Of a stretch of 39,470 nucleotides of DNA, positions 1-39,470 are shown one piece after another. Source of the DNA: a virus; the IMG/VR virus record IMGVR_UViG_3300036799_000147, positions 1-39,470 of that record; one strand, given 5' to 3'. How positions within the stretch are numbered: position 1 is the first letter of the stretch; the number at the start of each line of letters is the position of its first letter. The notes beneath the pieces are model-generated. The model ran no database searches. It was not told the DNA's origin and saw only the letters and a list, made by a program, of their open reading frames with translations. Both the position numbers and the translations under genes were made by a program.

Positions 1-30
1 AGCGCTGACGTCACGGGGGGGAAGAGGGGG
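1..30. repeat. Terminal direct repeat, left copy (circle junction)
   Basis: These 30 bases recur exactly at 39441-39470. A replication gene and its stop codon read through the join without a break, so the repeat is best explained as assembly overlap of a circular or circularly permuted genome, not as a short physical terminal repeat. The unique length is 39,440 bp. Confidence 0.93.
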
Positions 31-564
31 GAACTCCGGTCCGGTACGGTCAGGTCCGGTACGGTCAGGTCCGGTAGGGTGCTGACTGTCATTTTTGTCA
101 TATGACCGGTCATCGCCGGTCAGCGCTGACGTCATCACTTCGTCATGCTGACTATCAGCACCATTTGGTGACCGGAGACGCTGACGTCGACGTGCCTGGG
201 CCTCGCGGTTGGCGGCCTTGCGTAGCTCACGCTGGTCGTTGAGCTTGCCCGCGTAATCGGGCCAGTCGTGGAGCACATACCCACTCGCCGAGCGCTCCAG
301 GAACCCCGGTTTCCCCTCACCACCACACTCCAGCAGCGCCCGCACGAAACGTGCGGCGTCCTTGACCGGCCAACCCGCGGCGTCGGCCAGGTCCTCGGGC
401 GTGACCTGGCCGATCAGTCCCTGTGGGTTGGCGTTATCTAGCCCCCACCACCACAACTCGTCCAGGTGCCCCAGCAGTTTGTGACGATCGCACTTAAGCA
501 CAGCCGCCACCCGCAGCGTCTTACGGTGATGACTGAGCGACTGGTGCAGCTGGATGTAGGCCAT
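1..564 (-). CDS. Phage replication initiator / replisome organiser-like protein (continues across the circle junction)
   Basis: The reading frame opens with ATG at 564 and runs off the left edge. On the circle it continues through 39440 and stops at TGA 39431-39433, giving about 190 residues. It begins MAYIQLHQSL and has a tryptophan-rich helical stretch (LDELWWWGLDNA), then LHDWPDYAGKL. This arrangement is typical of the N-terminal winged-helix part of small phage replisome organisers. The C-terminal third is low complexity (PDRTG repeats) because the DNA there is built of short repeats that look like an origin. The next gene starts in the stop codon (TGATG). No helicase or ATPase motif is visible, so initiator or loader is inferred from family resemblance and location. 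Confidence 0.75.
   Translation of the reverse strand, partial: MAYIQLHQSLSHHRKTLRVAAVLKCDRHKLLGHLDELWWWGLDNANPQGLIGQVTPEDLADAAGWPVKDAARFVRALLECGGEGKPGFLERSASGYVLHDWPDYAGKLNDQRELRKAANREAQARRRQRLRSPNGADSQHDEVMTSALTGDDRSYDKNDSQHPTGPDRTGPDRTGPEFPPLPPRDVSA
36..152. other. Candidate replication origin inside the initiator gene
   Basis: The stretch holds two full 15-bp tandem copies of CCGGTACGGTCAGGT (41-70) plus partial copies. It also has an AT-rich patch (91-103), the perfect palindrome TGACCGGTCA (103-112), and AGCGCTGACGTCA at 122-134, which also occurs at 1-13. The tetramer GTCA occurs at 88, 97, 109, 119, 131 and 142, about one helical turn apart. Repeats lying inside an initiator gene resemble the lambda O gene origin. 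Origin function is inferred. Confidence 0.55.
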
Positions 565-569
565 GCTCT

Positions 570-848
570 CTACTTCCGCTTCGCGCGCACGCCCTGCACC
601 GTGTAGTCCGGCAACCGCACCCAGCGATTCAATCCGAGCAAGCGATAGCCGTCGCCTGTGGCTGCCCATAAACCGACGGCCACGAGGTCGGCGACCGTGT
701 CCGCCAGCTCCGCCTCAGTCTCACCCAGGCCCTCAGTTACCTCCGCCAATGTGAAGTCCAGATCGCGCCGCGGCGTCTTCTCTGCTCGCTCCGAGAGATA
801 GCCGGCCGACATCAAATACAGGCCAAGCGCCGACGCACCTGACTTCAA
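570..848 (-). CDS. Small winged-helix-like early protein
   Basis: A 92-residue protein just upstream of the replication initiator (5 bp gap), with a helical pattern (ASALGLYLMSAGYLSERA, then an acidic helix ETEAELADTVADLVAVGLW and GYRLLG) that resembles the N-terminal winged helix of phage replication proteins. The usable start is TTG at 848. A strong ribosome site (AGGAGGGG, about 878-885) overlaps the stop codon of the upstream gene, but the frame has no ATG, GTG or TTG at normal spacing from it, so the start is uncertain. A role in replication is inferred from position. Confidence 0.6.
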   Translation of the reverse strand: MKSGASALGLYLMSAGYLSERAEKTPRRDLDFTLAEVTEGLGETEAELADTVADLVAVGLWAATGDGYRLLGLNRWVRLPDYTVQGVRAKRK

Positions 849-883
849 CTCGTGCTGGTGAGTGGTAGTTCGTGCGTCCCCTC

Positions 884-1132
884 CTAGACTTGCTCGCTCG
901 AGCGTGTGCCGTGGCGCCGGCGCCCATTCGACGGGACGGCGACCGGCTTCTCTTCGTCGATATCGTCCGCCTCCGCAACGTGGCCGTTCGATCTGGATTG
1001 AACCTCGATCCCCGGTAACGACTCCTGCTCACGTTCAAACTGGGCGTCAAGCGTCTGGCCAACGAGCGCGAAGGCCTCCTCCCGATCGACCGGGTCCAGG
1101 AGCTGAAAGCGCAGAGCGAACTTGGTCCGCAC
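884..1132 (-). CDS. Hypothetical early protein
   Basis: An 82-residue protein with no recognised domain. It has a basic/hydrophobic N-terminus (RTKFALRFQLL), an acidic middle and a basic tail. The start is GTG at 1132, with AGGA a few bases upstream. A TAG closes the frame shortly above, so no ATG is available. The overlapping frame across 733-1323 is Arg/Ser-rich and looks like a shadow. The gene sits in the early operon between a zinc-finger-like protein and the 570-848 gene. Confidence 0.5.
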   Translation of the reverse strand: MRTKFALRFQLLDPVDREEAFALVGQTLDAQFEREQESLPGIEVQSRSNGHVAEADDIDEEKPVAVPSNGRRRHGTRSSEQV

Positions 1133-1186
1133 GCCATCCTGGTGCTGGATCGCGCGTGCGTCACGCTATCGAGCTTGAGTCGCATG

Positions 1187-1456
1187 TCAGTGGTTGTCCT
1201 TTCTCGGTCTGTCGCGACATGTTCTCCAATGATTCGTCCCGGTCCTCGTCCCATCCGGTTTGATGTCGAAGGGCGTGCGCCGTTCATGGGCAGAACTGAA
1301 GCCCCACCAGATTGGCGCCCCACAGCCCGTCTGAGCGCAGCGTCGCGCGGGCGCCGCGCTGGCCAGCAGGATCTGGTGGGCGTCGTTCGGATAGATCCGC
1401 CACGCGTACTCGCGCTGAGTCTCGCCCTCGAGCGCCGGCGGCATGGTGCGCGGCAT
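1187..1456 (-). CDS. Small zinc-finger-like phage protein
   Basis: The 89-residue product begins MPRTMPPALEG. It has RRCAQTGCGAPIWWG, then FDIKPDGTR and NHWRTCRD. The spaced Cys-x4-Cys...His...Cys pattern and the W/P-rich core match small phage proteins of the form CxxCGAxIxW...PDG...H..C, which probably bind one zinc. The ATG at 1456 overlaps the upstream TGA (TGATG), which supports this start over a longer frame beginning at 1534. Function unknown. Confidence 0.7.
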   Translation of the reverse strand: MPRTMPPALEGETQREYAWRIYPNDAHQILLASAAPARRCAQTGCGAPIWWGFSSAHERRTPFDIKPDGTRTGTNHWRTCRDRPRKDNH

Positions 1457-1680
1457 CAGCTGGGCTCCCTTCCAGATTGCCCCGCTGTCTCCAAAACCCA
1501 CGCTGCAGCAAACGACGGCGTGAAGTACGACCACAAGTGGTGACGTACCGCGAGCGCCATCCAGCCCAGCGAGAAGTCAATGCGAGAAGTCTTGCCACCA
1601 TCGCGCCGGCTGATCGCTGCGTAGTCGTCCTCGAGGCGCGACCGACCGAAGTCGTTCAGGTCCTCAATCGAGAGCTTCAT
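1456..1680 (-). CDS. Hypothetical early protein
   Basis: A 74-residue protein (MKLSIEDLNDFGRSRLEDDY...), hydrophilic at the N-terminus, with a Trp-rich, moderately hydrophobic centre (SLGWMALAVRHHLWSYF). It overlaps the methyltransferase stop by ATGA (1677-1680) and the next start by one base. I do not recognise a family. Confidence 0.65.
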   Translation of the reverse strand: MKLSIEDLNDFGRSRLEDDYAAISRRDGGKTSRIDFSLGWMALAVRHHLWSYFTPSFAAAWVLETAGQSGREPS

Positions 1681-2474
1681 GGGCGGTCTTTCGTGGCATT
1701 TAGCTGTTGAACGGCCGAACTGCTAACTGCCACGTTTCGGCGACGTCTTGCCCGCTCGCGGCAGGCATCTGAGCAGTATTTCGCATCGCTCCGCTGGGCA
1801 GGGAAGTGACGGTTACAGCGCGGGGCCTGGCATGGGACAACCAGAGGCACTCCAACCGCTGGACAGCGCGGGCCCGGGTGCGCGCAGATCCAGTAACTCC
1901 ATGCCTTGCGAATATGGAGCTGGCGGCGCCAGCGAGGATCAGTGCCCGTCGGCCGGCGCATCTTGGGCACCATCTCGCACACTGTCCATCCAGCGGCGCG
2001 CGCCGCGACCACCAGGTCCACCGCCTGCAGCTGCTGCACGCTCTGGTGGACCATGTCGGCCACCTTGGCCAGCAGCATGCCGTCGCCAACCAGCACCTGA
2101 CGTACGACCTCCAGAAAGCCAGCGTACAGATGGGTGATGTTGTGGAAGCCACGCAGCGCGACATCCGCCGTTCCGTACGCCGCCGACCACGTGCCTTTGG
2201 TGAAGGCACGCTCACCACCATCGGTCTGATGTGGCGGATCCCAGACCACGAGTTGGAAGCTCGACGGCGCGAACAGCCGCGGCAGATCTCGCCATTCACC
2301 GACCACATCGACCCCAGGCATTGGGCGCTGGTCGAATCGTGTTGTCGGCTGGTACGGACAACCACGCCAGATCGCGCCGCGACCCCAGGTTGCATCCAGC
2401 GTGATCGGCTCGTGGTAGTAGTGCAGCCCGATCAGCTGGTTCAGGACCTCCGCATCGCTGCTCACACGACTCAT
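1677..2474 (-). CDS. DNA amino-methyltransferase with C-terminal zinc finger
   Basis: The 265-residue product has the two motifs of phage DNA methyltransferases: a SAM-site loop LDATWGRGAIW (residues 26-36) and a catalytic-type VVWDPPH (76-82). The form DPPH replaces the usual DPPY/NPPY. The C-terminus carries a Cys4 finger (C215, C220, C234, C238) with YCSDACRERARRRR, probably for DNA contact. The start ATG 2474 overlaps the RecT-like stop (ATGA), which excludes the longer frame to 2738. Likely roles are masking phage DNA from host restriction or marking it. The target base (N6-adenine or N4-cytosine) cannot be told. Confidence 0.82.
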   Translation of the reverse strand: MSRVSSDAEVLNQLIGLHYYHEPITLDATWGRGAIWRGCPYQPTTRFDQRPMPGVDVVGEWRDLPRLFAPSSFQLVVWDPPHQTDGGERAFTKGTWSAAYGTADVALRGFHNITHLYAGFLEVVRQVLVGDGMLLAKVADMVHQSVQQLQAVDLVVAARAAGWTVCEMVPKMRRPTGTDPRWRRQLHIRKAWSYWICAHPGPRCPAVGVPLVVPCQAPRCNRHFPAQRSDAKYCSDACRERARRRRNVAVSSSAVQQLNATKDRP

Positions 2475-3475
2475 GGGGTGACGATGCCGGCCTCCGCATC
2501 GCGCACTCGCCGCTCGAGGTCCTCGACCGCAGCAAGGGCGTCCACGTCGCTCACCGACTGACTGAGGGGCTCGTACTCGACGCCCAGGTCGCGCGCCTTC
2601 CCCGTCAGCAGTCCCCAGCGCTCCCGCAATTGCGCGCGGTTGAGCTGCGCCACCGTCTCGTCTCGCGCCTGGGCCGCAGCGTGCGCCTGCTCCACAATCG
2701 CCGCGGCATGGGGGTCCTGCACGACTTCGCCGGTGCACGTGTCGACCGCGTAGACGCTCTCGCCGAGCATACGGGTGTATTCATCGGCTCGGGCCGCTGT
2801 TTGGCGTTCTGACGGACGTTCGACCACGACCGGGCCCGTCGGTTGCTCGCCCTCGTCTACATCCGCGAGCCCGCCCGTCTCGGATGGGAACGCACGCCGC
2901 AAGGCCTGGCGTTCCGCGGCAATCGCCAGCATGCTGCGCGGGCGCGCGCGCCACATCCGGCCGCGCGGTCCGACGCCTGGATAGCACTCATCCATGAACG
3001 CGACGCCCTCGAATGCGCCAACGCGCGCGCCATTGTTGGCAAAGACCGTGACGACGCATTTCGCCGGCACCGGCTTGGTCGCGCCACGCTCGTCGACGCG
3101 CATGTCGTAGATGTCAGAAAAGCGTGGCTCACCCGCGCCGACGTACCGGCCAGTCTTGACCGCGATGGTGCGCAGTCCGTCTATCCCAATATGGAGCGAG
3201 GGACTGCTGCTCTCGCCCCCAAAACGCTCGTAATACACCTGTTTGAGGAGCGCGTCGAGCCCACGCCGACGCACCCCGGCGATCAACGTGACGAGCTCCT
3301 CCATCGACGAGCACTCTTTGAACGTGGTTGACGCCAACAACACCAGTTCCGTTTCGTCGACGCCCGCCAGCTCCAGCGCACGGTTGAGATCCATGCTCGA
3401 GGTGGCCGGCGGCAGGTCGCCAAACTGGCGGATGCCCGAGGCCTGCGGTCGGCGTTGTTCAAGAGCTCGGGTCAT
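2471..3475 (-). CDS. RecT/Bet-family single-strand annealing protein
   Basis: A 334-residue protein with the core layout of phage Bet/RecT annealases: GLDALLKQVYYERFGG, then LHIGIDGLRTIAVKTGRYVG, a beta-rich middle with CVVTVFANNG, and RPRSMLAIAAERQALRRAFP. The N-terminal 30 residues and the Ala/Glu-rich C-terminus are variable, as in the family. These proteins anneal complementary strands during phage recombination, normally with a 5'-3' exonuclease partner. No RecE/lambda-Exo homologue is evident here, although the VRR-NUC protein at 6160-6534 is a possible nuclease. The start ATG 3475 overlaps the upstream stop by ATGA. Confidence 0.85.
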   Translation of the reverse strand: MTRALEQRRPQASGIRQFGDLPPATSSMDLNRALELAGVDETELVLLASTTFKECSSMEELVTLIAGVRRRGLDALLKQVYYERFGGESSSPSLHIGIDGLRTIAVKTGRYVGAGEPRFSDIYDMRVDERGATKPVPAKCVVTVFANNGARVGAFEGVAFMDECYPGVGPRGRMWRARPRSMLAIAAERQALRRAFPSETGGLADVDEGEQPTGPVVVERPSERQTAARADEYTRMLGESVYAVDTCTGEVVQDPHAAAIVEQAHAAAQARDETVAQLNRAQLRERWGLLTGKARDLGVEYEPLSQSVSDVDALAAVEDLERRVRDAEAGIVTP

Positions 3476-3714
3476 AGCGGATAGGTCCTCCCGTCGAAGG
3501 CGATGGCGGCGTTGGCCCACATCCTGGCCTCCTGCAGCTTGCGGATCGCCAGCGTCCGCTCCGCCGACTGCGGGCAGTTGTCCAGCACGGCGTCGTACAT
3601 GGAGGTCGCGGCGAGGCTGATCGTTTCGTGGTGCCTGGCCTGCTCCGCGTTTGGAGCGTGGTAGACCATCGGATTCAACATCTCGGGCGCCGGCTGTTTG
3701 ACGTTGTCACTCAT
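3472..3714 (-). CDS. Candidate Acb2/Tad1-type hairpin protein (cyclic-nucleotide sponge)
   Basis: An 80-residue protein with the pattern of a family I know from many phages: NPMVYHAPN near the N-terminus, two long helices, an LDNCPQSAERTLAIRKLQEA segment and the ending MWANAAIA (65-72). Recent annotation calls this the Acb2/Tad1 hairpin domain. Studied members bind cyclic di- and trinucleotides or gcADPR and so blunt CBASS or Thoeris defence, but many members are untested. ATG 3714 is preceded by GAGGAG, a clear ribosome site, and the stop overlaps the recT start. The anti-defence function is an inference. Confidence 0.68.
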   Translation of the reverse strand: MSDNVKQPAPEMLNPMVYHAPNAEQARHHETISLAATSMYDAVLDNCPQSAERTLAIRKLQEARMWANAAIAFDGRTYPL

Positions 3715-3843
3715 GTGGTGTGGCTCCTCTTGTGGCGGATCTCAGTCACGGCACGAACCCCTGAGCGTAGGCCTCGCTGTACGCAGCCAGGAACTCCCAC
3801 GCCTGGCGGTTCCACCTCGCGATCTACAACGTGTTGACTGGTG
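3715..3843 (-). other. 129-bp gap with a possible 25-residue ORF lacking a standard start
   Basis: This is one of the few gaps in the early operon. On the minus strand, codons from 3823 to 3746 read IARWNRQAWEFLAAYSEAY and then AQGFVP and TGA. The composition is protein-like, but it is preceded directly by TAG and has only ATC as a possible first codon. A competing frame through the gap overlaps the next start (ATGA at 3711-3714) but is Arg/Gly-rich. The small ORF may be a decayed gene or start at ATC. The ribosome site for 3714 lies at the left end. Confidence 0.25.
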
Positions 3844-4380
3844 CTACGTGGAAGCATCTCGCCCTCTAGCGATCTGCTCCAAAAACTCGTACATGACACG
3901 GTTGTGCCGCGCATCCGCCAGCGCGTGGTGCTCACCTTTGCCCTGTTCTGGCAGCGCGGGGTTGCCGAGCTCGTCAGCCCACTGCTTCAGGTCGCGGCAG
4001 TACATGGGGAAACCCTTGGGCAGGTTCACCATGGCGCCGAACAACTGGCACAGCACCACCCAGTCGTAGTCGGCGTAAAAGCCCCAAAACTCGGGCTTTC
4101 CGTGCTGCTCAGGGTTGCAGAACTCAAGGATGTCGTCACGGATGCCCGCCCGGAACTTGGCTGGGCACGACGGGAAATCGTCCCAGGAAACGTGCGGGCC
4201 GTGAGCCCGATGCACGAGCTGAGGTAGGACATGCTCGCGAACCCAGTCGTTGGCCAGGTACATGTCCGGGTCCAGGTTCTCGCGGTACAACTCGCGGCCG
4301 TCCTCCGCCACAATGCCGATGCTCAGCAGCTCAATGCGGCGGCCGTCTTCGGCGAATTCTGTATCCAACCAGTAGCGCAT
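3844..4380 (-). CDS. RNase AS-like DEDDh 3'-5' exoribonuclease
   Basis: This 178-residue protein has the full DEDDh set: WLDTEF (D6, E8), FYADYDWVVL (D104/D106) and EHHALADARHN (H151/152, D156). The surrounding residues (DGRRIELLSIGIV, NDWVREHVLP, MVNLPKGFP) match the polyadenylate-specific exoribonuclease AS family (Rv2179c type). It would trim RNA 3' ends in the cytoplasm. In a phage it could turn over host or early phage transcripts. ATG 4380 overlaps the upstream TGA by one base, so the five-codon longer start at 4395 is not needed. Confidence 0.88.
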   Translation of the reverse strand: MRYWLDTEFAEDGRRIELLSIGIVAEDGRELYRENLDPDMYLANDWVREHVLPQLVHRAHGPHVSWDDFPSCPAKFRAGIRDDILEFCNPEQHGKPEFWGFYADYDWVVLCQLFGAMVNLPKGFPMYCRDLKQWADELGNPALPEQGKGEHHALADARHNRVMYEFLEQIARGRDAST

Positions 4381-4622
4381 CAGGGAAGCTCCCACGCCGC
4401 GTCGTCGGTGCGGTCGGTCTCATAGCAGCGGCGATCACCGGTGAACCACTGCCAGCGCTGATAGTCGAACTGCGGAAGACCTTTGCCGATGTGCTTCTGG
4501 TGGCCGTCAGGCTCGAGCATGCAGCGCGTGTGCAGACCATTCGTCTCGGCAGGCGGGGTGGGCCGCTCCGGGTACCAGCCCATGCTGATAGCGACCGGAC
4601 AGCGAGTTTTCTCCTCGCTCAT
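4380..4622 (-). CDS. Hypothetical early protein
   Basis: The product is an 80-residue Trp/Pro-rich hydrophilic protein (MSEEKTRCPVAISMGWYPERP..., FDYQRWQWFTGD) with three cysteines and several histidines. I do not recognise it. It overlaps the Rpf-like gene by ATGA (4619-4622) and the RNase AS start by one base, so it is translated as part of the chain. Confidence 0.65.
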   Translation of the reverse strand: MSEEKTRCPVAISMGWYPERPTPPAETNGLHTRCMLEPDGHQKHIGKGLPQFDYQRWQWFTGDRRCYETDRTDDAAWELP

Positions 4623-5047
4623 CGGAGGCCCAATCTCCGGCTACACGCCGGCCAGGCTTGCCAGCCCTGCACCGCGAGCCCGCGCTGGGCGACAGCGATC
4701 TGGGCGCCGCGCGTGGCGAGGTCCGGCCGCGAGGCATAGGCCAGCCCGCCGTGGCGCCGCCAGAAGACCAGGTCTTCCTGGAGCCCGCCAAAGTACGAAT
4801 TGCCCGAGTTCAGGTGCCAGCGACCGCTGCTCTCACAGTGCGCCAGATCGTCCCATATGCCGTAGGCCGGCTCGGGGGTCGGAACTGCCGCGACTTCCCG
4901 CACTTCCGGCTGTTCCGCTTTTTCTGGATAAAGCTCATCTGAGGCGCCTGATCCAGCCTCGTCCGCGGCGTGGATGCCCAGCGCGGCGCCGCCGACCGCA
5001 ACGACCACGGCTCCGAACAGCGCGCCGGCCACAAACCAGCGCGCCAT
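4619..5047 (-). CDS. Resuscitation-promoting factor (Rpf)-like transglycosylase with N-terminal membrane segment
   Basis: In this 142-residue protein, residues 4-27 form a signal/anchor segment (WFVAGALFGAVVVAVGG) and residues 30-60 an acidic Pro-rich linker. Residues 62-142 form an Rpf domain: WDDLAHCESSG with the expected catalytic glutamate E72, N-x-GN-x-YFGGLQ, YASRPDLATRGAQIAVAQR and QGWQAWPACSRRLGL. C71 and C135 would give the family's disulfide. Rpf domains cleave peptidoglycan as lysozyme-like muralytic enzymes outside the membrane. It lies among early genes, not with the lysis genes, which suggests a role in host envelope or growth state during infection or lysogeny. ATG 5047 overlaps the upstream stop (TGATG). 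Confidence 0.86.
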   Translation of the reverse strand: MARWFVAGALFGAVVVAVGGAALGIHAADEAGSGASDELYPEKAEQPEVREVAAVPTPEPAYGIWDDLAHCESSGRWHLNSGNSYFGGLQEDLVFWRRHGGLAYASRPDLATRGAQIAVAQRGLAVQGWQAWPACSRRLGLR

Positions 5048-5283
5048 CAGGACCTCGCCCTGGTGATCTGCCGCAGCACCGTGGCAGCGCCGAAATCAAG
5101 GCAGATATCGCAAGCATGCTCGTCGTCGGGGCAGTCGCAGACGGCGTACTGCACGTGAGCACACTCCCCGTTGGCGCCCTTGTCGTCGTCGCACGGGAGC
5201 AAGTCGGCCGCGGCCTTGTGCTGGCGACAGACGTGGCAGAACACCTCGGGCTTGCCGTCGAACATGACGTGGTAGAGCGGCAT
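5047..5283 (-). CDS. Cysteine-rich zinc-binding early protein
   Basis: The 78-residue product has two Cys clusters: FCHVCRQHKA near residue 15, and further on CAHVQYAVCDCPDDEHACDICLDFG. The spacing suggests two structural zinc sites, the second very acidic. No known family is recognised. ATG 5283 overlaps the upstream stop by one base and the stop overlaps the Rpf-like start. Confidence 0.65.
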   Translation of the reverse strand: MPLYHVMFDGKPEVFCHVCRQHKAAADLLPCDDDKGANGECAHVQYAVCDCPDDEHACDICLDFGAATVLRQITRARS

Positions 5284-5609
5284 CAGACGGCTCGCTCCGC
5301 GCCTTCCTCGCGCAGAATCCGCAGCCCTTCTGGAGAGCGCAGGACATACTTCGTCACCCGCTGCAGCCTCCGATGTGCCTCGGGCGTGCCACGGATGTCG
5401 ACGACCTCGCCGATCGGCTCCTGCTCCTCGGCGGACAGCCGCCGTCGGATGTGAAAGGCATAGCCGGTCCATTCCTCCCATTCGCCAAGGTCGGCGTCAC
5501 CAACACCCTCGAGGGCCTCGAGCGCGAACCGTCGCAGTGACTGCTCACCGACTGGCCAGCCGGGCAGAGGAGCCGCGCTCGCGTGCCACACGGGCCCGCC
5601 CAGTTCCAT
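5283..5609 (-). CDS. Hypothetical early protein
   Basis: A 108-residue, charged, mostly helical protein (EALEGVGDADLGEWEEWTGYAF, LSAEEQEPIGEVVDIRG, RLQRVTKYVLRSPEGLRIL). No motif is recognised. It starts at ATG 5609, just past the stop of a 42-residue gene, and its stop overlaps the next ATG (TGATG). Confidence 0.65.
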   Translation of the reverse strand: MELGGPVWHASAAPLPGWPVGEQSLRRFALEALEGVGDADLGEWEEWTGYAFHIRRRLSAEEQEPIGEVVDIRGTPEAHRRLQRVTKYVLRSPEGLRILREEGAERAV

Positions 5610-5615
5610 CTGGAT

Positions 5616-5744
5616 TCACTCATAGCCGCTGTTCACCGTGAGCACCACGGAGTGCGTGCCCTTGAGCCAGCCGAAGCGCGGATTGCACGTTTCCGAGGCG
5701 AGGCGGCAGTGTAGGCGCAGCGCCAGCTCCTGGTGTGCATTCAC
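5616..5744 (-). CDS. Very small early protein (42 aa)
   Basis: The product begins VNAHQELALRLHC and includes CNPRFGWLKGTHSVVLTV. It starts with GTG 5744 inside the stop of the upstream zinc-ribbon gene (GTGA, four-base overlap), the coupling used throughout this operon. Two cysteines and a Trp-containing beta-like half suggest a compact fold. Function unknown. Other frames here are Arg/Ser-rich and not convincing. Confidence 0.55.
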   Translation of the reverse strand: MNAHQELALRLHCRLASETCNPRFGWLKGTHSVVLTVNSGYE

Positions 5745-6160
5745 AGCGGCAGGTCCTCGTCGTCGCCATCACGAGTGGCCACGAGCTCGCGCTCGTCCTG
5801 CTGCTGCTCCTGCTCCTCGTTGCGGCGTTTGGCCGCCTGGTAGCGCTCCTCGCGCTCGGCGTCCTCCGCGAGCTTGCACGCTGGGTGCAGGTAGCCCGTC
5901 TCGTCATCGCCGAGCGGCTCGTGGCACTCGTTGCAGAGCCGCGGCGTGCGCAGCATCGTGCGCCGCACTTCGAGGCTCGCCGAGCGACTCAGGCGCCCTT
6001 CCACGTTGCGCGCAGCCCGATCGAGCAGCCAGTCCGCGATGTCATCGATGCCTTCGTCGGCGTCGAGCGTGCCGCTCACCTGGCACATGGCCTGATCCCA
6101 ACCGTAGTCACCGTTGCTGCGCCGCATCTCCACTTCGACGGCTACGCGGACGTCTCGCAT
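5741..6160 (-). CDS. Zinc-ribbon early protein
   Basis: The 139-residue protein has an N-terminal beta-rich part (MRDVRVAVEVEMRR), an acidic centre, a treble-clef-like zinc ribbon (LCNECHEPLGDDETGYLHPACKL) and a long charged Glu/Gln-rich C-terminal helix that may be a coiled coil. ATG 6160 shares one base with the upstream TAA (TAATG), so the longer frame to 6238 is not the gene. Function unknown; nucleic-acid binding is plausible. Confidence 0.68.
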   Translation of the reverse strand: MRDVRVAVEVEMRRSNGDYGWDQAMCQVSGTLDADEGIDDIADWLLDRAARNVEGRLSRSASLEVRRTMLRTPRLCNECHEPLGDDETGYLHPACKLAEDAEREERYQAAKRRNEEQEQQQDERELVATRDGDDEDLPL

Positions 6161-6534
6161 TACGAATGCCTCCCGAGCGTGCGCAAGATGTCGAGCCAGG
6201 CATGGTGACCTGGTCGACCACAGTCGTGTTCGTGCCACACGTAGACCTCGAGCTCCGGCACACGCCCCAATAGCCCGAGGATGCGTTCTTGATGGGGCTC
6301 TGGCTCCTCACGCGCGCGTTTCACTTCGGCGCGGATGTGACGCTTTCCCCGGACGAGCTCGAGGTCGGGCCAGCCCTCGGACGAGTGGCGCGAGTCGAAC
6401 TCGTGGTGCGTTTCCCAGCCACACAGGTGCGCGTACTCGACGATGCGCGCCTGGAACGATTTCTCTGGCTCCACCCGTGGTCGGCGCCGCGTAGCAGGGA
6501 AGGCCAGACCGCGGCGCACGATCTGGTCAGTCAT
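6160..6534 (-). CDS. VRR-NUC domain nuclease
   Basis: A 124-residue protein that fits a minimal stand-alone VRR-NUC nuclease (PD-(D/E)xK fold): ARIVEYAHLCGWETHHEFDSR, then EGWPDLELVRGKRHIRAEVKRA, which carries the metal-binding D and ExK (EVK), and EVYVWHEHDCG. Such phage enzymes cut branched or single-stranded DNA structures. Here it could serve recombination with the RecT-like protein or resolve replication intermediates. It overlaps the upstream gene by four bases (6531-6534). Confidence 0.83.
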   Translation of the reverse strand: MTDQIVRRGLAFPATRRRPRVEPEKSFQARIVEYAHLCGWETHHEFDSRHSSEGWPDLELVRGKRHIRAEVKRAREEPEPHQERILGLLGRVPELEVYVWHEHDCGRPGHHAWLDILRTLGRHS

Positions 6535-6725
6535 CGCCTCGTCTCCACGTCCTGGACCTGGGGACTGAGCTCGTGGTCGTCGTCGGCTATCGCGTCGAGG
6601 ACTTCTTGCAGCGGTCGATCCCAGCCTGTGCCGCCGATATGCCTGGCCAGCAGCAACACGGCGTATTCGAGCCGCTCGATACGCTCCGCCAGCACCTCGC
6701 GCTCGACCAGCTCCTGCTCGGTCAT
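6531..6725 (-). CDS. Small coiled-coil-like early protein
   Basis: A 64-residue protein starting MTEQELVEREVLAERIERLEYAV. The first 30 residues have a heptad-like Leu/Val pattern typical of a short coiled coil, and the tail is acidic. It overlaps both neighbours by ATGA. It is unrecognised and may be an assembly or scaffold partner for the nuclease next to it. Confidence 0.6.
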   Translation of the reverse strand: MTEQELVEREVLAERIERLEYAVLLLARHIGGTGWDRPLQEVLDAIADDDHELSPQVQDVETRR

Positions 6726-6811
6726 CGACAGGTTCCCGATAGCCGCTCTGCGATCACGCCCGCGCCGAAGCAGCCGAGCATCAGCAAGAGCAGGCGCTGC
6801 CCCAACGTCAT
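6722..6811 (-). CDS. 29-residue single-pass membrane peptide
   Basis: The product starts MTLGQRLLLLMLGCFGAGVIAE and ends RLSGTCR, one hydrophobic segment with basic ends. Both its start (6808-6811) and its stop (6722-6725) make ATGA overlaps with the flanking genes. This is strong evidence that so short a frame is translated. Function unknown. Confidence 0.55.
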   Translation of the reverse strand: MTLGQRLLLLMLGCFGAGVIAERLSGTCR

Positions 6812-7008
6812 CGCAACTCCACCAGCGCCGGCTGCAGCATCGCCTGGTAGCGGTCGCGCTGCGTCACCAGCATCGCCAGCTCGGTGACGGTGTCCAGCAA
6901 TACGCCGCCGTCGTCGTAGTCGAGCGCGCCGGCCTCAGCTGCCTCGTTGAAGAACGCAAGCAGGCGATCAACCTGCTCAGACGTCAGCCGCCAGACGACG
7001 TCGCTCAT
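6808..7008 (-). CDS. Hypothetical early protein
   Basis: A 66-residue helical protein (MSDVVWRLTSEQVDRLLAFF..., VLLDTVTELAMLVTQRDRY). It begins at ATG 7008 in an ATGA overlap with the upstream zinc-finger gene, which argues against the longer frame to 7203. Unrecognised. Confidence 0.62.
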   Translation of the reverse strand: MSDVVWRLTSEQVDRLLAFFNEAAEAGALDYDDGGVLLDTVTELAMLVTQRDRYQAMLQPALVELR

Positions 7009-7292
7009 CGGCTGAGCCGCTCCCGCGCTGAGGCGAAGGAGGCGATGTCCGCGTCGATGAAGCGGTCTGCCCACGTTGGCGTGATGCCCAGGTCGAGCAT
7101 CTCCGCGCGTAGCCACGCCTTGGTCCCGTCGAGGTCGTCTTCCACCCGCTGCGCCGCGGCGAACATGAGCACCGCCATGCGCGCGTTGATGCAGATCGGA
7201 CACACGCCCGGGGCGATGTCATCGGGGCCGCCCGTGAATTCGTCGCCGCCCTCGCGACCGCAGTAACGGCACTGATCGATCGGCGTGCTCAT
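7005..7292 (-). CDS. Early protein with Cys4 zinc knuckle
   Basis: The 95-residue product has an N-terminal CRYCGREGGDEF and CPICINAR, two CxxC pairs that should bind one zinc, followed by an amphipathic helical half. The start ATG 7292 overlaps the upstream stop (ATGA). It may be a nucleic-acid or protein adaptor; the family is not recognised. Confidence 0.65.
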   Translation of the reverse strand: MSTPIDQCRYCGREGGDEFTGGPDDIAPGVCPICINARMAVLMFAAAQRVEDDLDGTKAWLRAEMLDLGITPTWADRFIDADIASFASARERLSR

Positions 7293-7432
7293 CGTCGGGT
7301 CAACTCCCAGATCAGGCGACCGATGCCGAGCCAGATCGAGGCGCCAGCCAGGAATGCCGCCAGCTTCCATCCGTTCCAGTGCCAGTCCTGCTCGTCCACG
7401 GGCAGGCTCGCGCCAGGGCCTGAGGGGTTCAC
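7289..7432 (-). CDS. 47-residue membrane protein
   Basis: The product begins VNPSGPGASLPVDEQ and then has a Trp-rich hydrophobic helix, WKLAAFLAGASIWLGIGRLI, ending in two arginines. It starts with GTG 7432 three bases after the excisionase-like stop, and its stop overlaps the next start (ATGA). It is one of several single-pass small membrane proteins in the early operon. Confidence 0.55.
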   Translation of the reverse strand: MNPSGPGASLPVDEQDWHWNGWKLAAFLAGASIWLGIGRLIWELTRR

Positions 7433-7435
7433 GGC

Positions 7436-7669
7436 TTAGGCCTGGCGGCGGACCGGGAGACGTCGCAAAACAGGTTCAGGGCGGTGTTGTTCCGCGATTC
7501 GCTTCTGTTCGGCAATCCAGTCCTGGGTGGCCGAGAAGGGAATCAACCTGGCGGTGCCAATCTTGTAAGACACCAACTCGCCGCGACGGATCAGTTTCTT
7601 GACCGTCGAGGGCGACACGCCCAGGACGTGCGCGGCTTCCTCGATCCGAATGTTTCGATCATCGGTCAT
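7436..7669 (-). CDS. Excisionase-like MerR-type helix-turn-helix protein
   Basis: A 77-residue protein with the standard excisionase/MerR winged-helix pattern: IRIEEAAHVLGVSPSTVKKL, then IRRGELVSYKIGTARLIPFS, then a short basic tail. In temperate phages such proteins direct the integrase to excise or repress transcription. It overlaps the RHH gene by ATGA (7666-7669) as second gene of the early operon, so it would be made on induction, when excision is needed. Confidence 0.8.
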   Translation of the reverse strand: MTDDRNIRIEEAAHVLGVSPSTVKKLIRRGELVSYKIGTARLIPFSATQDWIAEQKRIAEQHRPEPVLRRLPVRRQA

Positions 7670-7839
7670 GCCGCGACGTTGACCAACGTGCTCAGGTAGA
7701 AGCGCACCGCGTCGCGGATGACCACCGAGGGTCGCACCTGCCGCTGCGCAGCTAACCGCTCAATCTCTCGAAGCTGCGCCGGGCTCAGGAAGGTGTTCGC
7801 CCGTTGCAGGTTGCCGGGGTTTTCGTCCTCACCCGACAT
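7666..7839 (-). CDS. Ribbon-helix-helix DNA-binding protein (first early gene)
   Basis: The 57-residue product has a strand segment NTFLSPAQLREIERLA followed by RPSVVIRDAVRFYLSTL, the pattern of a short RHH (CopG/Arc) dimer. It is the first gene behind the early promoter at 7903-7931 and could act as a Cro-like regulator of the switch region. ATG 7839 lies about 60 bases after the promoter -10. Confidence 0.65.
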   Translation of the reverse strand: MSGEDENPGNLQRANTFLSPAQLREIERLAAQRQVRPSVVIRDAVRFYLSTLVNVAA

Positions 7840-7902
7840 AGTTGATCCCCCAATGATTGGTAAGTTCCGCGCCGATTCGGTAATCAGCTATACGGTAGCG
7901 CC

Positions 7903-7931
7903 ACATTAGTGTCGATTCTGTTACGCGTCAA
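7903..7931 (-). promoter_or_regulatory. Early leftward sigma70 promoter
   Basis: On the minus strand TTGACG (7931-7926) and TAATGT (7908-7903) are separated by exactly 17 bp. It reads into the RHH/excisionase genes and the whole early operon. It faces the divergent repressor gene, so it is the expected target of the repressor. Confidence 0.72.
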
Positions 7932-7958
7932 CGTGTTTCCGGGGATAAGGGCTGGCCC

Positions 7959-7982
7959 GCATGAACTGTTAAATCTTCATGC
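7959..7982. promoter_or_regulatory. Candidate repressor operator (inverted repeat)
   Basis: GCATGAA (7959-7965) and TTCATGC (7976-7982) form a perfect 7-bp inverted repeat with a 10-bp spacer between the early promoter and the repressor start. The centre-to-centre spacing suits a dimeric Xre-type regulator. Binding is inferred. Confidence 0.5.
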
Positions 7983-8037
7983 ACCTTCCGGTACCCGCCG
8001 GTGACCCTGTGCGCCTACACTGTCACAATCAGATTCG

Positions 8038-8619
8038 ATGCCCCTAAAACGCGGTCGTAAGCTGGCCACGCCACCAGCGCCCTCCACGTCGAACGGACAC
8101 CAGGCCCGCGCTGAAGCCGCTGGCCCCAGCGGCACAGGGGAGCCGCCCGTGGCAGAAGAAGAAGAACTCGTCGCTGACGCCGACCTCGAGCGTTTCGCAC
8201 TAACGCTCAAACGGTTGCGACTGCTTGCCGGCCTCACGCGTCCGGCTGCTGCCCAGGAAGTTGGCTGCACGCCGCGCCAGCTAGAGCATTGGGAAAAAGC
8301 CGGCGCCAGTCCGCACATCCGGTACATCCTGCGACTCGCACAAGTGTTCAAAGTCACCACGGACGAGCTCCTCGGCTACGAACCCAATCCCGAGGCTGTC
8401 GACGACGCCACGCGTGATGCTATCACAGCATTAGAACGCATGTTCGAAACCATGGGGCTGCCGCGCAATGTGACGATCAACGTCCAGCCGCGCGGGATCG
8501 GTCAGCAATTCAATCAGTACCTGCCTGGCAGCTACCGGCGCAGCACGCCGACCCGAGCCCACCCAGACGCCGACATCAGTACCGAGCAGACACGCCCCGT
8601 CGAGGTGAAGGCCCCATGA
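8038..8619 (+). CDS. Xre-type helix-turn-helix phage repressor (CI-like)
   Basis: A 193-residue protein. Residues 1-48 are a basic then acidic flexible arm. Residues 52-113 form a Cro/C1-type HTH: LKRLRLLAGLTRPAAAQEVG, CTPRQLEHWEKAGASP and ILRLAQVFKVTTDELLGYEP. The C-terminal 80 residues lack the S24 peptidase domain, so it would not be inactivated by self-cleavage like lambda CI. It is divergent from the early operon with two-fold symmetric DNA between them. A possible -10 TACACT is at 8016-8021. The likely role is maintenance of lysogeny. Confidence 0.82.
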   Translation: MPLKRGRKLATPPAPSTSNGHQARAEAAGPSGTGEPPVAEEEELVADADLERFALTLKRLRLLAGLTRPAAAQEVGCTPRQLEHWEKAGASPHIRYILRLAQVFKVTTDELLGYEPNPEAVDDATRDAITALERMFETMGLPRNVTINVQPRGIGQQFNQYLPGSYRRSTPTRAHPDADISTEQTRPVEVKAP

Positions 8620-8630
8620 TCGGCCCCATC

Positions 8631-8655
8631 TTGGACACCATCTTGGACACCATTA
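8631..8655. repeat. Left arm repeat of attP (two TTGGACACCAT units)
   Basis: Two tandem copies of TTGGACACCAT (8631-8641, 8643-8653; period 12) are followed by TA. The same 25 bases recur exactly at 8863-8887, on the other side of the tRNA-derived core. Probably an integrase arm-type or excisionase binding site. Confidence 0.65.
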
Positions 8656-8724
8656 ACTGAGCCGGCCACACCTTCGGGTACCTTTCTGCGTCTGATGGCG
8701 GAGCCATTTTGATCTCCGGGGCCC

Positions 8725-8747
8725 GCCGGTAACCACCTGAGACCGGC
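8725..8747. other. Inverted repeat between repressor and attP core
   Basis: GCCGGT (8725-8730) and ACCGGC (8742-8747) can pair around an 11-base loop. It lies in the gap between the repressor stop and the integrase stop, where converging transcripts should end. No T-run follows on either strand, so a terminator role is weak. It may instead be a protein site of attP. Confidence 0.3.
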
Positions 8748-8758
8748 GATTTCCGGAT

Positions 8759-8803
8759 CTGAAAATCGCGGTGTCGGCAGTTCGACTCTGCCCCTCGGCA
8801 CCA
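8759..8803 (+). other. attP: attP core: 3' half of tRNA-Phe(GAA)
   Basis: The sequence reads as the 3' half of a tRNA. It has the anticodon loop CTGAAAA (8759-8765, anticodon GAA), the 3' anticodon stem TCGCG and the variable loop GTGTC. The perfect T arm is GGCAG/TTCGACT/CTGCC (8776-8792), followed by acceptor CCTCGGC, discriminator A and CCA (8800-8803). There is no matching 5' acceptor (GCCGAGG) or D arm upstream, so it is not a complete tRNA gene. A tRNA 3' half next to an integrase gene is the classic attP identity block, implying integration into the host tRNA-Phe gene and restoration of its 3' end. Confidence 0.85.
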
Positions 8804-8829
8804 TACTTTTCGAGATTGGAACCATACTC

Positions 8830-10044
8830 TCAGACGAGGGTGCTGACCTTGCCGAGCGAGGTTTGGACACCATCTTGGACACCATTAGCCGAAAGGATGG
8901 TGTCCAAACGGGCCGCGGCCTGCCGGCGCGCCGAGCCGTACTGGTGGCCGTAGATATCCGCGGTGATAGCCAGAGTCGAGTGGCCCAGGATCTTCGAGAC
9001 CTCCCAGAGCTCGACTCCTTGCGCGAGTAGCAGCGATGCGGCGCTATGTCGCAGGTCGTGTAAGCGAACGTCCTGGAAGCCGGCCCGCCGGCGTATCGCG
9101 TCCCAGATGCGATACAGGGTTGTGGTCTCGAGGCCTCCCCCGAATGCGTTGCAGAACACCAGGTCGCGGTGCACCCACAGGTTCGCCGCGCGGCGACGTT
9201 CTTCGATCTGACGCTCGCGGTGCGCTTCGAGCGATCGCGCAATGACCACGGGAAGCGCCACGGTCCGCACTGACCCATCCGTTTTGACCCTGGCGAGTGT
9301 GAGCTGGCGCTTCCCGTTGGTGTCCTGCGACTCCGCCAGCTGGTGAACCACGCGTAGCTCGCGCTGGGCAAGATCAACGTCACACCAGCGCAGACCGAGC
9401 AGCTCACCACGGCGCAACCCGACCAGGGCCAGATTGATAAGCGCCTCGAGACGCTCACCACGGGCGACCTCGAGCAGGTGGCGAGCCTCAGCCTCGTCCA
9501 GGACGCGGATCTGGAACGGCACCGACTGCTGCCCGCGCGTGCGGCCCTTGCGCTTGGCAACCTGTGCCGGGTTTCGAGCAATCAACTCCAGTTCGAGGGC
9601 GTCCGCGAGTGCGACGCGAAGCGTGGCGTGGATGTAGCCTACGGTGCGCTCGGCGAGACCTTTGGCGCGCAGGGAGCGGAGCAGCTGCTGCACATCGCGC
9701 GGCTGAACCTGGCCCAGGCGGACGCGGCTGATGGCATGCGGAATGATGTGGTTCTCGATGTTGACGCCGTAACCGCGCAAGGTCGTCGAGCGGCGCTCCT
9801 GGTCGGTGTGAGCCTCCGCGATCCACTGGCGCAGGTATTGGCCGAGGGTGAGCCTGTCGCTGGGGATGGTTAGGCCGCGGTCGCGGTCGACGCTCAGGCC
9901 ACGCAGCGTCTCTCGGACCTCCTGAGCAGTATCGCCGCGCACGAGTTTGCGTTTGCCGCCACCGACCCGCAGTGAGGCAACCCATTTGCCGCGGCTTGCG
10001 TCGAATCGCGGCTCGCTGCCTTCGCCGTTAGCGCGTCGAGCCAT
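8830..10044 (-). CDS. int: Tyrosine-family phage integrase
   Basis: In this 404-residue protein the N-terminus is an AP2-like arm-binding domain (RFDASRGKWVASLRVGGGKRK), then a SAM-like core-binding domain (about 65-165) and the catalytic domain. Visible active-site residues are the Arg in GLRRGELLGL (about 211), the beta-hairpin Lys in VKTDGSVRTV (254), HDLRHSAA (H329, R332), LGHSTLA (H355) and the nucleophile in TADIYGH (Y365). The set is complete, so the enzyme should be active. The start is ATG 10044, overlapping the RHH gene by 17 bases. The 3' end faces attP. Confidence 0.95.
   Translation of the reverse strand: MARRANGEGSEPRFDASRGKWVASLRVGGGKRKLVRGDTAQEVRETLRGLSVDRDRGLTIPSDRLTLGQYLRQWIAEAHTDQERRSTTLRGYGVNIENHIIPHAISRVRLGQVQPRDVQQLLRSLRAKGLAERTVGYIHATLRVALADALELELIARNPAQVAKRKGRTRGQQSVPFQIRVLDEAEARHLLEVARGERLEALINLALVGLRRGELLGLRWCDVDLAQRELRVVHQLAESQDTNGKRQLTLARVKTDGSVRTVALPVVIARSLEAHRERQIEERRRAANLWVHRDLVFCNAFGGGLETTTLYRIWDAIRRRAGFQDVRLHDLRHSAASLLLAQGVELWEVSKILGHSTLAITADIYGHQYGSARRQAAARLDTILSANGVQDGVQTSLGKVSTLV
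8863..8887. repeat. Right arm repeat of attP (within the int 3' end)
   Basis: Exact copy of 8631-8655, two TTGGACACCAT units at 8863-8873 and 8875-8885. An inverted unit, ATGGTGTCCAA, follows at 8897-8907. All three units lie inside the integrase coding sequence and encode its NGVQDGVQ tail, so the site and the protein C-terminus share the same bases. Confidence 0.65.
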
Positions 10045-10249
10045 CGGAGTCTGACTCGCGCTCGTGCTCGGTGACGTAGCGACGGAGCGCATAGATGACC
10101 AGTGAAGAGAAGGTGCGGTCCTCGTCCTGGGCGACACCCAGGGCTCGTTTGCGCAGACTGGCGGGGAAGCGAATCGTCACCGCGACGGTGTCCTCGGGTT
10201 GCTCGTCTGCGTCTGCTCGGCGCTTGGGCATACCTGTTGTTGCTGACAT
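10028..10249 (-). CDS. Ribbon-helix-helix regulator upstream of integrase
   Basis: A 73-residue protein with TVAVTIRFPASLRKRALGVA, DEDRTFSSLVIYALRRYV, a typical Arc/CopG RHH with a strand then two helices, and charged ends. It is co-transcribed with int (overlapping stop and start). ATG 10249 follows the -10-like TACAAT by about nine bases, so the message would be nearly leaderless. A likely role is regulation of int and of the divergent operon. Confidence 0.78.
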   Translation of the reverse strand: MSATTGMPKRRADADEQPEDTVAVTIRFPASLRKRALGVAQDEDRTFSSLVIYALRRYVTEHERESDSDGSTR

Positions 10250-10257
10250 GGTAGGCG

Positions 10258-10263
10258 ATTGTA
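10258..10263 (-). promoter_or_regulatory. Possible -10 element for the RHH/int operon
   Basis: The minus strand carries TACAAT at 10263-10258, close to the consensus TATAAT. No good -35 is seen 17 bp upstream, which suggests a regulated or activator-dependent promoter. Transcription would begin within a few bases of the RHH ATG. Confidence 0.4.
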
Positions 10264-10295
10264 CGCCGTTACACCCGATCCTGCCACCTATTTGG

Positions 10296-10324
10296 TTGCA
10301 TGTAGAACCGCCACGGTGTATAGT
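10296..10324 (+). promoter_or_regulatory. Rightward sigma70 promoter of the SWIM/OB operon
   Basis: TTGCAT (10296-10301) and TATAGT (10319-10324) are separated by 17 bp. It reads into the genes at 10409-11346 and is back-to-back with the RHH/int start region, about 30 bp away. An RHH dimer bound between them could control both. Confidence 0.7.
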
Positions 10325-10408
10325 GAGCGCATCACACAAAGAGAGCAGGCCAGCGTTCAGACCGCCGACCTGCTCGTGGCCAACACCCTGTTTGGAGGGC
10401 ATCGACCA

Positions 10409-10720
10409 ATGACAACCGTACTTCTTCCCGAAAGTGATCCGCGTGGCCCGAAGGCGGTCGCCATCGCCACCGATGCCGGCCAGTGGCTCAAGGTTCGCAC
10501 CCGTGATGGCCGCAAGGCCTACGGCATCCGCTCCAGCCAGGACAGCAACCAGATCTACTTCGTCACGCGCACCAGCTGCACCTGCTTCGACGGCCAGCGC
10601 CGCACCTGCAAGCACCAGATCGCCGTCCAGCTCCACTGCGAGCTGATGGCCGAGCAGGCGCCGAAGCTGCGCATCGTGGGCGGCTCAAAGGGCTTCGAGC
10701 CCATCGTGCGAGACGAATGA
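10409..10720 (+). CDS. SWIM-type zinc-finger protein
   Basis: The 103-residue protein has an N-terminal beta region (KAVAIATDAGQWLKVRTRDG, YGIRSSQDSNQIYFV) and the SWIM signature CTCFDGQRRTCKH: C57, C59, C67 and H69, the CxC...CxH pattern. SWIM fingers bind DNA or proteins. It starts at ATG 10409 behind TTTGGAGGG and its stop overlaps the next gene (ATGA). First gene of the operon driven from 10296-10324. The exact role is unknown. Confidence 0.8.
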   Translation: MTTVLLPESDPRGPKAVAIATDAGQWLKVRTRDGRKAYGIRSSQDSNQIYFVTRTSCTCFDGQRRTCKHQIAVQLHCELMAEQAPKLRIVGGSKGFEPIVRDE

Positions 10721-11094
10721 CGAGTAACGGCCACGGTGGTCACGTCACCGTCGAGGGCACCGTGGAGGCCGTCAACGACCGCGGCGTCAAGCTCGACGGC
10801 GAGTGGGTGAATTTGAGCAAGTACCGCCGGCTAGAGTTGCCCGACGCCGGCGCGCGCGTGCGGGCCGAGGTCGACCAGCGTGGTTACCTGTGCACCATCG
10901 ACGTGCTCCAGCCAGCGCCCGATGCAGGAAGTCCCGCACATTTGAGTCAGCACGACGATCGGATCACCCGCCTGGCCGTGCTCAAGGCCGCAGCCGAGTT
11001 CGTCGGTCTGTGGGGCCAGACGCGTGAGGACGTCCGCTCGGACCACGTCCTGGTGCTCGCCGACAAGTGGTTAGCCTGGGTCGAGCAATCCTGA
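10717..11094 (+). CDS. OB-fold-like DNA-binding protein
   Basis: In this 125-residue protein, residues 8-65 have the alternating strand pattern of small OB folds (VTVEGTVEAVNDRGVKLDGE, WVNLSKYRR, ARVRAEVDQRGYLCTIDVLQ). Residues 75-125 are a helical region (ITRLAVLKAAAEFVGLW). Many temperate phages carry similar short OB proteins near SWIM or ssDNA-binding genes. It is coupled to the SWIM gene by a four-base overlap. Nucleic-acid binding is inferred. Confidence 0.62.
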   Translation: MTSNGHGGHVTVEGTVEAVNDRGVKLDGEWVNLSKYRRLELPDAGARVRAEVDQRGYLCTIDVLQPAPDAGSPAHLSQHDDRITRLAVLKAAAEFVGLWGQTREDVRSDHVLVLADKWLAWVEQS

Positions 11095-11097
11095 GCC

Positions 11098-11346
11098 ATG
11101 GCCGACGACGGCGCCTGGTTCAAATGGAGACATTTCCATCCGCGCGAGGCTGAGGATCCGGCGCGCGCCTTCGCTGCGGGCATCCTGGTCGGCCGGCAAC
11201 AGATGCTCAGCGACTCGTCCCAGTGGATCCAGCTCGAGCCGCTGCTCGCCTCGCTGCTCGAGGAGCTGGTCACCCTGCGTGAGGAGCGCGCCATCGAGCG
11301 CCAGGTGGTCGCCTCCGACACGCGCGAGCCTGAGCCCGCGTTCTGA
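11098..11346 (+). CDS. Hypothetical small helical protein
   Basis: The 82-residue product (MADDGAWFKWRHFHPREAED..., WIQLEPLLASLLEELVTLRE) has an aromatic, histidine-containing N-terminus and an amphipathic helix. It starts three bases after the OB-fold gene stop, so it is the third gene of the operon. No family is recognised. Confidence 0.62.
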   Translation: MADDGAWFKWRHFHPREAEDPARAFAAGILVGRQQMLSDSSQWIQLEPLLASLLEELVTLREERAIERQVVASDTREPEPAF

Positions 11347-11402
11347 CCACAACATGTGGGATTCCGGTCCATGGAAGCTACTACGGGTTGCGGCTAAAAT
11401 AC

Positions 11403-11432
11403 GTGCGACCCGCTCGCCAAAGCGGGTCGCAC
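11403..11432 (-). terminator. Strong hairpin with T-rich tail on the minus strand
   Basis: A perfect 12-bp stem (GTGCGACCCGCT against AGCGGGTCGCAC) encloses a six-base loop. On the minus strand it is followed by GTATTTTAG. This fits a rho-independent terminator that stops leftward read-through from the lysis end (12265) before it reaches the SWIM/OB operon. It is a weaker fit on the + strand. Confidence 0.6.
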
Positions 11433-11517
11433 AAAACAGTTCCCTCGGAAGCCAAAGCGGGGCTTCGGGAAACCCTGGTCTGACTGTAACCCTACGGGGT
11501 TAGCCAAGGCATGAACA

Positions 11518-11555
11518 AGCCCCGCGGACACTTCCGGCGGGGCTCATTCATTCCT
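11518..11555 (+). terminator. Probable terminator of the SWIM/OB operon
   Basis: An 8-bp GC stem (AGCCCCGC / GCGGGGCT, 11518-11525 with 11537-11544) is followed on the + strand by CATTCATTCCT. The tail is only moderately T-rich, so termination may be partial. Confidence 0.45.
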
Positions 11556-11683
11556 GCGGGGTAGACACCCCAGGCGGACCAACACTTCCGACTCTACCCG
11601 GAAGCTGCCCGGATGTGTCAAGCCAAGGCGTGGTCGATCGCTCCTCGCGGGAACAGCTCTCGTGAAAGGAAACAGACCACCAA

Positions 11684-11881
11684 ATGGCAGACAAACCATT
11701 GAAGCCGGGGCAGCGCGCACCGGCTTCCGGGCAGTACGGACTGACTGGACCGCGCGGCGGCCAACTCGGCCCGGAACGAACGGTCACCCAGGGTGAACCG
11801 TTGCCTCCAACACCAAAGCCGAATCAGGGCTATGTGTTCGTTGATCCGACCCACAACGGTGCCGGTAAACCCAAGAAGTAA
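11684..11881 (+). CDS. YjzC-like small protein
   Basis: A 65-residue protein: KPGQRAPASGQYGLTGPRGG, ERTVTQGEPLPPTPKP, GYVFVDPT. The conserved APxSGxY and PPTP segments match the small YjzC-like family found in Gram-positive bacteria and their phages, whose function is unknown. ATG 11684 follows GTGAAAGGAAA. It lies alone on the + strand and may be expressed in the lysogen. Confidence 0.7.
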   Translation: MADKPLKPGQRAPASGQYGLTGPRGGQLGPERTVTQGEPLPPTPKPNQGYVFVDPTHNGAGKPKK

Positions 11882-12007
11882 GTAGCTTTGATCCCCGTGC
11901 CGAAGTCAGACGGTGCGGGAATCGTTCCGTCACGCGCAAGAAGGGGAGGTGTACGAAGCCCGTGAAAAGAATACACACGGTCAGAAACTGCACCGATTGG
12001 GCCCGCG

Positions 12008-12247
12008 GTGTCTAGCACGACCAGGTTGCAGCTCACGACGCTTGGGGTCGCCATCGTGATTACCGCCGTGCTCCGGCTGATCGGCTACCCGGACCTGTCG
12101 CGGATCGTCGAGGCGTTCCTGAACGGCGGTGGCATCGCCAGTGGGAACGTCGCCGTCGTCGTCGGCTTTATCGTCGCTGTGCTCATCTGGTGGGCCATCG
12201 CCTACTTTGTCGCAACGCGAGTCCGGCGCTCGAGACCCACAGCTTGA
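12008..12247 (+). CDS. Two-segment membrane protein on the + strand
   Basis: The 79-residue product has a first membrane segment at about 8-24 (LTTLGVAIVITAVLRLIG), a short loop, a second at about 46-69 (VAVVVGFIVAVLIWWAIAY) and a basic tail. It starts with GTG 12008. The ribosome-site-like AAGGGGAGG lies about 65 bases upstream, next to a 17-codon GTG-initiated mini-frame whose TAG overlaps this start, so translation may be coupled. It could be a superinfection or envelope protein, or a holin-like accessory. It converges on the lysis genes with a 17-bp gap. Confidence 0.55.
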   Translation: MSSTTRLQLTTLGVAIVITAVLRLIGYPDLSRIVEAFLNGGGIASGNVAVVVGFIVAVLIWWAIAYFVATRVRRSRPTA

Positions 12248-12264
12248 TAGAGGTAACTGTGTGG

Positions 12265-12510
12265 TTAGCGCGCTCTGCTGAGCGCCGTGATCCACGTCGT
12301 GACGACGCTCGACAGGATGGCGATCGCGGCCTGATCCTCGATGTTGGTCGAGTTGCCGATCAGGATCCAGAAACACCCGAGCGCGAAGAACACGGTCAAC
12401 CAGAAACCGGCGAACAGCCGCGCCAGCGTCAGCGTGATCTTGAGACCGCGGTACTCGAGGATGACCTCATGGTCGGGGTCTTTCTTCTGAGGCTCCTTTG
12501 GCCACGTCAT
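12265..12510 (-). CDS. Small membrane protein of the lysis module
   Basis: The 81-residue product has a charged N-terminus (MTWPKEPQKKDPDHEV), then two hydrophobic helices (TLARLFAGFWLTVFFALGCF, AAIAILSSVVTTWITAL) and a short basic end. It overlaps the upstream membrane gene by ATGA. Two helices with a short basic tail fit a holin or antiholin candidate. It is the last gene of the leftward late operon. Confidence 0.62.
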   Translation of the reverse strand: MTWPKEPQKKDPDHEVILEYRGLKITLTLARLFAGFWLTVFFALGCFWILIGNSTNIEDQAAIAILSSVVTTWITALSRAR

Positions 12511-12728
12511 AACACCCGCAGACCACTGATGACGTACAGGAACATCACCACCACCACGATGCCGCCGACGGCCAGCAGGATGCTCACGATGGGGCCTTCC
12601 CAGCGGGTGCCCAGCGCGGCTCGCTTGCGCTGGTAGCCGATCGACAACGTCACCTCCAGTCTGAAACTGGAGTGTGGATCGTCAGACTCAGAGGTATCCG
12701 GCTCGGAACCAGATCCAGACAGCGACAC
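12507..12728 (-). CDS. Small membrane protein with structured start region (holin candidate)
   Basis: The longest form starts at GTG 12728 (73 aa) with an acidic Ser-rich head, then IGYQRKRAALG and one membrane helix, IVSILLAVGGIVVVVMFLYV. A better ribosome site, CTGGAGGTG, precedes alternative starts GTG 12653 and TTG 12647, giving about 46-48 residues. That site lies in the 3' arm of a perfect hairpin (12654-12672). The choice of start and control by the hairpin recall dual-start holin genes. Confidence 0.58.
   Translation of the reverse strand: MSLSGSGSEPDTSESDDPHSSFRLEVTLSIGYQRKRAALGTRWEGPIVSILLAVGGIVVVVMFLYVISGLRVL
12654..12672 (-). promoter_or_regulatory. Hairpin covering a ribosome binding site
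   Basis: CTCCAGT and ACTGGAG pair perfectly around a five-base loop. In the leftward mRNA the 3' arm plus the next bases form ACTGGAGGTG, the only strong ribosome site for the short forms of the 12507 membrane protein. Closed hairpin would block it. Inferred from sequence only. Confidence 0.5.
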
Positions 12729-12774
12729 CGAGCAGCACCAGGACCATCAGCCAGAACAGCGCCCGCTCGAGCAA
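12688..12774 (-). CDS. Possible 28-residue membrane peptide
   Basis: TTG 12774 opens a frame ending ALFWLMVLVLLGVAVWIWF-RAGYL, one hydrophobic helix with a short charged head. It begins soon after the holin-like stop at 12779. The ribosome-like GAAGGG is too close to the TTG, and the frame overlaps the long form of the next gene by 41 bases. Its reality depends on that gene using a short start. Confidence 0.3.
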   Translation of the reverse strand: MLERALFWLMVLVLLGVAVWIWFRAGYL

Positions 12775-12778
12775 CCCT

Positions 12779-12940
12779 TCAGATCAGCCGTGCAACCGCC
12801 AGCGCGCCGATCAAGCCGAACACGACCGTCGCGGTATCTGGCACCACGCCGAGCACGCCCAGTACGGCGATCACCAGCACCAGGATGGCGATGATGGCGC
12901 CGATGGTGACCCACGCCGGGCCTGTCTGAGTCACGCGCAT
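12779..12940 (-). CDS. Holin-like two-helix membrane protein
   Basis: The 53-residue product has two hydrophobic segments (VTIGAIIAILVLVIAVLGVL and TATVVFGLIGALAVA) with a tight turn GVVPD, and almost no charge. ATG 12940 follows AAGGAGCTGACG, a strong ribosome site. It lies 19 bp after the GH25 endolysin, so holin is the best guess, with the neighbouring small membrane genes as antiholin or alternatives. Confidence 0.65.
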   Translation of the reverse strand: MRVTQTGPAWVTIGAIIAILVLVIAVLGVLGVVPDTATVVFGLIGALAVARLI

Positions 12941-12959
12941 CGTCAGCTCCTTCCTTCGC

Positions 12960-13622
12960 TCACGGCTTGTAGATGCTCTCGTCGCAGGCGCCAGGCACAC
13001 CGGGGATGCTGGCGCTGTCGGTGTTCTGCCAAAAGGTGATCTCGCTCCAGCCGGCGGGTACCTCAGGGGTGCTCGACTGGTAGGCCGCCAGCCACAGCTG
13101 GTTGCCGAAGGCGGCTGCAACCGACACGTCGTACAGACCGTGCGGCTGCAGAAACCACGGCCCGGAGTACAGCATCGGCATGATGCTGGTCCTGTCATGC
13201 ACCAGCGCTGCGAACGTGATCGCCCAGCTCGCCAGGTCGCCGCTGCCAGCTTCGAGATCGAGCACGAGCAAATCCCCAGGCTGATAGGGCACGTTGGCCA
13301 GGAACCAGTCGGCCTCAGCCTGCGGCGTGTGCGAGTCGGGTCGGGCGAAGTGGTACGTGCCGCGCACCAGGCCGTTGTCGTGGATGCGTTGCCAGTCCCG
13401 CTCGAAGTACGGATTCAGGTAGTTCGTGCTCTCGGTTGCCTTGACGAAGGCGAACTTGCAGCCTGAGTTCGCCACGGCGGCCCAATCGACGTTTGGCTGA
13501 TACGACGAGACGTCGGGCCCACGGTCGCCAGGACTGAGCGGCAGGATCGACGGTGGTGTCGGCGCAGGCGACGGCTGCGCTTCGGCCTGCTGCGGGTACA
13601 GCAGCGTGGGACTAAGCGTCAT
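12960..13622 (-). CDS. GH25 lysozyme endolysin
   Basis: A 220-residue protein with all GH25 landmarks: GPDVSSYQPNVDW, FAFVKATESTNYLNPYF, RGTYHFARP, LLVLDLEAG (carrying the catalytic Asp/Glu pair), QLWLAAYQSS and ITFWQNTDSASIPGV. The fold cleaves MurNAc-GlcNAc bonds of peptidoglycan. The first 30 residues are Pro-rich, with no convincing signal peptide, so it would need a holin to reach the wall. No wall-binding domain is fused, but the adjacent LGFP-like protein may supply one. ATG 13622 overlaps the upstream gene by 11 bases. Confidence 0.92.
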   Translation of the reverse strand: MTLSPTLLYPQQAEAQPSPAPTPPSILPLSPGDRGPDVSSYQPNVDWAAVANSGCKFAFVKATESTNYLNPYFERDWQRIHDNGLVRGTYHFARPDSHTPQAEADWFLANVPYQPGDLLVLDLEAGSGDLASWAITFAALVHDRTSIMPMLYSGPWFLQPHGLYDVSVAAAFGNQLWLAAYQSSTPEVPAGWSEITFWQNTDSASIPGVPGACDESIYKP

Positions 13623-13842
13623 CAGCCAGGCTGGCGCCGTCGGCGGCGTTCCAGACGATGACCCGCCCAGCAGAGAACCCCTGCTGCGTGCCGACCGGCG
13701 TCTCGATCTCGGGCGTCACCGGCAGGCCCAGATACACCCCCTCAGTGCGGAGCTCGCGCCAGTATTTGTAGATCGCGCTTTCGGTATTGCACGGCTGACC
13801 ACTCGCGGCCCACACTTGGTCGTCGATCCACGACCCACTCAT
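13612..13842 (-). CDS. LGFP-repeat-like protein
   Basis: The 76-residue product has ESAIYKYWRELRTEGVYLGL followed by PVTPEI, then QQGFSAGRVIVWNAADGA, which matches one LGFP repeat (x-LG-x-P-V...G..Q.F..G.I.W....GA). LGFP repeats occur in cell-wall-associated proteins of actinobacteria and relatives. ATG 13842 makes an ATGA overlap with the upstream gene and excludes the longer Arg-rich frame. It probably binds the cell envelope, as a partner of the endolysin or part of the tail tip. Confidence 0.65.
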   Translation of the reverse strand: MSGSWIDDQVWAASGQPCNTESAIYKYWRELRTEGVYLGLPVTPEIETPVGTQQGFSAGRVIVWNAADGASLADDA

Positions 13843-14048
13843 GCGGGTACCTCCGTTGCTTGCACTACACCATTGGTCGGCGCGGATTGATCCTCGAGAA
13901 CAAACACGCCGCGCTCCAGATTCAACCCGCGGCGTGTATCTGACGGGATACCGATCGCCTCGGCGACCACCTGACACACCAGATCAAGCTGCTGGTACAT
14001 CGTCCGAATCCTTTGCAGCGACGTCTCAGGAATCTGGACGTCGCTCAC
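13839..14048 (-). CDS. Hypothetical protein next to the tail fibre
   Basis: A 69-residue protein. The N-terminal half is helical (SLQRIRTMYQQLDLVCQVVAE) and the rest hydrophilic. It overlaps both the tail fibre and the LGFP-like gene by ATGA. Being translated with the fibre, it could be a fibre assembly factor, but no family is recognised. Confidence 0.6.
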   Translation of the reverse strand: MSDVQIPETSLQRIRTMYQQLDLVCQVVAEAIGIPSDTRRGLNLERGVFVLEDQSAPTNGVVQATEVPA

Positions 14049-15193
14049 GCCTTCGCCTCGAGCGCGTCCAGCCGCGTGTTGGTCTGGGCCACGAATTGCT
14101 TGAGCGCCTCAAAGACGATCGCCCCCACGCGCGAGTAATCCATGCCGACGGCCTTGCCATCGTCGTTGGTCTCCACGATGGCCGGTACGTGCGGCAGCCA
14201 GTGATCAGCCACAAAGCCGATCTGGCCCACATTGCCGTCCGTGTGGTCGTAGCTGACGCCGTGCAGGTCGTCGTTGAGCACGATCGCCAGCGGGTCGTCC
14301 AGCGGCAGGATGTTGGTCTTGAACTCGATCGAGCTCGCGCTGATCCAGGTATTCGAAAAGCCCTTGCCGAAGTTGGCCGGCGAGTTGGGGAGCTCGATGC
14401 CGTACGTCGCCGGGAAGACGCCCTGTGCGCCGAGCGAGCCCTGGATGACCACCGACGGATACAGGCTCAGGTAGCCCGGCGAGCCGGTGCGGGCGACGTA
14501 CACGTTGGAATCGCCGAACATGATCTGACCGTTGGCAGGCAGCGTCAGCGGCGTGGTCAGCTTGTCGCCGCTGACCGTGGCGGCGCCGATATTGCCGCCC
14601 TGGACCTGACCGGTGCCGATGTCCGCGCTGGTGATCGTGCCATTGGAGATGTTGCCGCTGGTGATCGTCTCGGCAGCGATGTTGCCGCCGCCGATCGTGC
14701 CTGGTGCGATGTTGCCGCCAGCGATCGTGCTCGCCGCGATGTCGCTGCCGGTGATCGTGCCGTTGGAAATGTTGGCGCTGGTGATCGTCTCGTTGCCGAT
14801 GTCGGTGCCAGTGATCGAACCGTCGGCGATCTTGGACGAGTTGACCGCCCCGTCGGTTAGCTGGGTTGTACCCACCGCGCCGTTGATGATGTTGGCGGTG
14901 CCCACCGCGCCAGCCGCTAGCTGCGCGTTGCCAACTGCTCCGGCTGCCAGTTTGGCCGTACTGACGGCCCCGTCAGCTAGCTGCGTCGTGCCGATCGAAC
15001 CCGGTGCGATCGCCGCCGCGGTGACCACACCCGGTGCGATGCGCGCCACGGGTAGCCCCAGACCAGCACCGTGGGTGTGGTTGTCATGCGCCAGTCCCAA
15101 CCCCTCGAGGTCTTCTTTCTTGAACGGGTCGGTCGGCGCGGTGGCGTACGGATACGGGTACACCGTGTGGTTGGTGGCGTTCTGTCGGCTCAT
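14045..15193 (-). CDS. Tail fibre/spike with GTI-type repeats and S74-like chaperone domain
   Basis: The 382-residue protein has an N-terminal linker (TVYPYPYATAPTDPF...). Residues about 55-215 hold short repeats of the type G(T/S)(I/V)...A(I/Q)(L/I), as in ITSANISNGTITGSD, expected to form a trimeric beta-helix. A beta-rich part follows, then a C-terminal S74-type chaperone domain beginning SIEFKTNILPL (with the Ser and Lys used in self-cleavage) and ending in a coiled coil. A ribosome site GGAGGTGATCC precedes it. It would bind host receptors. Confidence 0.83.
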   Translation of the reverse strand: MSRQNATNHTVYPYPYATAPTDPFKKEDLEGLGLAHDNHTHGAGLGLPVARIAPGVVTAAAIAPGSIGTTQLADGAVSTAKLAAGAVGNAQLAAGAVGTANIINGAVGTTQLTDGAVNSSKIADGSITGTDIGNETITSANISNGTITGSDIAASTIAGGNIAPGTIGGGNIAAETITSGNISNGTITSADIGTGQVQGGNIGAATVSGDKLTTPLTLPANGQIMFGDSNVYVARTGSPGYLSLYPSVVIQGSLGAQGVFPATYGIELPNSPANFGKGFSNTWISASSIEFKTNILPLDDPLAIVLNDDLHGVSYDHTDGNVGQIGFVADHWLPHVPAIVETNDDGKAVGMDYSRVGAIVFEALKQFVAQTNTRLDALEAKA

Positions 15194-15208
15194 GCGCGGA
15201 TCACCTCC

Positions 15209-17146
15209 TCAGGCCGTTTGGGGGCTCCACTGCACGGCCTTGACGTGCAAGCTACCCCGCCAGGTTCGGCCAATCTCATCGAACGATTGTGAGATCGCGT
15301 AGTCGGTGAACGACAGCTGCTGGATGCTCTCGTTGGGCAGCGTCACCGCGACCGCCCCGGCAGTGTCGACGGCCTGCTCAACCAGGTGCTGAATCTCCTG
15401 ACGGCCGATGCGCAGCGGCACGCCGTCGCGCCTGACCAGCCCGTCGGCGCACAGAATGTCGCACTCGAACTGCATGTAGCGGGCTGGCCGTAACGCGTGC
15501 CCGACGGCGAAGGCCGAGACTTGCGGGCTGGCCGTCGCCGCGGTGTTCTGCAGGTGCACGCGGAAGGCCGCCAGGACTGCCGCGGCGTCGGTCGGCATGG
15601 CGAACTCCTCGTAGATCTGCGAATCGAACACGTTCGGCAGCGTCGTCCAGGCTGCCAGCGTCGGATCCAGCTTGTAGTCGACGGTGACGAAGTCCTGGGC
15701 GTCCAGGAACGTGCCGGTGACCGCCAGGTGGCGCACGCTCTTGATTGAAGCGTGGTAGCCGCCGTGCCAGATCGGCAGGTCGACCCAGCCGTCGCCAACG
15801 TCGAACAGGTACGCCATGCACGCCGCCGGGTTGGGCACACACGGGTTGATCAGGTACGCCACGCTGCCGTCGCTGAGGCCCATCCACGTCTGGGTGTGGC
15901 CAGATGGTGCGTCGATCGAGCTCTCGAACAGCGCCTGGATGACCACGTTCGGCAGGCCGTGGCTCAGGCTGCCGTGCCACACGTCGACACGCGCTGAGCC
16001 CTGCGCCGCGGCCGCGAAGGCACTCGCCTGGGTCGCCGCCACGAAGCCACCGAACTTCATCAGGTACGCAATCTGGGTGTCCGGGTTATACAGACCGGCC
16101 AGCGCGAACATGTCGCCCACACCGCAGAACGCCGTCACCTGGCCGCGCACCGGCCCGTCGTTGGTCATCAGCTTCTCGGGTCCGACCTCCTCGAGCGACA
16201 GGTCGGCATTCAGACGGAAAAAGACCTTGCCGTAGCTGACGTACAGACCATTTTCGAACTGCCCCGCCCAGCGCCCGTTATCGACGCGCTTGGCGAATTT
16301 GAGAAACGGGAACAGCGAGTGGTCGTCGCCGGCCTGGTCGAGCGTGTACAGGCCGTCGGTCTTGGCGATGACCATCGTGCCCGCGGCGGTCTGCAGCAGG
16401 TTGGTGATCGGCGCGCTCTTGTCGCCGGCTCTGAAGATCAGGTTGGTGTAGTTGGCCTCGTTGGTCGGGTCAGCGTTGGTGTCGCACTTGCGCATGCGGT
16501 TGATGTCGTCGGCCCACCAGAACTCGCGCCCGAGGGCGATAAACGCCAGCGCGGTGAATGTCGCAAACGCGGTGTACGCGGAACCGTTAGACGTCCACTG
16601 CGCCACCCCCGAAGACAGCGCAAAGAACGCGCGCTGCACGCCGTCGAAGTTGGACGTGAACACCGTCACGTTCAAGATGACGATGCTGGCGCCGAAGTCC
16701 TTGACGACCGACCAGGTATTGACGCCGACTGCCTTCTGCAGCACGTAGCGGCCGGCCGCGGCGTATAAGCGGCCACCAAGCTCGAAGAATGTGCGGATGC
16801 CCTGCACCGCGTCGGTGGTGCCTGGAATGACGCTCGAGACCTGCGGGCCCTTGCACCACGGCCAGACGCTCAAGTCGACGCCCATCGCCTGGGCGTAGCG
16901 ATAGTCCTGCCACTTGTCCTGCAGGCGCATGCCCATGCCCAGCGCCAGGCTCTCGTACGGCTCCTGGCGGTCACTCTGCGGGCTGGTGCCGCCGTAGCTG
17001 AAGTCTGGCGGTGCGACCTGGGCGATGTCCTGGGTTTTGGACGACACGAGCTGCGGCGCGCCGGGCTTGGCCTGGCCCAGCAGCAGGCCGGTCTTGTTGA
17101 TCAGCATGTGGTACGGCCACGGCTCGCGGCGCGTATAGACCGACAT
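15209..17146 (-). CDS. Tail nozzle / tail tubular protein B-like structural protein
   Basis: The 645-residue product is rich in short beta strands with repeated blade-like motifs (GGRLYAAAGRYVLQKA, GREFWWADDINRMRKCD, TDGLYTLDQAGDD, GLYVSYGKVFFRL), resembling a beta-propeller. In podoviruses the distal tail nozzle has such a propeller. It directly follows a connector candidate (starts in its stop, 17146) and precedes the fibre, which fits a nozzle or fibre-attachment role. Similarity is inferred from layout only. Confidence 0.6.
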   Translation of the reverse strand: MSVYTRREPWPYHMLINKTGLLLGQAKPGAPQLVSSKTQDIAQVAPPDFSYGGTSPQSDRQEPYESLALGMGMRLQDKWQDYRYAQAMGVDLSVWPWCKGPQVSSVIPGTTDAVQGIRTFFELGGRLYAAAGRYVLQKAVGVNTWSVVKDFGASIVILNVTVFTSNFDGVQRAFFALSSGVAQWTSNGSAYTAFATFTALAFIALGREFWWADDINRMRKCDTNADPTNEANYTNLIFRAGDKSAPITNLLQTAAGTMVIAKTDGLYTLDQAGDDHSLFPFLKFAKRVDNGRWAGQFENGLYVSYGKVFFRLNADLSLEEVGPEKLMTNDGPVRGQVTAFCGVGDMFALAGLYNPDTQIAYLMKFGGFVAATQASAFAAAAQGSARVDVWHGSLSHGLPNVVIQALFESSIDAPSGHTQTWMGLSDGSVAYLINPCVPNPAACMAYLFDVGDGWVDLPIWHGGYHASIKSVRHLAVTGTFLDAQDFVTVDYKLDPTLAAWTTLPNVFDSQIYEEFAMPTDAAAVLAAFRVHLQNTAATASPQVSAFAVGHALRPARYMQFECDILCADGLVRRDGVPLRIGRQEIQHLVEQAVDTAGAVAVTLPNESIQQLSFTDYAISQSFDEIGRTWRGSLHVKAVQWSPQTA

Positions 17147-18168
17147 CAGACGCTGAGCACCATCGGACCGAACACCCGTTTGCGCTTGAGCGTGCGCGCC
17201 GGCAGCGGCTCAGAGAAGTGCTTGCGGCACTGATCCGAGAACCACGCCGCGGCGGTCTGCTGGTCGCGGATCAGGCGCTGGTTGGCCATCGGCTCGAGCA
17301 AATGTCCGAAGCGCCGCCAGGCGATCGTCAGCGCCGAGCTGGTCAGCCACTCACGCTCGACCGGTGACTCGTCGTCTTCCAGGCTCAGGCCGCTCTGCTC
17401 ACCATACTCACCACCGGCTGGGCGGCAGTGGTCATACGCGCGCTTGAGGCAGCGCAGATAGATCAGTTCGCCGTCGACGAAACTGCGCGTCCAGGTGTTC
17501 AGAAAGAACTCGCCGCCGTCGCGTTCAACCTGGCCCTGCACGATGCGCTCGAACGGGTCGACCTCGTTGCGGTCCTCGAACGGCGCCAGATAACCGACCT
17601 GCAACACATCGGTGGTGTCCTGCAGCCAGGGTGAGACAACTTCGAGCGTGTGCCGCGTCGCGTTGGCGGTCGGGATACACGCCACCTCGACCACCAGCCA
17701 GCACTGTTTCAGGCCGTCGTTGATCAGTCGATGCGTGGTTGGCACATCAAACGGCCCGCCGATTTCGAACCGCTCGCCGATGCCGTCCACGCCCAGCCCT
17801 TCCAGATCCTGGTACAGGTACGCCTCGAGGTCGAAGTAGGTGTAGTTCTCCAGGAACTCGTACGTGTTGCCGGAGATGAGCGACCACAGCGGCGTGATCC
17901 ATGGCAGGTCCGGTGTGACCGTGCCAGTGCTGGGGTCGTAGTCCATCACGTAGCGGTACTTGTCGAGCTCCTGGACCACCGTCGGCCGATACAGCGGCCG
18001 ATCCAGCAGACTGGTGCGGATGGCCATGCCCGAGGTAATCGGGTACTGCGAGCACACCAGCTTTGTGGTCGTCGAGCCGTCCGTGGCGCGCACCACATAG
18101 CTCTCGGGGCCAATGAATGGCCCGGCTTCGACCGAAAAGCTCGAACGGTACTCCAGCAAGCTGGGCAT
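17146..18168 (-). CDS. Candidate head-to-tail adaptor / tail tubular protein
   Basis: A 340-residue mixed alpha/beta protein (LLEYRSSFSVEAGPFIGP..., PWITPLWSLISGNTYEF, EREWLTSSALTIAWRRFGHLL). It abuts the nozzle candidate, with overlapping stop and start, and lies downstream of capsid genes, the usual place of the podovirus adaptor/tail tubular A genes. No signature motif is recognised, so the assignment rests on position and size. Confidence 0.48.
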   Translation of the reverse strand: MPSLLEYRSSFSVEAGPFIGPESYVVRATDGSTTTKLVCSQYPITSGMAIRTSLLDRPLYRPTVVQELDKYRYVMDYDPSTGTVTPDLPWITPLWSLISGNTYEFLENYTYFDLEAYLYQDLEGLGVDGIGERFEIGGPFDVPTTHRLINDGLKQCWLVVEVACIPTANATRHTLEVVSPWLQDTTDVLQVGYLAPFEDRNEVDPFERIVQGQVERDGGEFFLNTWTRSFVDGELIYLRCLKRAYDHCRPAGGEYGEQSGLSLEDDESPVEREWLTSSALTIAWRRFGHLLEPMANQRLIRDQQTAAAWFSDQCRKHFSEPLPARTLKRKRVFGPMVLSV

Positions 18169-18461
18169 CAGATCTGGAATCCACCAACTCGCGCTACGAA
18201 CGTCCTGAAGTCGTACGCCGGCGTCTGCTCGGCCTCGCCGTAGAAGACACTTGCCAGTTTGCCCATGTCACCTGAGGCGCTCTTGAGCAGCGGCACGTCA
18301 GTTGTCGCGTCGTAGCCGAGAGCCACCAGATCCGCTTCGGTCAGCGTGAGCAAGTAATTGTTCAGGTTGGTCGCGTTGCGCGTCCACGTCTGGATCTGCT
18401 GCGACAACTGCCCAATCTGCATGTCCAGGGTTGCTTTGGTAGTGATGTTGCCGACGCTCAT
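18168..18461 (-). CDS. Small virion-region protein
   Basis: The 97-residue protein has an N-terminal coiled-coil-like helix ([19 protein letters not shown]), then [19 protein letters not shown] and a C-terminal [16 protein letters not shown] 18461 overlaps the upstream fibre stop by ATGA, which rules out the longer frame to 18587. Probably structural; the family is unknown. Confidence 0.62.
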
Positions 18462-20146
18462 GCTGCACGCTCCTTCAGCAAGTATCTGACTGCTTCCCAC
18501 AGGAAGGGGATGACGCTGGTGTAGTACATGGCTGACGGCTCTCCGTCGGCATCCACGGAGACTGCCTCCGGCACTCTGGCGTGCCACTTGTCTGCGCTGA
18601 ACCCGTATTCCCAGCGGTGGTCCGGGTCGTCCTTGCGCTGGTAGTGCAGACCGCGCAGGCTGTCATCCAGCAACACGTCCTGCCAGCAGCCGGGATCGAT
18701 GACGGTGATGTGGTCCTTGACCTTCTCGTGTGACGTCTGGGTGTAGCCGCCAGGGGCGTTGACCGTCCAACTGGCACCAATCACCGCGCCGCCAGGTTCA
18801 CTCCACGTCTGCCCGTTGGTGGCGAAGCGAATCCCGGGCACGTTCAAGGTGTGGGTGAAAGCGAACCAACTGCCGTTCCATGTGATGTTGATGCCGCCGT
18901 TGTTCGCAAAGTAGATCGTGCCGCTGTAGAGCGTCAGATTGCCTGGATACGCGAAAAGAGCGATGCCGGTGGCATAGCCCATTGAATTGATCTGGAGGTT
19001 GACCCAGGTATCAAGGCGGATGTCATTGTCGCTGGCACCCGCGTAAATCTTGGTATTGACGTCTCCCCACATCAGATTCTGACCGCGTGGCATGACGAGG
19101 CTGCCAGTGAGAGAGGCGCTTCCAGCGACCGAGAGCGTTCCGGTGTTGACCGGAGCGTAGGTGCTGCTCGCGCCCCAAAAGAAATGCGTCCCGCCGGCTC
19201 CGGCCAGATAGAGGTTGTTGCCGCCGGAACTTGCGACGGCGTGGCCTGTGTCCCCCAGGTAGAGCGTGGCAGCGCTGATCATCAATGGTGAGACGGCAAG
19301 CTGATACTGGGTACCGTCGAAGTACAGATAGTGGTTGCCATCAGTGCCAAAGAACAGGGCACCGCTGCTCGCACCGCGCGATGCGTAGGTATCGCCAGCT
19401 TTGAGCGTGCCCGCGACATTCAGGTTGCCGGGGCCTGCCAGCGAGCCGCCGACCAGCGGCAGATACAGCGCCGCCGCCTGAGCAGGCGTCTGGTACAGCG
19501 CGTCGGCCTGGGCCTGGGTAAACGGCGTGATCCACTGGGTGTTGTAGTTGGTTGCGTCGATCTTGCTCAGGACTTGCCCAGCCGTACCCCCAGCCGCCAC
19601 GCCAGGACCGGTCGCGCCGGTAGCGCCAGGAGCTCCAGCGGTGCCCGGGTTGCCCTGCGGGCCTGTCGCACCGGTCGAGCCTGGTGGCCCGGGGACGGTA
19701 CTGGCCGCGCCAGTGGCACCGGTCGCGCCGGTGTCGCCTTTTGGGCCCTGTGAGCCAGTCGCACCGGGTGGCCCGGGTACCGTCGAATCGGCCCCCGCAG
19801 CGCCCGTGGCACCCGGTGCGCCGGCGGGACCCTGTGGGCCCGGCACGGTCGAGGCAGCGCCCGTGGCGCCTGCTGGACCCACTGCGCCTGTGGCTCCGGG
19901 AGGTCCCGTGGGACCAGGCACGGTCGAGTCGGCGCCGGGCGCGCCCTGCGGGCCCTGTGGCCCAGACGGCCCAGTCGGACCGACGGGACCTTCCCAGGCC
20001 GGCGGCGTGCTGCCAGCCAGCGGCGGTGCAGGCACCCACTCGATTGGCTCGAGCGGCGGCGCGGGTACCTGGCCGGGCTTGAGCAGCGGCGGCGCCGGCG
20101 CCTGGCCGACCTGGTTGACCGGCTCGAGCCGCGGGTTCTCGGTCAT
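18458..20146 (-). CDS. Collagen-like tail fibre with S74-type chaperone domain
   Basis: In this 562-residue protein, residues 1-50 are Pro-rich. Residues about 52-182 form a collagen-like Gly-X-Y region ([17 protein letters not shown]...) interrupted several times by the same STVPGP block, probably giving kinks. Residues 183-440 are a beta-rich receptor-binding part. The C-terminus ([14 protein letters not shown], then [16 protein letters not shown]) is an S74-like intramolecular chaperone with a Ser...Lys pair, which would trimerise and be cut off. ATG 20146 overlaps the upstream stop (ATGA). Confidence 0.88.
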
Positions 20147-20334
20147 GCGGGTGGCTGGGTCTGCACCTTCGCCTCGAGCGCTGCCACGCGGGCTACCAGC
20201 GCCAACCAATCCTCCGGCAGCACCAGCGTCGCGCGCGTACCGTCGTCCAGGCAGCAGCTATACGTGACGTGGCCGGTGTAGATCCAGTTGCCGTCGACAT
20301 GGCGATTGGCGAACGTAGTCCGCGTGTCTGTCAC
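20143..20334 (-). CDS. Hypothetical protein of the tail-fibre cluster
   Basis: A 63-residue protein, beta-rich at the N-terminus ([25 protein letters not shown]) and ending in a short helix [15 protein letters not shown]. It overlaps both neighbours by four bases. It might be a fibre base or adaptor. Unrecognised. Confidence 0.6.
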
Positions 20335-20777
20335 GCCGACTCCAGCGTCACGTCGATCACCTTGCGACCGCGCTTTTTGATCACGATCGGCACGTGGATG
20401 CCGTCCTGCGCCTGGCGGTTGTCGCGGGTGTGCACCGCGTCACTGACCTGCTGATATACGCGCGCGTAGTCCGCCTCCGACTCCAGTCCAACCAGCGTCA
20501 TCGCCGCGTCACGCGGCATGCCCAGCCAGGTCTCGGCGTCGACGACGTCCGGCGTGTTGGCGTCGCCGACGCGCATACCGTCCAAGCAGAACCCGTCGCG
20601 CTCGACGCGCACGATCTGCTCACGGCTGAGCAGGCTGACCGCCAGCTCGACCTGCTCCTGGTTCTGGCAGTAGCGCTTGCCCTGGTCGATCAGACTGATG
20701 CGGTAGAAGCCCGGACCAAAGGTGCACTCGGCGCGGTGCGCCGTCGCAACCAGCAGCTGAGGCTCAGGTCGCGCCAA
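20331..20777 (-). CDS. Hypothetical protein
   Basis: The product is 148 residues, mixed alpha/beta (GPGFYRISLIDQGKRY, QVELAVSLLSREQIVRVERDG, DYARVYQQVSDAVHTRD). It lies in the virion region and overlaps both neighbours. No family is recognised; a minor structural or assembly role is likely from position. Confidence 0.6.
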   Translation of the reverse strand: MARPEPQLLVATAHRAECTFGPGFYRISLIDQGKRYCQNQEQVELAVSLLSREQIVRVERDGFCLDGMRVGDANTPDVVDAETWLGMPRDAAMTLVGLESEADYARVYQQVSDAVHTRDNRQAQDGIHVPIVIKKRGRKVIDVTLESA

Positions 20778-20958
20778 GGACCGCAGCCTCGACCGCTCGC
20801 GCCGCCGTCACCCAGGCATCGCGATACTTCGATTCCAGCGCGTCCCAGCCAGGCAGATCGTCGCGGGTGGCCAGGCTCTTGCCGCCGGTCTGCATGCTGT
20901 ACGCCTCGTACGCCGCGCGCGCCAGGTGTTCGTCAGCTTGTTGGCTCGGGCCCGCCAT
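20764..20958 (-). CDS. Hypothetical small protein
   Basis: The product begins MAGPSQQADEHLARAAYEAY and is mostly helical (64 residues from ATG 20958), with ALESKYRDAWVTAARAVEAAV near the end. A longer start at 20973 is possible but overlaps the acidic gene more. The stop overlaps the next start by 14 bases. Confidence 0.6.
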   Translation of the reverse strand: MAGPSQQADEHLARAAYEAYSMQTGGKSLATRDDLPGWDALESKYRDAWVTAARAVEAAVLGAT

Positions 20959-21082
20959 CGTCGTCGTCCTCATCTGCAGGCGGCTCTGTTGCCGCCGACT
21001 CAGGTGCCTCGGGTTGGTCCTCATCCTCTGGCTCAGCAGGGGGATCTGGAAGCGGTGGACTGGGATCCGGTTGCTCGCGCAT
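20933..21082 (-). CDS. Small acidic Pro/Glu/Asp-rich protein
   Basis: The 49-residue product is almost wholly P, E, D, A (PSPPLPDPPAEPEDEDQPEA, then DEDDDDGG). ATG 21082 follows a strong ribosome site (GAGGAG). Extended acidic peptides of this kind are usually flexible. It may bind a basic partner or act as a DNA mimic. It overlaps the next gene, whose start lies inside it. Confidence 0.5.
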   Translation of the reverse strand: MREQPDPSPPLPDPPAEPEDEDQPEAPESAATEPPADEDDDDGGPEPTS

Positions 21083-21090
21083 GGGACTCC

Positions 21091-21555
21091 TCAGAAGGTG
21101 GTGACGACCATCGTGTTGGACACCGTCGTGCCCTGCGCGTTGGTCGCCTGCACGGTGCAGTAGTAGGTCGTCTTGGTTGTCAGCCCGGTAGCGCTGATGG
21201 TCTGCGCCGCGGCGGTGGTGCCGGCCGCGTTGGAAGCCATTGCCTGGGTCACGCCGTAGTTGAGCCGCGAGCTCGTCACCGTCGCGTCGAAGGTGACCGC
21301 GATGCCAAAGCCGGTGCTGGTCACGTTGGTGATCTGCAGGCTGGTGATCTTCGGCGCGCCGGCTGGGCCTGACTGGGTTACCCCGCCACCCGGCCGCGTG
21401 CCACCACCGGCGCTCAGGTAGCCCTGGCTGGCGTTGGCTGGCCAGGTACCTGGCTTGGCCACGCCAGGCGGATCGTTACCGGCGTAGTCGACCGGCGTGT
21501 GGGTCCACAGGCCCTGCGCCGCACCGACCTGGCTCTCGATGTCGGTGGCGTTCAC
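21091..21555 (-). CDS. Fibronectin type III-like virion protein
   Basis: A 154-residue protein with a Gly/Pro-rich linker at the N-terminus. Residues about 68-154 have FnIII strand order: PKITSLQITNVTSTGFGIAV, SRLNYGVTQ, TYYCTVQATNAQGTTVSNT. FnIII/Ig-like folds on virions usually give weak attachment to surface sugars. GTG 21555 starts in the upstream stop (GTGA). It lies between capsid and tail genes, so a head decoration or tail accessory protein is plausible. Confidence 0.68.
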   Translation of the reverse strand: MNATDIESQVGAAQGLWTHTPVDYAGNDPPGVAKPGTWPANASQGYLSAGGGTRPGGGVTQSGPAGAPKITSLQITNVTSTGFGIAVTFDATVTSSRLNYGVTQAMASNAAGTTAAAQTISATGLTTKTTYYCTVQATNAQGTTVSNTMVVTTF

Positions 21556-22079
21556 TGGCTCGGCTCAGCCGCGGCAGGCGCCTTACCTGACTTCTCGTCC
21601 CAGTACGCGTTGATGTTCTCGATCTGTTGCTCGGCGCCCTTGGTGTAGCCCTTCCACTCGTAGTAGGGCACGTTCGCCAGCGGCACCAGGCAATCGGTGC
21701 CGTCGGGCTTGGTCATCGTCACCCAGGTGTTCGGGTCGATCTGGGGGTCGGGCCCGGAGACCGCCTTGGCGTAGCTGTTCGGCTCGAGCTCGAGCACCTC
21801 GGGCGGACTGGCCGGCGCGGGGTAGGCCGCCAGCGCCTCCTCGAGCGTCTGGGCGTTGACGGTGATGGGCTGCTGCGTCGGACTGGCGTCGACCACGGGT
21901 GTATCGGACATGTCTGCTCCCTGAGCCTCAGACTGACGAGCCAGCACGTCGCGGCGATCGTGCACGGCGTTGATGACGGTAACGCGCCCCTCGGCCTCGG
22001 CCTCGATGGCATCCAGCTCCTCGGACGTTGTCGCGGCGTTGGCCTCGGCGATCAGCTCGGCCGCCGACGGTGCGCTCAC
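21552..22079 (-). CDS. Hypothetical virion-region protein
   Basis: A 175-residue acidic protein. The N-terminal helix (AELIAEANAATTSEELDAIEAEAEGRV) looks like a coiled coil, the middle is disordered, and a C-terminal beta part has NTWVTMTKPDGTDCLVPL and PYYEWKGYTKG. It starts with GTG 22079 in the upstream stop. Two genes below the capsid gene, so probably a head protein. No family recognised. Confidence 0.6.
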   Translation of the reverse strand: MSAPSAAELIAEANAATTSEELDAIEAEAEGRVTVINAVHDRRDVLARQSEAQGADMSDTPVVDASPTQQPITVNAQTLEEALAAYPAPASPPEVLELEPNSYAKAVSGPDPQIDPNTWVTMTKPDGTDCLVPLANVPYYEWKGYTKGAEQQIENINAYWDEKSGKAPAAAEPSQ

Positions 22080-22729
22080 GTCGAGGTACTCCGACCTCGC
22101 GCCTGCTGGCGACGCGCCTGGTCAATCGGATCGTAGCCCTGACCCTGAATGAGTTCACCGGGCGCGCGGCCCTGGCGCGTGAGCATCGACTGCAGGCCCT
22201 CCAGGCTCTGCGTCTCGGCGGTCTCCACGCCGGCCATCAATCGCGCGTCGAGGGCTTCTTCACGCTGCTGCGCGCGCCTGGGCTGGATGACGCGGATGTC
22301 TTTGCCGGTGTCGGCCTTGATGTCCTTGAGGTACTCGCGGATCTCTTCGATGGTGTAGTCGTCGAAGGTGTCCTCAAGGTTCAGGTCGCGGTAGCGCTCG
22401 CCGGCGCGGCGGATGGCGTTGATCAGCGCGGCCTTCATGCGCTGTTGCTCGAGCAGCTTCGGAAACTCGACCTGGGTGTACTGCTGCTCCTCGCTCAGGC
22501 CGCCCTGGCGACCTGGCGCCTGACCCAGCATGCGATAGCCCTTGTCCTGGTAGTAGGCGCGGTTCTGCGGGTCGCCCTGGAGTTTGACGACGGTGCCGTC
22601 GGGCTTCAGGAAGTGGCGCAGTGGATAGTTGTAGTTCTGGCCGCGGCGGGGCTGAGACGCCTGGGGCGGCGTCTCTTTGAGCAGACTGTCCAGGAAGTCG
22701 CTGCCGCTGCCGTCTGGCGTCTCAGTCAT
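22076..22729 (-). CDS. Hypothetical head-region protein
   Basis: A 217-residue protein beginning MTETPDGSGSDFLDSLL, with YNYPLRHFLKPDGTVVKLQG, then a helical section (LLEQQRMKAALINAIRRAGERY) and a basic disordered tail. It directly follows the major capsid gene, so a head completion or head-associated role is likely. The family is not recognised. Confidence 0.62.
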   Translation of the reverse strand: MTETPDGSGSDFLDSLLKETPPQASQPRRGQNYNYPLRHFLKPDGTVVKLQGDPQNRAYYQDKGYRMLGQAPGRQGGLSEEQQYTQVEFPKLLEQQRMKAALINAIRRAGERYRDLNLEDTFDDYTIEEIREYLKDIKADTGKDIRVIQPRRAQQREEALDARLMAGVETAETQSLEGLQSMLTRQGRAPGELIQGQGYDPIDQARRQQARGRSTST

Positions 22730-22730
22730 C

Positions 22731-23585
22731 TCAGCTCGCTCCGTTGACCAGTACGCCGAAAGCGTCGCGCATCTCCTGGTGACCGTAGATCACCTCCGAA
22801 GCAAGCTTCCAGGTGAAGAAATCGATGTCGTAGAAGACGTGTGTCTTCGGCGTGCGCTGCTCGACCAGCGCCAGCGCGTCGCGGTGGAAAATCGCGCTGT
22901 TGGCCTGCCCGGCGGCCGGCTTGACCAGGTTGGTGGTGACCTTCAAGGTCAGCCCGTACATCTCGCCCAGCACACCGTTACGAACAGGCATGCTGCCTGT
23001 GCCGATGTACAGCGCGTTGCTCCAGCGGTCGAGTGCCAGCTTGGCCACCTTCTCGGCCGGAGTCATGATGAAAAAGCGATCGTCCTGCGGCACGTCGGCG
23101 TCGTCCAACAGCTTGATCGCGGCCAGCACGTTGGCATCCGAGGCCGCCGTGCCGAGGGTCCCGACGGTCTGTGAGAAGCCGGCGAAGTCGGTGGCCAGCT
23201 TGGTGTCGATGTCCTTGGCCAGCGCGTAGCCCAGCTTGCGCTGGTACTCGTTCTGGACGTCGATCTGGCTCTGGACCTTGACGATGTCCTCGATGCCGAC
23301 CGCGGCGTACGACCAGATGTTGAGCACGATGGTGACGGCCGTCTCGGCGACGGTCTCATACACAATCGCACTGTTTTCGGCCTTGGCGCGAGCCGCCAGG
23401 TTGCCGATGCTGGCCACCTTGACGCTCTTACCAACGCTGGCGTCGTCCTCGAAGCCGCGGTTGACGCTGTCGGCGATGACGAGGTTGCTCTCGGTCGCGC
23501 GCAGTACCTGCTTCGACCAGATGTCTGGCGAAAAGATGCCGTCGGCGATGGTTTTGTCGACGAACTCAGAGGCCCCAGTGGCCAT
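22731..23585 (-). CDS. Major capsid protein
   Basis: The 284-residue product shows the podovirus-type coat pattern: FSPDIWSKQVLRATESNLVI, ADSVNRGFEDDASVGKSVKV, LNIWSYAAVGIEDIVKVQSQ, KLGYALAKDIDTKLA, then domain segments ending EVIYGHQEMRDAFGVL. Size and position right after a scaffold-like gene support an HK97-fold coat protein. A GGAG lies about 10 bases before ATG 23585. Confidence 0.87.
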   Translation of the reverse strand: MATGASEFVDKTIADGIFSPDIWSKQVLRATESNLVIADSVNRGFEDDASVGKSVKVASIGNLAARAKAENSAIVYETVAETAVTIVLNIWSYAAVGIEDIVKVQSQIDVQNEYQRKLGYALAKDIDTKLATDFAGFSQTVGTLGTAASDANVLAAIKLLDDADVPQDDRFFIMTPAEKVAKLALDRWSNALYIGTGSMPVRNGVLGEMYGLTLKVTTNLVKPAAGQANSAIFHRDALALVEQRTPKTHVFYDIDFFTWKLASEVIYGHQEMRDAFGVLVNGAS

Positions 23586-23632
23586 ATTGGGTTACTCCAG
23601 CGTCTCATCCTCTGGAAAAGAAGGTGAGGAGA

Positions 23633-24550
23633 TCAGCGCCGGGTGACGTCGACTCCGCGGGTCAAGCGGACTCGGACACCGTTCCGCGCGTGTCCGTTCT
23701 CGTCGAAATACCGCTCGTATTCCGCCAGCGACATGCGTTCGATCTCGGCATCCGTGATCTCGCGGACACCTGGGCTCGGACCACCGTTGCGTTCTGGCGA
23801 TGGCTCAGCACCGACGGTTGCGCTGAGTTCGGCTTTATCCAGCGCCGGCTGGCGCTTCTTGAGTTCCGCCTCGGCCACGTGATTGGCTTTGGCCTCCACC
23901 AGGGCATCGAGGTACGCCTCGAAGCTGGCGAAGTTGCGTCCAGAGACCTGTGCCTGCACCTCGGCCGGCAGCTTGCTCTGGAACTGGGTCACCTGCTGCA
24001 TGAATGGCTCGCTGGCTTGCACCTGCTGGACCTGCTGCGCGCGGGCTTCCTGTTCGGGTGAATACAACTCTCCTAAGCGGTACAGATCACCGCGCCGCCA
24101 GGCGTCCTGTCGTTCGCGCTCGGCAACCTCGGCAGCTTGCTGGGCAGCTTGCTCGCGGGAGACCCGCTGGGCCATGTTGCCAATCCAGCCGCTGATCTGG
24201 GGATGCTTCTGGAGCTCGTCGAGCGGGACGTTTTTGAGAATGGTTGCCAGCGCCGTTTGCGGGTCCGTCGACTCGCGCACGGTCTGCATCCATTCCGGCG
24301 GCGAGGCGCCCTCGGGCGAGCCGGCGGTAGGAGGTGGTCCCGACCCGTCGGTCTCGCCCTCAGGCCCCGCAGCACCCTGAACGACTCCGGGAGTGGAGGC
24401 AGGTGCTGCAGGTTGCCGCGAAGCACGGCCTGTGCGACGTGCTCGCGGCTCGCGCGATGCGGTCTCTGATGGAGCTTGCTCCTCGACCACGCGTGAAGTC
24501 TCGACCTCCTCGAGTAGGTCCGGGTGGACGCCGCGGTCGCTCATCGTCAC
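23633..24550 (-). CDS. Capsid scaffolding protein
   Basis: A 305-residue protein. Residues 1-85 are disordered and Pro/Gly/Ser-rich. Residues 85-230 are strongly helical and Gln/Glu-rich (REQAAQQAAEVAERERQDAW, FMQQVTQFQSKLPAEVQAQV). The C-terminus is charged (IERMSLAEYERYFDENGHAR), the usual coat-binding end of scaffolds. It sits just before the coat gene. The start is GTG 24550 (GTGA overlap) or ATG 24544. Confidence 0.78.
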   Translation of the reverse strand: MTMSDRGVHPDLLEEVETSRVVEEQAPSETASREPRARRTGRASRQPAAPASTPGVVQGAAGPEGETDGSGPPPTAGSPEGASPPEWMQTVRESTDPQTALATILKNVPLDELQKHPQISGWIGNMAQRVSREQAAQQAAEVAERERQDAWRRGDLYRLGELYSPEQEARAQQVQQVQASEPFMQQVTQFQSKLPAEVQAQVSGRNFASFEAYLDALVEAKANHVAEAELKKRQPALDKAELSATVGAEPSPERNGGPSPGVREITDAEIERMSLAEYERYFDENGHARNGVRVRLTRGVDVTRR

Positions 24551-24717
24551 GGCTTCTTGCCCTTGCTCGTCTTCGGCAGCTTGCTGAGGCTCACACCCTT
24601 GAGCTTGTTGCGCGCGTCAGCTGGCTTGAAGCCCGGAATCTGCCCACCGGCCGCCGCGCCAAACAGCTTGGCCTGCGCCTGGCTGGTGGGTTTCTTGTAC
24701 GGACGGTTACCGGGCAT
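24547..24717 (-). CDS. Small basic virion-region protein (56 aa)
   Basis: The product MPGNRPYKKPTSQAQAKLFG continues AAAGGQIPGFKPADARNKLK and ends in a lysine-rich tail. The pattern S-x-A-Q-x-x-LFG...A followed by KL-x-G is a recurrent small phage head protein type of unknown function. It ends in GTGA with the scaffold start. It may bind DNA or the capsid interior. Confidence 0.65.
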   Translation of the reverse strand: MPGNRPYKKPTSQAQAKLFGAAAGGQIPGFKPADARNKLKGVSLSKLPKTSKGKKP

Positions 24718-24725
24718 CTGAGCTC

Positions 24726-25991
24726 CTAACTGCCGGGTCGCTTGACCGTACCGTATGTCGACGGTGCTTGAAAACCTGGCAACGTGTTCTTGATCTGCTG
24801 CTGCGCGTCGGCCGGGTCCAGCCCGTACTTCTCTTGCATGCCCTGCAGCACCAGATTCTGAGTCGTTTGCGGCGCTCTGAAGAATTGCACCGAGTCAATT
24901 TTGTTCGGGGTCGGGATGGCGTCCAGGATTTGCTGGGTGCTGGTCTGATTCGCCTGCGGGCTCTGGATGTCCTGGATCATCTGGGTCAGGTAGCCCACGC
25001 CGGCGCTCGGTGCGCCGCCCTGGCCGGCCGTGCCCAGGCCCTGGACCTGGTTGGTCTGGCCGAAGCCGGCCACCGGTTGACCCTGCAGCAGTTGATTGAG
25101 CTGACCCATGGCGGCCTGCTGCTTGAACGGGTTGGCCTGCATCTGATTGATCAGGTTGACCAGCCCGGTCTCCTGCGCGTACGCCTGCTGCTGTGCCGCC
25201 AGCGTGGTATCGCCAGCCTGCGGAGCTGCGCCAGAACCGCCGTAGAGCTGCGCGTACTGCGCCTGCGCTGCCAGTGTCTGCTGACTGCCGGGGGGCTGGC
25301 CCGTTGGACCGTACACGAACACGTTCGGATCGGTGCCACTGGCAGCCAGCTGTGGCTGCACGAAGGCCCAGTAATTGGCCGCCGCGGCGTCCGGATTGCC
25401 CCCCGCGCCCGTGAGAAATGCCTGCTTGTCGGCCGGATTGGCGCGTGCATTGAAGGCGTCGACGGCGATGTTGCGCTGCGCCGTACCCGGCGCCGTGTAG
25501 GTGCCTGTCAGGCCCGCCACCTGGGCCGCGATGTTGGCCTGCTGGTTCTGGGCTGCCAGGGTTGGCGCACCTCCGTAAGTGCCGGTGACGCCCGCCTGCG
25601 AGATACCGAAGTTCTGATTGAACTGGCGGATCTGCTCGTTGAGTTGATCCGTGCTCAGGCCGAACGTCTGATTGAACTCACGAATGGTCTCGTCCAGCGC
25701 GGCTTTGTTGCCGCTCGCCGCGGCGCCGAGCAGCTGGTTGATGCCAGCCTGCAGCTGCTGCGTCCCAGCGCCAACCGTCGTCTGCGCACCCAGCTGGGTG
25801 CCCGGCGTCGGACTGGTGCTCAGATTGGGTGTGCTGGTGAATTTCGAATCGGCCGCTTTGGCTGCGGACAGGTCGCTCGGGGTCGCGGCGTTGGCGTACG
25901 CCTGGTTGATCGCCGCGTCGGTCAGCGGGCCGTTGTAACCAGCCGCCAGGACCTGTGCCTGACGATCGGCTTGCGTCTGCGCAGCTGCCAT
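24726..25991 (-). CDS. Ala/Gln-rich internal virion protein
   Basis: A 421-residue protein of low complexity, rich in A, Q, G and N, with repeated helices (LDETIREFNQTFGLSTDQL, EQIRQFNQNFGISQAG: two related REFNQ/RQFNQ blocks). ATG 25991 overlaps the upstream stop by one base, and the longer frame to 26090 is unnecessary. Gene order after portal and two other large low-complexity proteins suggests an ejection/internal core protein. The evidence is composition and context. Confidence 0.62.
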   Translation of the reverse strand: MAAAQTQADRQAQVLAAGYNGPLTDAAINQAYANAATPSDLSAAKAADSKFTSTPNLSTSPTPGTQLGAQTTVGAGTQQLQAGINQLLGAAASGNKAALDETIREFNQTFGLSTDQLNEQIRQFNQNFGISQAGVTGTYGGAPTLAAQNQQANIAAQVAGLTGTYTAPGTAQRNIAVDAFNARANPADKQAFLTGAGGNPDAAAANYWAFVQPQLAASGTDPNVFVYGPTGQPPGSQQTLAAQAQYAQLYGGSGAAPQAGDTTLAAQQQAYAQETGLVNLINQMQANPFKQQAAMGQLNQLLQGQPVAGFGQTNQVQGLGTAGQGGAPSAGVGYLTQMIQDIQSPQANQTSTQQILDAIPTPNKIDSVQFFRAPQTTQNLVLQGMQEKYGLDPADAQQQIKNTLPGFQAPSTYGTVKRPGS

Positions 25992-27793
25992 CAGGCGGCC
26001 ACCGGCATGCCCACGGTCTGGGGTGCCATAAACGGTTGCGGCGGCGTCGGCGACATGGCCGGCGCGGTAAAGCCGCCGGGTACGCCCCACGGAGCTCCCG
26101 TATTGCTTCCGACGACCTGACCCGTGGCTGGCATGCCGGCACCGACGCCCGGATAGGCGCTGCCGTACGCGGTCCAGGGGTTGGGCGAGCTCGCTGGGCC
26201 ACCGCCCGAGATATTGATGTTGATGGCGCCCTGCGCCCCCTGAGCACCCATCGACGGCTGTGCCGAGCGCACCGGTGCCAGCAGCGCTGGATTAGCTTGC
26301 GAGGCTGCCAGACGTCCAGCGGGAGTGTCTTGAAAGCCGGCCGTGTTCATGGCAGCTGTGCTGGCCTGCGGGTTGAACGGGGTAGTCCCTGTCAGCGGCG
26401 CGGAGACCGCGCCACCGGCGCCAGCAGCTGTCGTCGGCCCACCCGTGACCTTCTGACCGGTCGCCGCCGACCACTTATCCAGCAGCAGCGACAGCGTGGC
26501 GATCGCCTTCTGGGTGACCGGATCCGCGGCATTGGATGTCGGATCCGCGGCAGCCACCATGCGCGCCGCGGCGTCGAGGGTGGCCTGACCACCGCTCAGC
26601 TCAGCCGTCCAGCCAGCCAGGCCCTGCACCAGGTTGGCGCCCAGGTCCGACGGGATCCCACCGGCCGCGCCAAAGTTCTTATTGCCCAGCGCGCTGCCCA
26701 TCAGGTTGCTGAGCGCACCGGTGGCCTGTGCTGCTCGAGTCGACAGCAGCTGCGCGCCGGCCTGCGCACCTTGAGTGGCCTGGCTTCGAGCGTTGGTCAG
26801 CAAGTTGTTGGCAGCCGTAATGGCGTTGGTCTGCGTCTGCGAGTCGGCCGTGGCCTGTGCCGCGGCAGCTGTCTGGGCTTCGACTGCCTGGTTGTGGCGT
26901 GCAGCTTCGACATTGCTGGCCGCGGTCGAAGCTGCGTTCTGCTGGTTGACGCTGAGCGTGCCCTGCGCGATCTGATTGGCCTGCTGCTGAGTCAGCCGCT
27001 CAGTGTCGATGCGCTGCTGGTTCTGGGCATCGGCGATGTTCAGGTGCTCGCGGTTGGCGACGTTCATCGCCTCGTCCTGCGCGAGTTTGATGGCTGCCTG
27101 ATCCGAGCCGGCCTGCTCGATCTTGATGCGCGCCTCGTTGATCGCCTGATTGCTGGCCGCGACCTGGGCGTTGGTCTTGGCGTTGACCAGCGCGATATCG
27201 TTCGCGGTCTGCGAGTTCTTGTTGTTGTCGCTGGCGATCTTCAGCTGGGCGTCGATCTGCTGCTGGGTCAGACCCTGGCTCTTCAGGGTCGCGTCCATCG
27301 TCGCGATCTCCTGATCGGTCATGTTCAGACCGCGCGAATCGACGTTCTTCTGTCGATTGGCTGCAGTGTCCTGCAGGTCCTTCAGGTCCTGATTGGCCTT
27401 GGCCGTGGCTGCCTGCGACGCCGCCACAGCGGCCGCAGTGGTGCTCTGGTCCTTATCGTTGGGCTTGACACCCTGCTCGACACCGGTGACGTTCCAGTCC
27501 AGCTGGTCGAGGCCGACGTTGGCAGCGTTAACGCCTTGACCCTGCGGCCGCATGGTGACCGTGCGGACTTCGCCGTTGGGCCCAAGCAGCGTCAGCTGCC
27601 AGTCGACCGAAGCACGCCCGGGTGCAGCTGTTGGCGTGCCCTGCGACGTCTTACCCGGCTGGACCAGCGAGTTGGGATCAACCGTGACGCCGTCCTTGTC
27701 GGGCTTGGGCGTCGGCACGCCGCTGATCGACCACTGCGTCGGGTCGAGCTTCAGCGCACGTAAGAACTCGTCTGGATCAGAGAAACGTGCCAT
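25991..27793 (-). CDS. Long helical Ala/Gln-rich internal virion (ejection) protein
   Basis: In this 600-residue protein, residues 1-110 are folded and Trp-containing (WSISGVPTPKP, VDWQLTLLGPNGEVRTV). Residues 110-400 are a very long, nearly uninterrupted Ala/Gln/Asn-rich helical region (QQIDAQLKIASDNNKNSQTA, NREHLNIADAQNQQRIDTE), and the C-terminus is Gly/Pro-rich. Long helical, poorly conserved proteins like this form the internal core or ejectosome of podoviruses. The frame starts in the stop of the 1,798-aa gene (TAATG, 27793). Confidence 0.65.
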   Translation of the reverse strand: MARFSDPDEFLRALKLDPTQWSISGVPTPKPDKDGVTVDPNSLVQPGKTSQGTPTAAPGRASVDWQLTLLGPNGEVRTVTMRPQGQGVNAANVGLDQLDWNVTGVEQGVKPNDKDQSTTAAAVAASQAATAKANQDLKDLQDTAANRQKNVDSRGLNMTDQEIATMDATLKSQGLTQQQIDAQLKIASDNNKNSQTANDIALVNAKTNAQVAASNQAINEARIKIEQAGSDQAAIKLAQDEAMNVANREHLNIADAQNQQRIDTERLTQQQANQIAQGTLSVNQQNAASTAASNVEAARHNQAVEAQTAAAAQATADSQTQTNAITAANNLLTNARSQATQGAQAGAQLLSTRAAQATGALSNLMGSALGNKNFGAAGGIPSDLGANLVQGLAGWTAELSGGQATLDAAARMVAAADPTSNAADPVTQKAIATLSLLLDKWSAATGQKVTGGPTTAAGAGGAVSAPLTGTTPFNPQASTAAMNTAGFQDTPAGRLAASQANPALLAPVRSAQPSMGAQGAQGAININISGGGPASSPNPWTAYGSAYPGVGAGMPATGQVVGSNTGAPWGVPGGFTAPAMSPTPPQPFMAPQTVGMPVAA

Positions 27794-30700
27794 TAGCGGC
27801 TCCCGGCGCCCACTGTACGCCCGACTACTGTCTTACCCTCGGCAACGCGCGCATTGAGCTCACCCGCAGGTGTCATGCGCTGCCACAGCGTGGCCATGTC
27901 CGGCTCGGCACTGCGCAGCTTGCTGGCCAGCATCTTGGCCTTCTGATTGTCGGTCTGGTTCTGGTACGCGGCCGAGTTGACTAGCTGACCGACGGCCTTG
28001 TCGATGGCCTGCGCGCGCTGATAGGTGAGCTCGCGCTGCTCGCTCTCATTCAGCGGGATGGTGCTACCGCGCAGGCTGACCTGCGTTGGCGCCTTGGTCG
28101 GACCAGGGATCTGATACCCCAGCCGCTGTAGCCGATTCGTCTCGGCATCCAGGTCGCTGACCGGCCGCGTCTGCATGCCCAGCAGTTCGCCAAAGCCAGC
28201 CGAGCGACGCTCTTGCGGCTCAGGCGTGGTCATGGATGGCTGAGACGGCAGCATGCCCTCGAGGCCAGGGATACGCGCCTGCTCGCGCTGCAGGAACTGC
28301 TGCCAGCCCTGATTGCTCGGATCACGCAACACCGGGTCAAACGCCGCGGTGGCCTGCGTCAACGCCGCACCGGTGGGCAGGTAGCGGTCGATGTAGCTAC
28401 CAGCCAGCGAGCCGGTCGCGCCGGCCAGATTGCCCTCGCCCACCTGGTTGAGCGTCTTGATCAGGTCCGCGGCGTAGAACTGGTTGGCCATCGTCTTGCC
28501 GATGGCGTTGTACATACTCTTGACGTAGTCGGGGTTGGGCTTCGCGCCCTCCTTGGTCAGTGCCTCATACATGGCTGCCGGCGCCGCGATTGGCAGCGCC
28601 CAGGCACCCCAGTTGGAGTAATCGAACCACTGCCCGCCGATGCGGATGCCACTGGGATGCTCCTTATCGTCAGGCCCGCGGATGTTGCCGTTGAGCACGT
28701 TGGCGATAACCGCTGTGCTGACCACGCTCTGCGTCAGGAACTCGCCCGTAGCTTCTTGCATGGCGTGCTCGTCACCCGCGCGCCAGGCTTTCGCGAACTT
28801 GATCGCTGCCAGGCTCTCGCCGACGACGGGCATGCGCTTGCCGCCGATGTTGAAGATGCGTCCTGGTACTGCGGCAAACGGCACGCCCGCGTCGAGCAAC
28901 AACCCGGCCGCCTGATGTTTGAGATCCGGCGCAGCCAGCAGCTTGTTCTTGAGCTCGCTCAGCCCCTGGCCTGGCCCTTTGCCCTCGCCGAACACCGACA
29001 GGTTGGCCATCTTCTGACCCGCGTCGTCCAGGCGTTTCTGATTAGCGCCCAGTAGCGCGCTGAGCGGCTGTCCGGGATTCTCGCGAATCAACCGCTGGCC
29101 CTCGGAGCCGGCGCCCATCGCCCAGCCCAGTGTGCGGAAAAAGTCGTCGGTAGCCCCCAGCGCGCGCAGTGCAAACCACTTGGCTGGCGTGGTGCCCTGC
29201 GCTTCGGTCATCTGCGTACGGCCGCTGCTGAGCGTCTTCGCGAAGTTGGTAAACGCGTCTGGCAGCGCCTGACCGGCCGCGCGGAGTCCAGCAATAGCTT
29301 CATCACCGTTACCCCCAGCAGCCGACACCAGCGGCGTCCTGGCGAGCTCGACCAGCTGGCTGATGATGTTGGTGGTGTGCGTCTTGATGCCCGAGAGCAG
29401 GTTGTTCTTGGTGAACGCACTGACGTTCTGCGCCAGCGTCTGCGGCGGATTGACCAGCGGCATGCCCGGCAGCGGCAGGGGATTGGCTGGCGGTCGCAGG
29501 CCACGCAGGTCGTTGTAGTTCGGACCAAGGCCGTGCTGCGCCAGCCGCAGGGCTGTACCGGGAGCGGTCGCGCCCAACACACCCGCTGCTACATCACGCG
29601 CGAAACGATCGCCAGTATGCGACTTATCTTCGTCGGACATGGTCGCTTCCTGGCTGGCCACGCCCGCTGCAGCGCCGCCCAGCTGCAATGCCAGACGCGG
29701 GTCAGCCGCCCCGCCCTGCCGGTTGGCGATGACGTTGCGAGCCTTGTCGACGCCGGTGTCGAACAGCACGTGCACGTCGTGACTGATCGGACTGCCCCGC
29801 GCGTCCGTCATCGGAACGCGCTGCCCACCGGGGTAACTGATGCCATCAAAACCAGCCGCCTTGAGCGTGTCATTAGCGAACTGCTTGTTGGTGTTGGCCA
29901 GCGCGTCATACAGGTCTTGACCAGTCGCCGTCGGACCGCTGGTGTAGCGCTCGACGTCTCGAGCCACCATCTGGTCGCGGTAGTCGTTGCTCGAATTGAG
30001 CACGTCCAGCACGGCGTTTTTGGTGTCCTGGTCGAGGGGTGCCTCGATGTTCAGCATGTGCAGGTTGGGCGTGTCCTGCAGACTGCGAGTGGTTTCATCG
30101 AAGACCTTGGGCACGTTAGTGATGTCGGGCAGCTCAACTGCCCGAACGTTCGGCCCGGAGCGCGGGTTGTACTCAGCAATCTGCTGCTGCAGATCTTGTT
30201 GCCGCTGGTTGAGCATGGAACGGCGACGGTCCGACAACCCCGGCTGCGCAAGTTGCGAAGCCACGTCCTGCAAGTCGGCCTGCAGGGCACTGAAGTCATC
30301 GGGACGTGCCTGCGCGTAGCCCGGCGATACGACACTGCCAGGTTGACGCTTGACTGAACTGCTGAGCCACGACGGACCCACTTGTTCACCCCCCTCAGCC
30401 ACTACACCGCCGGCCACTTCCGGGCTGGTGGTGGTGTAGTAGCCGGGCCCGAACAATGCTTCGGGGTCGCCAGCGCTCGCGGCGGGCTGCTCAAAATCGG
30501 CGCTGGTGCCGTGGTACACGCGCGTGACCTGCTGCTTGACCGCGGTGGCGATCTCTCTGAGCTTGTCCGTGTCGAGCGTGCCGGCTTCGTTCTTGACGAA
30601 GTCGCCGATCGGACCTTTGGCCAGGTCAGCCATGATGTCTTCGACACTCGCACGCGCCCAGCGACCAGCACCGCTGACCGCTGCTCGAGCAGCGTCTCTG

Positions 30701-33189
30701 ACCTGTGGGATGGAGCTACCCAGCGCCGCGGCCCAGCCGAATTGCGTCGCGTCATGCGTCGCCTGGAACGCCGCGCGGTCGGCCGCACGCTGTGCGGCAC
30801 TGCCTGCGAAACGTTCCTCGGCACCGATCGGGATAGCAAAGTTGGCTGCCTGGCCCAGGATGTCCGCCAGCGGCGTCGCGCCCAGCACCGGCAGGTTGAC
30901 CGTGACCGACGCGGGGATGATGCCGGCCGATTTCAGGAACGCTGACAGTGGGCCTGAAACGTCTGGCCCCTGGCTGCCAGGCGGCGGGGTCGCTGCACTG
31001 ATGCCAGCCCGAATCTCCTCAGGTAGTTGCCGGCCCGTGATCGCTTCGGCCGTGCTCACGCCCGGCATGAACGGCGACTGCTCGGTCTGCTGGCGCTGGG
31101 CTTCGGTGCTGGCGGCCTGGATGTCTTGACCGAAGTGGCCCAGGTTCTCGGGCGCCTGCTGGATGTCCTGCAGGTTCTGCCCCAGCGTGCCGCCAAGCGG
31201 GCTGGGCGCCTGGCCGGCGATGTTCGCGGCGCTTTGCGTCAGCGGGCTCTGGATGACATTGTTCGCGGCAGTCTGCAGACCGCTGAGATCCAGCGGCTGA
31301 ACGTTGGCGCGCGCCTGCTCGATCTGGGCGTTGACCTGATCGCGACGCTGCTGGCTCTGCTGCAGGTAGTCGTCGAGTTGCTTCTGCGCCGCGTCGCGGG
31401 CGGTCTGTAACTGCTTGAGTGCCTGATCGCCCTGGTCCTGCAGGCTCTGCAGCTGCGTCCGTCCAGCGTTGAGCACGTCCTGGGCCTGGCTGGCCACCTG
31501 GCCACCCTGTGCGACTGTTCTGTTGAGTGCGCTCTGAGCAGCACTGCCCGCACCTGCCAGCGCCTGCTGGCCGGCGCTCTGCAAGCCTCCAGCCGCGTCG
31601 ATTGCGGCGTTGGTCGTGCCGCCCAGACGATTCTGGATGCCCTGCACGATGGCCAGGTACTCCGGCTCGGCCGCGGTGAAGTAGCCGCCGCTCTTCAGGC
31701 CATGGACGAATGTCGGCAAGTCAATCGCGCCGACGGCGTTCTTATAGCTGCGCTGCAGCAGGTCGATCCAGGCGTTCACCGCGTCCAGTGGGCTGTCGTA
31801 CGCCGCGAATGTGGCGTTCTGGGTCGTGCCGCCGTATTCGCCCTCATGCGTCTGCATCGTCGTGCCCGGCTGACCGGCAACCGCCTTGACGCCGAACAGT
31901 TCATTGCCCGCGGCCTTGCCGTAGTTACTCTCGCTGGCGGCCATGGCCGTCACCCAGGACGGATCAATGCCCAGTTTGGTCGCCGCGTACGCCGCGTATG
32001 GGGCGAAGGATTTGGCGAAGGCCTCGGGGCTGCTCGAGTCGATCGCGCCGCCGGTGGCCGCGTTGACGGCCGTCTGAGCGCTCTGCACCGGGCCCTGGCC
32101 ACCGTTGGTGGGGACGCTCGGGTTGTCGGCGAACAACGCACCCTGCAGTTGGCCCATGCGGCCCTGCATCTGGCTGGGCGTCATCCACTCGCTGCCACCC
32201 CTGAGATCCAGCCCACTACGGCCGACATGAAAGGCGCCACTGGTCGGGTCGTACCCGTCGGCAAAAAAGTAATGGCCTGGAGTCGAAATCGTGACGGGGT
32301 TGCCTGTTTGCGCTTCCTTTGCGATCGCGTCCCAGTCAGCCCCAACGATGTGCGTCGCTACGCCGAGCTTGTCCATCAGCGCTTTCTCAGAGGTGATGCC
32401 GGCCATACCGTTCTGGCTGGTCCAGCCCACCTGCGCTGCCAGGTCAGTCGCTTCTCTGAGCGTCGGGTTGCGGCCGAACATCTGCGCGAACCTGACAGCG
32501 GCTGCCGGTCCACACGCGGCGTACGCCTCGTCCGCGGTGAGCTGTGGGTCGCCGAACTGACTGGTGCTGTCGGCCGTGCCCTGATTGCCGGTGGTGCTGA
32601 CCGCCCGATCCAGTGCTCGAGCGCCCTGGTCGACCGCGGCTCCAACGGTCTGGCCGGCGCCGGAGACGGCACCGCCGACCGCCTGTCCTGCGCTGCTGAC
32701 ACCGTTGAGCACGTTGCTGCGGGCCTGCTGCTCCCACTGATCGAACTGCTCCAGCGGCGAGGGACCTGTGCCTCCCGAGACCCCCGAGTCGACAGCAGAC
32801 GCCGCTGGAGCGCTGGGCAGTGTGCCTGACGCTGTGGTCGTCTGCGGTTGAGATTGGGACTGCGACTGGGCAAGCGTCTGCGCGCGCTGCTGAGCTTCCC
32901 AGGCATTGAACTGGTCCAACGCGCTCTGCGCTTCGGGAGCAATCGCCTGCGCGACCGGCTGCGTCACCTGGGTAGTGGTCTCAGGCGTTGACTGGACAGC
33001 GGTGTTGACCGCCGTGCCGACGTTACTGGCTGTCTGGCCGACTGCCGTGGCCGCCGTGTTGACGGCCGTGGCTGCCGTATTGGCTGCAGCCAGCGCCCTG
33101 GCGCGCGCCTCTTTTTCCCAGTTGTCAAATTGGTCCAGCGCGTTCTGGGTCGCGTCGTCCGCCAGCAGGAAGCCGCCGGGTCCGGGCAT
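27793..33189 (-). CDS. 1,798-residue multi-enzyme ejection protein (C39-like, GH73, ADP-ribosyltransferase-like domains)
   Basis: By far the longest gene. Residues 17-160 carry three copies of an LDQF-x2-WE motif. Residues about 215-350 are C39-like peptidase: C226 in ACGPAAAVRFAQ, H306 in PGHYFFADGYD. Residues about 385-525 are a GH73 glucosaminidase: E420 in AASESNYGKA, then ELFGVKA and SGGYFTAAEPEYLA. Residues 555-690 are Gln-rich coiled coil. Residues about 887-1145 resemble ART-PolyVal ADP-ribosyltransferases (RVYHGTSADFE, FGPGYYTTTSPEVA, GFDGISYPGG). The remainder (KNNLLSGIKTHTTNIISQLV onward) resembles polyvalent virion proteins. Between portal and other internal proteins, it is likely injected with the DNA. 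Confidence 0.8.
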   Translation of the reverse strand: MPGPGGFLLADDATQNALDQFDNWEKEARARALAAANTAATAVNTAATAVGQTASNVGTAVNTAVQSTPETTTQVTQPVAQAIAPEAQSALDQFNAWEAQQRAQTLAQSQSQSQPQTTTASGTLPSAPAASAVDSGVSGGTGPSPLEQFDQWEQQARSNVLNGVSSAGQAVGGAVSGAGQTVGAAVDQGARALDRAVSTTGNQGTADSTSQFGDPQLTADEAYAACGPAAAVRFAQMFGRNPTLREATDLAAQVGWTSQNGMAGITSEKALMDKLGVATHIVGADWDAIAKEAQTGNPVTISTPGHYFFADGYDPTSGAFHVGRSGLDLRGGSEWMTPSQMQGRMGQLQGALFADNPSVPTNGGQGPVQSAQTAVNAATGGAIDSSSPEAFAKSFAPYAAYAATKLGIDPSWVTAMAASESNYGKAAGNELFGVKAVAGQPGTTMQTHEGEYGGTTQNATFAAYDSPLDAVNAWIDLLQRSYKNAVGAIDLPTFVHGLKSGGYFTAAEPEYLAIVQGIQNRLGGTTNAAIDAAGGLQSAGQQALAGAGSAAQSALNRTVAQGGQVASQAQDVLNAGRTQLQSLQDQGDQALKQLQTARDAAQKQLDDYLQQSQQRRDQVNAQIEQARANVQPLDLSGLQTAANNVIQSPLTQSAANIAGQAPSPLGGTLGQNLQDIQQAPENLGHFGQDIQAASTEAQRQQTEQSPFMPGVSTAEAITGRQLPEEIRAGISAATPPPGSQGPDVSGPLSAFLKSAGIIPASVTVNLPVLGATPLADILGQAANFAIPIGAEERFAGSAAQRAADRAAFQATHDATQFGWAAALGSSIPQVRDAARAAVSGAGRWARASVEDIMADLAKGPIGDFVKNEAGTLDTDKLREIATAVKQQVTRVYHGTSADFEQPAASAGDPEALFGPGYYTTTSPEVAGGVVAEGGEQVGPSWLSSSVKRQPGSVVSPGYAQARPDDFSALQADLQDVASQLAQPGLSDRRRSMLNQRQQDLQQQIAEYNPRSGPNVRAVELPDITNVPKVFDETTRSLQDTPNLHMLNIEAPLDQDTKNAVLDVLNSSNDYRDQMVARDVERYTSGPTATGQDLYDALANTNKQFANDTLKAAGFDGISYPGGQRVPMTDARGSPISHDVHVLFDTGVDKARNVIANRQGGAADPRLALQLGGAAAGVASQEATMSDEDKSHTGDRFARDVAAGVLGATAPGTALRLAQHGLGPNYNDLRGLRPPANPLPLPGMPLVNPPQTLAQNVSAFTKNNLLSGIKTHTTNIISQLVELARTPLVSAAGGNGDEAIAGLRAAGQALPDAFTNFAKTLSSGRTQMTEAQGTTPAKWFALRALGATDDFFRTLGWAMGAGSEGQRLIRENPGQPLSALLGANQKRLDDAGQKMANLSVFGEGKGPGQGLSELKNKLLAAPDLKHQAAGLLLDAGVPFAAVPGRIFNIGGKRMPVVGESLAAIKFAKAWRAGDEHAMQEATGEFLTQSVVSTAVIANVLNGNIRGPDDKEHPSGIRIGGQWFDYSNWGAWALPIAAPAAMYEALTKEGAKPNPDYVKSMYNAIGKTMANQFYAADLIKTLNQVGEGNLAGATGSLAGSYIDRYLPTGAALTQATAAFDPVLRDPSNQGWQQFLQREQARIPGLEGMLPSQPSMTTPEPQERRSAGFGELLGMQTRPVSDLDAETNRLQRLGYQIPGPTKAPTQVSLRGSTIPLNESEQRELTYQRAQAIDKAVGQLVNSAAYQNQTDNQKAKMLASKLRSAEPDMATLWQRMTPAGELNARVAEGKTVVGRTVGAGSR

Positions 33190-33191
33190 GA

Positions 33192-33716
33192 CTACAGGCC
33201 TGGTGGCAGCGTTGGCGGCGGCTGCGGCGTCGGTGGCGCGGCCTGCTGCTGTTGCGCCGCAGCGAGAGCCGCCTGCACCAGCGCCGGATCAAGCGGACCA
33301 CCGCTGGGCAGTGAGGGTGCAGGCTGAATCGGTGGCGCAGCTGCAGGCGGCGGTGCGAGCGACGGCACCGGCGGCGGCAGCGCCGCGAGCGGGGTGGCGG
33401 CTTCGATCGGATTCTGGCCGGCTGGCGGCTGCAGCGTCGGCGGCAGGTTGTCGGGGTGCACCACTCCAATGCTCTGCGCGATGCGCATGAACTGCTGTGG
33501 GTCGCGCTGGGCTTCGGTACCGAGGTACTCGCGGTCCTGCGCCAGGAACGCCTGGCGATAGCGCTGCTCAAGGGTGGCCTCGCTGACGTGGGCAATGTCT
33601 GGCTCGCGAGCGTCCGGGCTCTGGCCGAACAGCTGGTTGCCAATCACCTCGGCGTCGCGGTTGACCTCCTCGGTGATTTGATCCCGCAGCAGTGCGACTT
33701 CGTTCTGGCCAGGCAT
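33192..33716 (-). CDS. Hypothetical virion-region protein with Pro-rich tail
   Basis: A 174-residue protein. The N-terminal 80 residues are helical and charged (LLRDQITEEVNRDAEVIGNQ, LEQRYRQAFLAQDREYLG). The rest is Pro/Ala/Gln-rich and disordered. It ends just before the giant gene. It may be a portal-associated or core-assembly protein. Unrecognised. Confidence 0.62.
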   Translation of the reverse strand: MPGQNEVALLRDQITEEVNRDAEVIGNQLFGQSPDAREPDIAHVSEATLEQRYRQAFLAQDREYLGTEAQRDPQQFMRIAQSIGVVHPDNLPPTLQPPAGQNPIEAATPLAALPPPVPSLAPPPAAAPPIQPAPSLPSGGPLDPALVQAALAAAQQQQAAPPTPQPPPTLPPGL

Positions 33717-33741
33717 CAGTGACCCAGCTTCCAGATGTGCA

Positions 33742-33921
33742 TCAGCTGTGCTTCCCGAACAGGAAGCCGGATGTACCCGAGATAACCACTAGTGCGCCCT
33801 TGGTCACCTCATCACTCTCCGGGCTGAGGATGATCCAGGTCATAGCCACGATCACCACCAGCGCCAACACCGCCTGGATGCCCACCTTGGCGAGCTCGAG
33901 CTGGCGATCGGTGAGGTCCAC
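33742..33921 (-). CDS. Small two-helix membrane protein
   Basis: The 59-residue product begins VDLTDRQLELAKVG, has a membrane helix IQAVLALVVIVAMTWIIL and ends LVVISGTSGFLFGKHS, a second hydrophobic stretch with a Gly-rich terminus. The start is GTG 33921, overlapping the portal stop by one base or so. This form, with a short charged head and a C-terminal GF(L)FG motif, is common in phage inner-membrane or holin-like proteins. It is placed with virion genes, so an ejection-pore role is another option. Confidence 0.58.
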   Translation of the reverse strand: MDLTDRQLELAKVGIQAVLALVVIVAMTWIILSPESDEVTKGALVVISGTSGFLFGKHS

Positions 33922-33922
33922 A

Positions 33923-35902
33923 TCAGTACCGAATGCTCTGCTGCGCTGCTGGCAAGCCCCCGGCCGGCACCCCCGTGGCACTCCCAGCGGCTGCCATGAC
34001 TTGCGGACCCGGTGGCGGCTGCACGCCAGCACCGTTGGGCGCGGCCGCCAGCGCCCCGAGATCAGGCACGTTCGGCTGACCTTCAAACACGCCGGGTGCC
34101 GGCGCGCCCTGCGGCGTCGGCTGGGCCTGACTGGCCAGGATGCCGTTCTGCGCCAGGTCGCTGGCTTGCTGCGCGAGCTGCAGGATGTCGCCGCGGCCGG
34201 CGAACATGAACACCTGCGAGTCGAGCCACTTCTGGTACTGCGGCGTCTGCCGAATCCGATCGCGCTCCTTTGAGCGGCGGATCTCGTCCGGGTTGTCGCC
34301 CAGGTACTCGACCGCCTCATCGCTACCCCACGTACCGGCCGCCAGCCGCTCGTGCGCGTAGCGGGCCCGCATCATGTCGTCGGTCGGCAGCTGCTGCTGC
34401 ACCTCCCACTGGATGCGCACTGGCCGCTCGAAGTCTTTCGGGGCCAGGCCGATATAGCCGTCCTGGCCCAGCTGGTTGTCGTTCTCGCCCGCCGAGTAGC
34501 CGACGTAGATCTTCTCTTTGACCTTGTAGCGGGCCAGGTCCCACAGCTTCTCGGTCTGACCCTTGAGCAGCGTCTGCAGTCCGTTGCTGACCGGCGCGAC
34601 GCGGGTTCTCGAGTAGCTCAGCACCTGGCTGATGGCAAAGCCGGCGCCCTCCATGCCGCCGAGCGTGGTCACCTTGGGGCTCTCCAGCTGCGCAATGGCG
34701 GTGTCGACCAGGCTCATGTGTTTTTCCAATGTGCTCGGGTCGGGGTACTCGATGCGCGCGAGCTGGCGACCAGGGCCGTTGTTGATGATCTCGCCCGGCA
34801 GTGGCCCCGGATCCCGCTCGCGCGGCTTGCCATCGTTGCCGATGATCGGCGCGGCGCTCGAGTCGCTGAATGACTGCAATGGGCTGAGCAGATCGCGAGC
34901 GACATATTGCGCATGCATCGCGCGCAGGTACTGGCGGTACTTCACTAACCAGAGCTTGGTCTGGGAGATGCCCCAGCCGACCTTCCGGTTCCGCCAGTAG
35001 GACATCCACAAACCTGGGCCGAAGTCGTAGGGCACGCCAAACGGGTAGCCGTGCTCGAACTGCTTGACGATCGCCGCGGTCGGGCTGCCCTTGTAGTTGG
35101 TGCCGGCCACCGACCAGGTCACCCAGCGCTCGTCCCAGTGCTCGTGCATCGTGACGGCGTACGGCAGCGTGCGCGGGTTGTTCTCAGCCTGGGGTCGGCC
35201 GAGCTCCTCGGGCACGATGTTGCCGTCGGGGTCCAGCCCGAGACGGTAGCGCCGCAGCGTCGAGCGGAGAGGACGCTCGGTGACTTCGAGCACCTCGCAC
35301 AGCGTGCCGTACGAGTAGACCGGGTAAATGCTGCGCGGGTCGACGTACTGCCAGGCGAACGGCGGGCCCGAGATCTTCTTGGCATCCTCGGTGGCGCGGT
35401 CGTAGCTGGCATACGCCTCGGTGGTGTCGTCCGGACTGGGGGGGTCGAGCGAGTAGCGCAGGTCCCAGGCGTCGCGCACGTACAGGATCTTGCTCCACGC
35501 CCCGCCGTCGTTGAGCGCGCTGTCGGTGCACTGAGACATCGTGTCCTGGCCTGGCTCGCGCGTGCCGCACTCCCACAACACCTCCTCGGTCCAGTGCTCG
35601 CGTAGGCTGGCGTTGGTCTGCGCCGTGTCGCCCTCGCCGGCCTTGAGCGTGAGTTTCGGGCGCTCCATGGTCATAATCGCCGTCTGCTGGAACGCCTCCT
35701 CGGTGACGTCCGGGTCGCGCGGATCGACGTGGACCAGGACGTAGCGCTGGTCGGCGCCTTCCATGGCTGGCACCCGCATTTCGCGCTGCCGGCGCGCGTC
35801 ATCCAGCTGGCGGTCGTCGTCCAGGTAGAGATCGCCGAGCTCACTCGCCAGCGAGTTCAGGTACTCGGCCGTGGGTGGTTTGAGGCTGGTGTCGACGGCC
35901 AC
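33923..35902 (-). CDS. Portal protein
   Basis: In this 659-residue protein, the N-terminal half is rich in charged helices with DPRSIYPVYSYGTLCEV and WGISQTKLWLVKYRQYLRAM, then GEIINNGPGRQLARIEYPDP and a long stem-like helix region. The C-terminus is disordered and Pro/Ala-rich. Size and position between TerL/prim-pol and the head genes fit a large podovirus portal (crown and barrel). It starts with GTG 35902, sharing a base with the prim-pol stop (TAGTG). Confidence 0.78.
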   Translation of the reverse strand: MAVDTSLKPPTAEYLNSLASELGDLYLDDDRQLDDARRQREMRVPAMEGADQRYVLVHVDPRDPDVTEEAFQQTAIMTMERPKLTLKAGEGDTAQTNASLREHWTEEVLWECGTREPGQDTMSQCTDSALNDGGAWSKILYVRDAWDLRYSLDPPSPDDTTEAYASYDRATEDAKKISGPPFAWQYVDPRSIYPVYSYGTLCEVLEVTERPLRSTLRRYRLGLDPDGNIVPEELGRPQAENNPRTLPYAVTMHEHWDERWVTWSVAGTNYKGSPTAAIVKQFEHGYPFGVPYDFGPGLWMSYWRNRKVGWGISQTKLWLVKYRQYLRAMHAQYVARDLLSPLQSFSDSSAAPIIGNDGKPRERDPGPLPGEIINNGPGRQLARIEYPDPSTLEKHMSLVDTAIAQLESPKVTTLGGMEGAGFAISQVLSYSRTRVAPVSNGLQTLLKGQTEKLWDLARYKVKEKIYVGYSAGENDNQLGQDGYIGLAPKDFERPVRIQWEVQQQLPTDDMMRARYAHERLAAGTWGSDEAVEYLGDNPDEIRRSKERDRIRQTPQYQKWLDSQVFMFAGRGDILQLAQQASDLAQNGILASQAQPTPQGAPAPGVFEGQPNVPDLGALAAAPNGAGVQPPPGPQVMAAAGSATGVPAGGLPAAQQSIRY

Positions 35903-36558
35903 TAGCGCATGCCCTGTTGGAGAAAACGCTGCCAGGTGTCGTACAGCCGCGCGCTCGAGCGCACATCGGTCGGCGTGCCCGTCACGTGCTGGCCGGTGAC
36001 GGTCAGAAACCGTTTGCGGGTGTACATCTCAACCCAGTCGCGCCGGCGGCGGCCCTCGGGCAACAGGCCGCGTACGAACACGCGCAGGCCGTCACGCCCG
36101 GGCGTCCGCTCGGTGTAACTGTTGAGATCGCGCAGGATGCGCTCGGCGTCGGCGCGGTGCTCTGAGACGTGGTCGAGGTCCACGCCCACGATGCCCCAGC
36201 GCTCGTCCAGCGCGAAACTGATGCCATCCCAGCCACCGGGCAGGGCGCTGACCGGTGCATCGTGATACGCACGGTACGCCTCCTCGAACGAGCGCCAGGT
36301 CTCGGCGTCACTCGGCTCGGCCTTCTGGGGTGGGTCGGTGTCGGGAATGTACGGCGGCTTGCTCCATCGATCGTTGTCGTACTCGTAGCGCCAGCACGCC
36401 CAGGCGCGGTGATAGCGCAGCTGGCCGGGGATCTGGGCAGGCACGACGCCGAGCGGGCCCGCGTCGGGTGGGGGCTTCTGCGGCGCGCGCGCCTTCGGTG
36501 TCTGGAACTGCTCCATCCAGCGCGGACCCGCCGCGCTCTCACGGGTGGTCGGCCTCAC
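35902..36558 (-). CDS. Stand-alone primase-polymerase (prim-pol, NrS-1-like)
   Basis: The 218-residue protein has the prim-pol order: WACWRYEYDNDRWSKPPYIP, FEEAYRAYHDA, GISFALDERWGIVGVDLDHV with the metal-binding D127/D129, SYTERTPGRDGLRVFVRG, and EMYTRKRFLTVTG. It resembles the catalytic domain of phage NrS-1-type polymerases, which both prime and extend DNA. There is no helicase domain, and no other DNA polymerase or helicase is evident in the genome, so this enzyme could prime for host machinery. It is unusually placed between terL and portal, away from the replication operon. Confidence 0.83.
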   Translation of the reverse strand: MRPTTRESAAGPRWMEQFQTPKARAPQKPPPDAGPLGVVPAQIPGQLRYHRAWACWRYEYDNDRWSKPPYIPDTDPPQKAEPSDAETWRSFEEAYRAYHDAPVSALPGGWDGISFALDERWGIVGVDLDHVSEHRADAERILRDLNSYTERTPGRDGLRVFVRGLLPEGRRRRDWVEMYTRKRFLTVTGQHVTGTPTDVRSSARLYDTWQRFLQQGMR

Positions 36559-36587
36559 GTCAGCTCTGCGCGCGAGTGTAGCGCCGG

Positions 36588-36628
36588 ATGTTTCACGCGG
36601 AATGTTTCACGCCGGCGTGGGGTATAGT
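36588..36628 (+). promoter_or_regulatory. Repeats and -10 element upstream of the secreted + strand gene
   Basis: ATGTTTCACGC occurs twice as a direct repeat (36588-36598 and 36602-36612, period 14) just before a TATAGT (36623-36628). The repeats replace a normal -35, suggesting activator or operator binding. The first repeat also matches 12 of 16 positions of the ParB site TGTTTCACGTGAAACA, which is probably coincidence. Confidence 0.45.
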
Positions 36629-36688
36629 CGGCGCCCCGGCCCAGGTCACGGGCCGAGTCACCTCGCACAACGAAGGGGAATCTTCGCC

Positions 36689-36946
36689 ATGCACACACGA
36701 TCCTACGCGCGCCGCTGGGCGCTGGGGGTGGCTTTCGCAGCGCTGCTACTAACCGGCATCTTCGTCGGCAGCGGCCTGGCAAGCGCCGCAGCGTTCTACT
36801 ACTACATCGCGCCGGGCACGAAGTCGTACAACGAAGCGCTGGCGCACGGATGCAGTCCATTCGCGGCAGACGCTTCGACGTTGCGGGGGACCGATGGCAA
36901 TGCCATCGTCCGTTGCCCAATCTGGAACCGCTGGGGCTTGAGCTGA
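36689..36946 (+). CDS. Secreted small protein, moron-like
   Basis: The 85-residue product has a signal peptide (MHTRSYARRWALGVAFAALL, then LTGIFVGSGLASA, cleavage probable after ASA) and a mature part of about 50 residues starting AFYYYIAPG with two cysteines (HGCSPFA, VRCPIW) able to form a disulfide. A ribosome site (GAAGGGGAA) precedes ATG 36689. It is the only + strand gene in the late region, with its own promoter-like site, and ends 5 bp from the terL stop. This is the profile of a moron expressed from the prophage. Function unknown; surface or superinfection roles are guesses. Confidence 0.72.
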   Translation: MHTRSYARRWALGVAFAALLLTGIFVGSGLASAAAFYYYIAPGTKSYNEALAHGCSPFAADASTLRGTDGNAIVRCPIWNRWGLS

Positions 36947-36951
36947 GGTCT

Positions 36952-38241
36952 TCACCGGCTGAACGCATAGCTCGAGCGCGTCGGTGCTGAATCGGTCGCC
37001 GCGCCCTGCCACGCCAGCGCCAACGCAATCACCGTGTCGTCGTGCAGCCCCGGCGGCGCCGCGTAGCGGACCATGCCCGTCTGGGTCATGCTGGACTCGA
37101 ACGCCTGCAGCTCGCCCGTCTGCACCTTGTCATCCAGCAGCGTCACATCGCCGCGCTCGATCGCCAGTGACAGTGCCTGGATGACCGCGGCCTTGGTGGC
37201 GTTGGTGCTGGTCCAGGCCTGCAGCGGCAGCGCCGGCCGCGGGCCCTCGACCAGCGTCTGGTAGCCGCGCTGCAAGCGCTCAACCAATGGCCCACCCATG
37301 CTGTTGGCCTCGGCGACGATGAGCCGCGGGTGGTACGCGCGGGCCCAACGGTGCAACCGCTCGGTCTGGAAGTCGTAGTCGATCTGGTTGAAGCGGTCGA
37401 TGGCGACCTGCTCGCGGGTTGTGGCATCCAGGATGCTAAAGACCGTGAAGTCCAGGGTGCGCGCCCAATCCACTCCAATGACGTATTGGTGAAAGCGCTC
37501 CGGTGGCCGGCGTTGGAGGCGGGCCACCGCCTTGACGCCACGGAACACACCGGCGCCCTCGATCTCCAGGAACTGCGCCAGGTACTCCTGCGCGAACACG
37601 CGCTCGGGCGTGATGCGCCGCGCCGCCTCGATTTCCTCTGGCCGAATGTAGGGACTCGCCGACGACGGCAGCTGCCACGCCATCCACTCCGCTTCGAGCG
37701 GATCCATTCCCAGCTGGAACAGCCGATGGAAATAGTTCAGGCCCTTGGGCGTCGACAGGAACCACGCGTCACCAGCTAGCACGCTCAGCGTTGGTCGGAG
37801 TGAGGCCTGCCAGACTCGCTCCAGGTCCCGCACCATCGCGGCCTCGTCGATGACGATCCGTTCGTAGCGCCGGCCGCGGCCAGCGTCCGGGTCGTCGAGC
37901 GACCAGCAGTCCACGGTGCCGCCGCCGGACACCTCGATGCGGTGCTGTTGCTCGCTCTTGGCAACAGTGACCGGCTCGAGCAGATCGCGCAGCGAACGCC
38001 ACACCTGGTCGAGGTACTTGTAGGTCGGCGCGAACCATGCGCACGCCATGCCGTCGGACGCACCGCGTGCCACGCGCTCGACGCCGAGTGTGGTTTTGCC
38101 CATCTGGCGACCGCACACCGCGACATTGAAGCGCCGCGCCTCAGCCACCATCTGCTGCTGCGCCTGATGCAGCGTCGGCAGGTTCCGGGAGTCCAGGCGT
38201 AGTGTTGTCGCTGTCGACGGGGCGGAATCCGGCGAGAACAC
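36952..38241 (-). CDS. terL: Terminase large subunit
   Basis: TerL cuts and packages DNA with ATP energy. Visible with numbering from GTG 38241: Walker A CGRQMGKTT (about 43-51), Walker B ERIVIDEAAM (132-133 acid pair), the motif FLSTPKGLNYFH, and a RuvC-type nuclease with D258 (VIGVDWART), E311 (VAEANSMG) and D401/D402 (GLHDDTVIALALAW). It is complete. The start is uncertain: GTG 38241 or ATG 38151 are both compatible, and homologues' LPTLHQAQ block favours 38241. It overlaps the TerS 3' end. Confidence 0.95.
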   Translation of the reverse strand: MFSPDSAPSTATTLRLDSRNLPTLHQAQQQMVAEARRFNVAVCGRQMGKTTLGVERVARGASDGMACAWFAPTYKYLDQVWRSLRDLLEPVTVAKSEQQHRIEVSGGGTVDCWSLDDPDAGRGRRYERIVIDEAAMVRDLERVWQASLRPTLSVLAGDAWFLSTPKGLNYFHRLFQLGMDPLEAEWMAWQLPSSASPYIRPEEIEAARRITPERVFAQEYLAQFLEIEGAGVFRGVKAVARLQRRPPERFHQYVIGVDWARTLDFTVFSILDATTREQVAIDRFNQIDYDFQTERLHRWARAYHPRLIVAEANSMGGPLVERLQRGYQTLVEGPRPALPLQAWTSTNATKAAVIQALSLAIERGDVTLLDDKVQTGELQAFESSMTQTGMVRYAAPPGLHDDTVIALALAWQGAATDSAPTRSSYAFSR

Positions 38242-38578
38242 GAATGAGCGTGTCGCGCTCGGCGACCACGAGCTCGGCAAGGTCGGCAGCGGATTGTTTT
38301 TCAAGCCACTCTGCGCGACTTGCTGCCTGAAGCTGAACACGTAGCGCCTGGACGTGGTCGGCGACGAGGTCATACAGCAGCTCCGCGACGGTGTCGGGAT
38401 CGCGCGCGCGTTGGCGGGTTGCAACCGTCGCAACTGGCGCGGTGGTTGCAACCCAGCGCGAGACGAGCCCTTTGTTGAGTTTGAACTGCGCCGCGACCTG
38501 GGCGATCGTCGTGCCGGCGAGCACCGCGGCCACGGCCTGGGCGCGCAGCTCGGGCGAATGCGGGACGCCGCGCGGCAT
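38141..38578 (-). CDS. terS: Terminase small subunit (HTH)
   Basis: A 145-residue protein. Residues 1-45 form an HTH resembling those of transposase/TerS proteins (SPELRAQAVAAVLAGTTIAQ, VAAQFKLNKGLVSRWV). The middle is helical for oligomerisation (TVAELLYDLVADHVQALRVQ) and the end is Gly/Ala-rich. Directly upstream of and overlapping terL, so it should recognise the packaging site. It begins one base after the stop of the upstream gene. Confidence 0.8.
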   Translation of the reverse strand: MPRGVPHSPELRAQAVAAVLAGTTIAQVAAQFKLNKGLVSRWVATTAPVATVATRQRARDPDTVAELLYDLVADHVQALRVQLQAASRAEWLEKQSAADLAELVVAERDTLIRVLAGFRPVDSDNTTPGLPEPADAASGAAADGG

Positions 38579-38785
38579 TCACTGCCTGCCGACGGTGGAG
38601 TTGGGCTTGAGTGCGGCCTGAAGCAGCTGCATGACGGCGACCTGGGGATCTGGGTCGCCTGGCCAACGCGGATTGGTCAGCGTGTTGAGCGCCCGCTGCA
38701 TCACCGCACGAAGGCGAGCCACCTCGTCGTAGTGCCACGACAGGTCGTGACGTAGCCTGGCAACCTCGGGTGGATCGTTGATCAT
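38579..38785 (-). CDS. Small helical protein upstream of terS
   Basis: A 68-residue protein with an N-terminal coiled-coil-like helix (EVARLRHDLSWHYDEVARLR) and a second helix (QVAVMQLLQAALKPNS). ATG 38785 overlaps a 22-residue ORF stop by ATGA. Function unknown. Confidence 0.62.
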   Translation of the reverse strand: MINDPPEVARLRHDLSWHYDEVARLRAVMQRALNTLTNPRWPGDPDPQVAVMQLLQAALKPNSTVGRQ

Positions 38786-38850
38786 CGTCGTCTACGTGGA
38801 CCCCCGCAACACCAGTCGCACCTGCTGATCGCAGCACGACAGCGGCTCAT
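38782..38850 (-). CDS. 22-residue Cys-rich peptide
   Basis: MSRCRAAISRCDWCCGG and then PRRRR: four cysteines and a basic tail. It makes ATGA overlaps at both ends (38847-38850 with the upstream gene, 38782-38785 with the downstream gene), the same coupling as its neighbours. This is the main evidence that it is translated. It could bind a metal or nucleic acid, or simply serve as a coupling mini-cistron. Confidence 0.42.
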   Translation of the reverse strand: MSRCRAAISRCDWCCGGPRRRR

Positions 38851-39050
38851 GCCTGCTCGTCCACAACGCGGGCACGCAGAGCAGCTGCCGCGTCCTCGGC
38901 ATCGCGATCGCCCGATGCGAGCCAGTCGAGCATGTTGACCTGACCGGCGAGAAAGCCATTGACAAACTCGTCAGTCCAATCGCTGAGGTCCGTACCGAGC
39001 GGTTCTTTCTTGGCTCGTTGACGCAGCAGCGGCCACCTCGGGTCAGCCAT
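38847..39050 (-). CDS. Hypothetical small protein
   Basis: A 67-residue protein from ATG 39050 (MADPRWPLLRQRAKKEPLG..., DWTDEFVNGFLAGQVNMLDW), helical and acidic at the C-terminus. It overlaps the upstream stop by eight bases, so the longer frame starting at 39164 is probably not used. Unrecognised. Confidence 0.6.
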   Translation of the reverse strand: MADPRWPLLRQRAKKEPLGTDLSDWTDEFVNGFLAGQVNMLDWLASGDRDAEDAAAALRARVVDEQA

Positions 39051-39282
39051 GGGCACGTCGGTTCGGCGCCAAAACGCGTCGGCGGCGCCACACTTCGCGC
39101 AGCAATTTCGAGCGATCTTCGCGCACATTTTCGCGATCGAAGCGCACACGATCGGCGCGGACATACTGGCCCTCGGACTCGAACATTGCGGCCAGATGAT
39201 CCAGCCGCACGAGCTCCACGGCGAGGGCGTGGCAGCGTTCGCGGGCCGCCAGATACCAGTCCGCGCTGAGCGTGGTCGTCAC
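39043..39282 (-). CDS. Small helical basic protein
   Basis: The 79-residue product starts VTTTLSADWYLAARERCHAL, with a long charged helix (FESEGQYVRADRVRFDRENV) and an Arg-rich end. GTG 39282 lies in the stop of the preceding mini-gene (GTGA), which is better support than the longer frame to 39363. It may bind nucleic acid. Unrecognised. Confidence 0.6.
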   Translation of the reverse strand: MTTTLSADWYLAARERCHALAVELVRLDHLAAMFESEGQYVRADRVRFDRENVREDRSKLLREVWRRRRVLAPNRRAHG

Positions 39283-39431
39283 GCTTCCGCCTCCGCCGCT
39301 GCTTTGGCAGTCGGGCAATAGGCCCAGTGCTCTGAGCGTGTTCTGGCGAAGGTTGGGCAGCACGCTGGCTCTTGGGGCTTGTCAGGAGCCCGACGTGGAT
39401 GCACGCCGTTGGGCGCAGCGCCGTTGCTCAT
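39279..39431 (-). CDS. 50-residue Cys/His protein after the replication initiator
   Basis: The product starts MSNGAAPNGVHPRRAPDKP, then has CCPTFARTRSEHWAYCPT and an Ala/Glu tail. C-C...H...C can bind one zinc. ATG 39431 shares a base with the initiator stop (TGATG), and its stop overlaps the next GTG (GTGA). The reading only makes sense on the closed circle, which supports circularity. Confidence 0.55.
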   Translation of the reverse strand: MSNGAAPNGVHPRRAPDKPQEPACCPTFARTRSEHWAYCPTAKAAAEAEA

Positions 39432-39470
39432 CAGCGCGTCAGCGCTGACGTCACGGGGGGGAAGAGGGGG
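39431..39470 (-). CDS. 3' end of the replication initiator (window edge)
   Basis: On the circle this is the end of the gene that starts at 564. The frame passes bases 39440-39434 and stops at TGA 39433-39431, adding a Leu-Thr-Arg end. Bases 39441-39470 duplicate 1-30. Confidence 0.75.
   Translation of the reverse strand, partial: PLFPPVTSALTR
39441..39470. repeat. Terminal direct repeat, right copy
   Basis: Identical to bases 1-30, beginning AGCGCTGACGTCA and ending in a G-rich run (GGGGGGGAAGAGGGGG). It marks the closure point of the circular assembly. Confidence 0.93.

Follow-up and report, generated by a model that had tools for sequence, protein, structure and literature searches.

A stand-alone Rpf-type transglycosylase with a phage-type cleft in the putative early operon of a soil phage genome

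The soil phage genome analysed here (the window, i.e. the whole virus record of 39,470 bases) contains, in what appears to be an early operon, a stand-alone gene for an Rpf-type transglycosylase. The cleft of this enzyme carries a coupled change of two residues that was unexpected and, among the copies examined, is found only in phages. The gene (rpf) is the following:

4619..5047, minus strand: Rpf-type transglycosylase of 142 aa, stand-alone ORF, with a hydrophobic export segment (residues 1-27), a Pro/Glu-rich linker (~30-62) and the Rpf domain (64-142)

A preliminary description of this DNA had reported at this place an Rpf domain with intact Glu72 and disulfide cysteines; its coordinates proved exact, on the minus strand, and the domain itself was confirmed. 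The family PF06737 matched the protein with 89.2 bits (curated cut-off 27, E 2.7e-25), the sole Rpf match in the window. The domain is ~54% identical to that of Mycobacterium tuberculosis RpfB over 79 residues aligned with zero gaps, so that RpfB numbering equals that of the phage protein plus 220. Phage E72 corresponds to the catalytic Glu292 and C71 and C135 to the disulfide Cys291 and Cys355; all three are intact, and invariant across a 10-sequence phage alignment. The AlphaFold model of the domain, built with a 60-row alignment (pLDDT ~97; with 10 sequences the value was 60), lies at 0.6-0.8 Å rmsd to RpfB crystal structures (4emn). We infer that the protein is probably muralytic. A chance ORF at this location was ruled out by the relatives, the conservation and the dN/dS values.

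We took the list of RpfB pocket and substrate residues from PMC11978375. W297, I337, W352, Q310, D312, Q347, A351, P353 and Y305 are the same in the phage protein, I288 and V309 are conservatively replaced by Leu, and the only non-conservative replacements are F311 to E91 and T315 to F95. In RpfB, T315 makes a hydrogen bond to triNAG and F311 forms part of the lining of the Glu292 pocket (PMC11978375). Of the 22 viral relatives collected first, 17 combined E, Q or M at position 311 with F at 315, while F at 311 was always paired with T at 315 (Y once), i.e. the two sites change together. Over the non-redundant viral rows the E/Q/M311 plus F315 pair appeared in 36 of 41, against 0 of 32 non-redundant host domains and 0 of 6 domains from isolated phages. 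In every host copy (89 domains from 80 host loci) position 311 is F or I and position 315 is T; the six isolate-phage domains are like the hosts in this respect. A degenerate DNA pattern encoding GG[L/V]Q[E/Q/M]DxxFW, chosen after the family had been seen, gave 30 matches in 2.9 million viral contigs, all of them translating to Rpf domains, and none in 396 Actinomycetota genomes, some of which may have no Rpf. When the cleft trait was mapped on a tree with sites 311 and 315 masked, it required 2 changes versus a mean of 26 for shuffled labels, on a tree of only 77 columns with many open forks.

The replacements might adapt the cleft to a different form of glycan or stem (e.g. modified peptidoglycan) or let the enzyme escape host Rpf control. 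This idea draws on the coupled change and its distribution, on the exclusive hits of the DNA pattern, on the contacts of both residues in RpfB and on the differences in cleft charge among RpfB, RpfC and RpfE, suggested to matter for specificity (PMC4118796). However, the sites are one helical turn apart and the swap could be neutral and compensatory, and the tree is short and weakly resolved; as the explanation of the gene we consider it improbable. It is a matter of biochemistry and can hold alongside the other readings discussed below.

The genes around rpf that make up the putative early region are:

1..669, minus strand: replication initiation protein, running on across the contig join into 39470..39279
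1677..2738, minus strand: DNA methyltransferase
2471..3520, minus strand: RecT-type single-strand annealing protein
3844..4395, minus strand: RNase H-like / Rv2179c-like 3'-5' exoribonuclease
4380..4622, minus strand: 80-aa ORF overlapping the rpf stop codon (ATGA)
5047..5283, minus strand: 78-aa ORF rich in Cys, with its TGA overlapping the ATG of rpf (TGATG)
5283..5609, minus strand: 108-aa ORF, upstream, its end overlapping the 78-aa ORF; 77% identical in the related G003/L004
6160..6534, minus strand: early endonuclease-like protein
7436..7669, minus strand: excisionase-like HTH regulator, near the start of the early operon
8038..8619, plus strand: XRE-type repressor, divergent from the early operon

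Leftward from the repressor, the order is thus excisionase-like gene, endonuclease-like gene, small overlapping ORFs, rpf, exoribonuclease, RecT, methyltransferase and Rep. The TGATG overlap makes translational coupling of the 78-aa ORF and rpf likely; of 10 phage genes checked, 9 had the rpf start codon overlapping the stop of the preceding ORF. Within ~3.5 kb downstream of rpf we found RecT in 12 phages (the window counted), while 4 have a primase/helicase cluster there and 1 has only a replication initiator. In remote contigs the neighbours were DNA polymerase, primase, helicase, methyltransferase, Holliday-junction resolvase and ParB-like genes. The earlier assignment of the gene to the early and not the lytic module is therefore well supported by gene order and by the recurrence of this position in many relatives, and early expression of rpf seems probable.

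The genes for integration, lysis and, probably, wall penetration are located elsewhere:

8830..10137, minus strand: tyrosine integrase
12265..12510, minus strand: holin-like TM ORF of 81 aa, adjoining the lysis set
12507..12728, minus strand: holin-like one-TM ORF of 73 aa, adjoining the GH25 gene
12960..13622, minus strand: GH25 endolysin (lysis enzyme)
27793..33189, minus strand: structural-block protein of 1798 aa with C39 peptidase and glucosaminidase domains

The integrase and the repressor, both predicted, identify the phage as temperate. Expression of rpf from the prophage, helping the lysogen to grow or resuscitate, could therefore be imagined, given that Rpfs promote growth and revival in actinobacteria (reviewed in PMC10986025). 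Yet rpf lies in an operon facing away from the repressor and overlaps its neighbours tightly, so it should be silent in a lysogen. In addition, a sigma-70 promoter scan of the early region gave no separate promoter-like site for rpf, a weak test in a genome with 66% G+C. We regard this form of lysogenic conversion as very unlikely.

The hydrophobic N-terminus had been read as a membrane tether, which now looks doubtful. We inspected the N-terminal pattern across 21 phage proteins. In the window protein one Arg is followed by an uncharged run, then I-H-A and then acidic residues. A [small/aliphatic]-[H/R]-Ala motif at residue 22-27, a likely signal-peptidase site, ends the hydrophobic N-terminus in 13 of the 21 relatives, and in the remaining 8 the hydrophobic runs are only 12-16 residues long. 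Both features fit a cleavable signal peptide better than a permanent anchor, which would make the phage Rpf a secreted protein. Longer phage-type Rpf proteins were also seen in four contigs (L158, L161, L163 and L178). The portions inspected showed no clear signal peptide, and several of these proteins share an N-terminal stretch (WFDNGF..LH..IGSIMG in L158 and L161); they are possibly virion or lysin forms.

As the preliminary description had remarked, rpf is far from the holin and endolysin genes: 8 kb separate it, on the early side, from the GH25 gene and the two holin-like ORFs, with integrase and repressor in between. Capsid, tail and terminase genes are away from both rpf and the lysis set. 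The main rival to the reading that we prefer (see below) is nevertheless an auxiliary lysin, exported early, harmless while the membrane is energised and aiding GH25 after the holin collapses the membrane potential. A direct precedent is Tgl of the Kayvirus phages of Staphylococcus, a lytic transglycosylase that is secreted, is transcribed from an early promoter and was proposed to assist LysK (PMC7150955). Like Tgl, the window protein would be an exported lytic transglycosylase apart from the main endolysin, as judged here from early position and export segment. The Gly/Ala-rich hydrophobic N-terminus could also serve as a signal-arrest-release segment, and in the Streptomyces phages BRock and GiJojo an rpf-like gene is found ~1 kb upstream of the endolysin. 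However, the Tgl domain is only distantly related and its lysis role was assigned on experiments, and its gene lies few genes from lysK whereas ours is 8 kb from the lysis cassette. Moreover, the phages bearing the cleft signature keep rpf early, and the scan of its neighbours there revealed no recognisable lysis gene. An auxiliary lysin is, on this evidence, a possible explanation but on the unlikely side. A GH25 search of the 12 first relatives found none, so their endolysins differ or lie beyond the fragments.

An enzyme of the virion acting at entry is a further alternative, and help in DNA entry had been suggested before. Mycobacteriophage tape measure proteins often contain an Rpf domain, and their peptidoglycan-hydrolase motifs (Barnyard motif 1, TM4 mt3) are Rpf-related or muralytic and have been linked to non-growing hosts; the TM4 motif aids infection of stationary cells (PMC1796659). 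Those motifs are part of the virion, while the window protein is a separate 142-aa product with an export segment, putatively early. Since its gene is outside the structural block, and the wall-cleaving protein of 1798 aa encoded in that block is itself the probable entry enzyme for penetration of the wall by the virion, a role in entry has very little to recommend it and is, if anything, the least probable of the explanations considered.

The reading that we tentatively prefer, at a little short of an even chance, is that of an enzyme made early that cuts the wall of the living infected host and keeps it permissive for replication. In this scheme rpf would be transcribed from the repressor-flanked early operon of a temperate phage in an Rpf-bearing, actinobacterial host (the estimate includes this host assignment) and its product exported via the host Sec system. 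There it would cleave the glycan strands of the wall while the cell is still alive and the phage replicates, adding to or replacing the host Rpf activity, and wall and growth state would thereby stay permissive. The protein would then be neither an endolysin proper nor an entry enzyme. What leads us to it are the Rpf domain, the catalytic residues, the export segment, the early position, the purifying selection and the cleft change; export, muralytic activity, early expression, host and benefit to the phage are all presumed in it. Hosts usually carry several Rpfs, which counts against the need for another one, the cleft changes might make the enzyme less active or active in another way, early-operon genes can act late and the BRock and GiJojo genes are close to the endolysin. 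On the other hand, host rpf genes rise during infection by Rhodococcus phage WC1 (PMC10986025) and a 2025 conference poster described two phages that infect Rpf-deficient mycobacteria less well (PMC12908700), suggesting that host Rpfs matter to phages.

A role in the growth state of the host, the central proposal of the preliminary description, is plausible. Its observation was confirmed and its interpretation partly so: the early module is well supported, the tether is doubtful and the entry role unlikely. A bolder version, that the phage-specific Rpf class (E/Q/M311-F315) is a secreted early signal by which the infected cell keeps growing and dormant neighbours wake and become infectable, seems rather unlikely to us. 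Since expression of an early gene presupposes a host that is already synthesising protein, the cells woken would more plausibly be partly active ones, or neighbours to which the secreted enzyme spreads. Most actinobacteria in soil are believed to spend a large part of their time dormant or growing slowly, and a small, probably exported enzyme kept in the early operon of many temperate phages, with a cleft variant of its own, offers a single-gene handle on how phages cope with such hosts. The cleft pair, for its part, is a clean marker for finding such phage genes and allows the specificity of Rpf enzymes to be tested in a defined way.

Phage Rpf domains are already known, and isolated phages of Rhodococcus and Mycobacterium have been found to carry a stand-alone rpf gene that is not part of the lysis cassette; in the open-access literature searched we found no description of an early-operon phage Rpf class or of its function. 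With RpfB, RpfC and RpfE of M. tuberculosis the window protein has in common the fold, the catalytic Glu, the disulfide and most cleft residues, and its layout is the short signal-linker-domain one of RpfC and RpfE, without the G5/DUF348 domains present in RpfB and without LysM. Unlike them, it is phage-encoded in a putative early operon and has the F311 to E and T315 to F replacements. Isolated phages with a stand-alone Rpf are Rhodococcus Weasels2, NiceHouse, Shagrat and REQ1, Mycobacterium prophi79-1, and Streptomyces BRock and GiJojo. In Weasels2, NiceHouse, Shagrat, REQ1 and prophi79-1 the gene is near replication/nucleotide-metabolism genes or the terminase, away from annotated lysis genes. 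A signal-like start was present in the five proteins read (Weasels2, NiceHouse, prophi79-1, Shagrat and BRock). They differ from the window protein in the canonical 311/315 cleft of all six domains compared and, in Weasels2, NiceHouse, Shagrat and BRock, in C-terminal tails or LysM-like repeats.

The family alignment matched 42 viral loci (about 40 diverse contigs), roughly half of them close, and additional contigs with the cleft signature came from the DNA pattern search. In non-saturated pairs dN/dS of the Rpf domain was below ~0.3, indicating purifying selection. Of the first 12 kb of the window, only the rpf segment showed DNA similarity to all 8 full relatives. Compared with one relative (G001) it is 76% identical, while RecT, terminase and capsid reach 26-28%. 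Unusual constraint was set aside as the cause of this identity: host Rpf domains are ~60% identical too, so that part of it comes from the domain itself, and G001 and G003 have early patches 92-95% identical with different structural genes, pointing to exchange between phages for another part. The pattern fits a cassette exchanged among otherwise different phages, with part of the identity simply due to a conserved domain. In one relative (L006, 5986-7170) a radical SAM gene (phrog_9298) is inserted between rpf and recT. In L163 (5927-7613) queuine tRNA-ribosyltransferase-like and ParB-like genes are found a few kb downstream of the Rpf gene, hinting at a modified-base phage.

The window was classed as a linear contig. 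Bases 1-30 are identical to bases 39441-39470 and the Rep ORF crosses the join, so that this is very likely a complete genome of ~39.4 kb (~39,440 bp), circularly closed or permuted. With window positions 1-24000 as query no isolated phage was close at the nucleotide level, and no close prophage relative was found in the 396 Actinomycetota (genome contigs, host loci and capsid protein), where the capsid matched at only 27-29%. Positions 30-190, inside the end of the replication initiation gene, contain GGTCCGGTACGGTCA in tandem copies and GCTGACGTCA as a recurring palindrome, an arrangement reminiscent of the iterons of an origin located in the initiator gene itself. Finally, a 274 kb contig of 45% GC from a Saccharibacteria MAG (L081) carries a canonical Rpf domain. 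Saccharibacteria live on actinobacteria, and this copy could be genuine or a binning error.

Follow-up and report, generated by a model that had tools for sequence, protein, structure and literature searches.

The locus and its genes

The window analysed here, by which we mean the whole stretch of DNA under study, is the 39,470-base virus record IMGVR_UViG_3300036799_000147, with a GC content of 65.6%. Along its minus strand the genes run from the terminase large subunit, TerL (36952..38451; PHROG 2, E 1.7e-34), through a 218-aa primase-like protein lying between terminase and portal (35902-36558; PHROG E 5e-32), a portal-like protein (33923..35902) and a small protein (33192..33716) to the giant protein of 1798 aa (27793..33189), which is followed by a 600-aa Ala/Gln-rich protein (25991..27793), a 454-aa Gln/Ala-rich protein of uncertain start codon (24726..26090), a 305-aa protein, the major capsid protein, MCP (22731..23585; PHROG 267, E 1.9e-38), and finally short proteins and fibres. 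The portal-like protein upstream of the giant and the small protein directly upstream of it are, respectively, 63% and 45% identical in the related loci L003 and L005; L005 also has, in the same place, a copy of the primase-like protein that is 55% identical. The position and composition of the product of 33923..35902 suggest that it is the portal, and the two Ala/Gln-rich proteins, recognised by their composition and likewise found downstream of the giant in relatives, are candidate partner ejection proteins.

By tblastn the MCP is distantly related to podovirus capsids, the matches including Pelagibacter phage HTVC026P, roseophage CRP-1 and phages of Anabaena and Phormidium, and no tape measure, major tail or tail tube gene was recognised in the window. 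The podovirus-like assignment, as well as that of the portal, rests on position and weak matches and is to be taken as probable. An integrase (8830-10137) suggests that the phage is temperate. Both a collagen-like fibre (18458-20209, minus strand) and a second tail fibre (14045-15193, minus strand) end in weak matches to the S74 intramolecular chaperone.

The region 27793-33189 holds a single stop-free frame on the minus strand, with an ATG start and encoding all 1,798 residues, and the plus strand carries stops in the same register; we treat the plus-strand frames opposite the giant as by-products of the high GC content. The giant is not a chance frame, since about 100 loci encode syntenic homologues and dN/dS in its C39-like and ADP-ribosyltransferase (ART)-fold domains is well below 1. 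The initial annotation had proposed, from the letters of the DNA, a 1,798-residue protein within a virion region, and the frame, the limits given for its domains and the setting, with a portal upstream, the MCP downstream and two Ala/Gln-rich proteins alongside, are all borne out here.

A family of giants between portal and capsid genes

A search of IMG/VR yielded 148 matches to the C39-like domain, from which 80 loci were kept, and in all about 100 loci, some of them overlapping on one contig, encode homologues of the giant in the same synteny. These giants range from 1,274 to 2,990 aa, with the C39-like domain near the N-terminus in all but a few truncated loci. Wherever the neighbours were recognisable, the portal gene lay upstream of the giant (82/82 loci), as did TerL (40/40), and the MCP gene lay downstream (26/26), so that the order TerL, portal, giant, two helical proteins and MCP is family-wide. 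An uncultivated, apparently podovirus-like family therefore carries the giant between portal and MCP. A tblastn search of 50,697 records of named phages found no relative of the giant, and 84,980 genomes of bacteria and archaea, scanned for patterns, likewise returned neither the giant nor the TerL, an absence that is weak evidence because these scans use short peptide patterns.

Architecture of the giant protein

The giant begins with an Ala/Gln/Ser/Thr-rich region (residues 1-204; 32578..33189), which is alike only in L022. This is followed by the C39-like cysteine peptidase domain (205-361; 32107..32577), a GH73 glucosaminidase domain (396-520; 31630..32004), a Gln/Ala-rich linker region conserved with L022 only (540-880; 30550..31572), the ART-fold domain (888-1159; 29713..30528), delimited by its model, fold matches and alignment, and a conserved helical C-terminal domain (1204-1798; 27796..29580). 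The peptidase-like and GH73 domains claimed by the initial annotation both lie above their Pfam cut-offs.

Peptidase_C39_2 (PF13529) matches residues 220-320 with E 2.8e-6; its cut-off of 24 bits is exceeded both in the whole protein (28.4) and by the domain taken by itself (31.1). Of 39 non-redundant relatives, 37 also hit this family (E <= 0.01), and the catalytic Cys and His, C226 and H306 in the window, are invariant in all 39. The identity of the C39-like domain to that of the window is 70-84% in nearly all relatives tested and 53% in L085. Seven phages share no more than 24-27% portal identity with the window and yet keep 73-84% identity in this domain, with dN of 0.14-0.26 and dS of 1.2-3.1. 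Such saturation of synonymous sites means that this conservation reflects constraint, and recent transfer as its cause is ruled out by the divergence of those sites. The C39-like domain is thus a nearly invariant, constrained hub under strong purifying selection. It is predicted from its sequence to be proteolytic, and a PDB sequence search with it returned nothing significant. As a separate observation, L004 (IMGVR_UViG_3300036857_000706, 2-620) and also L065 contain an intein-like LAGLIDADG segment clipped by the contig end, which in L004 ends ...KITWCGN immediately ahead of the catalytic Cys in the C39-like domain; inteins are expected in active sites.

The neighbouring glucosaminidase domain (PF01832; E 5.8e-13; 50 bits, the cut-off being 30.2) has its catalytic Glu at E420, where SESNYGK aligns with ETGWGK of FlgJ, and FlgJ structures align over residues 389-513 of the giant. 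The wall cutter varies across the family: in many relatives an SLT domain precedes the C39-like domain, in others GH73 precedes it, and GH73 follows it in the window, L036 and L048, this role being taken by other sequence in L022. The wall cutter is therefore an exchangeable cassette beside the hub, with a predicted role in wall cutting.

The C-terminal domain is common to many members, as seen in an alignment of 32 relatives, and its model (1204-1798) is helical (pLDDT 84.4, pTM 0.79). The initial annotation had described a helical tail resembling those of polyvalent proteins, and the helical part of this description holds; as to the resemblance, the tail of the window's own giant has no match to a Pfam LPD family, and in the relatives L002, L003 and L004 a stretch that overlaps the common C-terminal part scores above the LPD38 cut-off. 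A fold search of PDB chains with the C-terminal model gave no confident match; those to polytopic membrane proteins (such as AmtB and MATE transporters, top Z 5.8) are weak, and we take them as uninformative. Since a hydropathy scan of the giant picked out a single borderline segment, at 757-775, and nothing within the C-terminal domain, we claim no membrane role. Homology of this domain to ORF26 of Anabaena phage A-4L was likewise considered and received no support from an HHalign comparison. Given these results, a role of the domain in a channel would be by analogy only.

Fold and putative active site of the ART domain

From residue 890 onwards, Pfam gives two matches that fall short of their cut-offs, DUF3990 (E 6e-4) and ART-PolyVal (E 0.13); for the domain alone, ART-PolyVal (PF18760) scores 18.3 bits against a curated cut-off of 31.2. 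Because such sub-threshold scores make an ART only suggestive from sequence, we turned to structure prediction and built an AlphaFold2 model of residues 882-1196 from an alignment of 27 homologues. The model, with a mean pLDDT of 79.7 and a core above 90, has the ART fold, as the initial annotation had supposed in placing an ART-PolyVal-like domain at residues 887-1145. Its best PDB match lies at residues 1418-1597 of chain B of 9k3a, the pre-ejectosome of cyanophage A4, where 148 residues align with an rmsd of 3.7 and a Z of 9.1 (Foldseek E 6e-3, probability 0.99). Other ART structures were matched with Z values that, being below 8, are weak by themselves: the catalytic domain of diphtheria toxin (1dtp, 6.2), the Albireti toxin (7ri3, 5.6) and tankyrase 2 (6tg4, 5.6). 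The remaining PDB matches listed were helical hairpins, covering residues 81-132 only. In a viral fold library the named matches include phage proteins labelled 'ART-PolyVal-like' and 'large polyvalent protein associated', and profile searches of PDB sequences that started from the ART alignments gave nothing beyond chance matches to ABCF1 and BIN2.

Six residues, H893, Y918, Y958, N1014, R1016 and H1137, are present in 27/27 ART homologues, and most dN/dS values among the homologous ART domains lie at 0.2-0.4. With a His on strand 1 and a Tyr on strand 2, the domain is assigned by its sequence motifs to the H-Y type. The third catalytic position appears to be the invariant His1137, at which strand 5 of the model starts, replacing the usual strand-5 Glu/Asp to give a putative H-Y-H arrangement, a reading made by eye from the motif alignment and not from coordinates. 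The Tox-ART-HYD2, or polyvalent, ART clade has an Asp in strand 5; here an Asp at 1138, next to this His, occurs in 6/27 homologues (the window and 5/26 others), the register of strand 5 not being fixed. HHalign of the ART domain against A-4L ORF27 gave a good score but aligned strand 5 out of register. Since the usual acidic residue is out of place, the domain may be altered as an enzyme or weakly active, and its transferase activity seems less certain than the initial annotation implied.

Exchange in the effector slot

The ART domain is present in 15/82 homologues. It is absent from L022, the nearest relative (portal 84% identical), which aligns with the window over residues 7-891 and 1160-1798, and the junction left by this absence is clean, the flanks TAVK.Q.TRV and GGAAAGVASQEATMSD being conserved. 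In L003 and L019, whose portals are 97.6% identical, the place that the ART has in L003 is taken in L019 by some 630 residues of unrelated sequence, beyond which the two giants are 90% identical. Likewise, L107 and L076 differ in the presence or absence of the ART at 94.8% portal identity. Mapped onto a 52-row portal tree, the presence or absence of the ART requires 8 changes, a count that may be one too high because L058 has a partial ART match, and at least 7 are forced by well-supported branches. All of these changes fall within one of two portal groups, between which the portals share only about 25% identity, so that the deep split of the tree is unreliable. A GNAT acetyltransferase occurs in three giants without an ART (L017, L031 and L044). 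The effector slot is thus exchangeable, holding an ART, a GNAT, unrelated sequence or nothing. Being optional, the ART is not the core function of the giant, a point that the initial annotation missed; the conserved core is the peptidase-like domain.

Two giants carry long stretches of sequence without a Pfam match. Residues 889-1518 of the L019 giant (L019:11720-13609), in the effector slot, are a candidate unknown effector. In the 2,990-aa giant of L078 (L078:10472-15109) some 1,546 residues without a match lie between the C39-like and ART domains; the L078 record, at 60.5 kb, is larger than its relatives.

Proposed function

We consider that the giant is probably an ejected internal virion protein of a podovirus-like phage, belonging to the polyvalent class, in which the hub and the slots work as follows. 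The protein would be packaged within the head, close to the portal, and would exit through the short tail ahead of, or together with, the DNA. The wall-cutter slot, occupied by GH73 here and by an SLT transglycosylase in many relatives, would open the peptidoglycan. The C39-like peptidase would cleave the giant into separate working parts or, otherwise, a conserved substrate in the host or its wall, and the helical C-terminal domain may help to form or anchor a passage for the DNA. The effector slot would carry a modifying enzyme, here the H-Y-type ART, into the cytoplasm before the onset of phage gene expression. What the comparison shows is the anatomy, the synteny, the ART fold at the level of a model, the conservation and the exchange at the two slots, whereas the packaging, injection and catalysis so envisaged are inferred. 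Ejection is rendered plausible by the solved phage pre-ejectosome, a domain of which is the best fold match of the ART, and by analogy with the internal protein gp16 of T7, which has a wall-cutting domain (PMC8954989). Going further, we tentatively suggest that the giant could be a delivery chassis, in which the C39 hub and the helical tail hold two exchangeable slots and the hub peptidase frees the loaded effector, as a phage counterpart of the cassette exchange of polymorphic toxins; we would not put this at even odds.

The alternative that fares best also has the giant ejected, with the C39-like domain acting as a wall enzyme that cuts cross-links beside the glycosidase, in which case the giant would not process itself and the ART would remain attached to it. 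That the C39-like domain always adjoins a wall glycosidase is in keeping with this, as is the M23 peptidase, of a type typical of cross-link cleavage, in the internal protein ORF28 of A-4L, and the extreme conservation of the domain would fit a chemically constant substrate. However, PF13529 is not restricted to wall enzymes, the C39-like domain does not share the free exchange seen for the glycosidase, and a self-processing hub would be expected to show equally strong purifying selection. We regard this alternative as a serious possibility, if one that we would not back.

In the self-processing or effector-delivering giant that we favour, the ART-fold domain would modify a host target. It could instead be a degenerate or structural core module, a binder of NAD or ADP-ribose, or a NAD hydrolase, as might be supposed from the missing strand-5 Glu/Asp, the Pfam score below cut-off and the related fold inside a packed pre-ejectosome. 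Yet the 27 homologues, although diverged, all keep H893, Y918, N1014, R1016 and H1137, dN/dS is low across the domain, and its presence in some giants and absence from others fits an optional effector better than a structural element. Some mono-ARTs of the PARP family, moreover, function without the Glu. We therefore think it rather unlikely that the domain is not a transferase. Least likely, and in our judgement improbable, is that the giant is an ordinary structural protein, scaffold- or tape-measure-like, whose enzymatic domains aid entry only and deliver nothing to the cytoplasm: it has Ala/Gln-rich linkers, sits among assembly genes, and tape measures and internal proteins often contain wall hydrolases, but it is placed between portal and MCP and not after a tail tube gene, none being recognised, its length of 1274 to 2990 aa across relatives is unlike that of a ruler, and ART and GNAT domains have no obvious use outside the cytoplasm.

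Comparison with known systems

The class of polyvalent proteins, giant phage proteins that join wall hydrolases, peptidases, ARTs and GNATs, and for which packaging and injection with an Alt-like role have been proposed, was described by Iyer et al. 2017 (PMC5512222). The giant, with its C39-like, GH73 and ART-fold domains, has the two or more biochemically disparate domains that define this class; like its members it is a huge polypeptide combining a wall hydrolase, a peptidase and an ART or GNAT, and LPD38 occurs in its relatives. It differs in that the C39-like domain is an invariant hub around which the neighbouring enzymes are swapped, and in that its ART falls below the PF18760 cut-off and seems to be devoid of the strand-5 Asp. 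What is new is, first, a papain-like peptidase of C39 type as a constrained hub, the peptidases listed in 2017 belonging to four superfamilies (zincin, assemblin-like, DD and LonC), none of them papain-like or C39 (PMC5512222); second, the wall cutter and the effector in swappable slots around this hub; and third, an ART whose third catalytic position appears, from the alignment, to be an invariant His, not Glu/Asp. If the H-Y-H arrangement is true, it prompts the question of what mechanism serves an ART in which the customary acidic residue is missing. The family offers some 80 natural variants, in which close relatives differ by one candidate injected effector amid nearly identical virion genes, and this makes the injected-effector role proposed for polyvalent proteins testable by comparison. 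The unknown cassettes in the effector slot are likewise places in which to seek new host-modifying enzymes.

Among individual systems, the pre-ejectosome of phages A4 and A-4L resembles the giant in that one of the large internal proteins of these short-tailed phages carries an ART-fold domain. The numbering of 9k3a chain B fits ORF27 of Anabaena phage A-4L (KF356198), with YHGT at 1425-1428 and GSGTY ending at 1448, and ORF27 has a weak PF18760 match in the same motif region. It is annotated as 'tail protein', its ART-like domain (1425-1600) having been missed by a whole-protein Pfam scan. Unlike the window, A-4L has three separate large proteins after the tail tubular genes; it carries M23 in ORF28, no C39 or GH73 being recognised by Pfam, and by motif alignment it has Asp1586 where the family of the giant appears to have His.

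A second relation is to the vRNAP of Roseovarius Plymouth podovirus 1 (CBX87992), an N4-like giant virion protein that provides the prototype polyvalent ART (PMC5512222); it scores 41 bits, above the PF18760 cut-off, which the family of the giant does not reach, and has an RNA polymerase in place of C39/GH73. T7 gp16 is a very large ejection protein with a wall transglycosylase domain (PMC8954989); it shares with the giant the nature of an internal protein with a wall-cutting domain, and unlike the giant it has no peptidase or ART. Among PDB chains the C-terminal domain of the giant had no confident fold match that would tie it to the core of T7-type ejectosome proteins. FlgJ is a flagellar protein with GH73, whereas the GH73 of the giant is embedded in a phage protein.

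The initial annotation had compared the giant with T4 Alt and had seen in it a built-in effector of similar logic. The comparison holds in concept, Alt being an injected ART that modifies host proteins; the idea of an injected multi-domain ART is, however, already published for the polyvalent class (PMC5512222) and is therefore not new. The ART of Alt belongs to the R-S-E clade (PMC5512222) and forms a separate protein, whereas that of the giant is of H-Y type and fused to other domains, so that the giant is not a member of the Alt family.
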